NCBI GenBank assembly: GCA_951799445.1
Contig: OX637297.1
Location: 8,494,001 to 8,558,000 of the forward strand
Direction of reading: 5' to 3'
Origin: Pseudisothecium myosuroides
Lineage: Eukaryota > Streptophyta > Bryopsida > Hypnales > Lembophyllaceae
Length of the DNA: 64,000 bases
Made by a program: the position numbers and the translations under genes. Shown here one piece after another: positions 1 through 64,000 of this stretch; positions within the stretch are counted from its first letter, which is position 1; each line of letters begins with the position of its first letter. Below the pieces are notes generated by a model that saw only the letters and a list, made by a program, of their open reading frames with translations, made no database searches and was not told where the DNA came from.

Positions 1-1977
1 CTTATAGCAAGTTCATTTCAGTTTAATATGAAGTGTTTATGATTTGTATCTATAGTATCAAAAAATAAATGTTGTTAATAAATTATTATGGTTTTTTAGT
101 GAACCCGTACAAGTTCAAGGTCATGATTTAGCTTCTTTCAATTTGTTATACATTATACATTTAGCCAACATTTAGAGAGGGTCTATCAATTTCTTTTTAA
201 TAGAAACAATACAAATTTCAACTGAACATGTTCAAGATTAGATGGATAAAGAGATGTCAACAATGCCACCTACATATGGGAAGAATATAATGTTTCAAGA
301 AAATGGATTTAAAACTAATGAAATGATGCAAAAAATTGAGAATTGTCATTGAAGAAGTTAAATGTGGAAAATTGGGCACCAAAAAAAGATGAGGTAGAAG
401 GGCATGATCAACGTAACTGTAATTAATTTATATTTTTTATTTCCAATGTTTTTAAATGATTTTCCCTTCATGAAGCATATTTGAGGCTGATTTCTAAGAT
501 CCCTTTGCAATACAGAATGAAGAAGTGGAACAGAGACCCGTGCAAATAATCTTGAAAAGAAAAACATTCATCATTCATTTAAAAAAAAAGCATTTTGGAT
601 GCTGGAAGTAGACTTCAAAAACAAATTTTCATGACTTTAAATTCTTGAAAATACAGACGTACTAGTAAAGCTGTCATGAACTTTGACATAGTGTAGACAA
701 CAGATTTTGGTGCCTCAAGCATTGTTTGGATTCAGCACTTTTGGTCAGGTTGTCCTTGGAGAACCTTTTTGTTTTGTTTTGGTGGCATGCTCTTGGTAAT
801 GAGTCAAAATTAGATGTGGGAGGGAAAAAACAAAAAAGAAATTCAGTTGATGAGTTTGTAGATCGAATTTCAAGGAGTTGGAAATTAAATGATTGAATTT
901 AAGTCTGTTGTCCCTACATCTCATGTATCTTGCGTGATCGATTATTTAAAGTTATTATGTGAAGCACATGATTGAAATACTTTGAATGAATTGCAGGTCA
1001 TAACTTCCATCAATAAGCATAGAAATAACTGTAGTCTTTGAAGTAGTATTTTGTTTTGTTTTGTTTTCTACATGATGTTTGGCAAGGCTTGTTTGAAATA
1101 GTTTATTAAGTGTTCAACAAAAAGGGTTGACAATGCAAGAAACATAGGCTTGTTTTGCCTTTTCATTGTAAGGAACTGGAATGAAGTCTATGAAGTTTAT
1201 TGGCAATTAGGGATTGAAAAGGAAGAGACATTCTATATGATATAGTTAGAAGGCAATGTACAAGAAAAGCAACCTTGCTTTGTAAGTGACTAGTAACTAA
1301 GACATGCATTTGGCTTTCATAAATCACACATTAGTGAACATTTCAATGAGGATGTGGCTGCTCTTGTTAACCACTAACCACTGCATTAGGACTTAGAGAA
1401 AATGTATCTAATTATACAAAGCATTGAAAAATATGAAACGACTTGACTTAGATGTTGACCAGTTCCATTTTTCTTCCAACAAAAATGGACTGAGAATTGT
1501 TTCAAGGAGTTTAGTTTCCCCTCAAATGCCATCAGCTTTGAAGAGGTTATAGTAAGAGGAAACTACCTTATGGCAATTCAAATTGCATAGAAGGAAGTGT
1601 ATTGAAGGCACAAGTGAATGAAAAAATCCATTTTGTGGCTACAATGTAATTAAAATCTAACTGTAACGTACATTTGGAAAGAAATTTATGTGGGCAAGAG
1701 TTTCATACAAGTAGACAGCTTGAGTACTTCATGATTTTGAATGCTTTCATAATCAAGTATTGAGAAGTAACAGACTGCATCAAGACAATTGTAGGAAATA
1801 GGATTGCAATTTGCAATGCATTCAATTTCATTGGGGATAGAATGGAAATTGATTGGAAGGTACTTGAACTAGGTAAAGTTCCACAGATTGTGAGCATCCT
1901 CTGGAATGGACAATTGTTTGACCTGCATTCGTAAAAATTGAAGTATATTTATTTTGAAAAATGTGGGAATCCGTCCC
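1..1977. other. AT-rich stretch, no supported gene
   Basis: No reading frame here is long or conserved-looking, and I recognise no domain, RNA gene or terminal repeat. Short open stretches on both strands are broken by many stops. A decayed retroelement or gene remnant is possible, but nothing in the sequence supports naming one. Confidence 0.5.
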
Positions 1978-2260
1978 ATTAGAAGAATTTTGAGGCCTGC
2001 AGAGGGCCATTTCAGGGCTGTTCCCACAACTGGGAACAGCCAGAATATTAAAATAATTTTAAAAAAAAATTAAAATTAAAAAAATTAAAGTATTATTAAA
2101 AAATTTAAAAAATATTAAAAATAATTTAAAAATTAATTTTTTTATTATTTTCTGACGTGGCACTCACGTGACCATGTCAGATTACTGTTCCCAACGCGTT
2201 CCCAGAGTTCCTAGGGCCTAAGAACTCGCAATCTCTTGGAGGCCTCAAAAATCCTCTAAT
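1978..2260. mobile_element. MITE with inverted ends ATTAGARGAWTTTTGAGGCC
   Basis: The left end (1978 on) reads ATTAGAAGAATTTTGAGGCC and the reverse complement of the right end (to 2260) reads ATTAGAGGATTTTTGAGGCC. Inside are GGGAACAG hairpins (about 2020-2040 and 2185-2205) around an almost pure A/T core (2045-2150). The length of 283 bp and lack of coding capacity fit a non-autonomous miniature inverted-repeat element. I see no clean target duplication, so the superfamily is not assigned. Confidence 0.7.
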
Positions 2261-2619
2261 GTGTGGAAATAGAGAACAATACAAGTAGTTGAGAATGTGC
2301 AAGACAATAGACCTTACAGATACCTAAACCCAAATAGAAATGTCTTGGACTCTGTAGATATTGATGAATGTGACTTCAAATTGAGGATATTGTATTCTTA
2401 TGATAAATGTTTACATTATGGAATTATTATAGAATGTGGAATAAGAGGGGGTTCAAATTCAGCAATGTAGCAATGTGAAGAGAATTGTGTATAAAATCAC
2501 TTTTAGCGGACGACCGGCGCTAATAGTTGTTACTAGCACTATTTTGTTGTACTGGCCTTAATGCAGCATTGAAGTTCTGGCCTAGACCAAGAAGACGTTT
2601 ACATCCATCGTGAATCATA
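2261..2619. other. Probable upstream part of the hAT element
   Basis: Non-coding sequence between the MITE and the hAT transposase frame. A GC-rich spot at 2507-2522 (AGCGGACGACCGGCGCT) stands out, but the hAT terminal repeat could not be identified with confidence. Confidence 0.3.
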
Positions 2620-3535
2620 ATGGCAAGTTCATGGAAGCAAACAAAAGAGTGGGACCCATGGTATAAATTCTCAAATTGTGGGACCAAATTGAGTTGCAAT
2701 TTTTGCAATGCAACATTCAGCTATAAACATGAGCGTGCTTTTGTGCATTTTGAATACAGATCAAAGTTGGAGAGGTTGTTGTGTTCTAATATACCTCAGA
2801 CTGTGTGACAAAAATTTGCCAATTGCGCAAATTTTGTTCCACAATGGATGAGTCTACAGGACATGCAAGACGCTTAGTCAGTTTCTAGCGGGCCATTCCA
2901 AGTACCTCCGACGGTCAATTCAAGCCAATCTACTCAAAATGAAGCAACATGAGGGGCAATTGGAGATGGGGGGGACACAAATGAATCAACGCAACCTCCC
3001 CGTAGATCTTCTAGTCTTGCGGCATCAAACTCCACAAGATTTGGACCATTACATCAGCAACGCATGAGCGATACTCTGAATATTGCAAAGAAGAAGGAGT
3101 TGGATGAAAAGTGGGCGAGTTTTTTCTATGAAATGATTGTGCCATTTAATGTGGCGAGGAATCTAACGTTTATTAAGGTGGTGAAGGCAACTTCATTGGC
3201 ACGATTTGAATACTCTCTACCTTCCTACCATCAGTTGAGAAATCAATCAATTGAACCAAAGAAGTTACAAATTAAGAACAAGATTCAAGCAAAAACAACT
3301 TTTGCGATAAAGAATTATGGGGTGGCAATATGCACCAGTGGTTGGGATGATATCAGTCAGCGTCCCCTCATGAATGTAATGATGTCATACCCTAGTGGTG
3401 ACGTGTTCCTCGGATCCATACACTTCCATGCACACAAAAACCATGACCTATGTAGCAGATCAATTGAAAGTATTCATCAAGAAGGTGGATTTCCAAAACG
3501 TAACTCAAATTTGAACGAACAACGCAGCAAACATG
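2620..3535 (+). pseudogene. hAT transposase, 5' part (BED zinc finger and DUF659), decayed
   Basis: This is the N-terminal half of a hAT-superfamily transposase, the enzyme that cuts and pastes hAT DNA transposons. The frame opens with a BED-type zinc finger (WDPWYKF, then CNFC and downstream histidines). It continues through a Ser/Gln-rich linker into the DUF659 fold (FYEMIVPFNVARN, then AICTSGWDDISQRPLMNV). It stays in one frame from 2620 to about 3430 apart from three internal stops (TGA 2806, then one TAG and one TGA before 3064). A frameshift near 3430-3440 then leads into VADQLKVFIKKVDFQNVTQI and TNNAANM, the usual VTDNAAN region of DUF659. The frame stops at 3535, where a 4.76-kb insertion begins, and resumes at 8301. 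The family call is secure; the gene is not functional. Confidence 0.9.
3531..3535. repeat. 5-bp target-site duplication (left), ACATG
   Basis: ACATG here is repeated at 8296-8300 directly after the inserted element. Keeping one copy joins the hAT frame as AAN-M-LGAIDD, in frame. Confidence 0.85.
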
Positions 3536-3899
3536 TGTGGGTGCTGGATTACCCACCCTTGGTAATAGAGCGAACACCGACCAGGTTCTATGCCTTTATC
3601 CACTTTTTTAATATATGGGGGTGTTGTGAGCGCGGTCCACTGTGCCTTCCAAGCAATGGATCTTTTTTGCTAACGTTTCCTAAGGATTGTGGATGGCAGC
3701 GAATAATTAGTAATGCATGTAGTAACTCACAAATTAACTACGATGTTCAGAGTGATGGTGAAATCCTGATTCCCTAACTATCTATCCTATGTCGAGGGTC
3801 GACTGGGTAATTGGCGTCATTTCTAACGTCCCTAACTACGTAAAAAGGGGAACCCCTATGTTCCTTCCATGAACCCTTAAGACTATCTTGGATTTCTAA

Positions 3900-4760
3900 G
3901 ACTCCACCTAGAAGTTCTACTTTTAAAAACTACCCCTAAAGTCCAACTTCTTAATGTAACTCTAGATTTTACTTCTTCAGCTTGGTTCTAGGTATTAACT
4001 ACCGACTTCTATTCTATGTTTTGACTTTTGACTCTAGGTTTTTACTTCTAAATCAACTTCAACTCCTAACTTCCAAGTTTGAACCTTCTAGGGTAATTCT
4101 AAGTTTCACTTTTAATTCTATATTCTCATTTCTAAACTACTCTAGGATTTACCCTCTAAAGTTAACTCTAACTTTTCACTTTTTTACTGTAGATTTTTAC
4201 TCCTAATTTAACTCTAGGTTTTTGACTTTTAACTCTAAATTTTTACTTCTAAAATTAATCCCCAATCTTAACCTCCGACTTTAACTCTACATTCTCACTT
4301 TGACTCTAGATTTTTCTACTTCCAACTAACTCTAAAATTTTACTTCTACCTCTAAGTTTTAACTTCTACTTTTAGCTTTTCACTCTAACCTTTTACTCCC
4401 CTATTGACTTTAAAATTTAACCTTTAAATTCAATCTAAACTTTTGACTTTTGACTTTTGACTCCTACTTCCAACTTTAATCCTATCGTTTTAATCCTAGA
4501 TTAACTCTAAATGTTACCCTCCTAAATTTAATTCCAACTTTTAACTCTAGGGTTTTGACTTCTAATTTTAACTCTATTTCTAACTCAACAATCTACTTCC
4601 TAAGTGGATTCTACTTTTGACTTCTATTTCCTACTCTACTTTTTACCTCCCAAAGTTAACTCCAAATTTCGACTTTTGAATTTTAACTTCCCTAATTAAA
4701 ATCTTAATTTAACTCTAGGTTTTTAAACCGTTATTTGATCTTTAATTTTAATCCTAAATC
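3900..4760. repeat. Degenerate low-complexity tract built on CTAACTT and TTTTGACTT words
   Basis: For about 850 bases the plus strand is a string of variants of ACTCTAGGTTTTGACTTCTAA with almost no purine runs. It reads as an old, drifted short tandem repeat. Open frames in it have biased composition and are not genes. Confidence 0.6.
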
Positions 4761-5719
4761 CTCCTTTTAATCTAATCCTAATTTCCGTCCATTGTTCCTT
4801 GTGGATCAAATTTAATTAAAATTCCTCCGTTCTACCCCCTACCGCTTAACTTAGCCTAACGCGGTCAGTTTACGGTCAAATCTTAATTATAAGATGTTTT
4901 TGGAAACCTCTATCACTAATCTATAACTTTTTGAATCTAAACTTCTAATTTGCACTAATCTCGGGTGCTAATCACGCTCTAAGGGCTGATTAGGAAAATA
5001 AATGCTAATTAGGGAGAAACATCAAAGATTAAATCAAAAACTCACCTCTTCACTACCGATGTCGGAAATAACTTCGTCCACGTCCACGTGTACATCCTCA
5101 CGCTCCATGGTAGTCTTTGGCTTTGTTTTGAATTTTTTCTGAGCTCACCGCTTATTGAGAAAATATTACAATTTTTGATGATCTAAACTCCCTCTTTCCC
5201 TTCCTCCTTTCTTTCTTTCTTCCCCTCTCTTCTACACTAGCACTATTCCACCTAACCTTTTATGAGTCTTACACTATGGTTTCAAACTACAAGAAGGGTT
5301 TAAATGTTCTTCCTACCCTCTTACGCAACCTTGCTTTGTGTCATCCTAATCCTCCTCCCAACGGTTGCAAGGAGTTCTTCTAGATTTCCTACCTAATCTC
5401 CTAGCTAGGCACTATTCATCATCTCTCTCCTTTCCACTCTTATAACACATCCTTCTTCCTAATTTCCTTCCATTATGTGTAGGTGTAAGTGGTGATGCAG
5501 GTAGGATCGAATGTTTTTGTGCAGGTGGCGCGTGGAGTGGCAGCTTCTATTTCTCCCCCCCTTTCTCTTGTGTTTTTGAAGTTCCAAGTTGAGTTTTTTC
5601 CTCTCCCCAATTGGAATCCAAAATTTCAGACTTTAAAAAATCAAAAAATTAAAAAAAAAAGGGTGGTTGGGGCCCCGTATGGCATCGTCCCGCTTAGTTC
5701 TGGAAATCCAGAAATTTAG

Positions 5720-5935
5720 TTCAGTTAACCAAGCTGACTAGCACGATGGCTGATGTTCAGTTCAGTCAAACAGACTAGCCCGATGCTGATGTTCAGCTCA
5801 GTCAAGCTGACTGCCCGATGTATGCTGGCTGTATGGCTGGCTGCCGGCTGGTTTGGTATGCCGGTCCGGTATGGCTGGCTGTATGGTGGTCGGTATGCTG
5901 GCCCGGTATGTTGGCTGTATGCTGGTCCGGGGTAC
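5720..5935. repeat. ~40-bp tandem repeat followed by a GCTGGCTGTAT-type repeat
   Basis: Three imperfect units begin at 5720, 5761 and 5797, each built on TTCAGTCAAGCTGACTAGCC then CGATGCTGATG. They are followed by variants of TATGCTGGCTG to about 5935. The tract lies inside the inserted retroelement. Confidence 0.65.
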
Positions 5936-6361
5936 TAGCTGCCCTTCCCAAAAAATCCACACAACCGGGTTCCCTTAGGGGAATCCACTAACACAAACTT
6001 AAATTGGATTTCTAGTAGGGGGTTAGGGCCAGGATCGAAGCTTCGCCGTCCGGGGAGTTAGGCCCCAAATTTTTAGAACGGTCACCTAAGCTAAGTGTTA
6101 CGGGATGGTCACTCTCTTCCTAAAAACTCGTGACCAATCTTGGAAACTAAACTCTGGACTTTTTCAAGAAGGTCTTGGAAACTAGACTTTGGAATCTAAG
6201 GCTATGGAGGTTCAAGGCTCCGCCGTAAAATTGGTTTTAACACCAACTTTAGGACTTGTAACACTCCATGGGTTCAAAGCTCTGCCGTCTAAGACTATTT
6301 TAACACACACTATAGGACTTGACGTGGTCACTAGTTCAAAGCTTCGCCGCCGTGGGGGGGT

Positions 6362-6600
6362 TTCACACAACAAGGGGAATATTAGAAGAAGGTAGAAAAG
6401 ACAAACTTAAGGAACACACGTGACAAAGCCAAAGCTTCGCCGTCCCGAGGGGAGGTCCACGCAACAAGGGGAATATTAGAAGAAGGTAGAAAAGACAAAC
6501 TTGAGAAACACACGTGACAAAGCCAAAGCTTCGCCATCCCGAGGGGGGGTCCACACAACAAGGGGAAGATTAGAAGAGGATGAGAATACACAAGTGAGGA
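6362..6600. repeat. 94-bp tandem repeat, about 2.5 units
   Basis: The word CAACAAGGGGA recurs at 6368, 6462 and 6556, a constant period of 94 bp. Each unit contains AAGCTTCGCCGTCCCGAGG. Looser relatives of the AAGCTTCGCCGTC word also occur at about 6040, 6210, 6275 and 6340, so the array grew from a motif already present in the element. Confidence 0.85.
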
Positions 6601-7079
6601 AAAACAACACGGTTAGGACACGTAAAGACACACAACTTCACAAGCTAAAGGCCCCTCAAAGCGGCATCGCCAAGGTACAGTGAGGGGTGACTTTAGGATT
6701 AGGACAAGACACCAAAAGACTCCTAAACTCACAAGTTAGATCACAAAGGAACTACAAGAGAGAAACGAGGACTCTTAACTCGTAACAAAGGTACAACAAC
6801 GTATGAGAAGTACACAAGGCAAGATAGAAGGACCCCCTAAGGACCTTCAAAGCTTGAAATCTAGCAACAATGGAGCAAAAAGTGCTCCAAAAACACCGTA
6901 GAGGTTTTTGGCTTCAAACGCCAAAATATCCAAAGCAAATTGGACCCACGGACCCAAACAAAAGTGAGGGGGTGTTTTAGAGAGAGAAATGGGGCTCTTA
7001 TATAGGTTTTCCAAGGGCTCATCCCTCTCTCTAAAGCTCTAAGGTAACCTTATCAACGGGGATTTTCATCCTCATCCTC

Positions 7080-8290
7080 AAAGATTTTCATCCTACATCC
7101 TAAATTTCTACTTCTACCATCTATGCTGGACCAACATCCTAACTTTTGGAGATTAGCTCCAATCGCCAAACGGATTGCGCCGTTGGATCCAGATCGCCGT
7201 GTTCAGTCCTAAATCCTCCTACCCCTTGTATCGAGGCCAAAAACCCATTGTAGGCTAATTTAGTTTAAAAACCAAATCGTGGTAAAATCCTAGATCTTGG
7301 GGGTCTCCTATTTTGAGAAATGTGAATAGCCTAGGGTCTCCGGTAGGTGCGAGAGAGTCGGGAAGGACTTTTGGTTGACTTCGTTTCGCCATCGTATGGG
7401 CCCGGGATGCCGGTCAATGTGGCGAGGACCCCGCCACGTGGTTAATTCCTGAGGAATCTCGCCGGTTTGGGTACTTGCCGCTATCGGAATGTTGTGAAAC
7501 TTCACGGAGCGCATTATTAACATAAAACAAGCTAGTCTAATTTTTAGTGAGATTTTATTGTAACCTGGGTAATTTCCATGAAATTCCCGTTGGAGGTTAA
7601 GAGGGTTGACCACCCGGAAAAGGTTCTTCTGCAAGTCGAAAGATGCCGGGATTTTTCACGTGACCTCTCAGGGAGTCGCATGAAAGACGTGCGGGTGTAT
7701 TTCCATACCTAGCACGATTGGTCAATGGAGATTTAAAACTGGCCATCTCCTTGAATTAGCGATGGTGCGGGAATCTTCTGCAGGTGGAGGAATCTTGGCA
7801 AACCGATTTTGCCGTTGGACTCCTGGCATGGGATTCACCCTAGAACAGCATCCCTGGGCTGTAGATTCCTCCACAGGCCTGGTCTTGCGTGAGTGGCTCC
7901 TGCATGCTAACAATCGGGATTTTGGGAATTCGTCGATCTAATGGGGAATTCTAAATCTAACTCTAGGACCCGACCTAGTGGCCTCGCTGTGGATCCCTCG
8001 GACCAACCTAGCCATGAATCGCCACATTCATGGTGGGATTTAGCCTTTTTGGAGCTGTGTGACTCGAATCCTCTAAATCTAACCTTTTCGTTATTTCTAT
8101 ACTATTTTTAGGCAAGGTTTGGGGGATTCTAAGTAAAAAACACAAATCTAGACCAAATACTATAATGGATATGACACAACCCTATTTCGGTACTACACTC
8201 TTTTTATGGGTTTTTTTATACTTTTATCAACTTTAAATTGCAAATTTCCAAAAAAATAATTCTATGAGTCCCAAGTGACAAATTGGGAGC
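7080..8290. other. GC-richer end of the inserted retroelement, no gene
   Basis: The base composition is more balanced, but no frame shows a recognisable domain. The final ~250 bases before 8295 are AT-rich. No primer-binding site or polypurine tract was identified with confidence. Confidence 0.4.
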
Positions 8291-8295
8291 TCACA

Positions 8296-8300
8296 ACATG
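8296..8300. repeat. 5-bp target-site duplication (right), ACATG
   Basis: Matches 3531-3535. It lies directly after the CA end of the inserted element and directly before the resumed hAT frame. Confidence 0.85.
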
Positions 8301-9418
8301 CTTGGGGCAATTGATGATATTATCCGCACATACAAGCATATTTTTAAGCAAGATTGCATGGCATACGTATTGGATCTGCTATTGGAAGATTAGGCTAAGG
8401 TCAATCAATTTAAAGATTTAATTCTCAAGGCAAAAAAGGTGTGCCAATACATTAGGGGCCATCATGCAATAGTGTCCATTTTTTGCGAGTTGAGCCCAAA
8501 CAAACAACTCTTAGTGCCCGCGAAAACTTGATTTGCTTGCAATTTCCTCATGCTGCAAAACCTGGTCTTACTAAGACCACAACTAGAGGCCTTGGATCAG
8601 CATCTATGTGTTCTCAATTATGTTGCGAAGCAGCCACGTACCTTGGCAGGTACTGTCATCGACACCATTAAAGATCTTGGCTTCTGGCAAAGATGTGTAA
8701 ATTATGTGCACATAGTGGAAGACATATTGAAGGCTTTGCAAGTATTTGATGGTCGCAAAGCTGCCATGGGCAAGGCGTGGCTCACAATGCACAACTTGCG
8801 AAGACATGTGTTTTCATTGAGAGAGCCTTCCTTCTCTTTGCGGCCTAAAGTGGATGACGCTCTCAAGGAGGCCTTTGACAAAAGATGGGCAATGGCATAT
8901 TCTGATCTTCACTATGCAAGTGCACTATTAAACCCATACATCAAAGATCATTTGCATCTTAAGACTAACAGAGTTGTCTTTTGAGCATTGTATTGAGTCA
9001 TCCGTAAATTAGAGGGTGTAGTGGGTGTGCATTTTGATGACGTCTTGGCAGAATTAACGCAATATGAAGAGAGCATTGGACCAAATAGCCCTGAAGAATC
9101 ATCCAACATCCATGAGGCTGGCATGCTCCCCCACTAATTTTGGCATAGGATTGGAGACCACGCCTTATCAAAGATTGCGGTGCGTGTTCTATTCCTCACA
9201 TATTTGGCATCGTCTTGCAAATGAAATTGGAATATGTATTCTTTTGTCCAAAATAGAAGCAGAAACCAACTTACAATGGAAAAGGTGGAATCATTGGTAT
9301 TCATTTATACCAATAGCCGTGTTCTTTGTCAAAAACTCGGGGATGACCCAATTTGTTGGTAAGATGCAAATGTTTACTCAAAGGATTTCAATCCAGATGC
9401 CCTTGGCACTGTTCTAGT
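8301..9418 (+). pseudogene. hAT transposase, 3' part (catalytic end and hAT dimerisation domain), decayed
   Basis: The hAT frame continues as LGAIDDIIRTYKHIFKQDC then YVLDLLLED, the C-x-H-x-LDLLLED region of DUF659 hAT proteins. Next come FACNFLMLQNLVLLRPQL (the RFATxFxML motif with its Arg codon changed to TGA) and an Ala/Leu-rich helical part (8550-8980). The hAT dimerisation region follows: VRVLFLTYLASSC, NWNMYSF, NQLTMEKVESLVFIYTNSR, at about 9170-9330. In-frame stops (TAG after LLLED, TGA before FACNF, and others of all three types near 8981, 9130, 9220 and 9355) break the frame, but I see no indel up to 9418. Several fit single C-to-T or G-to-A changes at conserved Trp or Arg codons. 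The element is dead; the family call is secure. Confidence 0.9.
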
Positions 9419-10809
9419 TGGTGAACCTAATTGCAAATTTGATGCAATGCGCACAAAGGATGAGGCTCAAGATGACATGGAAGTGAACCAAGCCCCTCCG
9501 GCATACCAAGTGAACTGCTACGGGGACAAACATGATGTGGACAATATTCTCCATGACCGTTGGGGTCCCATGCCCTGTCGCAGTCTTTTGCCTCCCCCCC
9601 TCAAAATGAAGGTACTGCTGGGGTGAACAATTTGTCTTCTTCTTTAAAGAGCAATAAACCAAATGCAACAAATGGTGACAGTCATGATACCCACAACAAC
9701 AATGACAATAATGACGACAATCGTCCCCCTAAAAATAATGGCGGAAATAGAAATGACCGCAATGATGGCAATGGAGGGAATGTGGAGAACCGTACAACTA
9801 ACCGTACAACAAATAGTGAAGGGTCTCTCCATGATGGAGATACTAGTCAAGGACGTGGTGGGGTGGGTGGCTAATGTGGTGGCAATACATTTGTATTAGG
9901 GTGCTATAGAACAAACATTGAGGATACATCAACAATTCAATCTATTGCAACAAATCAAAGGAACGTTGATGTTGGGAGGCCTATACACCGCAAGCATGTA
10001 CAAGACAATAATCTCTGCACACACATTCTTCTGAACATGCTAGCTTGTGCCTCAGCCCCTATTGTTGTTCAAGGATCAAGAATATGGGCACAACATTCCA
10101 CCCCCCCTACCCAAGCTTCAAATCTCATGGACATTGTCAATTTCAATGAAGGAATAAGCCTTGTGGAGAATGTTGATGTGACCATGAATAATGTTTCAAA
10201 TGCTCCTAGGGGTGGTAGACCCCCTCAACCCCCTCGTCCTCACACAGTGGGCCAGTATGGATTGCAACGTTGCGGTTCTCGTGGAGGAAGGGACATAGGT
10301 GGTCTGTCATCATCAAGGGTGCCAAAACGTCCTCTACGGGGAATTGGAGCACGGTGTCCTGATGAAGTGATAGCGCCGTTTCTAGATACATACATTTTGG
10401 GCCTGACTTTGTCAACCCTAGCGGTTGTTGTTCCTAGAGGTTGAGGGGCCTGGCTATAAACTTTGATGCAAAGTATCCTGCTGTGAAGCGATACAAAAAA
10501 CTAGTGAGCAGGAAGAATGAAAGACGTGGAACAATATTCACCGAGCTTCAAAACGAAAATTTAGAAGTTGAGGGCCATCGGCCATCGACTCATGGTGACA
10601 AAGAAGAGGTACTTGGTAGTGCAAAAGATGATGAAGAAGAAGACAACAATAAGTTTGAGACCGACTGCAATGAAGCACCAGCAGATGAGGATGTGCCCAT
10701 TCCAGATGCTTGTTTGGTAGGACCCTCTACCCAAGAACGTCGTAGATCAAATCAATTGAATAATGCAAAGGAAGCAACAATAGATGTTGAAGGAAATTCT
10801 AGCACTTGA
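9419..10809 (+). pseudogene. Probable low-complexity C-terminal tail of the hAT protein
   Basis: Directly after the dimerisation domain the frame continues through an acidic stretch (EAQDDMEVNQAPP), then shifts near 9590 into a run very rich in Asn, Asp and Gly (9660-9870). Further broken pieces follow: a Gly/Arg/Pro-rich segment (10200-10440) and an acidic segment (10600-10700, DDEEEDNNKFETD). There is no recognisable fold. Position and direction suggest tails of the same transposon protein or of a second open frame of the element. Biased composition makes this uncertain, and it is clearly broken by stops. Confidence 0.4.
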
Positions 10810-11133
10810 AAACAAGATTCACTAGGAAGAATAGGAGTGCTTTAGATAACCAGTCTGCATTTCATGGAAGTTTGTGTTCATTGTACTGTTATTGTGGTTT
10901 GCAATGCTCAAAATCTATAAATATTTTTGGTTATCATGAAGAAATGTGCATTTGTCCTAGTTTTCAATTTGTGATGTATTTTCAACCCCCTGGTCAACCG
11001 TAACTAGCAGTACATGGTTAACATTTCTAAAAGGATAAGATTAGTTGAAAGTGTCGCAAACTATTATTATCATCTAATTTGATCCTAATCCCATGAAAAA
11101 AGAATCCCTAAAGCCTTAAAAAATAAAGCTATT
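10810..11133. other. Non-coding stretch, possibly hAT 3' flank
   Basis: AT-rich sequence with no supported frame. The right end of the hAT element probably lies in or near it, but no terminal repeat matching the left side was found by eye. Confidence 0.3.
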
Positions 11134-11530
11134 TCAATATCCATGCACCAGCTTGGCAGAGTCCAAGTCCAAACATACTAAGTCCATGCCCACACTCTTA
11201 AGTCCGCACCCAGATAGTGCACATTTCAGCCCATCAGAGTCCACGTCCAGACAACTAAGTTTCCACCCGTACCCTTGAGTCCATGCCTCGACATTTGAAG
11301 TTGCTGCCCCACAGGGTCTGCGCCCATGATGATGCGTTTTCACCCGCCCTAATATGTCCGGGCCCAAGCACTGTACATCCTTGCCTGTCTGAATCCACGC
11401 CCCTACAATAAAGTTTTCGCCTACACTTTACCATCCGCGCCTTGGTGTGTTCAATTTCTACCCACCTACGTCCACGCCAAGACAAGGACGTTTTCGCCCC
11501 CTGTACACCCGTGCCCCATTTCAATATAAA
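11134..11530. repeat. Degenerate ~40-bp tandem array (GTCCACGCC / AAGTTTTCGCCC)
   Basis: About nine to ten units of 36-42 bp can be laid out. Each begins GTCCACGCC or a variant and carries AAGTTTTCGCCC or a variant near its middle, for example at about 11233, 11278, 11320, 11358, 11393, 11432 and 11468. The units have diverged strongly. An open frame on the minus strand follows from the repeat and is not evidence of a gene. Confidence 0.6.
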
Positions 11531-11814
11531 ATTCCACATTTTCAGACACCACGCCACGCGGTAAGGGTAAATTAGGATAAGTTTTTTTTTATGTGCAAAA
11601 AATTCTAAGCCGGTGAAATTTGAAGTGGTCCGGATTGTCCGATTGTCCCATCCGGGAAGTCTAGTGACCCTGATTTGTCCAATGTAACAACCCTGGTTTC
11701 CTTCCCCCCTATTTGGAGTTCTTCCAATTATTTGTTTCATCTTTGAGTCAAGGATAATTGACACTCCATTAATGCCCTGCATGTTTTTCAATCTAGACAC
11801 TTAGATTCTAACTA

Positions 11815-13131
11815 TTGTATTTCAACTCAGAGATGTATGGACTGCATTACCGGGGGATTGCCAACGATGTTCTTAGTTCAAAACATTGGGAGTTTGCAAT
11901 GCTGGCTGACAAACTAGACGACAGTGACTTTTTGCACAACAACTCCCTTTACAAACCCTTCTACATCAAGCTTTTAAATGTCAAGCCACCACCAAAGAAA
12001 GTTGTCAAGAGCCCGACCAGAGAGGAAGAGGAAAAAGAGAGCTGTACTGACAACAATGAGGGATCCGAAGATGAAACAACCTCACAAGTTTCCAGAGGTG
12101 GGTTTGATCTTGGACTACCAAAAATTGATGAGTTTGAGTCCAACCAGGTTGAACGACAACGGATCTCAAGTCAGAACAATGGTGAAGAACGAGATGCTCT
12201 CAAAATCCCTGTCATTGAAGTTGAGCACAACTCTCGCCTTGGGCTTTAGATTCAAGCTCACACTCCGGGTCCCTCCAATGAACCTCATGACATTGTGGCT
12301 TTGGATTCCACCTCTAGACGTGTGAAGGTTCCTAATGTAGTGGTTGTTAGCGGTGAAAAATCCGACTCAGACACAAAACCCGTTATAGAAGTTATTGAAG
12401 AGGTTTTGATTGCAATTGTTCATTCCGTTGTCAAAGATGCGTCCAATTCTTGAGGAAAGCATAGACCAAGAAAGAAGAAGGCAAAGGCGGACAAAGTCAC
12501 CGCACAAGAGAAGCAAATGATGTCTTATCATGAGGACTCGAAAAGCAAAGACATCAAGATGGACTTTTTGAGGGCGCAAGTGGTAGAGTACCAGCAGTTG
12601 TTTGCCAAAGAGAAGGATCCTCAAGTCAAGGACGAGCACACAATCAATAGTACTACCACTGAGGGTCAAGTTCAGCCCGAGATCCAAAATCCGGCCCCTA
12701 AATTTGCTCAGTGTCCTTCCCAACCAGAGATTGTAGCTCCTGTATTCGTCCTTCCACCCCTCCAGTTGCAAAGGGTGCTGTCGATCCTATTGTGGACAAA
12801 GTGTATAAGTCTCTTGTGATCCTAAATACTATGGAGGATCAAGACCATCCTTGAGTTGATGATAATCTTGTCGAAGGATGCCCTCATGCCCCGGAGGCAA
12901 AGGAAGAGCCAGTTTCTGAGTACAACAATCCACTTGTCGAAGAAGAGCAGGTGGATTACAAGAAGGAGGAGGACTTAGTGGATTACGAGAAGGAGAAGGA
13001 AGAAGACTTAGAGAAGATGGAGGTGACAGAAGGACAAGGCGATGCTTTGGTAGAGAAGGACAACGACTCTGAGGCAGTGAACAAAACTAAGGTAATCTCT
13101 CATGAATTCTTTGACCCTTATAAATACTAAT
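11815..13131 (+). pseudogene. Paralogue of the methyltransferase-like protein's C-terminal region, decayed
   Basis: The start (EFAMLADKLDDSDFLHNNSL then YKPFYIKLL) matches SIADLAVKMDKRDFMFSNSP then YTLTYIAPP of the minus-strand locus at about 46.5 kb. The end (PLVEEEQVDY ... FFDPYKY stop) matches PLEEEQVNY ... ADPYDFD stop of the same locus at 45.15-45.0 kb. Between them lies the same kind of acidic, Lys/Glu-rich low-complexity sequence. The frame carries three in-frame stops (near 12247, 12450 and 12851) and one frameshift near 12740. It is cut off at its 5' side, so no DGQHR-like or methyltransferase core is present. I read it as an old, divergent, 5'-truncated duplicate. Confidence 0.7.
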
Positions 13132-13642
13132 GAGTCGAGGAAATGTTGCTTGGTGGATGCATTCTATGGCTTCCATCAACCTGTTATTTCCAATGAAGTG
13201 ACTCTTATTTCTATTCATTCTGGTTTGCCAGGGGAGATCAGACATTCCATGATTTTGTGGCATAGGCGTCTCTCGCCTCACTGACTACGGCTTTAGCATA
13301 GAGTAAAATCTAAAACTGCACGTAGATTTAACTTGTACAAAACGTAGGCTATAAAGTACATATATATATAACTAGTGTATAATATTTTGGCAATAATATA
13401 AAAGACATGTTATACCAAATGCCTTTGCCTTTCCTTAATTATTTCATTATTTCAATGTTTTTTGTACCCAACCCAAATTCATTAAAAGTGTGCACCGTCC
13501 ACTTGCAATGAAACCACCAATTTTTGGAGGTGTTCTACATTTTATTAGTGCCATTTAGTGCTTTATTTAGTGAGCTTTATGGCTCATCTGGTTTTGCTTT
13601 CATTTAATTAACTTCATTTCTATAGTGTATTTCTATGATCAG
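13132..13642. other. AT-rich spacer between the two paralogue parts
   Basis: About 510 bases, comparable to the ~480 bases between the corresponding parts at 44994-44512. No coding match to the other copy is visible. The end, TTTCTATGATCAG at about 13630-13643, looks like a 3' splice site before the FCP1-like part. Confidence 0.4.
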
Positions 13643-14484
13643 GTAGTAGCGGAGGGTTGCGGAGACATTCTATCTACGGGTGTGCCCAGAGTAGTGGCCC
13701 CACTGTGGCGTAAATGGCTGAACATTGTTTTGGACATAAATGGGATTCTGTATCAGTGTACATGTAGGTCCCTCTATAGAGACTTAATTACTTAAGAAGT
13801 CTCGGACAAAACATTTTTCGCACAGACACCTACTATGGTCAGTTTGAAAGCCATACTTGCATGTCCATGGGTGAAAGAATTCCTCCAGAAGTTATCCCTT
13901 ATAGCGAATCGAGTTGTTGTCTGGAGCTCCATGGTGAAGAAAAATACGGAGGATGTTGCAAGATACCTGTTTCAGGGAATCAAAGCCCCCTTCAATATAC
14001 TAGGACAAGAGTAATGTGGTAGGATTGAGATTGCTAAAGGGAAATTTTTGACACACCCAGACAATCAAAACAAGTACCTTTTCCTCAAAGTTTTGGAGGA
14101 TGAGTTGTTCTCCAATCCCAGTGGCATGACATCGTTTCACGTGAACAACACCTTTTTTATTGACGACTCCCTCAAAAAGAGTGTATAATAAAAGGAGGAA
14201 TGTAATTTTTTTGAGAACCTGGACCCATGGTCAAGAGGACGAAGACATGCTCATGGACTCGTGAACTCGCACGATGGCTTCAACTCCTATACGAGGATTG
14301 TAGTCCAACAAAACTGCTTGAATATGTTAACAATAATTGGACACAACATGATCTGCTCCCTTTTAATTTGCAAATGCATTCCTATATTCTACAGGGAATG
14401 TGGGAGTCTATAGAGAAGATAGAGAATCGATTTGAGCTTCGAAGGTTGAACTATGTGATTGATTGCAAAAGTCCTAGACTATAG
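13643..14484 (+). pseudogene. FCP1/NLI-type HAD phosphatase-like paralogue, decayed
   Basis: The frame reads WRKWLNIVLDINGIL (HAD motif I, with the second Asp replaced by Asn), then VVVWSSMVKKN (motif II region), then FHVNNTFFIDDS (the NTLLIDDSP-type motif IV). These are the landmarks of FCP1-homology (NLI interacting factor-like) domains. The order and most residues match the minus-strand copy at 44.5-43.7 kb. A C-terminal part (LARWLQLLYEDCSPTKLLEY, about 14260-14320) matches LLPWLKHLVSDVQPG of that copy after a frame change near 14220. Four or more in-frame TAA stops mark it as non-functional. Confidence 0.8.
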
Positions 14485-14629
14485 AGTAGCACATTATTTA
14501 CTCTAGGATTAGAATGGACAGTATTTGTAGATACGTAACGCAAACTTTATGAACTTCTATTTTCAAACTTTATCTGTGCGGCATTCTTCAGCTTTGTACT
14601 TTTTAAACTTGTAGTATATGAATTTTAGG

Positions 14630-15234
14630 TGCCGAATTGAAGCTCTCACTGTAGGGACGTTAACGGAGAATGTGCATGTTCTAAGAGGCACTACCAAGTC
14701 ACAAGGTATTTGGTATTTCTAGCGTGAATTTCAGAGAATGTTTGAGGAAACGTGGAGAGGTTTGAGTGAAAAGGAAGTGATGTTCATCATGACGTCCATG
14801 CTCTGGAAGACATGCATGACAACATAACAGGCTTCAAGGCTATGTCCCCGGAAGTGCCTCGTTGCCACGTGTATAGGGGGAGAGAAGTCCACATGTGTTG
14901 ACTTCACATAAGTAATTGCGAGCAGCGGCCAGACAACAAACCCCTCTGACGTGGAGCCAAGAAGGGCAGGTATAGGGGTTCGTTTTCTAAAAAGGAAGCA
15001 CCTCGAGGATGAAAATCGAGCGGAATGAATGAAAAATTCCAAGGAGACGTTGTTTTGCTAAAGAATGGAATAGAATTGATGGAAGGCAGTTCGGGCTCTA
15101 GGACTCTGTCCAATTCCGGAAGTTGGGCACGGCCTGTGAAGTCAGGCGGTTTTATTTTCCCTAAAAAAAGGGTTGTTCAATTCCAGTTGGTAACCACATG
15201 GTGGAAGTTGACCTGCTCTGTGAACCACAACTAA
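14630..15234 (+). pseudogene. Possible remnant of the Ser/Arg-rich downstream exon
   Basis: After the FCP1-like part, the frame around 14700-14770 (GIWYF stop REFQRMFEETWRGL) resembles NGWYCLVQFLQVPDDFEKFW of the exon at 43.5 kb, in the same relative position. The rest to 15234 is open in short pieces without a recognisable domain. A MITE begins immediately after. The similarity is weak and short. Confidence 0.3.
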
Positions 15235-15235
15235 A

Positions 15236-15536
15236 CTAAGGTAGGGGGCTGTAAAAGCAGCCCTTCACTAGCTGATTTGCATATTGGGGGAAGCTAAACT
15301 ACTTAAAATAATTTTTAGTACATTTTTATGGTAAAAAAAATGGAATTGGCATTTAATCCAAGTTGTTTCATATTTTTTGGACCTTCATGGAATTAATTAT
15401 GAATTTTTGAAGTTGAAAACACAGTGGTTTCTAAAAGTGACCCCCTCCTAAAATGTACACTTGTAGTACATGTTAAGTGGCAAAATCTACCAGATCGCTT
15501 TTAGAGACAGGTCGTTTCTACAGCCCCCTACCTTAG
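15236..15536. mobile_element. MITE with 18-bp perfect inverted repeats CTAAGGTAGGGGGCTGTA
   Basis: CTAAGGTAGGGGGCTGTA starts at 15236 and its exact reverse complement ends at 15536, giving a 301-bp element without coding capacity. The flanks show no obvious duplication longer than a few bases. Confidence 0.8.
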
Positions 15537-15921
15537 CAGAAGTGTAAACTAAGTGACTTACTGCCCTAGTAAGAGTATATTCTCTTATTAGGCTCCGCCA
15601 ATGAACTGGACGTCTTAGTAACTCTTATGTGTTTTTACATTTCTGTTTTCCTTTGCCCACAAAATGTGCACACTGTATAACAACTGTAGGACCTAGTAGA
15701 TTCTAGAATAATGTGGTTTTGCACTTGTAGTCATTCATACTAATTCAACGAAGGTAGTAAAACATTTATACAAATCGGGTTTTAGCCCTTCCAACTTATG
15801 AGTGCCATGGAAAATGGTCTAAAACCTTTTAAACCATTCTAGCGTTTCGTAAATTCATTTGTCGATGTCAACAAAGCAGTGATAGGACATCCTACCTTAT
15901 TGACAATACGTCACCCCTGAA

Positions 15922-16764
15922 GGGTGATTGCAAGAAACACCTGTACTATTTTCCGTCACACGTTCAATGTGGAAGTTGTTTTGTACCATAAGTATTGTAA
16001 AAATGATTGAATGAACATGAAATTCAAAAGCAAGCTTCCTATAGCAATAGAAAATGCACTTGAATTATTTTAATTTTTTCAAAATTAATTTAATAGGTGA
16101 AACTGAATTTTGAATATATGTCACACCTGTAGTTTTGGTGTTTTTTAGTACTATTGAGTACCTTTTTGAAGAATTACATCATCAAATTTGGTAGGCTAGC
16201 TCTTCTAATAGAAACACACCTTCTTAGAAGAGGGATTTCCAAAAACATTTTCCAAGTGTGTTTTATATTGGCTTAAAGTATGCTATATTCAAGTCGAATT
16301 TATATTGAATTAAAAATGTTTTTTTAGTTCTAACTTTGATCTTCCTACTTTGTTCTTAGTTGGCAACAATGGCCACTTTTAAAATAAATTTTTCAAAATC
16401 ATTTCCTAATTTTCAAAAATAGAAACGTGAAACTCTCATTTTCTAGGATAAATTGTAGCATGTGGCTCAAAATAGTACTTCAGGGTACACAGAAAGACTC
16501 AATAGTATTGTTGGGGCTCGTAATAACTTCTATTTGCCAATTTAAATTGTTTTTTAATGGCAAATTAAGTATTTCCATCCATTTTTGTCATCCAATGATG
16601 AACATCACATGTTGTCAGAATAGTAGATTTGAAATCCAATTGACCATTCAAATTTTATGTTCCATACCTTCAATAGTACTGAAGGTGACTCATAGTACAA
16701 AAAGTACTAAAAGTCCAAAAATGCAAAACGCAACAAATAGTACAAGTGTTTCTTGCAATCACCC
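15922..16764. mobile_element. MITE-like element with GGGTGATTGC ends (copy 1)
   Basis: It starts GGGTGATTGCAAGAAACACC and the reverse complement of its right end reads GGGTGATTGCAAGAAACACT, with further subterminal similarity (GTACTA, TTGTTGCGTTTTG). It is 843 bp with no transposase frame, and belongs to a family with members at 18307 and 24205. Confidence 0.75.
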
Positions 16765-18306
16765 CTTCACACTTTTCCCACACTCATAAATACACTAGTA
16801 AATTTACATAGAAGTTATTATGTTTTTGCTTTGATTTTCTTTCCCATCAAATTATCTTTTTAATGAAGTTTTTTGTGTTTAGAAGATAATGATGTGAAAG
16901 TATAACTTAGATTTCATTATGTTTGCAAAGAGTATAGTGCGGAACGCTGAATTTCGTGATTTCTGGTACTAAATCAAATAATGTGTTATCCCATAAGATA
17001 TAACACATGATAATGGAAAACTTGTGTACATCAAATATAGTCCAAACTTGATTTTGCTTGATTTGAGGTAATGAAGTATGCACTTGAGAATGATTTGATG
17101 TATTTCTTCAATGTTTCCAGATGTCCTATCTTTTAAATTATTCCATAACCCAACTTCAGAGGATAGTGATTTTGGATGTTCAAGCAGCCTAAGAAACTTG
17201 TGATCTTCAATTGGAGATTGCCCTTTGTAAAACCTTGTAATACACTTATTCAAACAATACGAATTTTAAAGGAACTACACTAATATAAAGAAATAACAAG
17301 TCTGCGTTTATTAAACCCTGAAGCACTACAATGCTTCATGTCTAAGAAAGTTGTTTTCTAAGACACTTCTCCACTTTGTCTACTTAACTAACTCTCTTTC
17401 GATGCTTAGACAAGGATTTTGGCTATTTCCACATTCTTTGTGACATACTGAACCTGATGACGCTAAGAATTTTTAAATGGTGATGTATGCTTCATTTTAA
17501 ACACAATAATTCATGTAGCTTTTTTCCTCTATATATGTTCCTTATTAAATATAAAATGAATACATTAATCACGCTCATGTTAAACCCTTAAACGCCCAAG
17601 GCCTTCTCAAAGCTTGTTGAATTTCGCTCTTAATAAAACAGGAAACTAACATGTTTATAAGTACTATCTTTTTTTCTTGGATTGTAACCATACTAATTCA
17701 AACAATATATGTTAGACATTACACAACCAATGAAAATACAACAATCTCAGTCATGAATTAAAAGATTATAATATTTGAACATGAAGGCTAATCTCAAAAA
17801 TAGGTAACAAGGAATACATGATATTAATGGGCCTAACATGCATCAACCCAAACAATTTACATCTTCTCAAAATCTACTCTATTATTTTTTATATATAGTT
17901 TGTGAATGTGGAATTTTTTCAAAGATGTAGTGGACTTGAGGCTCATTTCCATTTAAATTCATTTATAAACTTCAATTATCGTAAATTCAATTATATTTTG
18001 AAGTGAGCATCTACAAAGCTCGAAAGGCACCACTTCTTTAAACTTTTCATATAAAATTTCAAAAACCTCAAAAGTACATCAAGTACAATGTGCTGTATGT
18101 CTGTACTATTTCCATTTCCCTTAAAATTTTCTTACTTTTGTAAGCATTCTTTCAATTACTCTTATAAAAAATAAAAAATAAAAAATAAATTTAAAATCTT
18201 ACAAAATTGTTTATCAGGAATTTTTTTGATGTAATCTAATATTTAATTTAACATAGATTAATTTAACATACATTGAAAAGATTATATCTTTCAAGAACAT
18301 ATTTTT
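16765..18306. other. AT-rich stretch, nothing recognised
   Basis: No gene, RNA or terminal repeat is supported. CCCTTAAACGCCCAAGGCC at about 17586-17604 resembles one end of the TTAA-flanked family described below, so an old copy may lie here. Confidence 0.4.
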
Positions 18307-19048
18307 GGGTGATTGCATGAAAGACCAGTACTGAAACTTTGTCACAGAGAGAGTGCCAAAGCTTCCTTTTGCTATAAATTTTACAGCATGACTTGCATGA
18401 ACTTGAATTTTTTACTGGAGATGCCTCTCTTGAGTTTAATCATATCTCATATTTTTCAAAAAAATTTAAAAATCATTTTATATTTAAAAATCATTTAAAC
18501 TAATATGTCACATTTTGAATTTTAAGGGTTTTTAGTACTATGGAGTCCCCAAAGTTAAAGATTTGGAGCTGAAATTTCTCTAGTCTATTTCCATAGTAGG
18601 AAGTCATATTCCTACCAAGGAACATTAAAAAATATTATATTTTATATCCTCTACATCCATGCAAAGAAGGCTCCCTTGCGCTCATAATTTTGAATGTTGT
18701 AGATGGTTTCAAGATAATTTTTTTGGTGAAATCTCTTCAATATAAAGTATTTCCAAATGGTCAAGTTTTAGTTTCTTTGAAAATTGTTTTTCCTATTTTG
18801 TACAAATTAAAACGTCAAACTCTGTATTTTCTTCAAAATTTCAGCTCACACTTTTTTGTGAAAAACATTTTACTTAGATTTTTTTCAGCTCTAAAATTTT
18901 GGTGATGTGTTGTTTCTAGTGTTATACTAATTATCCTTATTTTATTTTATTTAAAAAAATTAATATACAAAAATTTCATAGTACTAGGAGTACTACCTAA
19001 AAACAGTCAAAGTGGAACAAAAGCAGCCAGTCATTTATGCAATCACCC
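18307..19048. mobile_element. MITE-like element with GGGTGATTGC ends (copy 2)
   Basis: It starts GGGTGATTGCATGAAAGAC; the right end reverse complement reads GGGTGATTGCATAAATGACT. It is 742 bp without coding capacity and lies just downstream of the last exon I can follow of the minus-strand gene at 20.7-19.15 kb. A further end of the same family (GATAATTGCACGAAACACC) begins at about 19321, within that gene's intron. Confidence 0.7.
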
Positions 19049-19152
19049 TTTTGTACACGTGAAAAATATCAAATTTCTCCAATATGTTTTTTAATGTACA
19101 AGTACGATTAAGTTGGAACAAGATCGGACATGAAATGTCATGTACTGCTTAC

Positions 19153-20666
19153 CTTCTGTATACACAAATGTTCGAGTACTGGTCCTCTTCTTTGACCTTC
19201 TTCTGAGTACCTTGTTCCGTCTGCCGTGTTCTGAATCGTAAGTTATCAAAACTTCTACATGATAAAGAGAGCCACACTCCCAATGAAGTAGAAATTCCAT
19301 TTTGAGTGAAAATGCACAAGGATAATTGCACGAAACACCTGTCAGTTTTGTTGCGTTTTGAACAGTACTCATGATTTTTTTCTAGAGTACTTTAAAAATA
19401 GAAAAATAATTTCTAAATTTAAAAAAAAAATGAAACTAATGTATACACCTTTAAAATGAAGGTAACCACCAAAGGAAATGCATAGAAAAATTCTCTAAGT
19501 TGGAGAACTAAAAAAGTGTCAAATCTCAAGAAAATAGATACTTTGATGTTTTAATTAGTTAAAAATAGGAAATAAAATTAAATAAATTAAAATAAAAATT
19601 GGCCATTTGTAAAAATTCTATGGAAATGGTCAATTACTAACCAAATCACCAAAATAATGTTTTATCTGTTTTAAAATGCAAGTAGAAAGACGCTCACTTT
19701 GTGGACTTCTGCACGACACAAAATTAATTATTTTTAGAATTACTTTGTACAATAGCTACAAGTATATTAGATGACCATCTCTACCAAATTTTGGCTCCAA
19801 ATTTTTTTTTATGGGTACTAAATAGTACTAAAAACCTCCAAATTGGCAAGTGTGACATATTATTGGGGGCTATTTTTAAATAGTAAAACATTTTTTAAAA
19901 ATTCCAAAAAATTATGCAAGGTGTATAATAGTCATCAGTACCTCCGTGCCTTGGTCTGATTTCTGAGCCAACCGTGAACGCAGCAGTCCTTCAAGTCTGG
20001 ATCTCCGATCATTAAGATTGATTCTGTATTCTTCATACAGTGATGTATGTGACCATCATCGTTGTTGGAAAACATCTATTCCAGTGCCTCCCGACTTCTC
20101 TGCAATTGTCATTTCCGACGGATTATGAGATCTAGACGATCTATGCTGATCTTATAAAATCAAATTTGACGAAGGTAGAATGTACATACTTGAGAGACTT
20201 GCTTGAACATTGTCACTTCTGATGACTGCCACCAGTAACTAATCATTACTTTCACCGTCATTCTATTGCATGACTATTGCACCACTTTTTCATTTGGGCA
20301 ACTTCCACTGCCCTCTTTCCAAATTCCAGAGCTCTTGCAAACCTGCAGTCGGTACTCACTCTCTCCCGTTAGCGCGTTTCTGCTGTCTCACTTACTTCGT
20401 AAGGCGCTCCTAACGATGCCAAAAATCCGAGGTAGACCAGCCACTGCTGACGACGTTGGCCATCTGTTGGCACAAGGCAGATCATTTTTTAAAACTATGG
20501 TTAAAACATCGCCGAAGTGCATGATAAGCATGTCACTACACGCTGACCTTGAAGATCCAGAAATAGTTTCTGTCATTTCCCTCTTTCTTTTCATTTTAAT
20601 GTTTCCCGTATCATCACTGGTGTCCGACCCCACGCCGATGCTGCAGAGTCCGTCAGCTGCCTTCAT
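19153..20666 (-). CDS. Unrecognised multi-exon gene, partial, four phase-consistent exons
   Basis: I do not recognise the protein. Four exons join in phase on the minus strand: up to 20666-20548 (ends TCTTCAAG before GTCAGC), 20463-20396 (CAACAG before, GTAAGTGAG after), 20099-19942 (TTGCAG before, GTACTG after) and 19276-19153 (TTGGGAG before, GTAAGC after). The phases 2, 1 and 0 match at each junction. The product has a basic cluster (KMKRKR), then a charged, probably helical part (SLYEEYRINLNDRRSRLEGL) and another basic part (RRRSKKRTSTRTF). One in-frame TGA at 20058-20056 interrupts exon 3. Further exons probably lie on both sides, including 20.7-23 kb. The intron before the last exon carries MITE sequence. 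A nuclear protein is possible, but that is only inference from composition. Confidence 0.55.
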
Positions 20667-20699
20667 ACGATACAGCCTTCACTTTGCTTTCAATCTTAT

Positions 20700-23400
20700 T
20701 TCATGACCACTGTCTACTTCTGTGCTATTTGTAGTCGGAATGAAGCACACAAGCGTTGACATGAGAAGTAGTCTGTGTGTTTTGAGAGAACATTGCAGAT
20801 AAGGAAAACGTGTCCTCGTCACAACTCCTCATTCCATCCAATAATGTAGGCACAAATTGAGCTCACACCTAGTATTTTACCTAATTTGTGACCGCCATTT
20901 GCAGACTGTTCCAGCTGGCTTTGTTTGGCGATACTCTCGACACATGCATCTACATGTCGGAGTGAAAATGGTTGGCAATGTCCATTTTTGGAAAGTGAGC
21001 GTCAACGTATATATCATGAAAAAGAAGCAACCGCACGTTTCCTTCAGTGGTGGCTGGAAGGGATTCATGCGCCACCACAATCTACATCAGGGACAATGTT
21101 GAAGTTCACTCTCGTAAACACGTCCCTATTCAAATTCACACCTGTGTGAAGCAGAGGTGCAATGGACGTTGTTGAGCAAGTCCATGAAAAATCAGCAACA
21201 CCTGGTGCACATTATGGAGAAAACGTACTAGCCACGAAATGGAAGTGTTGACAGCAAATGCGTGGACATAGTAGGAGTCCATCTCTTCGACTAAACGGCT
21301 TGATTCCTTTGATGAAGTAAGACATCATCACGATTGCTCAACAATGTCCAATCACAACTACTGCTGCATACTTCTAGGCAGACTCCGAGTTTTTCCTTTC
21401 TGGTGGGTACATACTCATGCAATATCAAATAGAGCGTGCACATAGCATACGTATGCTACCTCTTTTTGGTTTAAGCAGCACGCTTCATGAAGAAGCAGGG
21501 TACACATTGTAAAGACGTGCTAGGAGATGGGCGTCCCAGGAACCGAAACTTCTTATTTTTTAAAAATCTTTGCAAATTTCAAACGTCTTAACTCTAGGCT
21601 TAGCAATTCTCGCCTTCTTCTTCAGTACGTGGATGCTTTAGCTGCCCAAAACACTAATTAATCACGTGAACGTCATGTAGCATTTGTCAGTTGTTGGTGT
21701 CAGTTGCATTACCTAGCACGTTCTGGTCGCTCTAACATGGTCATTTATTTCTAAGTCTTCGTCTTCTTGCCCTCTATGACAAATCACTTTCTGACGGACA
21801 CTTCCCAGATACCTTCTAATTGCGCATTGTTGCTTCGTATACTAATTCTAGGCCACTTACCTTGTACCCTTGTAAGCGTTGTCATAAATGAGTGGACTCC
21901 GTCCACACTGACATCCAACTTCAGTAGCTACTGCAGTCCATATTGTGTTCCACTTCCGCTCCTCATTCATGCATTTCAGTTGAAATTTTTTGTTTATAAA
22001 TTAGAGTGCCACGTCTAACACGGACAGAACCAAGGAACATGAAATGCAAAGCATGTTCACCTTCAGGTTGACAGAGATGCATTGTCGACGCTCCAACTTT
22101 CTGTCCTTGGGTACGACGCTTCTCTACGAAGTGCAGTCTTAGAAACAGCCATGTCCCTTAATTGTGTCCATACCTCAACTGTAACTGTCAAGAGGCAAAA
22201 AATCCCTTGTATTCACCATCTACCGATTCCATAGCAGTTGGATTTCATTTACAATAACCTTTAGCCTTCCGAAAATTCCATGTGTAATGCCACTCTTTAT
22301 GACTAATGTCGCTGCACAATCACTGTACAATCACTATCACCAAATACATCGCACAATGTACGTCTAAAGAATAACTTAGGACATTTTTTTATGCTACAAG
22401 CAGTAGACAATACCTCCACAAGATGCGTTCACAGATTTTCAGGTTCCGCTTGTTGTGACCTCAATTTCTATGGCCATGGACACCAATTCCTTGAATCTAG
22501 TCGCTTCTATTCTGTATATCAACAAATGGTGATGATCCCATTCTTAAACACATGAGGTCGACAACGCCGCACATTCTTTCACTTCCCGGGCATCAAACTC
22601 CTTCTCAACAAAAATGTACTTCAGATGTCAAAAATCGAGCAATTCTGCATTTCCATTTCTTGGCCACATATCCTATACATCAATTAGAGCTCTACAAAGG
22701 AGAGTACATTACCCCTATAGTTCGACGCTTCCTTTCCAAGAGAAAACCAACTTTGGAAACGTTCGTGCACTCTCGATCTTTCTTTGTACTCTTTGAAAAG
22801 CAGGCTGTACCCCTTCAATTTGTAGACTACCTTCCCCCCACAGTCTCTTTTTTTCAGCCATTTTAGACACCAGTATCGGGATCTGGAAAAATTTATTTTA
22901 ATGGACAAGTTGGTCCACAAAGATATCTCACAATCTTCCCACATCTTCCTTTTCCAGGACATGATTACTACATGTTCGAGAAATTTGACATCCTTTCAAA
23001 GTTTAAGACTACAGAGGATTAAATTATGAAGTACAAAACAACTGAGAACGATTCTATACTGCAATCTGTTTTCTTATGTGATTTAGAATATATAAATGCC
23101 CATCCGAATGCTTCAAATGTCAAAATAGACAACGTACATTCTATGAAGGTTGTTTTTTAATTCGTTGTTCTCAACTATAGCATGACATGTGAAACCTACA
23201 CGCCAACAACCACTTTCGTCTGAGAAAAATCAGCAGAAACTGCCATTTCTGCTGCTTTCATCCAATAGTCACGAGGCAGGTAATTTAAAAAAAAAATGTT
23301 TTGTATTCTACTTCTGTTGGCTAACATCATCGGGAGAAAATATCAAAAAGTTAAACCGTTGCAAATGGAAGTTCTCGGCTTCATGAGTTTGTTTTTTTGT
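20700..23400. other. More balanced base composition, probable upstream exons of the minus-strand gene, unresolved
   Basis: Composition is closer to coding than the AT-rich flanks, and several short open segments exist. One is a minus-strand segment at about 22897-22733 between a TTTTTCCAG acceptor-like site and a GTAATG donor-like site, open in two frames. I could not build a phase-consistent chain, so no exon is asserted. Confidence 0.3.
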
Positions 23401-24204
23401 CTTCCCGGGATAGTGTTGTGACATTTCATATGACTTCTACCGGCCCTCCTGCAATTGTCTTACACTACTCACAACTTAGAATAGTGAAAACTCATAGAAG
23501 GAACTTAGAAACTAGGATTTCATGAAATTTTTTAGCTTTCTTCCATAAATTGTATTGTATCTGTACGTCAAACATTAAAATTTAAACTTAGTACTTTTGA
23601 ATTTGAACATGACATAGAAAATTTCTTATTCAAACGGCTTCTTTGTCGTAAGAAACACACTCAACCTCTAGAGGATGAACTTGCTATTCTGAGCATAATA
23701 CCGATTTTGGGCTGGTACCTTTGCCAAAATTTTAGCTCATTTCTGGCCGCATTTGTAATAGAAGTTGTGGACGACAAGGATGTACCATACCAACTTTTTT
23801 TCTTGGCAACTGGAAATACGAGTCAGTAGTTGTGCCCACAAATGATACTTATTGCCGTATTCGTGCACTTTGGGCACATAAAGGAATTAAACCACTTTCT
23901 CCAATAAAAAAGAAATTAATTCAATAACCAATTCTACTTATATGTTGAAAACGTTGAATAACTCCATTTCAATGAATGCATGATAAGTTTTTAGGAGTTC
24001 CTGTTAACGAATATTTATGGATTCTCTACTCTTTTATCAACATTCGAGTTGTCAAATATTGCTATCCATTTCCAATATAAAAAAGAAGTGCAAATAAACT
24101 TTATCTTCTGTTTATTGCAACTTTTGTTTCACAAGGAGATTGCCATTTTCCAATTCACTAATTACATTCTTTAGATATTTGTATTTCAGAAAAAATATAT
24201 ACTT
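23401..24204. other. AT-rich stretch with a possible old transposon end
   Basis: Around 23660-23720, GAGGATGAACTTGCTATTCTGAGC is similar to the left end of the TTAA-family copies at 25241 and 26256, so a decayed copy is likely. No gene is seen. Confidence 0.35.
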
Positions 24205-25185
24205 GGGTGATTACATGAAATAATTGTTCCTATTCTTAGTCACACGTTGAACACTGATTACTTTTCTGGCCACAACTTTTGGATTCTGACTCCAGAAGAC
24301 TCATAATTTGTAGAAGAGGTACTTGGGATTATTATGCACCTTCTCTAATTTTGAGAATTTTATTAAAAAAAAATTATTATTTAATAAGTGCTCCCGATAT
24401 TTTGTCATGAATGCCAATTTGGAGTTCCTATGTACTCTTGAGTACCCATACAATGAATTTGCAGTTAAAATGTAATAGAGATGGTCTTATGATATACTTC
24501 CACCTGTTGTCCAAAGCATTTCTCAAAATACTTTATTTTCTTTGGTGTATAAGTCCCCAATTTGAGCCTCTCTGTACTTGCATTTTGAAACATCTAACAC
24601 ATAATTCTGGTGTTTTCTTTTGGTAAACAAACAACTCCACAGAGTTGGTACACTAAATAGTGAAATTAGGTTGCCCCACACTAATTTATCGACATTCTAC
24701 ACTATATAAATATGTACTGTTTCTTTACAAAATTTTACTACTTTTCTGAATTAAAAGTTAATGCATGTGGGACTCATGAACCTGTACGTGTACAAACAAA
24801 AAATCAGTTGACATATATGTTGACTTGTTGGCTTCTAAAGTGATTTTCGTTAAGTATAGCAACCAAATTGTTAAGGCAACCTAATTTCACAATTTAGTGT
24901 AGAAATAATTATTCTTTATTTTTTTATTTAAAGTTTTGAGTATTTTCTGTTCATTGAAACATAGAAATCTATTTGCTCCAGTGATTTGATACTTTCCTTT
25001 TTTCCTTACTTAGAAAATTTTTCTTTATATTTTCTTTAGTGCTTACCGGAATTTGGAAAGTGTATACATTAGTCATTTTTTAAATATTTTCTTTATATTT
25101 TTTGTTTATTTTAAATACTCCAGGAAAAAATCATTAGTACTGCTGAAAATGCAACAAAAACAACTGTTGCTTCGTGAAATCACCC
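24205..25185. mobile_element. MITE-like element with GGGTGATT ends (copy 3), carrying a nested MITE
   Basis: The left end is GGGTGATTACATGAAATAAT and the right end reverse complement is GGGTGATTTCACGAAGCAAC, with shared subterminal TTGTTGCATTTT-like sequence. Length is 981 bp, including a 249-bp nested element at 24651-24899. Confidence 0.65.
24651..24899. mobile_element. TA-flanked MITE (Tc1/mariner-like), ends CACTAAATWGTGAAATTAGG
   Basis: CACTAAATAGTGAAATTAGG starts at 24651 and the reverse complement of the right end reads CACTAAATTGTGAAATTAGG. The element is flanked by TA on both sides (24649-24650 and 24900-24901), the usual target duplication of Tc1/mariner elements. It is 249 bp and non-coding, inserted in a larger MITE. 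Confidence 0.75.
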
Positions 25186-25240
25186 GATTATAATTATAAT
25201 CCCACAATGATATTGTATTGTTTTTACGTAACAGGATCAT

Positions 25241-26177
25241 CCCTAAAGGACCAACATGCGTTTCTTGACAACATTGAAATATTGGCCTGGTACGTGTCAC
25301 TAGAGATTTGCATATTCTCAATTTAGATTTTTATAGGATGTGCGGACAAGGAATATCTTTCGTATGCACTGATTTTAATGACTATTGGAAATACGAGTCA
25401 AAAGTTTTTGCACGATATGTAGTTTGTTTCTCCACTTGGGGCACATCGGGCAAATCAGAGTAAACCACTTTTAAAATAAATAAAAAATGAATTTGCTTTA
25501 AAAGATTTATATATACGTCTGAAGCTTTGAATTTTTCCATTTTTATCAATGAGTCAAAAAATTTTGAGCATTTTCTGTTTGTGGACAGTGACGAGGGCCA
25601 CTATGGATTCTCTACTCAAAAATAATCTTTGAAGCTGTTTGTTTCACTCAGTTTTCTATATGTTCTAGAAAATATCAAATTGTAGAATGCACATTGTTTT
25701 TTACAACATTGTAACCACTGGGATTGGCATTTTTCAATTCCATAATTAACTTCTGAAAATTTTAGTGTTTTGAACTGTTCTCTACTTCTTTCTACTTACT
25801 TTTTTTTCCCTATATTTTGTACAATTCCAAATGATTAGAAAATTTTCTAGCATGTACCAAACTTGCTCTGAAAAATGAATCCAAAGAAGCACTAGCATAT
25901 TGAATTTTTATCCATAATATTTAGACTTTGTGAACTGCAGCTGCTTGGTTTTTTCCAGGTGCACAAAAACAATTTTTGACACTTCAAACGCTAATATATT
26001 GCTATGTACATGATGGAAATTGGGAAAAAAATTTCTACACATTCTTTTGCTATAATACTACAGTATTCTATGGTTACATGTGTTCAAAAATGATATTTTT
26101 CAATTATTTGCTACTTGTACTAAAAATGGCAGTTTTCAAGCACTTTCACTGAGAACGTAGTGAAGAAACTTGAGGGG
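25241..26177 (+). mobile_element. TTAA-family element, copy A (degenerate flanks)
   Basis: The left end CCCTAAAGGACCAACATGCG and right end ...AACTTGAGGGG match the ends of the copy at 26252-27758 and, in reverse, the copy at 28775-29706. The internal segment AAAATGGCAGTTTTCAAGCA near the right end is shared by all three. Flanking TTAA has drifted here. No transposase frame is seen. Confidence 0.55.
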
Positions 26178-26251
26178 TTCAAAAATTGTCCACGTAAGAG
26201 CTAAAATTGAATATTGCGAAGCTCAGACATTTCTAAATTTACTCTTCTTCT

Positions 26252-27758
26252 TTAATCCCTAAAGGACCAGCTTGCTATTTTTAGCAACACAGCGATTTTG
26301 GCCAGGTACGTGTGATTAGAGATTTTCATATTTGAAGCTGGAATTTTAATAGAAGGTGGGATGAGGTATATCTTTCACGTGCACTAAATTTCATTTCATT
26401 TCAAAATAGGAGTCAAAAGTTATGGCCTAATATGTTATTTTTTTAACCGGGCGGGCAGTTCGGGCAGATCTGAAAAAAACACTTTTTTCAAAAATAAAAA
26501 TTTGAAATCGGTTTTCTAAAGTTATATATATGTGGGAAGCTTTAAATCATTCCATTCCGACCAATGAGTAAAAAGTAATGAGGTTTTTTAGTTTGCGGGC
26601 AGTTTTGGATTCTCTACTCTGAAATAAACTTTGAAGTTCTTAATTTAACCCTGGAGCGCTCCGACGTCCATTTGCTGGACGATGAACAGATTCAAATCCT
26701 TGTTTCTGTCTCATTCTTGCTTGGATGAAAGTCATCCTAATTTTTGGTGATACTTTATCAAGTTGTTGTCCTATCCATCGTTTGGATTTGGTGTTACTAG
26801 AATATATACATTTCTAAAATTACAAATGTGGAAGTATGTCAAGTAGTCAATTTGCATTGACTTTAGTTCAAAACTAGATGTGCAAAAATGAGGTCAAAGA
26901 TGTAAAGGTCACAAAAATTTCAAAAAATCACCATATGAAGAGAACCTTATTTCAAATCCATTCCAACAAGTTTTACTCAAAAAATGATAATATTTTACTT
27001 GTAATTGAATTTAGAAGGAATTCTGAAATTTTCTTTTTAAAATTTATAAAAAAAAAGATTGATGATAGCATTAGTAGATCTAACTGTACGGATAGAATTT
27101 AAAAATCAAAATCTACAGCTTTCATTTGTATACCAATTCCAAAATATTCTTCCAAATTGTAGTTTATAATGGTTTTTCCCAAATCGTCAATTTTGGAGAT
27201 GAATGCAGACGTTTAGGGGTTAACTCAATTTTTAATATATTTTGAAGGAAAACCCCCCCCATAGGATTTAGGTTGTTTATTACAACATTACAACCATTGG
27301 GATCGACATTTTTCAATTCCATAATTAAATTCTTCACAATTTAGAATTTAGGATCATTCTCTACTTCTTTCTACTTACTATTTTTTTGGTATATGTTGTA
27401 CAATTCCAAATGATTTGAAAAATTTTAAGCATGTAGCCAACTTATTTAAGAAAAACAATTCAAAGAAGCACCACCATGATGGACATTTTTTTTTACAAAT
27501 GTGACTTTGTGAAGTGCAGCTGCCCTTTTTTCTGCAAGAATAGATAAATGATTTTTGTCAATTCAAATGCTCATATCTTCCAATCCGCACAATGAAAAAT
27601 TCTTAAATTTTTTCAACATATTCTAAAACTAGTTCACTATAAGATCCTATGGTTACATGTGTCAAGAATTTTTTTTCCCAATAATGTGGTATTTGTACGA
27701 AAAATGGCAGTTATTGAGTGTTTTCAGTGAATCATAGTCATAGAACTTTAGGGGTTAA
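26252..27758 (+). mobile_element. TTAA-flanked non-autonomous element, copy B, with a nested element
   Basis: It begins TTAA-TCCCTAAAGGACCAGCTTGC and ends ACTTTAGGGG-TTAA. TTAA at both edges and CCC/GGG tips are the signature of piggyBac-superfamily insertion. A second TTAA-flanked element sits inside it at 26645-27223. Confidence 0.65.
26645..27223. mobile_element. TTAA-flanked MITE nested in copy B
   Basis: It begins TTAA-CCCTGGAGCGCTCCGACG and the reverse complement of its right edge is TTAA-CCCCTAAACGTCTGC. It spans 579 bp with TTAA on both sides and no coding capacity. It interrupts copy B, so it is younger than that copy. Confidence 0.75.
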
Positions 27759-28774
27759 CTTGTAATGAATAAAAGAATTGGCATCTAACCCAAGTCATTT
27801 CATTTTTTACTTCGCTTCTTCGATGTAGTTATCAACTCTTCAAGTTGAAATGCCATAGGGCTCTCAAATTGTACACCTCCTAAAATGTTTTGTGTCTGCA
27901 CAGTGCTTCAGACTACAAAATAGTTACATGTACAAGCATTGCACATTTCAATACGGCGGGCGATTAAAGAGCCTCAATGATTTTAGAGTATATTACCTTA
28001 CCTTTTGAAGAATTTTCAGAAAGGAAAACATAAGTAAACTAAAAAAATTTCAATTCATTGAGAACCGTAGAGCATTAACAAAAAAGTTTTTACTACAAAT
28101 TTTTTTGAAATGATTCAACTTTCACATTGTTCGAAAATTTACTTCTGGAATTCCTCAATATCAATGCCAGTCGTTGAAAAGCTGTTTTGAACTATCAACA
28201 TCCAAATCTGGTATTTCTCTTCTACATTTTTTGATAATGTAAATAAAATTATAAATAGGATGTTTTTTTGGGACTATATAAAAACTAACGGTGTGCAATC
28301 TCGAAACGCTCTTAACTTCTTACTCATTCATCACAATGAAATGATTCAAAACTTTCCTCGTACATCGGAAACTATACTACCAATTTCAAATTTCTTATAT
28401 GCATTTTGGTGATTGGCTCTGATCAGGCAAGACTGCTTTACTTCAGAAACTAAAAATGCATTAGGCCACTACTTCTCACTCTTCTTTCCGAATGTTATAA
28501 GTTTGTGCTGTCTGAAGCTATTAATTCTCCCTACCTCCTATTAGAATTTGAGCCCGAAAGATGCAAAACTCTAATCACAATTGACAGCCCAAAATAGCTA
28601 TGTCGCTCAAAACTGTAGAATGGTCCTTCAGATGTTACAAAATGTACGGTTACTTTCAGTATAGTAAATGTTGCTTTCAGGATCTTTAGATTCCACTTCT
28701 TGAAAGGCCCTACTTTTGTTTCACGTCTACCACTGTACCCATTACTTCTTCTTTACTACGCATCTGTGGGTTGC
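27759..28774. other. AT-rich stretch, nothing recognised
   Basis: No supported gene, RNA or terminal repeat pair. Short stretches resemble internal parts of the surrounding TTAA-family copies. Confidence 0.35.
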
Positions 28775-29706
28775 ACCCCTAAAGCTCCTTGACTATGTTC
28801 TCACTGAACATGCTCCAAAACTGCCATTTTGAGTACAAGTACCAAACTTTTGAAAAATATCATTTTCGGGCACTTGTAACCATAGAATCTTCTAGTACTC
28901 TACTTAGAGAAAATGTGGAAAAAAATTCATGAATTTCCAACGTGTACATTGCAACATTTTAGCGTTCGAAATGGCAAAAATCCTTTTTTTGCCCTTGCGA
29001 AAAAACAGGCAGCTGCACTTCATAGGGTCAGATTAGTATGAAAAAAAATTCCAAAATGATTGTGCTTCTTTACATTCATTCTTCAGGACATGTTGGCTAC
29101 ATGCTTGACAATTTCTAGATCATTTGGAAATGTACAACAAATAGTTTATAAATAGTAAGTAGAAAAAAATAGAAAATGGTTCAAAATACTAAATTGTTAA
29201 GAAGTTCATAACGGAATTACAGCTGGCCAATCCCAATGGTTGCAATGCTGTAATAAATAATGTATATTCTACAATTTTATTTTATTTTTCGAATGTTGAA
29301 AATTGATTGAAATAAACGACTTCAAAGTTTATATTAGAGTAGACAATCCATAATTGCCTGCAAACTAAAAATCCTCATAACGTTTGAATCATTGATGAAA
29401 ATGGAATGATTCAAAGCTTTCCACGTATATATAAATCTATTAAACCAATTTCAGATTTTTATTTTCCGAAAAAACAATTGTTTTCCGATCTACCCGGACT
29501 GCCAGAGTTGAGAAACAAACTACATATCATGCAATTACTTCTGACTTATATTTCCAAATGTCATGAAATTATGTGCATACGAAAGATATTCCTCTTCCCC
29601 ACCTTCTATAAAAATTTCAGCCCACAATATGAACCTCTGCAGTCACGCATACCTGCACAAAATTTCTATGTTGCCCAAAAACGCATGTTCGTCCTTTACG
29701 AGTTAA
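28775..29706 (-). mobile_element. TTAA-family element, copy C (reverse orientation)
   Basis: Read on the minus strand, it starts after TTAA (29703-29706) as CTCGTAAAGGACGAACATGC and ends at CCCCTAAAG near 28775. This matches copy A (CCCTAAAGGACCAACATGCG). The shared internal segment with AACTGCCATTTT is at about 28820-28835. Confidence 0.55.
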
Positions 29707-30445
29707 CCCGCTTTACGCTTTTTGAAATGTTGTCTACCGCAACTGTCGGGAGGTCACTAGCATACATACTTAGTGTATACCCAAGATGAGGGTTTCTTTC
29801 ATGCGGGGCTAGTTTCCTTGTACACCTGCAATGTAACTCCTCATGCAGCATTGTTCCTTAGGGGGACAAATGGCTTCTTCGGCAAGTGCTTACAAATAGA
29901 ATTTCTGTCGTTCATTTTAAAAACCTTTTTCAAAGATATACGTGTGGAAGAACCTGGGAACTCGGCATCCTGGGGGGGGACCTATATTTCAACAAAAAAT
30001 TCTCTTTTTTCTATTACTATTTGTCCTCTCATACATTATATTTATGTCTAGGTTGAAAACTTTCATTAATTTCATGAATTCTTATTAGAAGATACTTACA
30101 AACGCTCTTCTTTTCCGGTCATGTTGAGCTCCTTCAGTTATTGAAAAAAATAACTTGTTGCTTATAGTTGTCAATGTACTTCCTCAAAATTTTCTACCTT
30201 TTTTCCCAATGCTTTACCTAACTTTCTAGAACAACCTCAACATTGGAATGCATGCTTTCTAATTCCATCTAAAACATTTTACAATTTTAGAGTGTCATCG
30301 TAGTTTGTACCTACTTCTACTGAACAAGTCCTTTAAGAGTGAAATTTATGATGTTTTTTTCCTTAATTTTCCACTATTATCACAACTCAAAGTTCAAAGA
30401 TTTTGAGGAACTCATTCTTGAGTTCATGAACTGTAAATTCACCCT
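29707..30445. other. Stretch without a recognised feature
   Basis: Two overlapping open frames on the plus strand (about 29406-30051) partly overlap copy C and have no recognisable domain. I regard them as chance frames. Confidence 0.4.
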
Positions 30446-31307
30446 TTAACCCCTAAAGGACTTGATCCACTGTGAAATGGTCAAATATCATGTTCAAGCT
30501 AAATTTTGCCTTTTAAATTGTGATCAAACAACAATTTTATGATTTTATTACTTGAAGCTATGAATGGTGTATCATTGAGAGAAATTGCGATTTGTTTCAT
30601 GAAAAATTGCAATTGTTATCATTTTTTTGCAAAAATTGCATATAAATAAGTTAAAATAGCAAAAGAAATCCAAATTACTTGAAATTTTCTCAAGAGGTAT
30701 AAACAACATTGGAGATTTGCATGAATTTTTTTTCAAGTGGTCATTTTATTTTTACACCCATAAAACCCACAACAAAGACCTTGAAGTCAAATTTGATTAT
30801 CAAAGCAAGTTCATCTTTTCATTTAATTGATGTATAAAATTCTGATATTTTTAATTGATAGATACATTCATTTTCTGTAATTGATGTTTATTCAATAAAT
30901 TTGATGGAAAAATCTAATTATTGTGATTTTTGGAAGTTAAAGGTGGAAATAAAATTATATCAATTAGAATATATATTACAATTATCTGTAATTTTTACCA
31001 TAAATGAAGAGTAGAATAGAAAACTTAATTTTTTAATTTAAAATTAAAATAAAATTTAAGAGTAAAAAATATGAATGAAAAACACACCATTCTATTGTAT
31101 TTGGATTCTAACACTTGAAGCTTTCAACTGCAATAACTCTTTCAATATTTGACATTTATCAAAATTTTCAAATGGAATAGAAACTAAACTTGTCAAGCTT
31201 CAATTTCTTAGTTTAAAAGATATACCAACAATGGACATTTTGAAAGTTACAATTAGGGTTGACCAAGACGCATCCACTTTTTGGATGTACAAACCTTAAA
31301 GGGTTAA
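30446..31307. mobile_element. TTAA-flanked MITE inserted in an older element end
   Basis: The left edge is TTAA-CCCCTAAAGGACTTGATCC and the right edge reverse complement is TTAA-CCCTTTAAGGTTTGTACA. It is 862 bp including both TTAA. The sequence after the right TTAA (AGGACCAAGGCCTTTTTCTG) is itself like the end of another member (compare 32349 and 41630-41680), so this element landed in the TTAA of an older copy's end. Confidence 0.7.
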
Positions 31308-31556
31308 AGGACCAAGGCCTTTTTCTGCCAGAAAACACTCTTATCTGCTTTTTCTATACCGATGAGGAAATAATATATATATATTTTATATTTATATATT
31401 TATATATATATATTTTTTAATTAATTTATTTTTTCCTGACACTGCACCGTACAATCTGACACGTAACTGGTATAAGGAAGTGTGTGCTATTTTTAAACTT
31501 TAGTTTAACTGCACAGACTACAAGATATTTGCGTTTGAATTTGGGAAAACAAGATA

Positions 31557-32200
31557 TTAATCCCTAAGTGTCCAAGGCACCCAATTGCGGTGTCAAAGAA
31601 ACTTTGAAGTTATATCAAGCCTTACCAAATTGCTATGTTTAGTAGTTTATATTTTTGAAAGATTCTTCTTGAAGTCTCGTTTTAGCATCAAAAATCCAAT
31701 TCTGAAATTGAATGATTATTATTTTTCTATTCAAGATTTTGTGCAAAGGTCCCCATTGCAATCTTGACTTTTTGTAGTGTTCAGGGCTCTTGGAAATGAG
31801 CCTCAAATACACTACATCTTAGAGAAAAAAAAACACTAGACATTCATTTAAAAAAATTGTAGAGTAGATTTTGAAAAATCATACATTGATTGGGGTTACA
31901 TTTGTTAGGCCCTTCAACCTCATTTTTTATTTGATCTTGAACTTCTTTGATTTGACATGCAAAAAGAGAGCTCAAAGATTTTCATAGTTCAAACACATTG
32001 ATGATCAAACATTATAATCTAACTTTCCTTAGATGATATTGTTGTGATTCTTTTCCTATATGATCTCTAACATGTCTAGTTTGAATTTGTATGGTTAAAA
32101 TTTAAAAAAACTGATTCAACTTATCAAAATGTTGGCTTTTTGTTCAATTCACAGCAATTTCCAAGAGGCTGAAAAGAAGCCTTGGGCAGTGAGGGGCTTA
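31557..32200 (+). mobile_element. ~650-bp TTAA-family element, copy 1
   Basis: The left edge is TTAA-TCCCTAAGTGTCCAAGGC and the right edge GCCTTGGGCAGTGAGGGG-CTTA. Internal sequence (for example TTGACTTTTTGTAGTGTTCA then TACACTACATCTTAGAG) recurs at 39.75-40.37 kb and 52.39-53.05 kb, which shows it is a dispersed repeat. Confidence 0.6.
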
Positions 32201-32345
32201 GCACATTGCGGGACAACATTTTCTAACTTACAGCATGTTTAATTGGAGATTTTTGGACTAGAAAGTTCAAACCTTTAGATCTTTGTAGTGGACAATTGAA
32301 TTCAAAGTGTACATGAAATAAACAAATACAGAAACAAAATGTTCA

Positions 32346-33258
32346 TTCTCAACCCCTGAAGGTCCAAGGCCTTACTTCTGCCACCAAACACTTAGAACTC
32401 TGAAACAAGGAGTTTATTTATTTTTTGGTTGTTGTTTTTGCACATCTAACCATAGGATCTTACACCTAACTAGTATTAGAATGTGTGGAAAAAAAATTCA
32501 GAATTTTGGACCGCTCAGATTGCAAGATATCTGCATTTAAAGTGTAAAAAACAAGTTATTTCAGTACATTGTGGAATTGCGCTTTTTGACTTTAAACATT
32601 TTCAACTTAAAATTTTTGCACTACAGAGTTTTAAGCTTTCAAACTTCATAGTGGATAACTGAGTTCAAAAGATCGAGAAAAATTATAAAATTCAAAAAAA
32701 CTTATTTATCATCCTTAAAGAAACTGTTAAGTAGAAGTAGGTACAAGGCAGAAGGAAAATCAAAACTACTCATATACTTTTAATGGAACTAAAAAACACT
32801 AATTCCAATTGTAAGATTGTTCTAGCAAATTTTGAAAAAATTGAAAAATTGCATTCAGAAATGCATCTTACAAGTTATTTTTCCCAAGTAGATGCTCTAA
32901 CTGTCCGGAAAACTAGAATGTCCATAACTTCCTCATAACAAATCCAAATGAAATGAATCAAACCTTTCTAGATAGAGAATAATATAATCTATTAAAGAAA
33001 GATATCTCAAAAAAAGATTTTATTTTTTATTTTTTGTTTTTTATTTTTTTTTTACCCCCATTTCCATGTTTCTAGCTAATTCGGTCATAACTTCTGTTCC
33101 TAGGCACCGATTGTGGGAATAACTATATTCCACAAGATTCATCTTCTCTTTTATTCCAGAAAAAGTTTTTAAAAATGTGCCAATAAACTGCCCGCAGATA
33201 TGTGACCAAAATACCATTTGTCCCTCTAAGGGACTACACTCCTGTAGGGGTTCAATTA
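32346..33258 (+). mobile_element. ~910-bp TTAA-family element, copy 1 of an inverted pair
   Basis: It starts CAACCCCTGAAGGTCCAAGG and ends CTGTAGGGGTTCAA. The internal part (about 32870-32990, with TCCATAACTTCCTCATAAC) is the reverse complement of 41035-41130, so this and the element at 40740-41683 are inverted copies. Confidence 0.6.
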
Positions 33259-35959
33259 CATTTTCCAAAACTACTTTCATGCTATAAACTGCTTACAACC
33301 AATTCATAATTGTTGATACATGTAGAAGTTACTCATTCAACTCCTACATGCCAAATACCTTGCTTGAGCTTCTAGAAATTTGTTTCACATGGAACATAAT
33401 GACAACTTCCTAATAACTTGTACCAAAATATTTTTTTAATTATACTAGTACAAATTTGTTCTAAACATGTTTCACATCATATAGGAAAAACCCTAGAATC
33501 TGATCATGTATGAAATAAATGATTATAATTTTGCATCATGCACGTTCCAAAACTAAATAAGTGATTTTCAGTTTTAGAATCCTTTTTCACATGTTAAATC
33601 TGTGAAGTTTATAGGGAAAAAACTTAGAGGATAGAGGACCTACCATGCTGAACCCCAACAAATGAATGCCTTCAATTTTGACATGTTTTTTTACACCAAG
33701 AACACTAGGAAATTACCATTTTCAGTACCAATACCAATTCTTAAAAACTATTTTTTTTCCACACATATATCCGTACGTTTTTGTAGTATGTTCACTTGAA
33801 ATACGTTTTACAAAATTGGAAAATGTCCACCGTGTCCACTGCTACATACTAACATTATAATTAATTGAAATCATTTGTTGATCTCCACCAAAAATAGGAT
33901 TGTTGCACTTTAGGAACTCACTTTCCTATGGATAATAGTCCAAAATGGTAATGCCTTTCATAATTGTTTCTAATAAACATGTTTGCTACATGCTCAATAA
34001 ATTTCAAATCAATAAAAAATTCACAGCATATAGGGGAATTATAGTGAGTATGAAGAAATAGAGGACGGTTCAAAAAACAAAATTCTTTAGGGTTTAATTA
34101 TGGACTTGAATAATAACAATCCCCATGGTAGTGATTTTGTCATAAACTATTTACAACTTCTATTTGCTATTACCCATGTCGTTTAAATATGTAGTCAATA
34201 ATTCTCTTTGAACTTCTCATTCTGTGATTATTTCTCTAGGATTGTGTGTACATAAGACTAATTTCCAAAAGTCGTTAAAGCATCTCCACTCTTGCTCTTC
34301 ATTGCCCCTTGGTTGCGCAAATGCAAGGTCCACGCTCTAAAATTGCCGCCACTCTTGCCCTGCAATCCAGAGATGAAGCTTGTCCCTGCTCAAATATGTA
34401 GTGAAAACGCAATCCGCACAGGGCAACTCCTTTCCTCTCCAAGCTTGGATTCTCCTAGTTTGTCAATGTTTCTGTCTTGTTTAAGAAAAGTTGAACTACT
34501 ATAGCGAAACCTACTGATGAGAATGCAAAGCTCTTGGAAATGTAGAGAACAAGGCTGGGGAACTTTGGGAAAAGTGGAGCCCAAAAAGAGAATGGAGTCC
34601 GCAAAAAAACATTTGGCGAGGCCGGTTTTCAGATCAACAATGTAGATGGTTTTAGCAGTACAAAAAAACAAGAGGGCAATGGACACCCTCGTAGTAAATC
34701 TGAATATAACAAGAGTTATCCTTAATTGTAAACAAAGGTTTGGAATGTAGAGACGACACTTTAAATAAGAAAATTCGAAAGTATGAACTACTACTATTTG
34801 AAACTCCTATCTATTGCCAACATCCAAGTCTATTTGAAACTAATAAACTCCTATCTCTTGCCAACATCCAAGTCGGCTGAATCGCAAACTTAGCCGTTCA
34901 TCTGACCGGACAGTTTGGATGGGGAAGACGTGACAATTTCAGTCGCATTGAGGCACTCGTATTTCCAAAAGCCATGCATTCTAGTGTCTACAAAAAATAT
35001 CCTTGAAGTCCACTTCATACTAAATTTCCAGCCCAAAATCTTCAAATAACTTGTCACATGTCCCTTCCCAAAGTTTCCTATCGTTTCTGCTACAATATCA
35101 CTGAAGGAACTACACGCGTTTCATCACCAACGTCCACAACTATCGTACTCTCAGTTTATATTTTTCCATGCAACTCGGTTCATAGATGAGCTATTCACAC
35201 AATTTTGAACTTTACATTCACTACTATAATGGAACAGTTAAACTTTGTAGAGGTGTGCAAAAAATGGAGGAGACCTGTGTGTGATCCATCTAAACTAGAC
35301 GCTTAAATCATTGTTTGTCCGTCGTGAAAACACGATTCAATTCCATCCAAAAAAACACGGTGTGGACGATCTTTACACTTTGCTGTATTACTGAATGAGA
35401 TAATGCTTTGACATGTGACTGAGTATTTGCAGTATGAACCATTATTGCTTTGCCATTATATGTAACGGAACACAAGACAAAGTGCCTTACTGTACAATTA
35501 ATTTATCTTCTCCATTCATAATCTTCTTGACTAATATGTACAGTTTTTACTTAACTGCTTTGCTATAAAGAGAAGTCCTTATTGTAACAAACTGGTTTTA
35601 CCTATCCTTAGAAACGTACAACAACTTGAAGCGACACACACTTTACAAAAACTCCTACCTTAGTCTTTGACTATCGACGGGTTTGCAGGGATTTCACATG
35701 ATGTGCCATCCGCGCATTTAAGTTCACTGAGGGATCTCTGTATCGAAACCTATATTCCAAAAACCTTCGGGAGTGGACAGAGGCACGTCAAGAAATCGAT
35801 GCCAAGAATTGTCGACGTGATTGCAACAGCATCCCAACATGGCTTCTACATCGCCGACCATAACAACACTGTAAAAGGGAGTACACAGTGTGTACTCTGT
35901 GGCTTGCAGTTTTGCTCTCTTTGCTTTTTTTTGGACCGGCGCAACAAATTTGAAAGAAG
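33259..35959. other. Mostly AT-rich stretch without a supported gene
   Basis: Several short open frames exist (around 34292-34686 and 35667-36023), on both strands at once, without a recognisable domain. A Cys-containing plus-strand segment at 35790-35915 recalls a BIR-like pattern only faintly. The part from 35.6 kb on has more balanced base composition and may hold the 3' end of the minus-strand gene described next. Confidence 0.35.
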
Positions 35960-37081
35960 CTGTGTTGCCTACACTATTGGGCTTCCTTTTTCTGCTTTCC
36001 ACCCTCGCGACTGCACTTCCTGATTATAGTACGCACGCAAAGCAGTTAATCAAAATAGACAAAACAAGTAATTCTGTAGGGAGACCGTCATGAAAATTCA
36101 GAATCCCCTTCCATTTTCTTAACAGACACGGAGCACTCAATTAATTGTTTCTAAAAACTTATTGCAATGTTGCTTACCACACTTCTCAATTTCTGCATGA
36201 CCATGTCCATGAAGTACTCCCGCTTCTTCATGCTGGGCCTGAAAATGTGCTTCTGTTTTTCCACTCACTATTCAGCAATTGAACGCAAATAAAGCGGCTC
36301 ATACTTTCCGAAGACAGAAAAAACAGAAATGTACTAGCTAATAAACTTTGCATGGCAGACACTGCAGTGAAATCAGATTTCCCAACTAACAACGGCTTTC
36401 TTACGTACCAAACTGATGAGGAGGCTTGTCTGACGTGTAATTGAAAACTGTAGGCAGACTTTCATCTCTTGACTTCTGAACTTTTAAGTGCGAATGTGTA
36501 ATCAATTTGGAAGACTCTGACTTACTGTGGCCTGCAGCTTCAACATCACAAGAGCCAGCTGCCCAAATAGTAGGTGTACTAACAATATCACACGACGGTG
36601 CAATGGCAACTACAGAACTTATCGATCGGCTGAACTTGGAGGACATGGAAGTTAGAGAGGTGCGGCTATATTTTTCGTTGCCCACTTCCACGTCCACAGA
36701 CAACGCCCGAGCCCCTACCGCGTCTTCCGTCAGTTGAACCATTGGGGTCCTACACACAAATATCCATCACCGCTCATGAGGAGACTTTAACTCAATATCT
36801 TGGAAATTACTCTCCCCCTCAACACCTTTACGAGATGTATACAGATTTCGCAATCGGCACACTTCCACACTCAATTTAATGAACTCACTTTCCAGACACT
36901 GACGCTCAAGCATCTGCGCATTCACTTGCTCTTCCATCCATTTCAAAAAATCGAACAAGTTCACGAAGTTACTCTAACTCTTTTGGAATTCGCCAATGCA
37001 CTTCAATCGCATGAACAGAAGGCGTTGCCGTCCTTCTGAAAGTTGACAGCTGATGACCTTCTTTCGATTTTCAAGATAATC
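35960..37081 (-). CDS. Unrecognised multi-exon gene with a coiled-coil segment, partial
   Basis: I do not recognise the family. On the minus strand, an exon begins at 37081 after ACTAG and runs to 36792 or straight on into 36749. It encodes LLFMRLKCIGEFQ, then FVNLFDFLKWMEEQVNAQML, then a heptad-like segment (ECRLRNLY-type). The next part, 36749-36405, starts after TTTGTGTGTAG and ends before GTAAGA. A short exon, 36238-36178 (TTTTCAG before, GTAAGC after), encodes MKKREYFMDMVMQKLRSV, and a last exon after ATAATCAG at about 36022 ends in a stop near 35970. Phases agree across the last three junctions. An in-frame TAG lies at 36976-36974, and a TGA lies in the 42-base GT...AG segment 36791-36750. 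It could be the 5' part of the gene at 20.7 kb with a very long intron, but nothing proves that. Confidence 0.5.
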
Positions 37082-37471
37082 CTAGTCTCCCAATGCCGCT
37101 TGATCTTACTCCATGGTCTAAGGATAACACATTGAAAATACAAGCAGACGCTAATTGCTTCAGGGAGGATCATGCAATGATGAACTATAAATGTTTTCTC
37201 GTTCTGGGCTTCCTTCAAGAGCACTCTTTGTACATAAAATGAAAGCAAAATAAAATTCACAAAGTGTACTTCCTGAATTAATATGTAATGATGTGTCGAC
37301 CTGATCGGCAATGTCAGTGCCCCAAATGATCTATACATTCTCTGAATCTTTCAAAAGAGGAGCACATCAACGTCTAGTCCATGACAACGACTAACCGAAT
37401 TCGGTGTCTGTCATGTTTCCGGCTTTCACAATTTGTCTACAGTTTCTGCATTAACCAAAATAAAGTAGTCG

Positions 37472-37921
37472 TTAAGGGTCAAAACGAGGTAATAGGAGCC
37501 ACTCGCGACATGCTTTGTAGTGTTTATTGGACTGCTTTGGTTGAAATTTGAATTTTTATTTTTGTTCATTTAGCTCTTGGAATGCCTAAACATTCATGTA
37601 AGGCTTCATTTATCTATTTATTGTCCATGAACGTCATTAAAGTGGTTATTTTACATCAAATTGAGTATGATTTTCATCTTTCTTATTTTCATTAAGCACT
37701 GGTTACATGCTTAATTTGGAGGGATTTTGTACTTAATTTAGATGAAATAATGATATCAAAGACTATACATAATTCAAATGTGTCACTATAACAATTATGA
37801 TTATTGAGGTATGTTTTTTTTGGACAAATCCAAACAAAATTGAGCTACACAATCAATAATAACTTCAAAAAAGCAGTGGTTACATCGAAGTTGGCTCCTA
37901 TTACCTCGTTTTGACCCTTAA
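37472..37921. mobile_element. TTAA-flanked MITE with perfect 26-bp inverted repeats
   Basis: TTAA (37472-37475) is followed by GGGTCAAAACGAGGTAATAG and six further bases, and the exact reverse complement precedes TTAA (37918-37921). The total is 450 bp. The perfect ends suggest recent activity. TTAA target choice is the piggyBac hallmark, though the GGG tip differs from the CCC tips of the other families here. Confidence 0.85.
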
Positions 37922-40513
37922 GTACCCACAGATGTTCGCGTCCTATGAAAGTATAACTTCAATGAATTGCTGCTGATAAGCAATGCCCTCCAAGTGTAGG
38001 TGGTGAGTACCCAAAATTGGCATGACTGTTCATAATTTAATAGATTGTTCATCTCTATAAGGAGTGAACTCCTCTGCCTTCAGTACTCCAAGTTAGTTTC
38101 CTGAAGAAGGCACTAACGATTCATTCAAGCAGTCCATTTGGTACCCCGCGCATTAGCAGTTTCCTGACGACGAGCTTGTCTGACAGACCTCCCTCTCTCT
38201 CTTGTGACCGACAGCTATAAGGTGGCAGGAGTGAAGGTCGAAATGCCTCTGTCTCCTATGACTGTCTTGACAAATGTTATTATGAGGAAAGTGAACAATA
38301 TTTCTTGCTATTCATATTCTTCTGTTTCTTTACCCTACTTCTCTTGAATTGCTTCTACAAGGTAAAAACCATTAATGAGGCCACTTGTCGAAGATGTAGC
38401 AGACCTTAGTAGACTCATTATTTTTTGTTTCTGTGAAATAACCACGATGCACTTAGTTTCTCAGCACGTGCTTCTTTAACGACGCCAATAAATGTTTTTT
38501 TCTGACGGCTTCAATGAATCACTTTTCATAGTTTATAAAAGACCTATACATCTCGCTGCACTAAATTCAACCCTACTTGACCGTTGACTCTTAGGATGAC
38601 AAAATCGCTACTCCGTCTATTGAATATGCCCTAGAATTCTCTCACTAGTCTCCAGAAGTTGTTTGAATTTGATTTGGAAGTGTTAAAGTCAGGGAGACTG
38701 ATTGATTTCCATAATGCAATAGTGAACAGAAAGTAGGGGTCAAAAAACACAGGACACTGTTAGGATAAATTAACTTCAGCAAATTTTCCATGCCTTATCC
38801 TTGTCCTTCTCGGACATTCGATAATTCTCTACTTTGAAATTGTAGGAGTCCAATTTCCCGAAATTAATGATGTTAAAAAATGGGCAATTATATTTTCCCA
38901 TAATAGTTAAACATATAATCGACAAAGAAATGTCTGACATTAATCTCTTCATGCAGCTGTCACAAATGATGAGGACAGCTACAACCATACAAGCGCTTCT
39001 TACCTAGAGCAACGTCACCATTGGAAGATCAACTTTGCGTTACTTAGCTAATAGAGTTTGAAACTATCAGGCAACTTCCATTGTACAGATTTCTGCAATG
39101 TGAAGTTCTTTCTGTATGTAACTGGTTTCACGTAGCGTGTTTCAGCTGAGTAGTGTGACATTCTTATCGTTAAAACGGAAAACATGGTCCCGCTATCAGT
39201 TCACATATTATATTCTTCAACTGGAGAGAATATGCCGTTACTCTAAGTCCGGCTCTACAAAACAATAACTAGAGTCTTCTGTACATTTATATGATCTAGA
39301 GTAGAGTTTGCAGTCCAAAACAGAGATGGTATTCACTGCTGTCAACAGTGTCTGAAATCATTCCACGAAGTAGGGAGAACTGCTAGGTTTGCTGTCTACA
39401 TATGTTCAATTCAAATGGTATTGGCAGAGATTAATTATTTGATCGAAACGGATTAATAAAAAAATTTCCACGTACTCAGAACTCTTGAAAACCTATATGT
39501 TAGTTCGTGTATCCGCAGAAAGATGTATGCTTCTACGCACTCGATAAGTGTTTGAAGGGGGGAAAAATTTGAAGGCCACTTATCCAAACACCTGCAGTCC
39601 GAATGCCTTCAATGCACTTGAAAACACTTTCAGCTGGTCTTCCTACAGCAAAGAGCACTAAAACTTTCAGAGCGTCTCATTCACAACTATAACAGTAGCT
39701 ACCATGTGGTGCAATACAATAAAAACGAGTGGAAGGTAATTCCAAAAGTAATTCCAAATGTGGTGTTCACAAAAATGGACTATTCAATAAAACTTGAGGA
39801 AATTGCTCTCTGTAATGGTTTCTATTTTGTAAAAATCATGAAGAAGTCTACTTTCAGCATCAAAAAAACGATTTTCAAAAATAATGATTAAAAATTTACT
39901 TATCATGATGTTGTGGAAAGGTACCCACAACAATCTGAACTTTGTCTAGTGATTAGGGTTTTTAGAAAATAGTCTCAAATAAACTATATCTTGGACATTA
40001 AATCACACTAGAAATTCATATAAAAAAATTTGAGTACATTTTGAGAAGTCATACATAGATTGGGTTATATTTCTTAAGCACTTCAACCTCAATTTTTTTT
40101 GTGTCTTCTACTTTTAAGAGCAAACATGGAAAAAGAGAGGTCAAAGTTTTCCATAGTTTGAACACCCTGATCATCAAAAATTATAATCTTGAAATCCTTG
40201 AATGATGTTGTTGTGTTTTTTCCCCCCATGTGATGTTTGACATTTATAGTTCGGAATTCTACAATTACAATTGAAAAACAAAAAGATTCAACTAATTAGA
40301 ATGTTGGCATCATATTCAATTAGGAGGAAGTTTGCAAAGCCTTAAAATAGGCCTTGGGCATTTAGGGATAAATTTGTTTACAGTTTCCCCTGAGTGTTGT
40401 TTCAAACCTACAAACTCAGAAAAGGTCTTTTGTTATAAGCTTTGTTTGCAAGGTGGAATAAAAAGAAGAAGTATTTCTTGATGCAGCTGACTTGTTGTTT
40501 TGTCACCCCCAAA
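37922..40513. other. Mixed stretch: no supported gene; second ~650-bp repeat copy at its end
   Basis: 37.9-39.7 kb has more balanced base composition and GA-rich words (about 38190-38210), but no exon chain could be built. About 39750-40371 is the second copy of the ~650-bp TTAA-family repeat; its right edge, CCTTGGGCATTTAGGG-ATAA, is close to that of 32200. Confidence 0.35.
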
Positions 40514-40701
40514 TACAGTAGAACCTCTCTAAGTTGATCCCCTCTAAGTTAATGAAGCATTGTCAAGAAGTATTGATTGCCGGTCCCAACTAACAATATG
40601 AACCACATACAAACATGATGACCCTCCCTAATGTAATAACCTCTCAAACTCAATGTATCAGACCAGTCCCATTTCTATCAACTTAGAGAGGTTCTACTGT
40701 A
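40514..40701. mobile_element. pogo-type MITE (Emigrant/Lemi-like), CAGTAGAACCTCTCTAAGTT ends
   Basis: TA-CAGTAGAACCTCTCTAAGTT at 40514 and its inverted copy AACTTAGAGAGGTTCTACTG-TA ending at 40701 enclose 184 bp. CAGTAGAACCTCT ends with TA duplications are the established signature of pogo-lineage Tc1/mariner MITEs of plants. There is no coding capacity. Confidence 0.9.
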
Positions 40702-40739
40702 TTTGATAAAGTTCTTGCACTTCAGCCCTTGTGTCCCCT

Positions 40740-41683
40740 TACTGAGCAATGGCAATTCACCCTAGAGGCCCTTTGTCCCTTCGGAGGACAAATGGGATTT
40801 CAGGCAGGTTTGTACGGACTAAAATTCTGTCTGGATTTTTTGAAACTATTCTTGAAGATCAAAAAACTAATAAGTTTAGTGGAAATATGATTTTTTTCAT
40901 AGTCGGTGCTAGGGAACAGTACTTATGACCAAATAAGCTCAAAACTAGAGACGGCGGGCAGCCCGTTCAGCAAACAAAGAATGGACAAACATTTTTTTTT
41001 AATTTTTTTCCAGATAGAATATATTTTTGTCTATCTGGTAAGTTTTGATTCATTTCATTTGGATTTGTTTTGAGAAAGTTATGGATATTCTTGTTTTTCA
41101 GGCAGCTAGAGCATTTTCTTGAAAAAATGAACTTATAGGATTCATTTGTAGATGCAATTTTTAAAAATTTAAATCTTCTTTTTTTGCATGGTTTAAATTA
41201 CTTGCTAGAACAATCTCACCATAGAGATTAGTGCATTTCCATTCCATCTAAAATATAAGAATATTTTAGATTTTCCTTCTATCTTGTACCTACTTCTATA
41301 TAACAAATTTTTGAAGAATGAAAATTTAGTTTTTTTGTAATTATTTTTTCCCTAGACTCTCCACTCCATTCTCTACTATGAAGATTTAGAGGTCAAAACG
41401 TTGTAGTGCAGAAATTTTAAGTTAAAAATGTTTAAAGTAAAAAAATCTAGCCCCATAATGTGTTTGAAAACTTTTTTTTCCACTTCAAATGCACATATTT
41501 TGCAATTAGTGCAGTCAGAAATTCAAAAAATTTGTCAATACATTTTCATATTAGTTAATTGTAAGATCCTGTAGTTAGATGTTAAAAAAAAAAACTTTTC
41601 AAATTTTTTTTATTCTTTCCTAAAGAAATGGCAGTTTCTAGTGTTTTTTGGCAGAAAAAGGCCTTGGGCCTTCAGGGGTTAAC
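40740..41683 (-). mobile_element. ~940-bp TTAA-family element, copy 2 of the inverted pair
   Basis: Read on the minus strand it begins TTAA-CCCCTGAAGGCCCAAGGC (right edge, to about 41683) and continues CTTTTTCTGCC, matching 32349 on. Its inner part, 41035-41130, mirrors 32870-32990. The far end, near 40765-40800, carries the small hairpin CCCTTCGGAGG-like sequence seen also at 33215-33240. Confidence 0.6.
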
Positions 41684-42573
41684 GCAAAATCTCATGTTGG
41701 ACAATGCCATCATTCTTGCAAGAGTCACTCATTGGCCTTAATTAACCCCTGAACGATCATGAAGCCAGCACATGGCTTCTACAATAACATTTAAAAAAAG
41801 ATTGATATGTAAACCTCAGTAACAGTCTATCTGGAATTAAGAGACTCTAGATGATTTTAATTGTTGAATCCACTGGTGCAATCCAATAGAGAAAAGATTA
41901 TGTGTACAATTTCTGGTGAATTTCTTGAAAATGGAAAAGGCATTGTGTGCCATCAGTTCACATTTTTAGAGTTTTTTTTGTATAGCTCAAAATGATTTAG
42001 AAATAATTACACATGAACATCATGATGGTAAACATATAAGGCCTTATTCGTTAAATTGAGACAAAGTGGTCATTTTGAGACTTTGAAAACCGGATGCAAA
42101 GCTTTCATGATTCAGTAGACGGTGAAGCCAACGATAATTGAAGCCCAAATTACGACCATGATAACAACTCGTGAAGGATTTGCCTTAGTGACTCCAAACG
42201 AAGAACTGGAATTACATCGCTAAATTAGAACACAAGAATTGTTGTTGCAAATGTTCAGCCACAAAGTACATAAGAGATGGAAAAAAGAGTCCATTTACAT
42301 TTAATAAGCTCGAGTAACTCGAGAATTTCATTACAAAAAGAGTATGACTCTAATTTTACTGAGAATATCATCTGAAGTGAACGAATTATGTATTGCTAAA
42401 TTTTTACTTCGACTCGTTGTAGAATTGAAGAGGCTCACTATACAAAAAGCACTCTATTTCTGTAAATCTTTTATCCTGACTATTGGGTATGCTATTAATA
42501 GTATGGGAGGCTCGAAAGCCGAGGGCTTCGATGCAAAATACGAGGACTTCAAAAACTTGTGTTTTCCTAATAT
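41684..42573. other. Spacer downstream of the minus-strand gene block
   Basis: It starts with another family-like end (TTAACCCCTGAACGATCATG at about 41742). A 15-bp palindrome CTCGAGTAACTCGAG lies at about 42309-42323. No gene is seen; the last part is probably the 3' untranslated region of the Ser/Arg-rich exon. Confidence 0.4.
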
Positions 42574-43502
42574 CTACTTATTGGTATTGGCTGTACAATT
42601 GTTCTTTGCCGCCTCCAACGCCTTCTGTTTCTCGCGGCCTCTCATGATTTCTTCGCGTCGAGAAGGATGGTGCGGATAGTGACAATTGAACGCACTATTG
42701 ACGTCCACACCCCTCTCCTTTCGCTTCGGCTTACTTGCACTTTGCGGAACCTCGGAGGCGGAAAGAGACTTGGACTTTCGAGGAGGCGGTCTTGATAACA
42801 GAATATTGGCATTGCTTATGTACGGTCGTCCAGACCCAGTTGATGTCGAGCTCAGAGATCGCCGCCGATCTCGAATATACCTTTGAGTGTGAATGCCGTC
42901 CACGGAAGGTAGTCGTCTTATTCCGATAGATGGCGATGGACGTTGGCGAGAATCGTCGAGTTGAGGTAAGCTAGATGCACCCTGTGCAATGACATGCTCA
43001 ACCTTTTTTAAATCCCCAGACTGGGACACTGTTTGGATATTGCGGGATTCAGCGGGTCGCGGCGCAGGCCGCATGACAACAGCATCCTCGGAACGAGGAT
43101 GTCCCGCACCTTCCTCGATCGGCAGGTTGAGTTTCCGGTTGGTCGCGGCCTCCGTCCGCGGAGCCGGCGAGAACGCCCCTCCTTGTGCCGACGATGTCCT
43201 CTTCAGCGAGGACGGGGAGCAGATGGGTGTCCTGACGGGCCCTCGACTCGGGGGACTGTCCACGACGCCGTCCTCGACGTTCCCCTTGGAGTAGTCTATG
43301 GCCGCGGATGCCGCATCTGCGGCAGAGCGCAGCATGTAGGGCTTCAAAACCGGCGCGGGTCCGCAACTCCCTCCCTCGGATTCGCTACAGCTGGAGAGCG
43401 ATTTCTCAGACCCGGACAAGAGGCTCCGCGTCAGCCTTCGCTTCAAGGCCCAAAATTTCTCAAAATCGTCTGGAACCTGAAGGAATTGCACGAGACAATA
43501 CC
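42574..43502 (-). CDS. Ser/Arg-rich exon or gene, unrecognised, intact to its stop
   Basis: A long uninterrupted minus-strand frame encodes about 305 residues. It starts NGWYCLVQFLQVPDDFEKFW and continues through Ser/Pro/Arg-rich, probably disordered sequence (RDRRRSLSSTSTGSGRPY, SRPPPRKSKSLSASEV), ending in a Lys/Asn-rich tail. The 5' edge is probably a splice acceptor: TTGGATATGAAG before GGCAATGG at about 43503, preceded by a T-rich tract. No ATG in this frame is needed if it is a downstream exon. Its place after the FCP1-like gene, repeated weakly at 14.7 kb, suggests it belongs to that transcription unit or a neighbour. RS-like repeats suggest a nuclear protein, which is inference only. 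Confidence 0.5.
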
Positions 43503-43678
43503 AACCATTGCCCTTCATATCCAAGACGAACACAATCCAAAAAATAAGAAATCCATGGAAAACGAAAGGTATTTTTGAAATGTGAACTCAATATATTATT
43601 TACAAATGAATGTACAGTAGATACAATATTATGAAATACAAAATGCCAATACGGTTCGATCCGGCCTCACATGTTAGC

Positions 43679-44731
43679 CTAGTTCCTAGCACGACCACGC
43701 CACTCTATGACTACGTTATCCGATGGAAGTACGTAGCGCGCCCCCATGTTCGTCGTGGACGTTCTCATTGCATTGGTGACTTCTTGGTAACGGTAGTCAT
43801 TAGGGAAGAGCGGCGCCTCTCCGATCCGATTGGCCTCTACATACTCCTATAATCTACCTGGTTGGACGTCCGAGACAAGATGCTTGAGCCACGGCAGGAG
43901 GTCCCCCATGAGGAAGTTGTTCCTCTACTTCTCGTGGTTCCAAGTGTCAAGAATAATCAAGTTCCCCCTCTCATTGCATATACACTTGTGCGGAGTGTCG
44001 TCAATGAGAAGGGTGTTGTCTGCGGAGAACGTCGTGTTACCACTGGGATTGAGGAACAGCGTCTCGGACAGGACCTTCATGAAGACGACTTTCACACCGT
44101 AGTGATAATACCTCCCCCGAGTGACCTCTATCTTTCTGCACTCACTTTGGGCCAAGACATCGAAGGGGGCCCTGCAATGACTAAATATGTGTGCCGCTAT
44201 CGGTTCCGCGTTGGACTTGACCATCAAGGTCCACACTAGAACCCTATCCGCGATGTTCAAGACCTCTTGGAGGAATTCAGCAACATTTTTTCGGGCGAAC
44301 ACCGCCTTTGGTCCGATGATCGTCGGGTTTCTATGGCAGAGAACATTGTCTTGGACCTTGTGGGCCTTGAATTGCGGTTGCATTCCAAAGTCCTTGGTCT
44401 CCACTTGGCAGAGCACCCCATTTAGGTCGAAGACAATGTTCAGCCACTTCCTCCTGGGTTGCGGCACTACAGGCGGCACATTTTTCGGCACAATCTCTCT
44501 CCCGCCTTGCGACTCTACTTGATTACATCAGAACAACAGAGAAAATGGAGTTACCTGTTTAAATGCAGAAGTGGGAGAGCCAGACAGAGGGGAAACGGAT
44601 TGAATGCCACACATCGACTGCGGTCTCCCATTAGGAAGGGCTTTCACAGGCAGCGGACGGTACACGCTCTTAAGTTTTTTGGATTGAGCAAAAAAACAAT
44701 GACAGTGCAATACAATTAGACCATGGTCCAT
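43679..44731 (-). pseudogene. FCP1/NLI-type HAD phosphatase-like gene, with in-frame stops
   Basis: The family (FCP1, SCP, TIM50) dephosphorylates phosphoserine on protein tails such as RNA polymerase II. Here RKWLNIVFDLNGVL (nt 44428-44411 for DLNGVL) is HAD motif I with Asn in place of the second Asp, VLVWTLMVKSN is the motif II region, and TLLIDDTPHKC is the DDSP-type motif IV. The same DxN change is in the 13.7-kb paralogue, so it is inherited. A conserved C-terminal part (LLPWLKHLVSDVQPG) follows. The frame runs without frameshift from ATG 44731 to 43679 but contains TGA (44530-44528), TAG (43927-43925) and TAG (43849-43847). The TGA lies in a 42-base segment (44554-44513) beginning GTAACT and ending AG, which could be a very short intron. 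Loss of the acid/base Asp suggests altered or absent catalysis. Confidence 0.7.
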
Positions 44732-44754
44732 TTTCGATATTGAATCTCGTATAT

Positions 44755-44760
44755 TTTATT
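44755..44760 (-). terminator. AATAAA polyadenylation signal
   Basis: On the minus strand TTAATAAAATAT lies about 235 bases after the stop at 44994 and just before the FCP1-like start, so it probably ends the methyltransferase-like transcript. Confidence 0.4.
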
Positions 44761-45252
44761 AACAAACGTTACATAACACATCCGCAAAATTTTGCTGTCT
44801 TCTATGGCGCGACAGAGCTGTACACTAAACATTATACTACACTAAACTACATGCAACGCAGTCGCAGACGATTTCTCCGTGAGCACCAGGAAATCAAGGA
44901 GTGGCGACGCCATCCTGTCAAGCAGTATGAATTTGAATGAGCGACCAAAACACATATACAACACAGTTGACTAGAACTCTAAGTGTTTTGGACTCAGTCG
45001 AAATCATAAGGGTCAGCTAATTGTACCTGAGCGGATTCCACTCGCTGCAAAATCACACCCTCCTGGGTCCCTTTGACCGCAGGCTCATCCGCCATCATCG
45101 TGTCGACGATGTCCTCCAGTTCGCCATAGTTGACTTGCTCTTCCTCAAGAGGAATTGGCGACTCCAGGTGACCCACATCCTCCCTGGACGTCTGACATGC
45201 TGTCCCCTCTACTGCCACTGCCTCATACGGAGGCTGGAAACCCCTTCGCGAG

Positions 45253-45273
45253 TTATCGTCGACTCGACGATGT
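45253..45273. promoter_or_regulatory. Palindrome copy inside coding sequence
   Basis: TATCGTCGACTCGACGAT is an almost perfect copy of the dispersed near-palindrome, inside the C-terminal tail frame (encodes RRVDDN on minus). Confidence 0.6.
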
Positions 45274-45432
45274 CCCTCCCCCGCCTGGCCCGCTGTAGGT
45301 TGCTGAGTGGGATCAACCACCTCTTGACTCACAACTCCAAATCCAGACCGATCGAGAGAGGCAATTGTCGGAACTTGGGATGCCGGCGTGGAAGTCACCA
45401 AGTCTACGTTGGCAAGAGACACCACGTTGCTA

Positions 45433-45453
45433 CTATCATCGGGTCGAGGATCC
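45433..45453. promoter_or_regulatory. Palindrome copy inside coding sequence
   Basis: TATCATCGGGTCGAGGAT, about 180 bp from the previous copy, in the same frame (encodes DPRPDD on minus). Confidence 0.55.
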
Positions 45454-46235
45454 GGTAGCTTAGACACGAGCTGCCTCATCTGGTGTGACACGCCTTGTGC
45501 CGGCGCAGACACAGATCACTGCTGAGGTGGAGCAACGGGCACTGAAACCTGAAGGCTCACCGTCTGACTAGCTGGAGTCTGCTGAGACATGAAAAAAGAT
45601 TCGAATCGTGCCATTTTAGCCTCAAGAATCGCAATCTGCTTCTTAGATTCTGCTTGAACTGCAATGATCTTCTTATTCAAAGCCTCCAGTTTGTCAGCCA
45701 TCTCTTTGTCCTTCGCCTCCCTCGCCGCCTTCCTCTCCAGCCTTCGGGTCCTGGCATCGTCCTCTGCTTGCCACCAGCCTTTCTCTTTCTTCACGGGTCC
45801 AAGAGGCGTTAAGCTTGGGGCCACGAGGACAGCAAGCTCACTACCAGGCATGATCTCCTGCGACTACGTGCCCTCGAGGTTGGGTGGCCCGCCCTCGGCT
45901 TCGGACTTGTCGTCATCGTCCGATTCGTGCCGCACGTCCGCTTCATCGACGTCCTTTATTTCGACTACATCGGCATGCAACACCTTGTGCTTCCTCTTCA
46001 GCCATTCTGGAATGTCGGGATCATCAAGGAAGCTGTATTCTTCCGTGACGATGGGATTGGGCGGATCCATCTCTTTCGACGGCCCCGCTTTGGAGTCATG
46101 TGTGCCCCGCTGAGCTGCTGCTTGCTGCTGCTCCTCGAACTCATGGTCTATTTAGACATCCTCGTCAGGTTGCTAGGGTATTTGGACAGCAAGCGGGGCC
46201 GGCTGTACCAATGGCATGGCTTGCTGGGCCGCAGG

Positions 46236-48152
46236 TCAGGTTGGCTGGACCACGGACAGAGCAGGAAACGCTATCCAAGCGTACACCTGAAATGTGTTGG
46301 ACCCGTACTGGTCAATGCCCAGCACTCCTGGATCTGTCGTTACATGCAGGCCGACGGACTCCGTCTCCCGCTGTTGTGGTTCGGGAATGTGGTTGGGTGA
46401 GTCGAGAGTTGTTGGCGGTGACGACGGCGAGCTCGATCTGACAATTGCAGGACCCCGACGTGGTGGTGCGATGTACGTCAAAGTGTATGGCGAATTGGAG
46501 AACATGAAGTCTCTCTTGTCCATCTTTACCGCCAAATCTGCGATTGAAGGGTACCCCTTCACGTCATCCCTGTCCACAAAGCCGTAGAAGTACGCCTCGA
46601 ACATCTGCAGCAGTAACTCAGGAGTTAGTTTGGTGTTGTGACTTTGGCCTGGCAAATAGCTATTGTCCCATAGACTTGCTGATACCATCCACTCGAGCGT
46701 AGGACAGATCGCTACTTTGAACAACAATGTCAAGCAAATAAATAGAAAACATTGTGTATCCTCGGGTCGAGGATAGCAACTGCTGGCGACTTGAACGAAA
46801 GTGTTGAGACCATCGTTACCCTTGACTTGAGGGTACATGACATAGTGGTGACAAACACAAACCTTTGCAGCCAACATGAATTTCGCTCCGGTGTAGAGAC
46901 CGAGAACGTTTTCCTCGGGTGTAGCGAATGCCTGCAGAATGTCGAGGTAGAACTCCATTCGTAGTTCGATGGCGAAAATTCTCCACTTAGATTCCGTGTT
47001 CCTTGCGGGGTTCTTGTAGTACACGTTTGTTTCTTCCGGGGCACGGTATTCTGACTTCACATAGTCACGAACCTCTGACACAAACTCGCTATCCTTCTTA
47101 AACAGGAAGAGTAGTGGTTGGGATGGGGCTTTCCCTTGGTTTGTGACGTTGTTGAGCATTTCGGCGTTGCATGGGTAGTACGTGGATTAAACACAGTCAT
47201 ACTCTTTCAACTTCAGTGCTGCAAATGCTGTGGCAGCACTGAGGTCGTCCTTGTCTTCCAAGATGAAGAGCCAGACTTGAGGTTCTGTCATGTTCGGCTC
47301 CAACTTCTCCAGAAGGAAGTTAAAGAGAGGATCGAGGTCGATCTCTCTGTCTGTAGCTTTTGACCTCGGGATCTCTCTTACGTCCAGCACAGCGAGGGGA
47401 ACTTCTCGGGCGTGGTACTTATACCGCGTGCTTGAGACCAGCGCCTTCGCGATGATGTCAATCCCATGCACCTGTACGCCACCCTTCTGCTCTGGAAGCT
47501 GGTACTTCAGCTTCATGAACCTTTGAAACATGTGAAGGACTTCGGGGAATTCCTTCTTCAGGTCCTTGGCACGTTTTGTCCAGGCGTCGTTCATCAATCG
47601 CTTCTTGAAGTATTCGGGCTTGGGATACGACAACAAGAAATCCCAGCTTCCAGATGTGAATTGATGCCTTCTCTTCCAGGACCTCCAGTTTGCGTCAATT
47701 ACGTCCTCTCCGTTGTCAATGAAGTTCAGCAAAGGCTTCATGTCCATCAAATCTTGACGAATGACTTTCTTGCGCTTTCTGCGCTCAGCCCAGGCCTGGT
47801 TCGGCATGTTGTCTACCGCCAAAATTTGTGCTTTGCCGACCGACACCTTGGGGTATACGACTTTACGATTTGGTGTAGTACCAAGGAGATGTTCTGCTTG
47901 CACACCGAAATCCAAGTCTGTGAAGTGCCCCTTGTACCTGAAGAACTCTTTCTTCAGGGCGACCCTTTTGTAATGCTTCCCTTCCTTGTAGGGTTTCAGG
48001 GTGACGGGATCAATGATGTCGCCTTCGGCCTGCTTTGTCAAGAAGACCTTCCAATTCTTGAAGAGGTCGTCCGGGAGCGTGATGATTTGGATTTCGTTTT
48101 TGAGGTCCGACGGACCTCTGACAGTCGAGCCCTCTTTATCTGGATTTATGCT
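46236..48152 (-). pseudogene. Degenerate N4/N6 DNA methyltransferase-like region
   Basis: From a likely splice acceptor (GATATTAG, exon start 48152) one frame runs to 46236, broken only by TAA at 47189-47187. Landmarks in order: PLAVLDVREIP (nt 47393-47367) where beta-class DNA methyltransferases have DPPY/W; QVWLFILEDKDDL then LKLKEYDCV (the usual 'gLlFvf ... Gf ... W' segment); SQPLLFLFKK (the 'hE.ilvf' segment); and FYLDILQAFATPEENVLGLY then TGAKFMLAAK (nt 46950-46866), close to 'L...l..ft.pGd.VLDpFaGsGttl.AA'. DPPY is not preserved and FxGxG is altered (YTGAK), so activity is doubtful. In bacteria and phages a ParB-type domain is often followed by this methyltransferase class, as here with the upstream 501-codon gene. 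A segment at about 46855-46715 with GT and AG edges contains a palindrome copy and may be an intron. The call rests on motif reading alone. Confidence 0.45.
46756..46776. promoter_or_regulatory. Palindrome copy in a probable intron
   Basis: TATCCTCGGGTCGAGGATA, a perfect palindrome apart from its centre, lies in the segment I suspect to be an intron of the methyltransferase-like region. Confidence 0.6.
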
Positions 48153-48250
48153 CTAATATCTGTCGACGACTGCACCTGTGAAGTTTTGTTTAACGAAGAC
48201 AATGCGAACGTTAGATAGCTATTTGCTGTTTGTTAGTTCCTAAATACAGC

Positions 48251-48271
48251 TTATCGTCGACTCGAGGATAC
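48251..48271. promoter_or_regulatory. Palindrome copy in the intron or spacer after the 501-codon frame
   Basis: TTATCGTCGACTCGAGGATA lies between the 501-codon frame and the exon at 48152. A partial copy, CTGTCGACGAC, is at about 48160-48171. Confidence 0.65.
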
Positions 48272-48292
48272 AATCAACAACAAGATCAAAAT

Positions 48293-49798
48293 CTAGCACC
48301 CCCAATTGACTTGTAATTGACGTGACTTCGAGATCAAGGCAATATTGTTGAGCCGACTATAAGCAATAGGGTTAGTTTCTACCTTGTAATTGTTAATATT
48401 GTACACCAACTTGTTGCGCTGATTAGCACTCTCGTTTGGTTTGTCTGTCGGGCGCTTGCAGGTGATCCAGATGTTTCGGCAGCTCACTATCTGGTTCCCC
48501 CAGGTGGGCTGTGCAAATTCAAGATGGTTTGTTGCGTTGTAAAACTGCGATATTTTTCGCAACTTGTTGGCATCCTGAGTCCACACAATGTACGCATCCC
48601 ATCTTTGTAGTTCCACCTTTTGATCTTCGCCGCAATCGGAGATCTGCAGCTCTTTTGATGCTGTGACACTGTGTTGACCGTTTATAATCATGAATTGCAT
48701 ATTCTTGATTTGGTCCCACGACGTCGGCTTGTTCATGAGCAACTCCTTCTTATGGTTGACAGGCGTAACGCAGATCTTCTGCCGCTGCCTGATGTCGATG
48801 AGCATGACCAAGAAGTCCTTGTTCTTGTCGATCGAGTCCCTCTGCAGTGCGCGGATCACGTACTCATCTCTCGCGATGATGCATTGCTTGATGTCCACGC
48901 TCTGGGTTGCATTATCGAAGAGAAAGCAGATTTTGTGCTCTGCCCAGAATGCTCGCTGAATGATGGCGTGCCTCTGGTATTCTTCGAGCGGCTCTTTTGC
49001 TTGACCAACTTCGACTTGGGTGAGTGATGATCCGAAGCTCTCAGCGCCAACTACTTCGCCACAGAGAGTCTTCTTCCTCTTTCTCGTGGACTCCGTCCCT
49101 CCAGAGTTTGTTTCATCCCGTTTCCTAGACACAGACCTCCTCTGACTGGGTCTGGTACCCTGACTTGCCTCCTCCGTTGCACCAGATGGTGGTTGTTGGT
49201 TTTCGCTGTTGAGGGCTCGTCGTTCTCGGACTAAGTTCCTCCCTACGCCTGGAAGGGGCTCTACATTTGCCATTGCGTATCGGTCGAGGGTCTGAAATAT
49301 AAGCTGCAGTCTGGTTGCGTTCGCTTGTGCCGTGGTGTCCACCCAGGGGACGTAGCCAAGAGTCTCGAACTCGTCGTTGAGGGTGTCCATCTGCAATCCC
49401 TCGAGGAAGGTCATCAAATTCTCGAGGTCAAATTTGCCGTGGCCTGAGCACACATTGATTATGATAGTGTGGCAGTGTTTTCCCGCATCGCCGTTGTCGT
49501 TTACTTCGCGGAGGGCGATGGCTACATAGTTTTTGTGGTGGTGGCTGATGAGCATGACCTTCTCGTTCATGGTCCACGGCAGGTACTTGGTTTGGCCCGT
49601 TGTCTTGTACCTTAAGTATACAAAGTTTTTCCACCTACTCATCCCAAAACTCCATGTCGCTATGTGCTCTTTGAACTGCCAAAGGCAGCCGTAGCTGCCC
49701 TCCTTCTCACTAATAAACGATTCGTCATTCAAGGGATTGACGAATGGTTCGAGGTGGTGCTCAGTTTTTGAGTAGTCATAGCCTTCGTCTGCTGCCAT
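48293..49798 (-). CDS. DGQHR/ParB-like domain protein, intact 501-codon frame
   Basis: An uninterrupted frame starts at ATG 49798 (CAAAACCATGGCA context), with a leader carrying repeated palindromes upstream. Residues 1-190 form an unrecognised N-terminal domain (YGCLWQFKEHIATWSFGMSR; LRYKTTGQTKYLPWTMNEK). Residues 195-260 are polar and basic, with a possible nuclear signal (RKRKK, about 239-243). Residues 275-445 match the DGQHR/ParB-superfamily plan: FMIINGQHSVTASKEL (about 369-384) at the DGQHR motif, then WDAYIVWTQDANKLRKIS, then NATNHLEFAQPTWGNQI at the usual N...W segment. In this superfamily the motif lies in a nucleotide-binding or nuclease-like pocket (ParB, DndB). The frame may splice at CAA-GTCAAT (48310) onto the exon at 48152, joining it to the methyltransferase-like region; the phases agree. 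The function is inferred. Confidence 0.6.
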   Translation of the reverse strand: MAADEGYDYSKTEHHLEPFVNPLNDESFISEKEGSYGCLWQFKEHIATWSFGMSRWKNFVYLRYKTTGQTKYLPWTMNEKVMLISHHHKNYVAIALREVNDNGDAGKHCHTIIINVCSGHGKFDLENLMTFLEGLQMDTLNDEFETLGYVPWVDTTAQANATRLQLIFQTLDRYAMANVEPLPGVGRNLVRERRALNSENQQPPSGATEEASQGTRPSQRRSVSRKRDETNSGGTESTRKRKKTLCGEVVGAESFGSSLTQVEVGQAKEPLEEYQRHAIIQRAFWAEHKICFLFDNATQSVDIKQCIIARDEYVIRALQRDSIDKNKDFLVMLIDIRQRQKICVTPVNHKKELLMNKPTSWDQIKNMQFMIINGQHSVTASKELQISDCGEDQKVELQRWDAYIVWTQDANKLRKISQFYNATNHLEFAQPTWGNQIVSCRNIWITCKRPTDKPNESANQRNKLVYNINNYKVETNPIAYSRLNNIALISKSRQLQVNWGC

Positions 49799-49843
49799 GG
49801 TTTTGATCTGAAATCAAGTAACTACAGCTGGTTTGTATGAGTG

Positions 49844-50620
49844 CTATGCTCGATTCGAGGATATCGTATACTGGTTCTTTTTTAATTTTCTAGGTCCTTA
49901 TTGCTTGGTAATTCACTGGTGTACTTTTCCTGTTGGTTTTAGGATTTATTGTCGACCCGATAATACTTTGTCTAGGTTTTCGGTTAGGTTTAGTATCAGT
50001 TTGTTGTCCGTCTCTGGACGTTGTCCCTGGTCTCCCTTATTATTTTTAAGAAAGCTAAAGCAGGTTATCCTCGGGTCGACGGTAGCATATTTAGTCTCTA
50101 AGTTTCCTTAGCTGTTTCCTATCCTCAGCTCGAGGATAACCTTTGTTTCGTTTTTGTTTGCTATGTTTCTTTGCTTATATTAGAGCTGGAATTTCACCTG
50201 TACTTAGCGCAGGTTGTAGAGTAAATATCATAATGAGTACTGCTTGTGTCACTCCTAGAGTTACTACTCGGGATACTCCTAGATTTAGTGCTTGATTTAC
50301 TCCTAGAATTAGCGCGTGACTAGGGTCCACAGCGCAGGTTCTTTGGTCTAGGGTATGTACAATATTGGTTTCTTCTACGTTTTAGTTATCCTCGGGTCGA
50401 CAGTACTTCTAGTTGATAGGTTGTCTTCACAATTTTTCTTTCTTTGTTAAGTATATATTTTTAAAAGTTTGGGTAATTCTGTTCATTCTGGACGTTGGAG
50501 TTATCGTCGAGTCGACAATAAGAAGGTGAATGTGACGAGTCCAGTGGTTTTACACGCGGGCCGAGGATAACTAGGATATTTTTTACTTTTGCATGGTACT
50601 TATCCTCGGCTCGACAATAA
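49844..50620 (-). promoter_or_regulatory. Leader with seven strong and one half copies of the palindrome
   Basis: Copies of about TATCSTCGRSTCGASRATA lie at 49844-49864, 49946-49966, 50065-50085, 50119-50139, 50386-50406, 50501-50521 and 50600-50620, with a half copy at 50550-50571. The nearest begins about 46 bp upstream of the ATG at 49798 and the farthest about 820 bp upstream. The spacing is irregular, so this is not a tandem array. They are either promoter or 5'-leader elements or sites recognised by the encoded protein. Confidence 0.7.
50210..50325. repeat. Short ~22-bp repeat ACTCCTAGAGTTACT
   Basis: ACTCCTAGA followed by TTAGTGC- or TTACT-like words recurs about four times between 50250 and 50325, within the palindrome-bearing leader. 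Confidence 0.45.
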
Positions 50621-50639
50621 CCGTAATTGCTAAGCGGTC

Positions 50640-50715
50640 TGCATAACCCTGAACTGGGCTTCGTAAACCCTAATCTTGCTCCCTAAACCCTAATCTTGCT
50701 TCCTAATCCCTAGCC
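50640..50715. promoter_or_regulatory. Telo-box cluster (AAACCCTAA) upstream of the minus-strand block
   Basis: CCCTAAACCCTAATCTTGCT-type words repeat three times, with another AAACCCTAAACCCTAA at about 51208-51225. Telo-boxes are common in plant promoters of growth-related genes. They could also be telomere-derived debris. Confidence 0.5.
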
Positions 50716-51250
50716 TAAGAAAGACTTTTTTGCTGCAAGAAAACTACAGACTTCTCTAAACCGAATAAAATTGCTAGTTCCAAAGATGTGGTGGTACATG
50801 AAACTTACTTGCAAACCTTAAACTCAATAACGCACTTCCTTTTCAAATTGTAGCCTTCAATACCAAAAACCATGAACTGAAAATTCTGCAATGACATTGA
50901 CAACCACAGGAATTAAAAAAGGTTAAAATGAAACTCAAACAAGCACACAAAGAGCACAACAAAGAAGTACACAAATTGCAAGAACAGTCATTTGCATTCG
51001 AAACAGCAACAGACACAAACCAAACAGCAAAAGTAGCAGACAGAAACCAAACAAATAAACCAATGCACCAAATCCAAGGAAACACTAAGTCATACAACAA
51101 AAGTCGCAGACAAAAACGTGACAGCAGAAGGACAGAGCAAAACTAGCAAACTGTAAGATGCACCAACACACAAACATTCACGACATCACGATTACCAAGC
51201 AAGAACCTAAAACCCTAAACCCTAATGAACCGGGAAGGAGTAAAAATTTC

Positions 51251-51357
51251 ACCTTCAATCGCCTTGAACTGACGCTCTCCCGCCTTCAGTCGACGCTCTC
51301 CCACCTTCAGTCGACGCTCTCCCACCTTCAGTCGATGCTCAAACGCCTTCAATCGAC
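51251..51357. repeat. 21-bp tandem repeat, about five units
   Basis: CCTTCAGTCGACGCTCTCCCA and variants repeat with a 21-bp period. The outer units are more diverged. Confidence 0.8.
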
Positions 51358-51540
51358 AAAATTCCGGCGCTCAGAGCCCTGGTCCTCCGCCGCACAGAGC
51401 CGTGGTCCTCCGCTCGAGGTTGCCTTCAACCTTAAAACCCACATAAAAAACTTAGATTCATGATTGTGAGGTTTTGAAATTGCAAACAACAAGCGCAGCT
51501 CCCGCCTCGAGCCTCCCGAGAAGTTAGCGATGCGCACATT

Positions 51541-51640
51541 CAGAAACACAGAGTGAAAAACAGAGGAAAAGAGAGAAAAAAAGAGAAAAAGAGAGAGACG
51601 AAGAGAGAGAAAGACAGAGAAAGAGAGAGTGTGGGAGAAG
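51541..51640. promoter_or_regulatory. GA/CT microsatellite tract
   Basis: About 90 bases of almost pure purine (GAGAGA, AAAGAGAG) on plus, a CT tract on the minus strand. Such tracts are typical of plant core promoters and 5' leaders, and this one lies about 1.8 kb upstream of the ATG at 49798. A 12-bp repeat (CCGCCTCTCCAC) follows at about 51728-51765. Confidence 0.6.
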
Positions 51641-51849
51641 GTTCACCTAGGTACTGGAGGCTGCCTGTGGAAAGGGAGCTGGCTTGGTTTCGTGAGGTTG
51701 CTTCTGCATAAATTCGAGTCCCCCACGGCCGCCTCTCCACCGCCTCTCCACCGCCTCTCCCGCAAAACACACTACACGCGCTCGTTGTCAAACTCGCAAT
51801 TTCTGCCTCAAAAACATCTCAACTGCTTTACTTCGAAGGTGGCGTAGAT

Positions 51850-52386
51850 TCTTGAAACTCCCAAAACGTTGTGCGCCTGCCGTCTGGTGTTTGAGAGTAA
51901 TCCGCAACGGAGGGCGCCTTCCTGCGGGGACGACGACCACTTGACGCTGATGCCGAACCTGAGGTATGTTTTCCAAACTTGATCTTCGAGCCTACCTACG
52001 TACCGAACCTCCTTACCGAACCTGCTCCGGTCTCCACCGAGGCTCAGGTACATGCCACCCCCCCATACTTGCTACTTTGCCTAATTACTACTTTTAGAGT
52101 GTTCAAATTCTTATGTATTCTTATAAGGAGGTTCCAACCCTAGTTCCAACATACCAAAAAACGCGAAAACAACAAAGTTAGGTTCTAGAAGCGTTTGTTT
52201 AATAGAAGTGCATAATTGATTTGAGAGATGTACACGCATTGAAGATGACGCTTTAAGGTTAGTGGCGCATTTGGAATGCCTACTTCAAGGGGAAAAGGTT
52301 GGAATGTTAAATTTCTGAGACATCGTAAATTTTCTTAATTTTGAATTCATGTTTGCAATCACTGACCCCAAATTAGGTAGAGGGGT
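51850..52386. other. Upstream flank of the minus-strand block, no gene
   Basis: GC content falls from about 52.1 kb on. Open frames on both strands near 51.8-52.05 kb overlap each other and show no domain. Confidence 0.4.
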
Positions 52387-53049
52387 TTAATCCCAAAATG
52401 ACTTTAAGGACAGAATGTGTCCTGGACCAATTTTTGAAGTTAAATAAAAGCTTTTGAAATTACTCATTTTAGGAGTTCATATTTTTGAAAAATTCTTTTT
52501 GAAGTTCTATTTTAGCTTCAAAAATTTGTTTCTGAAAATGTGCAAATGTGATTTCTGTATTCAAGATTTTGCGCACGAATCTCCATTGCAATTTTGACTT
52601 TTTGTAGTATTCATGGCTCTTGGGAATGAGCCTCACTTACACTACATGTTAGAGAAGAAATAATATAAGAAATTCATTTTAAAAAATTATACAATTATAG
52701 GTTTTAAGTTGTCATAAATTGATTGAATTTATGCATGTTACACCCTTAGTTTACTCTTATATTTTGGGGTGACCAACTTCTTGTCTTGGACATGTAAAAA
52801 GAGGATTGAAAGACTTCAAATGACTTTCACAATTTTAACACCTGGATAATCGAACATTATAATCTTTCAATCCGTAAAAGACAATGTTTTGAACATTTAC
52901 TTCTCTAATGTAATGTCTAACATGTCTACTTTGATTTTATACGCTTACAATTCGAAAAGAATTGATACGACTTATGAAAATGTTGATTTTTTTCAATTTA
53001 GAGAAAATTATTAAAAGCTTTGAAAATTCCAGGATCATTTTGGGGTTAA
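52387..53049. mobile_element. ~660-bp TTAA-flanked element, copy 3
   Basis: The left edge is TTAA-TCCCAAAATGACTTTAAG and the right edge TCATTTTGGGG-TTAA, so the TTAA flanks and inverted ends CCCAAAATGA are intact. Internal sequence matches 31.56-32.2 and 39.75-40.37 kb. Confidence 0.75.
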
Positions 53050-53470
53050 GAATATAATTATCTTGAACAAGGCACAAAACATGGTTTAGGTTGCTATATT
53101 TACTTTGCAAAACAAGGAGTAATGTCTTAGTTTGTTACTCCCACTTTCAACAAAGGATTTAATGTCTTCCACACAGAAGTCAACAGAATCCTTTATAGAC
53201 TTCAAGATTTTAATGTTTGATTCGAATGATGACCACAAAAATTATGAAAGTAATTTCAAGCCTTTCAATCTTTCTTTTTGATGTCATTTTAGCAGTCACA
53301 CTCCAAAGCCAAAAAAGTAATAAAAAGCAAACGAGAAAGCAAACCAACACACACATGAAGCAAAAAAAAAACAGACATGTTTTCAGAAATGCTCGAATAT
53401 ACACCTCACATCTTGTAAAAACTACTTTATAAGTCATACTTAGGCGCATGAACCTCAATCATTGCTTTTA
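53050..53470. other. Spacer before the satellite array
   Basis: No gene. Short open frames on both strands at 53210-53458 are low-complexity and not supported. Confidence 0.4.
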
Positions 53471-56335
53471 CTCCTCCACTCGCCATTAAATTTCATGACA
53501 TTTGGATTCAAGTTCCACTAAGTACAGTTAATGGGTTTTTGGTTGTATTTTTTTTTATCTTTCCAAAAAAGGGCAAAAAATTAATCTCCACATGGATTCT
53601 CCAAGTGGAGATTATTTACAACTTGCACATTTTTTTCACTCCTCCACTTGCCATTAAATTTCATGACATTTGGATTCAAGTTCCACTAAGTACAGTTAAT
53701 GGGTTTTGGTTCTATTTTTTTCCTCTTTCCAAAAAAGGGCAAAAAATTAATCTCCACATGGATTCTCCAAGAGGAGATTATTTACAACTTGCACATTTTT
53801 TTCACTCCTCCACTTACCATTAAATTTCATAACATTTGGATTGAAGTTCCACTAAGTACAGTTCGTGGTTTTTGGTTGTATTTTTTTTCATCTTTCCAAA
53901 AAAAGGCAAAAAAATAATCTCTACATGGGTTCTCCAAGTGGAGATTATTTACAGCTTGCACATTTTTTTCACTCCTCCACTTGCCATTAAATTTCATGAC
54001 ATTTGGATTCAAGTTCCACTAAGTACAGTTAATGGGTTTTGGTTCTATTTTTTTTCATCTTTCAAAAAAAGGGCAAAAAATTAATCTCCACATGGATTCT
54101 CCAAGAGGAGATTATTTACAACTTGCACATTTTTTTCACTCCTCCACTTGCCATTAAATTTCATGACATTGGGATTGAAGTTCCACTAAGTACAGTTAAT
54201 TATGGGTTTTGGTTCTATTTTTTTCCTCTTTCAAAAAATGGGCAAGAAATTAATCTCCACATGGATTCTCCAAGTGAAAATTATTTAAAACTTGTACATT
54301 TTTTTACTCTTCCACTCGCCATTGAATTTCATGGCATTTGGATTCAAGTTCCACTAAGTACAGCAAATTCATGGCTTATTTTTTTGTTTTTTTCTCTTTG
54401 AGGGCAAGAAATTAATCTCTACATGGATTCTCCAAGTGGAAATTATTTACAACTTGCACATTTTTTTCACTCCTCCACTTGCCATTAAATTTCATGACAT
54501 ATGGATTGAAGTTCCACTAAGTACAGTTCATGGGTTTTGGTTCTATTTTTTTTCATCTTTCCAAAAATGGGCAAAAAATTAATCTCCACATGGATTCTCC
54601 AAGAGGAGATTATTTACAACTTGCACATTTTTTTCACTCCTCCACTCGCCATTAAATTTCATGACATTGGGATTGAAGTTCCACTAAGTACAGTTCATGG
54701 TTTTTAGTTCTATTTTTTTCCTCTTTCAAAAAAAGGGCAAGAAATTAATCTCCACATAAATTCTCCAAGTGAAAATTATTTAAAACTTGCACATTTTTTT
54801 ACTCTTCCACTCGCCATTGAATTTCATGGCATTTGGATTGAAATTCCACTAAGTACAGTTAATTATAGATTTTGGTTCTATTTTTTTCCTCTTTCAAAAA
54901 TGAGGGCAAGAAATTAATCTCCACATGGATTCTCCAAGTGGAGATTATTTACAACTTGCACATTTTTTTACTCCTCCACTCGCCGTACAATTTCATGACA
55001 TTTGGATTGAAGTTCCACTAAGTACAGTTAATTATAGATTTTGGTTCTATTTTTTTCCTCTTTCAAAAATGAAGGCAAGAAATTAATCTCCACATGGATT
55101 CTCCAAGTGGAAATTATTTGCAACTTGCACATTTTTTTCACTCCTCCACTCACCATTAAATTTCATGAAATTGGGATTGAAGTTCCACTAAGTACAGTTA
55201 ATTATGGGTTTTGGTTCTATTTTTTTCCTCTTTCAAAAAATGGGCAAGAAATTAATCTCCACATGGATTCTCCAAGTGGAAATTATTTGCAACTTGCACA
55301 TTTTTTTCACTCCTCCACTCACCATTAAATTTCATGAAATTGGGATTGAAGTTCCGCTAAGTACAGTTAATTATGGGTTTTGGTTCTATTTTTTTCCTCT
55401 TTCAAAAAATGGGCAAAAAATTAATCTCCACATGGATTCTCCAAGTGGAAATTATTTGCAACTTGCACATTTTTTTCACTCCTCCACTCGGCATTAAATT
55501 TCATGACATTGGGATTGAAGTTCCACTAAGTACAGTTCATGGTTTTTAGTTCTATTATTTTCCTCTTTCAAGAAAAGGGCAAGAAATTAATCTCCACATG
55601 GATTCTCCAAGTGGAAATTATTTACAACTTGTACATTTTTTTACTCCTCCACTCGCCATTGAATTTCATGACATTTGGATTCAAGTTCTACTAAGTACAA
55701 CAAATTCATGGCTAATTTATTTATTTATTTTTTTCTTTCAAAAATGAGGGCAAGAAGTTAATCTCCACATGGATTCTCCAAGTGGAAATTATTTGCAACT
55801 TCCACATTTTTTTCACTCCTCCACTCACCATTAAATTTCATGACATTGGGATTGAAGTTCCACTAAATATAGTTAATTATGGGTTTTGGTTCTATTTTTT
55901 TCCTCTTTCAAAAAAAGGGCAAGAAATTAATCTCCACATGGATTCTCCAAGTGAAAAGTATTTGCAACTTCCACATTTTTTTCACTCCTCCACTCGGCAT
56001 TAAATTTCTTGACATTTGGATTGAAGTTCCACTAAGTACAGTTCATGGTTTTTAGTTCTATGTTTTTCCTCTTTCAAGAAAAGGCAAAGAAATTCATCTC
56101 CACATGGATTCTCCAAGTGGAGATTATTTACAACTTGCACATTTTTTTACTACTCCACTCGCCATTGAATTTCATGACATTTGGATTCAAGTTCCACTAA
56201 GTACAGCAAATTCATGGATAATTTTTTTATTCATTTTTCTCTTTCAAAAAAGAGGGCAAGAAATTAATCTCCACATGGATTCTCCAAGTGGAGATTATTT
56301 GCAACTTGCACATTTTTTTCATTCCCTCACTAGCT
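53471..56335 (+). repeat. ~167-bp satellite array, about 17 units, plus orientation
   Basis: The anchor word CTCCTCCACT, or a close variant, recurs at 53471, 53639, 53805, 53972, 54139, 54307, 54470, 54637, 54802, 54971, 55141, 55310, 55479, 55644, 55816, 55985 and 56150, with spacings of 163-172 bp. Each unit carries TTTCATGACATTTGGATT, then CCACTAAGTACAG, then a T-rich tract with GGGCAA, then the hairpin AATCTCCAC ... GTGGAGATT, then CAACTTGCACATTTTTTT. Some units have a second sequence type after CAAATTCATGG. Open frames along the array are by-products of the repeat. Confidence 0.95.
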
Positions 56336-58240
56336 AGAACATCTATTTTGAAGTTGAACAACTTGGGTTTTGGGTGTCACAAAGTACTACTTTTATGTGG
56401 CGAAACTTGAAATTTATTTTGAATTGAATAGTTGAAGAAGACTCACAGGTTCAGCTTCTTTGTGTTTAGGGGCGTTCTTTGTGCTCTTTGTAATCATGAG
56501 CCACATAATGACTGGAATTTTTTTTGAAACTACGGGGTCCCACACTAATTTCTTCACAATGTACACCTTGTAAATATTTTTCTAGTTACTGTCCAGGAAA
56601 GCAATACTTTAGAGTTAGGTACTACTATAGTTGAAACTTATGAACTTCCAAAGTTACATGCACATGAAAATAGTTTTAGAAATATTTGTTGCTTGGCTTC
56701 TGTGGCTTATAAAATAGCTTAGTGTTTTTTGTTCACGCCGAGATTTAAGACAGTAGGGCACAGATTTTTTGTGCTTAGTACCAATAAAAAATGTTTAGAG
56801 TATTTTCAACTTCACTTGCACAATTTATTTATTTATTTATTATTTTGAATATAAAATTCATGAAGGGAAAAAATGTGCATGTTTAAAATAATTCCCACAT
56901 GCAAAATCCATACAAGAATTAAATTATTGCACCTCATTTAAGAGGAATTAAGGAAAAAAATTAAAAATTATCCGCGGCTGCCTTGTAGTTAGTGGAATTG
57001 AATTCTAAATGTCATGAAATTTAATGACCATTTGAGGAAGAAAAAAATGTGCAAGTAGGAAATAATCTGTGCATGCAAAATGAATGTGGGGATGAAATTC
57101 TTGCAACTACTATGAAATAAATAATTTCATTTTATTTCTTCATGAACTGAATGCGGTGATGGATTTGAAATTGCTTAATAGAATATGTCCAACTTCTATA
57201 CTATTTGTTTCCTATCCATGTGCACTTATTTTATGAGTAATGAAATTATGGTTCTCTAAAATACAGGGCATGGCCCATTTTTCTTTAGTTAAGTAGCAAA
57301 TTTTTTTTAAAAAGAAAAAAAAAATGCGGCTACAAATTTGAAAGTGAAGTGTAGATTATGTCTAACTTCTACATTTTCTTTCTACACCCATGTGCACTTA
57401 TTTCATGAGTCATGAAATTATGGTTCGGTATAATGCATGACTTGATTCTTTTTTCTTGAGTTATATACCAAATTTTAAAAAATGGGTCACGAATTAAATA
57501 ATAATTGCCGGCATAATTGCCTTCCATTTCAATAAGTATGGCACTTGAAATCAATGATGACTTCTATGTTGGGCGGTATCATTTGGAATGCATGGCGGCA
57601 CCTTGTAAATGGTTTATGTTAATCATTGGAGCACTTTAAATCAATGATGGCTTGCACATGAAACGATACAATTAGGAATGCATGGCGGCTCATTGTAAGT
57701 AGTTTCTCTCATTATGAATGCTAATGATTTGATATGAATATGGAGTGTCGTGGCCCATACTACTGTAGTGAACAAACTCACACTTAATGATTGAGAAATT
57801 TTAATTATATTAGTGAGAACTCTAAAATAAAATCGTGTCATATCATTTTCCAAGGTCACTCATGTTTTTTTACTAATCAATGAAGTACATAGTACTAATA
57901 TTCATATGCATACTCTAGAATATTTACATATAGTTAGTACAGTCATTCACTTTTAGATGACATATATAAATTCATTGAAAATGACTGTATACTTTTAGAA
58001 TAATTAAATTGAATAATTTCTATTTTTTGCCATTCAAAACCAAATTAGTGCAGAATAATAGGAATTGCATAAATCAAAGAATGATGCTCATACATTCTAA
58101 ATTGACCTGTACAATATTAACAATTTCTATGATTTCTGGCACTGAAGTTTTTCTAAGTACAAGACAGAAATTACGACTCATATTTTTTTAAATACAGATT
58201 ATTTTGTACAATTCAAAACATATATTAGGCATTTCATGCA
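56336..58240. other. Spacer between the inverted satellite arrays, with degenerate units
   Basis: The segment at 57005-57075 (ATGTCATGAAATTTAATG, then AAAAAATGTGCAAG) is a decayed satellite unit in the minus orientation. A ~90-bp duplication with CAATGATG and GGAATGCATGGCGGC lies at about 57541-57720. No gene is supported. Confidence 0.5.
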
Positions 58241-58248
58241 AGAGGGTA

Positions 58249-58590
58249 ATACAGGGCCCCATTCATTCCCAATTTCTTTTATTGCACAAAGAGATGGTTT
58301 TGAAATGGATATTAATAGAATTTTGATTTTGATTCTAAATCCTAAGACTATTCACAACTTCCTTAAATTGAAAATCAATGGAGATTCTATGTATTTAATG
58401 TCCAAGATTATCAAGTTCCATAGATTTTCGAACGTGAATGCTAAAAAAAAATACCCTAATTAAACTTCACAATTTTTTTCGTATTTGGAATCAAAAACAA
58501 TACTCTATTTGTACCCATTCAATTATTTCAAATCCATCTCCACTTGCATTACAAAAAGTTGGGAATGAACAGGGGCCCTTTGTTGTAATG
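58249..58590. mobile_element. Probable MITE with GGGCCCC...TTCATTCCCAA inverted ends
   Basis: ACAGGGCCCCATTCATTCCC at 58249 is matched by the reverse complement of the segment ending at about 58590 (GGGCCCCTGTTCATTCCC). The interior is AT-rich and has no supported gene. The exact edges and target duplication are unclear. Confidence 0.55.
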
Positions 58591-58839
58591 TTCACAATTA
58601 GTAGGAAAGTCTTGAATTTTTGTACGTGAATGCTTTTAAAAAAAAATGACCAAGTTCTAAATATTCATAGGACATGGAACCCAACAAATTATGCCACTTA
58701 TACCCATTTCAAATACATTTCCACGTAAATTACAACAAATTGGGTATTGGGAAAAAATGTGGCTAGTATAGATTTGAAATTAAAGTTTTATTACATTATT
58801 TTGAACTTACATTACATTTTGTCTACATTACATTTGAAT

Positions 58840-60690
58840 GCAAGTGGAGATTAATTTTTTGCCCTTTTTTTGAAAGAGGAAAAAAATAGAACCAAAACCC
58901 ACAATTAACTATACTTAGTGGAACTTCAATCCCAATGTCATGAAATTTAATGGTGAGTGGAGGAGTGAAAAAAATGTGGAAGTTGCAAATAATTTCCACT
59001 TGGAGAATCCATGTGGAGATTAACTTCTTGCCCTCATTTTTGAAAGAGAAAAATAAATAAATAAATTAGCCATGAATTTGTTGTACTTAGTGGAACTTGA
59101 ATCCAAATGTCATGAAATTCAATGGCGAGTGGAGGAGTAAAAAAATGTGCAAGTTGTAAATAATCTCCACTTGGAGAATCCATGTGGAGATGAATTTTTT
59201 GCCCTTTTTTCGAAAGAGGAAAAAAATAGAACTAAAAACCATGAACTGTACTTAGTGGAACTTCAATCCGAATGTCATGAAATTTAATGCCGAGTGGAGG
59301 AGTGAAAAAACTGTGCAAGTTGCAAATAATTTTCACTTGGAGAATCCATGTGGAGATTAATTTTTTGCCCTTTTTTTGAAAGAGGAAAAAAATAGAACCA
59401 AAACCCATAATTAACTGTACTTAGTGGAACTTCAATCCCAATGTCATGAAATTTAATGGCAAGTGGAGGAGTGAAAAAAATGTGCAAGTTGCAAATAATT
59501 TTCACTTGGAGAATCCATGTGGATATTAATTTCTTGCCCTCATTTTTGAAAGAGAAAACTAAATAAATAAATTAGCCATGAATTTGCTGTACTTAGTGGA
59601 GCTTGAATCCAAATGTCATGAAATTCAATGGCGAGTGGAGGAGTAAAAAAATGCGCGAGTTGTAAATAATTTTCACTTGGAGAATCCATGTGGAGATTAA
59701 TTTCTTGCCCTCTTTTTTGAAAGAGAAAAATAAATAAAAAAATTAGCCATGAATTTGCTATACTTAGTGGAACTTGAATCCAAATGTCATGAAATTCAAT
59801 GGCGAGTGGAGGAGTAAAAAAATGTGCAAGTTGTAAATAATTTCCACTTGGAGAATCCATATGGAGATTAATTTTTTGCCCTTTTTTTGAAGGAAGAAAA
59901 AAATAGAACTAAAAACCATGAATTGTACTTAGTGGAACTTCAATCCAAATGTCATGAAATTTAATGCCGAGTGGAGGAGTGAAAAAACTGTGCAAGTTTT
60001 AAATAATTTTCACTTGGAGAATCCATGTGGAGATTAATTTCTTGCCTTCATTTTTGAAAGAGAAAAATGAATAAAAAAATTAGCCATGAATTTGCTGTAC
60101 TTAGTGGAACTTGAATCCAAATGTCATGAAATTCAATGGCGAGTGGAGGAGTAAAAATATGTGCAAGTTGTTAATAATCTCCATTTGGAGGATCCATATG
60201 GAGATTAATTTCTTGCCTTTATTTTTGAAAGAGATAAAAAATTTAACCTTAAATCATTTACTGTACTATGTCAAACTTGAATCCAAATGTCATGAAATTT
60301 AATGGCGATGGAGGAGGAAAAAAAAGTTGCAAGTTCAATTTTTTCTCTACTTGGAGAATCCATGTGGGAATGAAGTTTTTGCCTTTATTATTGAAATTAA
60401 ATGATCCATTAAAAAGAAGCCATTTGCTGTACTTACTAAGTGGAGTTTGAATCCAAATGTTATGAAATTTAATGGGTATTGGAACAGTAAAAGAAAATTG
60501 AAAATTGAAAATAATTTCTACCTACATGGATAAATTCTTCACATGGTTATGAAATTCTTACGCCTTGTCTTTCAAAGAGGGAAAAACATAAAAATATAAG
60601 CATTGGCTGTACTTTGAGGAACTTAAATTCAAATGTCATGATATTTAATGGTGAGTAGCAGCGATTTGAAAACTGGCAAAATTTCGCTCG
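58840..60690 (-). repeat. ~167-bp satellite array, about 11 units, minus orientation
   Basis: The same unit as at 53.5-56.3 kb in reverse complement. The anchor GTGGAGGAG recurs at 58957, 59129, 59294, 59463, 59634, 59805, 59971 and 60143, then more diverged at about 60308, 60479 and 60652, with spacings of 165-173 bp. Divergence grows toward 60.7 kb, as expected at an array edge. Confidence 0.95.
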
Positions 60691-61075
60691 CTTCCTACTT
60701 TATTTTTTTTCCCCTTAGTTTAAATTTTTTAAATCTTCCAAATATGAACATTTGACTAAGAACCTTCAACCTATTTTCAAATTGCTGGCAAGTACAGTGA
60801 CGAGGAAATACCCCAGAAGTACATATAATTTGAATGTCGTACACCTCTACATTGTTTTCTGACATGCACTTGTATTTATTTGAGGACTCATTAATCTAAA
60901 ATTCTTCAAAATGCAGGTGCTAAGGGTTACGTCGTAAATTTTAAAAAATGAGTGTCTGATGACTTGAATGTGGCCATGAATTTGGAAGTAATCCTAGAGT
61001 ATTTTCAACTTCTACATTTTATTTATCACCCAAATAGACTTATTTTAATGGGAAAGATTAAATAACCAAAGTAAC
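60691..61075. other. AT-rich spacer, nothing recognised
   Basis: No gene or repeat is seen by eye between the satellite edge and the ~175-bp tandem repeat. Confidence 0.4.
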
Positions 61076-61079
61076 CCTT

Positions 61080-61560
61080 GCATTTATGAATGTTGTCATC
61101 GATGTGATGCCATAAAAATATTTGCAAGTTCTGAGTTCATTTATTTTTGAAAATTAAATGCAACGCCTATGATCAATTTTCATGGAGTGCTATTGAATAC
61201 GGCGACTGCATTTTATTAATTTTGATGGACAAAAACGAATAGCCAAATCGTTGCTTTCATGAATGTTGTCATGGATGTGAATGATGCCATAAAAATATTT
61301 TCAAGTTGTGGGTTTATTTATTTTTGAAAATTAAATGCAACGCCTATGATTTATTTTCATGGAGTGCTTTAAATATAGCAACTACATTTTATGAATTTAG
61401 ATGGGCAAAAATAAATAGCACAAACCTTGCATTCATAAATGTTTTCATAGATGTGATGCCATTAAAAGTATTTCCAAGTTGTGGGCTTGTTTTTTTATGG
61501 AAATGAAAATACAACATCTAAATATGATTTATTTGCATGGAGTGTTTTTAAATCCAGTGA
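61080..61560. repeat. ~175-bp tandem repeat, about 2.7 units
   Basis: GAATGTTGTCAT...GATGTGATGCCAT recurs at about 61087, 61261 and 61438 and is followed each time by TATTTGCAAGTT-like and AAATGCAACGCCTATGAT-like words. The period is 174-177 bp and the sequence is unrelated to the 167-bp satellite. Confidence 0.8.
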
Positions 61561-61564
61561 CCAC

Positions 61565-61882
61565 ATTTAAAATTTAAGGGTTTAGAGTTTAGGGTTACAA
61601 GAGCATTCCTCGGGGTATGGCATTTGAAACTAGTTTTTTTAGGTTTACAGGATTTAAGGGTAGGGTTTTAAGGAATTAGGGTCACAATTCACGGTTAAAG
61701 GATTTTAGGGTTTAGGATTTAGGATTTAGAGTACGATTTAGGGTTTAGGACACCTGAAGAAGAGATTATGTCCCACAAACTCAAAACCCTAAATTATTAC
61801 TCTAAATTGTAAACCCTGAGTGTTGCTTTAAAAACTTTACCCTTGGACCCCTGGACCCTAAACCCTAAACCCTAAAACCCGC
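61565..61882. repeat. Degenerate interstitial telomere-like tract, head to head
   Basis: 61565-61755 carries many TTTAGGG-type words on the plus strand (GGGTTTAGAGTTTAGGG, TTTTAGGGTTTAGG). 61785-61882 carries the complementary CCCTAAA type, ending CCCTAAACCCTAAACCCTAA. The switch from G-rich to C-rich strand is near 61770. The repeats are imperfect throughout. Confidence 0.75.
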
Positions 61883-62727
61883 CACATACAAAATCGCATG
61901 AACCTCGCCAAAAGCAACTTCAAAGAGGTTTTCTGGTTTGACAGCAAGACACATGCAAAAAGAGAGCAGAATATGTTGCCCGGAACTGCAAAAATAGGGC
62001 CTGCAGTGGCGCTCCATGATTTTGTAAGTACATCATGTGGTAATGAGTCAATCAAATCCAGCAATAGTAAGGAACTGCCACGACGGGAGACTTTTTTGGG
62101 AGGGCATGAATTCACGCTGCCAGGCTTTCTACACCACGAAATCGGGCATCCGTTGACTTCGAAGAGTTTTGAAATTTTGCATTTTCGCGCCTTCCTTCCT
62201 TCCCGCGCTTTCCTTCGTACCCGCGCCTTTCTTCCTACCTGCGCCATCCTCCCTCAAGATTTCTCTTCTCTCCCGGTGACCTTGACGTCACCAGGTTTCC
62301 ATCGTAGCGCAAGAAGGCGGCTTTAGTTGCTCCATTCGCTTTGCTGCTTCTGCATTGCTCACGCATACCGCATTGCTATCTTTGATCTTGAGGAATGATT
62401 GTGCCATTCTCACAATTTCATGCAAACCCTCAAGTGTGTTATGACCTTCTCGTTTTCAGTGATATCAGTTCATAGTAAGCGATCTTGATCTTGGGTCAAT
62501 TTGCGCAGTACCTTGTTTCTCCCGTTGGTTGTGTATATCCTATGCGCTTACATTTCATGTTCTTTAGTTCTAGTGTTGCGATGGACATCAGTGAATTGTA
62601 GATGTTAGGATTCTGAACGTTTCTTGTGCGGACGAATGTGATCGAATATCCTCAATGCTGCTTTGCTATTGGACCCGACTTTTCCGCCGTATATTTCGGA
62701 AACACATCGCTTTGAAGAACAGTGTAC
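61883..62727 (+). promoter_or_regulatory. Probable promoter/leader start of the right-hand gene
   Basis: A frame of 142 codons is open on plus at 61898-62326, but an overlapping frame on minus is equally open and neither shows a domain. The CT-rich tract, 18-bp repeat and nearby telo-box words resemble the promoter side of the minus-strand block at 50.6-51.8 kb. Confidence 0.35.
62186..62257. repeat. 18-bp tandem repeat, four units
   Basis: CGCGCCTTCCTTCCTTCC and variants start at 62186, 62204, 62222 and 62240, an exact 18-bp period, pyrimidine-rich on plus. It lies in the probable promoter or leader region of the plus-strand gene at 63545. Confidence 0.85.
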
Positions 62728-63513
62728 TTGTCCTCGGGTCAACGATAACTCCCTTGTAGTGTTTTCATCACTGTATTTATTCTTGTTTCGACGAGAACTA
62801 TATGTGGTCGAATTGTTTTCTCGGAATACGGACTATTGTCGAGTCGACGATAACTTCATTAGTGTGTTTCTAGACACTTTCAGCCCTGCTACATTACAAG
62901 TAGTTAATATATTTTACGAAATCCTAAACTATAAAACATGATAGAGGATCTATCCTCGAGTCGACTATAATGGAGACTTCGTGTTTTGACCAGTATCATA
63001 TTTCGGAGTCTGACCGTATTGTTGGAAGTCAGCCTTCGAATGTAGAGGAAGGAAATTAGAAGTATAACTTATGATACTGAGGGCAATAGGAGAGTATGTA
63101 CTTGTTGACGACACTGGGGACGTTTCTGTAGTCTAGGGTGTTGTCGAGGGTGACTGACCTGCCTACAGTTTATTCGCCTATAAGTTACAGAGTCTTACTT
63201 CTGAAGTGACTTGGGTGACATCCTTTTTTATATCAGGATTTACCCTTTCTTTTACTAGGTACTATTAAAACATTAATTAGTGAACCACTTATACTCGAAT
63301 CGACTATACTGTCCAAAAATATTACATTGACGTCGGGTTTGGGAGTTGTGTTATTAAGCGTTGTCTTGTTTGTACTATACTACCTTGAGTTATATGTGTA
63401 TTCTCAATTTCTGAGTTATAGTTGCATTGGGTATTTCCTTTTTTTACAGTATAATATAGAGTTTTTTCCTCCGTATGAATAGTCGTAACCTGTTACCCTC
63501 GAGTCGATGATAA
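62728..63513 (+). promoter_or_regulatory. Leader with five copies of the palindrome
   Basis: Copies lie at 62728-62748, 62833-62853, 62950-62970, 63289-63309 and 63493-63513, with a weak half copy at about 63137-63157. The last ends about 31 bp before the ATG at 63545 and the first starts about 820 bp upstream, nearly the same spread as in the leader of the minus-strand gene. Outside the motif the two leaders are not obviously similar. Confidence 0.7.
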
Positions 63514-63544
63514 ATTTAACTGATGTCTTCTGCCTTATTGCAGA

Positions 63545-64000
63545 ATGGATATTCATGGGCCTGAAGAGTTTGATAACCCTGTTCCAATTCTTCCTCCGAG
63601 TGTTGCTGCTTGTGACGGAATCCCTCGTTCTTCTTGGAACACACTGGGAGTCACCCTCAAAAACGAAGCGGGAGATGACGTTGCAGACAGAGTTTGTCAA
63701 AGCGTCAACGCGGACCTCGTCATTGATATAGATGGTCGTCCGCTTGGTGACGAACGGGTTGCCGTTCAAATTGCGGAGTCTTTGTGCGAGGCCGAGGTCC
63801 CATCAGCTTGGATGTGGTCAATGCGCTCTTGGGACATTAAGAGGGTATTCTTGAACAATGCCAGTCTATATGACCATGAGCAGACACAGATATACAATGC
63901 GGTTGTATGTGCCTTGAACCATCGAGTTTGTGTTGGTGTGCGTTCCTATGAGAGCTCTCGAGGGCGGGTTGAAGTCGGTCTTCCTCCAAAAAAAGAATCT
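63545..64000 (+). CDS. Unrecognised gene, first 152 codons, cut by the window edge
   Basis: From ATG 63545 a plus-strand frame is open for 152 codons to the last base. It begins MDIHGPEEFDNPVPILPPSV and includes DLVIDIDGRPLGDERVAVQI, then SAWMWSMRSWDIKRVFLNNA, then QTQIYNAVVCALNHRVCVGV. Codon use and GC content are like the minus-strand block and unlike the AT-rich flanks, and there are no internal stops. I recognise no family and see no similarity to the 501-codon protein. The palindromes immediately upstream suggest shared regulation or common membership in the same system. An open frame on the opposite strand (63769-63416) is shorter and lacks this context. Confidence 0.6.
   Translation, partial: MDIHGPEEFDNPVPILPPSVAACDGIPRSSWNTLGVTLKNEAGDDVADRVCQSVNADLVIDIDGRPLGDERVAVQIAESLCEAEVPSAWMWSMRSWDIKRVFLNNASLYDHEQTQIYNAVVCALNHRVCVGVRSYESSRGRVEVGLPPKKES

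Follow-up and report, generated by a model that had tools for sequence, protein, structure and literature searches.

A palindrome of about 21 bp that recurs in the window (the whole 64,000-nucleotide stretch of Pseudisothecium myosuroides DNA analysed here) marks a dispersed element whose two divergent genes are separated by about 11-14 kb. We infer, with moderate confidence, that a protein encoded by the element itself, probably the ParB-like product of the left gene, recognises the palindrome as a two-fold symmetric site, and that the site earmarks the genes of the element for expression or for protection from silencing.

Palindrome arrays and the element that carries them

Allowing up to three mismatches, the palindrome gives 33 strand matches at 17 places in the whole window, while shuffled windows contain a mean of 0.09 matches (maximum 2 in 100 shuffles). 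All 17 copies are confined to positions 45,254-50,619 or 62,729-63,512, and 12 of them lie in the two leaders, seven on the left and five on the right. The distance from the start codon to the nearest copy is 46 bp on the left (ATG at 49,798) and about 32 bp on the right (ATG at 63,545). A sequence-only reading of the window had described about 17 near-palindromes in two blocks, twelve of them in the leaders with the nearest 31-46 bp from each ATG and the others in introns or the coding tail, all of which agrees with these counts; the copies at 45,254 and 45,434 lie in the open tail frame of the left gene. Weaker copies such as 46,817 in intron 2, decayed at CpG, and the half-decayed 50,551 had escaped it. 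Its statement that the leaders are otherwise little alike holds as well, as after masking of the sites they have at most 16 aligned bases in common (E 0.34). A position matrix built from the 17 copies scores 20 or more at 16 places, compared with 0.01 per simulated window; being trained on those same copies, it supports their density rather than their independence. A likely splice acceptor can be read by eye directly 5' of each ATG, so that both leaders may be 5'-UTR introns.

Table 1. Features of the element in the window (positions of the window)
Feature	Position	Strand	Remarks
NIF-type phosphatase gene, downstream of left gene	43925..44527	-	PF03031, E 9.8e-10
Rest of left gene, same frame	44994..46714	-	several stops; sites 45,434 and 45,254 in open tail
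Intron 2, left gene	46715..46862 (acceptor approximate)	-	decayed site 46,817 and intact site 46,757
Exon 2, left gene	46863..48152	-	helical region and degenerate amino-methyltransferase-like fold; one in-frame stop at 47,189
Intron 1, left gene	48153..48382 (acceptor approximate)	-	sites 48,343 and 48,252
Exon 1, left gene	48383..49798	-	N-terminal PH-like region and ParB-like domain (residues about 297-428)
Left leader array	49845..50619	.	7 sites: 49,845; 49,947; 50,066; 50,120; 50,387; 50,502; 50,601; also half-decayed 50,551
AT-rich interior between the two leaders	50640..62700	.	166-172-bp tandem array in two inverted arms, 53,466-56,325 and 58,836-60,518
Right leader array	62729..63512	.	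5 sites: 62,729; 62,834; 62,951; 63,290; 63,494; also weak 62,778
Start of right gene	63545..64000	+	26 relatives; continues beyond window into DUF7869 domain; itself stop-broken

The block containing the left gene is repeated, with at least 125 matches to exon 2 in the 388-Mb genome, a count that includes split pieces of single copies. The DUF7869 domain of the right gene (PF25273, E 1.2e-44) was identified from reading frames beyond the window, seen at locus L036. Relatives of the NIF-type phosphatase gene follow the left gene at five further loci (L018, L021, L026, L027 and L029), and this gene probably belongs to the same element. Identity to locus L017 is 91% over positions 59,110-64,000, and identity to L018 is 85-91% over positions 51,699-53,055; these parts, at least, thus travel with the element. 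The left gene is interrupted by in-frame stops at 47,189, 46,238, 46,175, 46,154, 45,866 and 45,518, some of which could fall in undetected introns; the window copy thus looks decayed, and the protein would have to come from another copy. The sequence-only reading had missed the repeated element, the intron positions in relatives and this decay. Among viral contigs, none of 13 candidate stretches was confirmed as a relative and the exact site did not occur; likewise, none of 34 stretches from a general genome contig collection was confirmed.

Across the whole genome, the exact palindrome gives 77 and 72 matches on the two strands and the reversed pattern none. The matches listed comprise 64 distinct exact sites, of which 45 have an exon-2 match no more than 20 kb away, where 0.8 would be expected at random (calculated from the listed part of the 149 matches and with an assumed length for contig C6). 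The genome scan that had been proposed from the window thus ties the site to copies of the left gene. A further 17 of the 64 lie more than 50 kb from any exon-2 match, and at least four of these adjoin a right-gene match.

Conservation of the sites and the change of arms between clades

In all 12 copies examined that have both exons and arms of the TATC type, which are about 39-99% identical to each other in protein sequence, five to nine sites occur in the leader, one or two in intron 1 and two or three in intron 2. Among relative reading frames extending at least 13 codons into the intron, intron 1 carries a site in 22 of 27, starting at +18 to +33 in 20, and intron 2 in 14 of 21, 13 of them at +16 to +32; the site is absent from the other five and seven reads, respectively. 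Eight of the 22 intron-1 carriers are near-copies of one subfamily. A perfect translated match to the palindrome was found in 35 of 136 relatives, compared with a mean of 0.12 and a maximum of 1 for 60 permuted palindromes, and the site closest to the start codon is 44-47 bp upstream of it in six of seven copies. It had been reasoned from the window that a regulatory role would fail if all sites belonged to one dispersed transposon whose copies are otherwise alignable. It is indeed a dispersed element that harbours the sites. Where first exons are 83-85% identical, however, several copies have leaders that align over no more than 28-44 bp and yet keep six to eight sites; in the close pair L019 and L020 the leaders align throughout.

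The core STCGNNNCGAS is retained in a second clade, which shows 22-30% identity to the first and has TCAA, TTAA or TTAG in place of the TATC arms. Core sites with matching arms number 262, some counted twice as loci L010 and L017 overlap, against 9 for the reversed core at the same loci. Over 26 loci the arms are of type TATC in 18, TCAA in five, and TATA, TTAA and TTAG in one each, the last represented by two sites only. When mapped onto the protein tree, the arm labels require four changes, which is the fewest possible and a number reached by none of 200 shuffles; with about four switches, the case for coevolution depends on a small number of events. The tree contains a selection of 20 copies, and most of the first 16 stretches were picked for a nearby site in the consensus listing. 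Ten loci were selected solely from the protein list: L019, L023, L025 and L029, of which three are of the TATC type and one of the TCAA type, and L030-L035, of which L035 has only two qualifying sites. A changed palindrome at the same places in distant relatives is what would be expected if each unit's protein recognises its own sites.

The left-gene product and the role of the site

In the fold comparison, the left-gene product matches a ParB-CTPase fold and, in degenerate form, a beta-class or MT-A70-like amino-methyltransferase fold. Where the ParB nucleotide box is expected, the family alignment reads NGQHS, an equivalence judged by eye and presumably without the usual arginine that follows GQH or GER in ParB motifs. 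The likely catalytic strand of the methyltransferase-like part reads LDxRxxPR by eye, in place of a DPPY-type motif, and the product is therefore not classed as an active methyltransferase; by eye, we take the recognisable DPPY motif to be lost and the SAM motif to be degenerate. The profile comparison with methyltransferases is weak (probability 3.75%, E 0.011, score 27.2, with 20.3 as the best of 40 column shuffles). No family was assigned to the left gene in Pfam, nothing convincing was found in PHROGs, and the PDB sequence searches gave no relevant match. No DNA-reading helix-turn-helix was among the matches listed for either model, in searches that took the models rather than the helical start of exon 2 by itself, and no ParA partner was identified.

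These observations would fit a palindrome that acts in cis as the recognition site of a large dispersed eukaryotic element, which carries arrays of it in the leader of either gene and within the left-gene introns. A dimeric element protein, most likely the left-gene product, would bind the sites as double-stranded DNA, and its cover over the non-coding DNA could keep the element's genes expressed or shield them from host silencing. Of the functions listed in the sequence-only reading, recognition by the encoded ParB-like protein fits best, given the ParB fold and the change of the site with the protein clade, and this binding is what we infer; a recombination or replication role finds no support here. 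More tentatively, and with considerable doubt, the element might constitute a eukaryotic ParB-parS-like system, in which a ParB-fold clamp would load at its own palindromes in leaders and introns, spread along the element and counter silencing, with lineages using distinct site codes (TATC, TCAA, TTAA and TTAG arms) on one core.

Arrays located in introns and 5' of start codons would also be expected if a host transcription-factor dimer bound the palindrome and the element had collected copies as enhancers. However, every site of a copy switches arms jointly between clades on one common core, which would call for two related host factors, and the exact sites listed lie mostly close to element copies; we regard this explanation as unlikely. 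The near-constant place of the site in the two introns, some 20-30 nt past the 5' splice site, could instead reflect a hairpin in the RNA that acts on splicing or RNA export, the more so as the leaders may be introns as well, and in relatives C or G at positions 5 and 15 is matched between the halves in 17 of 23 copies (Fisher p 0.039). In the window, the same positions match in 7 of 14 copies, which amounts to no such matching. The paired substitutions that had been suggested as a check do not exceed the shuffled level there, with 110 of 136 stem pairs formed compared with 107.8 (sd 2.6) after shuffling of the right halves; a covarying hairpin is thus not supported in the window. Mean predicted hairpin energy is -3.32 kcal/mol against -3.31 for shuffled copies and is near zero for several leader copies, and the NNN loop of the core and both halves persist where pairing is lost. 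An RNA element is accordingly quite unlikely.

A part in transposition or replication, in which the DUF7869 protein would bind the palindromes as subterminal sites, much as a transposase binds its repeats, would account for the right gene having its own array in the window and for the six sites in each right-gene leader at L015 and L017. Against it, the sites located so far sit within genes and introns, and a TCAA copy on contig C9 carries about 20 sites although a relative of the right gene is absent from the 17 kb upstream of it, in a search that extended as far as the NIF gene on the 3' side; this makes the role improbable. In a search for a tandem or mobile-insert origin, the one sign found was a regular spacing near 75 bp of leader sites in some TCAA copies, which suggests that tandem duplication adds site copies. 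That the palindromes are functionless debris of tandem repeats or tiny mobile inserts is nevertheless hardly credible, since they keep the same places in mostly unalignable leaders and in two introns of distant relatives, and their arms change in a coordinated fashion.

Comparison with known systems

A limited search of the literature on ParB-like proteins in eukaryotic elements, palindromic intron motifs and DUF7869 found nothing describing such a system. One close parallel is provided by the Mutator-like VANDAL elements of Arabidopsis, whose VANC anti-silencing proteins are associated with motif arrays; the VANC21 motif, YAGTATTAY, is not described as palindromic (PMC5735166). In these elements, copies of a short motif are spread through their own introns and their intergenic and upstream non-coding DNA, tandem repetition enlarges the arrays, and motif and protein change together between families (PMC5735166). 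The present element likewise has motif arrays in its own non-coding DNA that change with the protein, but it keeps a 19-bp dyad down to about 40% protein identity, and its candidate protein has a ParB-like fold.

With ParB-parS, Noc-NBS and KorB-operator it shares a ParB-CTPase-like fold encoded on a mobile unit whose genes have palindromic sites close by, and related proteins that use related yet different palindromes (PMC12704722). Unlike these bacterial and plasmid systems, it resides in a eukaryotic genome and has introns, the canonical nucleotide motif appears by eye not to be conserved, and neither a helix-turn-helix domain nor a ParA partner was identified. The order of a ParB-like and then an amino-methyltransferase-like fold in one gene resembles ParB-N6/N4 methyltransferase fusions of prokaryotes and phages (PMC12704722), whereas the methyltransferase part here is degenerate and its sequence comparison weak. 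Because the palindrome and the encoded protein vary in step between clades of a single genome, their specificity lends itself to direct testing by site swaps. If the proposed recognition is correct, a ParB-like fold outside prokaryotes would be paired with its own palindromic sites and would represent, besides VANC, a second and independent design of a sequence-specific system in the arms race between element and host.

The palindrome and its surroundings in the window

The near-palindrome of 19–21 bp described in the sequence-only reading was recovered at the same 17 places in the window, with 33 strand matches against 0.09 expected. In a symmetric position weight matrix built from these copies, the core T-C-G-N-N-N-C-G-A is almost invariant and is flanked by TATC/GATA arms, while positions 5 and 15 hold either C or G. 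The sites are dense in CpG, with an observed/expected ratio of 1.97 to 2.37. Elsewhere in these leaders and the left gene the ratio is 0.71 to 0.83, and in the AT-rich interior it is 0.35; the high value at the sites is due in part to the motif containing CpG by definition. Away from the element, three weak, CpG-decayed-looking matches lie at 11,738, 12,616 and 12,846 (matrix scores 12.0, 8.8 and 13.6), and no left-gene relative was found around them. A near-perfect palindrome, CATCCTCGGAACGAGGATG (score 16.1), lies at 43,083 within an open reading frame downstream of the NIF gene.

The left gene, which encodes the ParB-like protein, carries several in-frame stops in this copy; the right gene, followed past the window until its DUF7869 domain was reached, likewise has a broken frame. 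On its downstream side the left gene is followed by a NIF phosphatase gene, both here and in five other element copies (L018, L021, L026, L027, L029). The window also holds interstitial TTTAGGG-like repeats, an open reading frame matching DUF659 (E 2e-8, slightly below the curated cut-off; compare hAT-like elements) and a tandem array of 166–172-bp units in two inverted arms about 2.5 kb apart, part of which is common to element copy L017.

Features of the window and loci repeating the divergent layout
Feature	Position	Strand or remark
Left gene, start	49,798	minus
Left gene, end of exon 1	48,383	minus
Left gene, end of exon 2	46,863	minus
Right gene, start	63,545	plus; extends beyond window edge
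Tandem array, arms	53,466–56,325; 58,836–60,518	inverted
DUF659-matching frame	2,953–3,777	
Divergent layout	C2:36.36–36.37 Mb	coordinates combined from separate searches
Divergent layout	C1:8.11–8.12 Mb	coordinates combined from separate searches
Divergent layout	C1:19.136–19.149 Mb	coordinates combined from separate searches

Recurrence of the sites with the element

Across the 388-Mb assembly (222 contigs, eleven of them large, C1–C11), the exact consensus gave 77 and 72 strand matches and the reversed pattern none. The eleven large contigs and the TTTAGGG-like repeats may point to a plant host, possibly a moss. The left gene's exon-2 protein has at least 125 matches in the genome. Of the 64 distinct sites among the consensus matches listed, 45 lie within 20 kb of an exon-2 match, as against a mean of 0.8 and a maximum of 5 over 500 random placements. 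The divergent layout, with its own array before each gene and starts 11 to 14 kb apart, was found again at three loci. TATC-type sites occur in 13 of the 14 loci having left-gene exons; the 12 TATC-type loci with both exons carry 5–9 in the leader, 1–2 in intron 1 and 2–3 in intron 2. A large fraction of the exon-2 matches, many of them carrying stops, falls on C11, the smallest large contig (16.9 Mb) and the one on which the window lies (C11:8,494,001–8,558,000); C11 is possibly a degenerate or sex chromosome.

The sites are retained where the leaders around them turn over. Exon 1 of L016, L018 and L020 is 83–85% identical to that of the window; the site-masked leaders of the former two gave no match to the window leader, and that of L020 matched over 28–43 bp only. 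The leaders of L019 and L020 align over 998 bp at 87%. Each leader compared keeps 6–8 sites, the nearest lying 44–47 bp before the exon start in six of seven copies (178 bp in L019, whose exon is broken). In contrast to the leaders, the right half of the window (59,110–64,000) is 91% identical to L017.

Protein-database searches returned 48 left-gene relatives with exon 1 and 62 with exon 2, many of them open reading frames running into introns, whose DNA was inferred by back-translating the peptide. Counting frames that read at least 13 codons beyond the exon-1 donor and allowing at most one mismatch, intron 1 has a site in 22 of 27 (20 perfect; 8 of the 22 form a single near-identical subfamily); intron 2 has one in 14 of 21 (11 perfect). 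Site starts fall at +18 to +33 in 20/22 and at +16 to +32 in 13/14, respectively, the exceptions being P0021 (+81), P0053 (+90) and P0028, whose exon end we probably misplaced. A perfect translated match occurs in 35 of all 136 proteins (mean 0.12, at most 1, for 60 half-site-permuted palindromes); if one mismatch is tolerated the number is 44 (mean 3.2, at most 17). Three of the 26 right-gene relatives (P0121, P0128, P0132) have a site upstream of the start within the frame. Two of the 26 lie on contigs that match in length the contigs carrying left-gene relatives (289,069 and 750,066), which suggests that the two genes are linked.

Arm types and protein clades

The matrix scan gave zero sites in L029, of a subfamily 30–38% identical. 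When L029 and five further loci were searched for any clustered palindrome, their leaders and introns yielded a different one: TCAASTCGNNNCGASTTGA for L029–L033, a form with TTAA or TTAT arms for L034 and one with TTAG arms for L035. In the leaders of L029–L033 the TCAA-type sites are spaced in steps of about 75 bp, as if these leaders had grown through tandem duplication. Shared core and matching arms together were found at 262 sites in 26 loci, against 9 for the reversed core. In a tree of 20 exon-2 proteins, with a long-branch warning for L026, L027, L034 and L035, the TCAA members form a single clade (support 100/99), and the five arm labels require four changes, the minimum possible and a value reached by none of 200 shuffles. 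L021, placed within the TATC clade, has mostly TATA arms.

Possible recognition as DNA or RNA

Shuffling the right halves among window copies left stem pairing (110 versus 107.8 of 136) and hairpin energy unchanged, and a protein reading two half-sites of double-stranded DNA therefore fits better than a hairpin. The palindrome may nevertheless act in RNA, since its place after the 5' splice site is near-constant; the relatives' intron copies show modest half-to-half agreement at one position pair (17/23, p 0.039), which becomes p 0.093 on pooling with the window copies. Taken together, the palindrome is a conserved component of a dispersed element and varies with the element's protein clade. 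The most likely cause would be that the ParB-like protein encoded by the element itself recognises the palindrome, and the most likely use of the sites would be anti-silencing or expression control.
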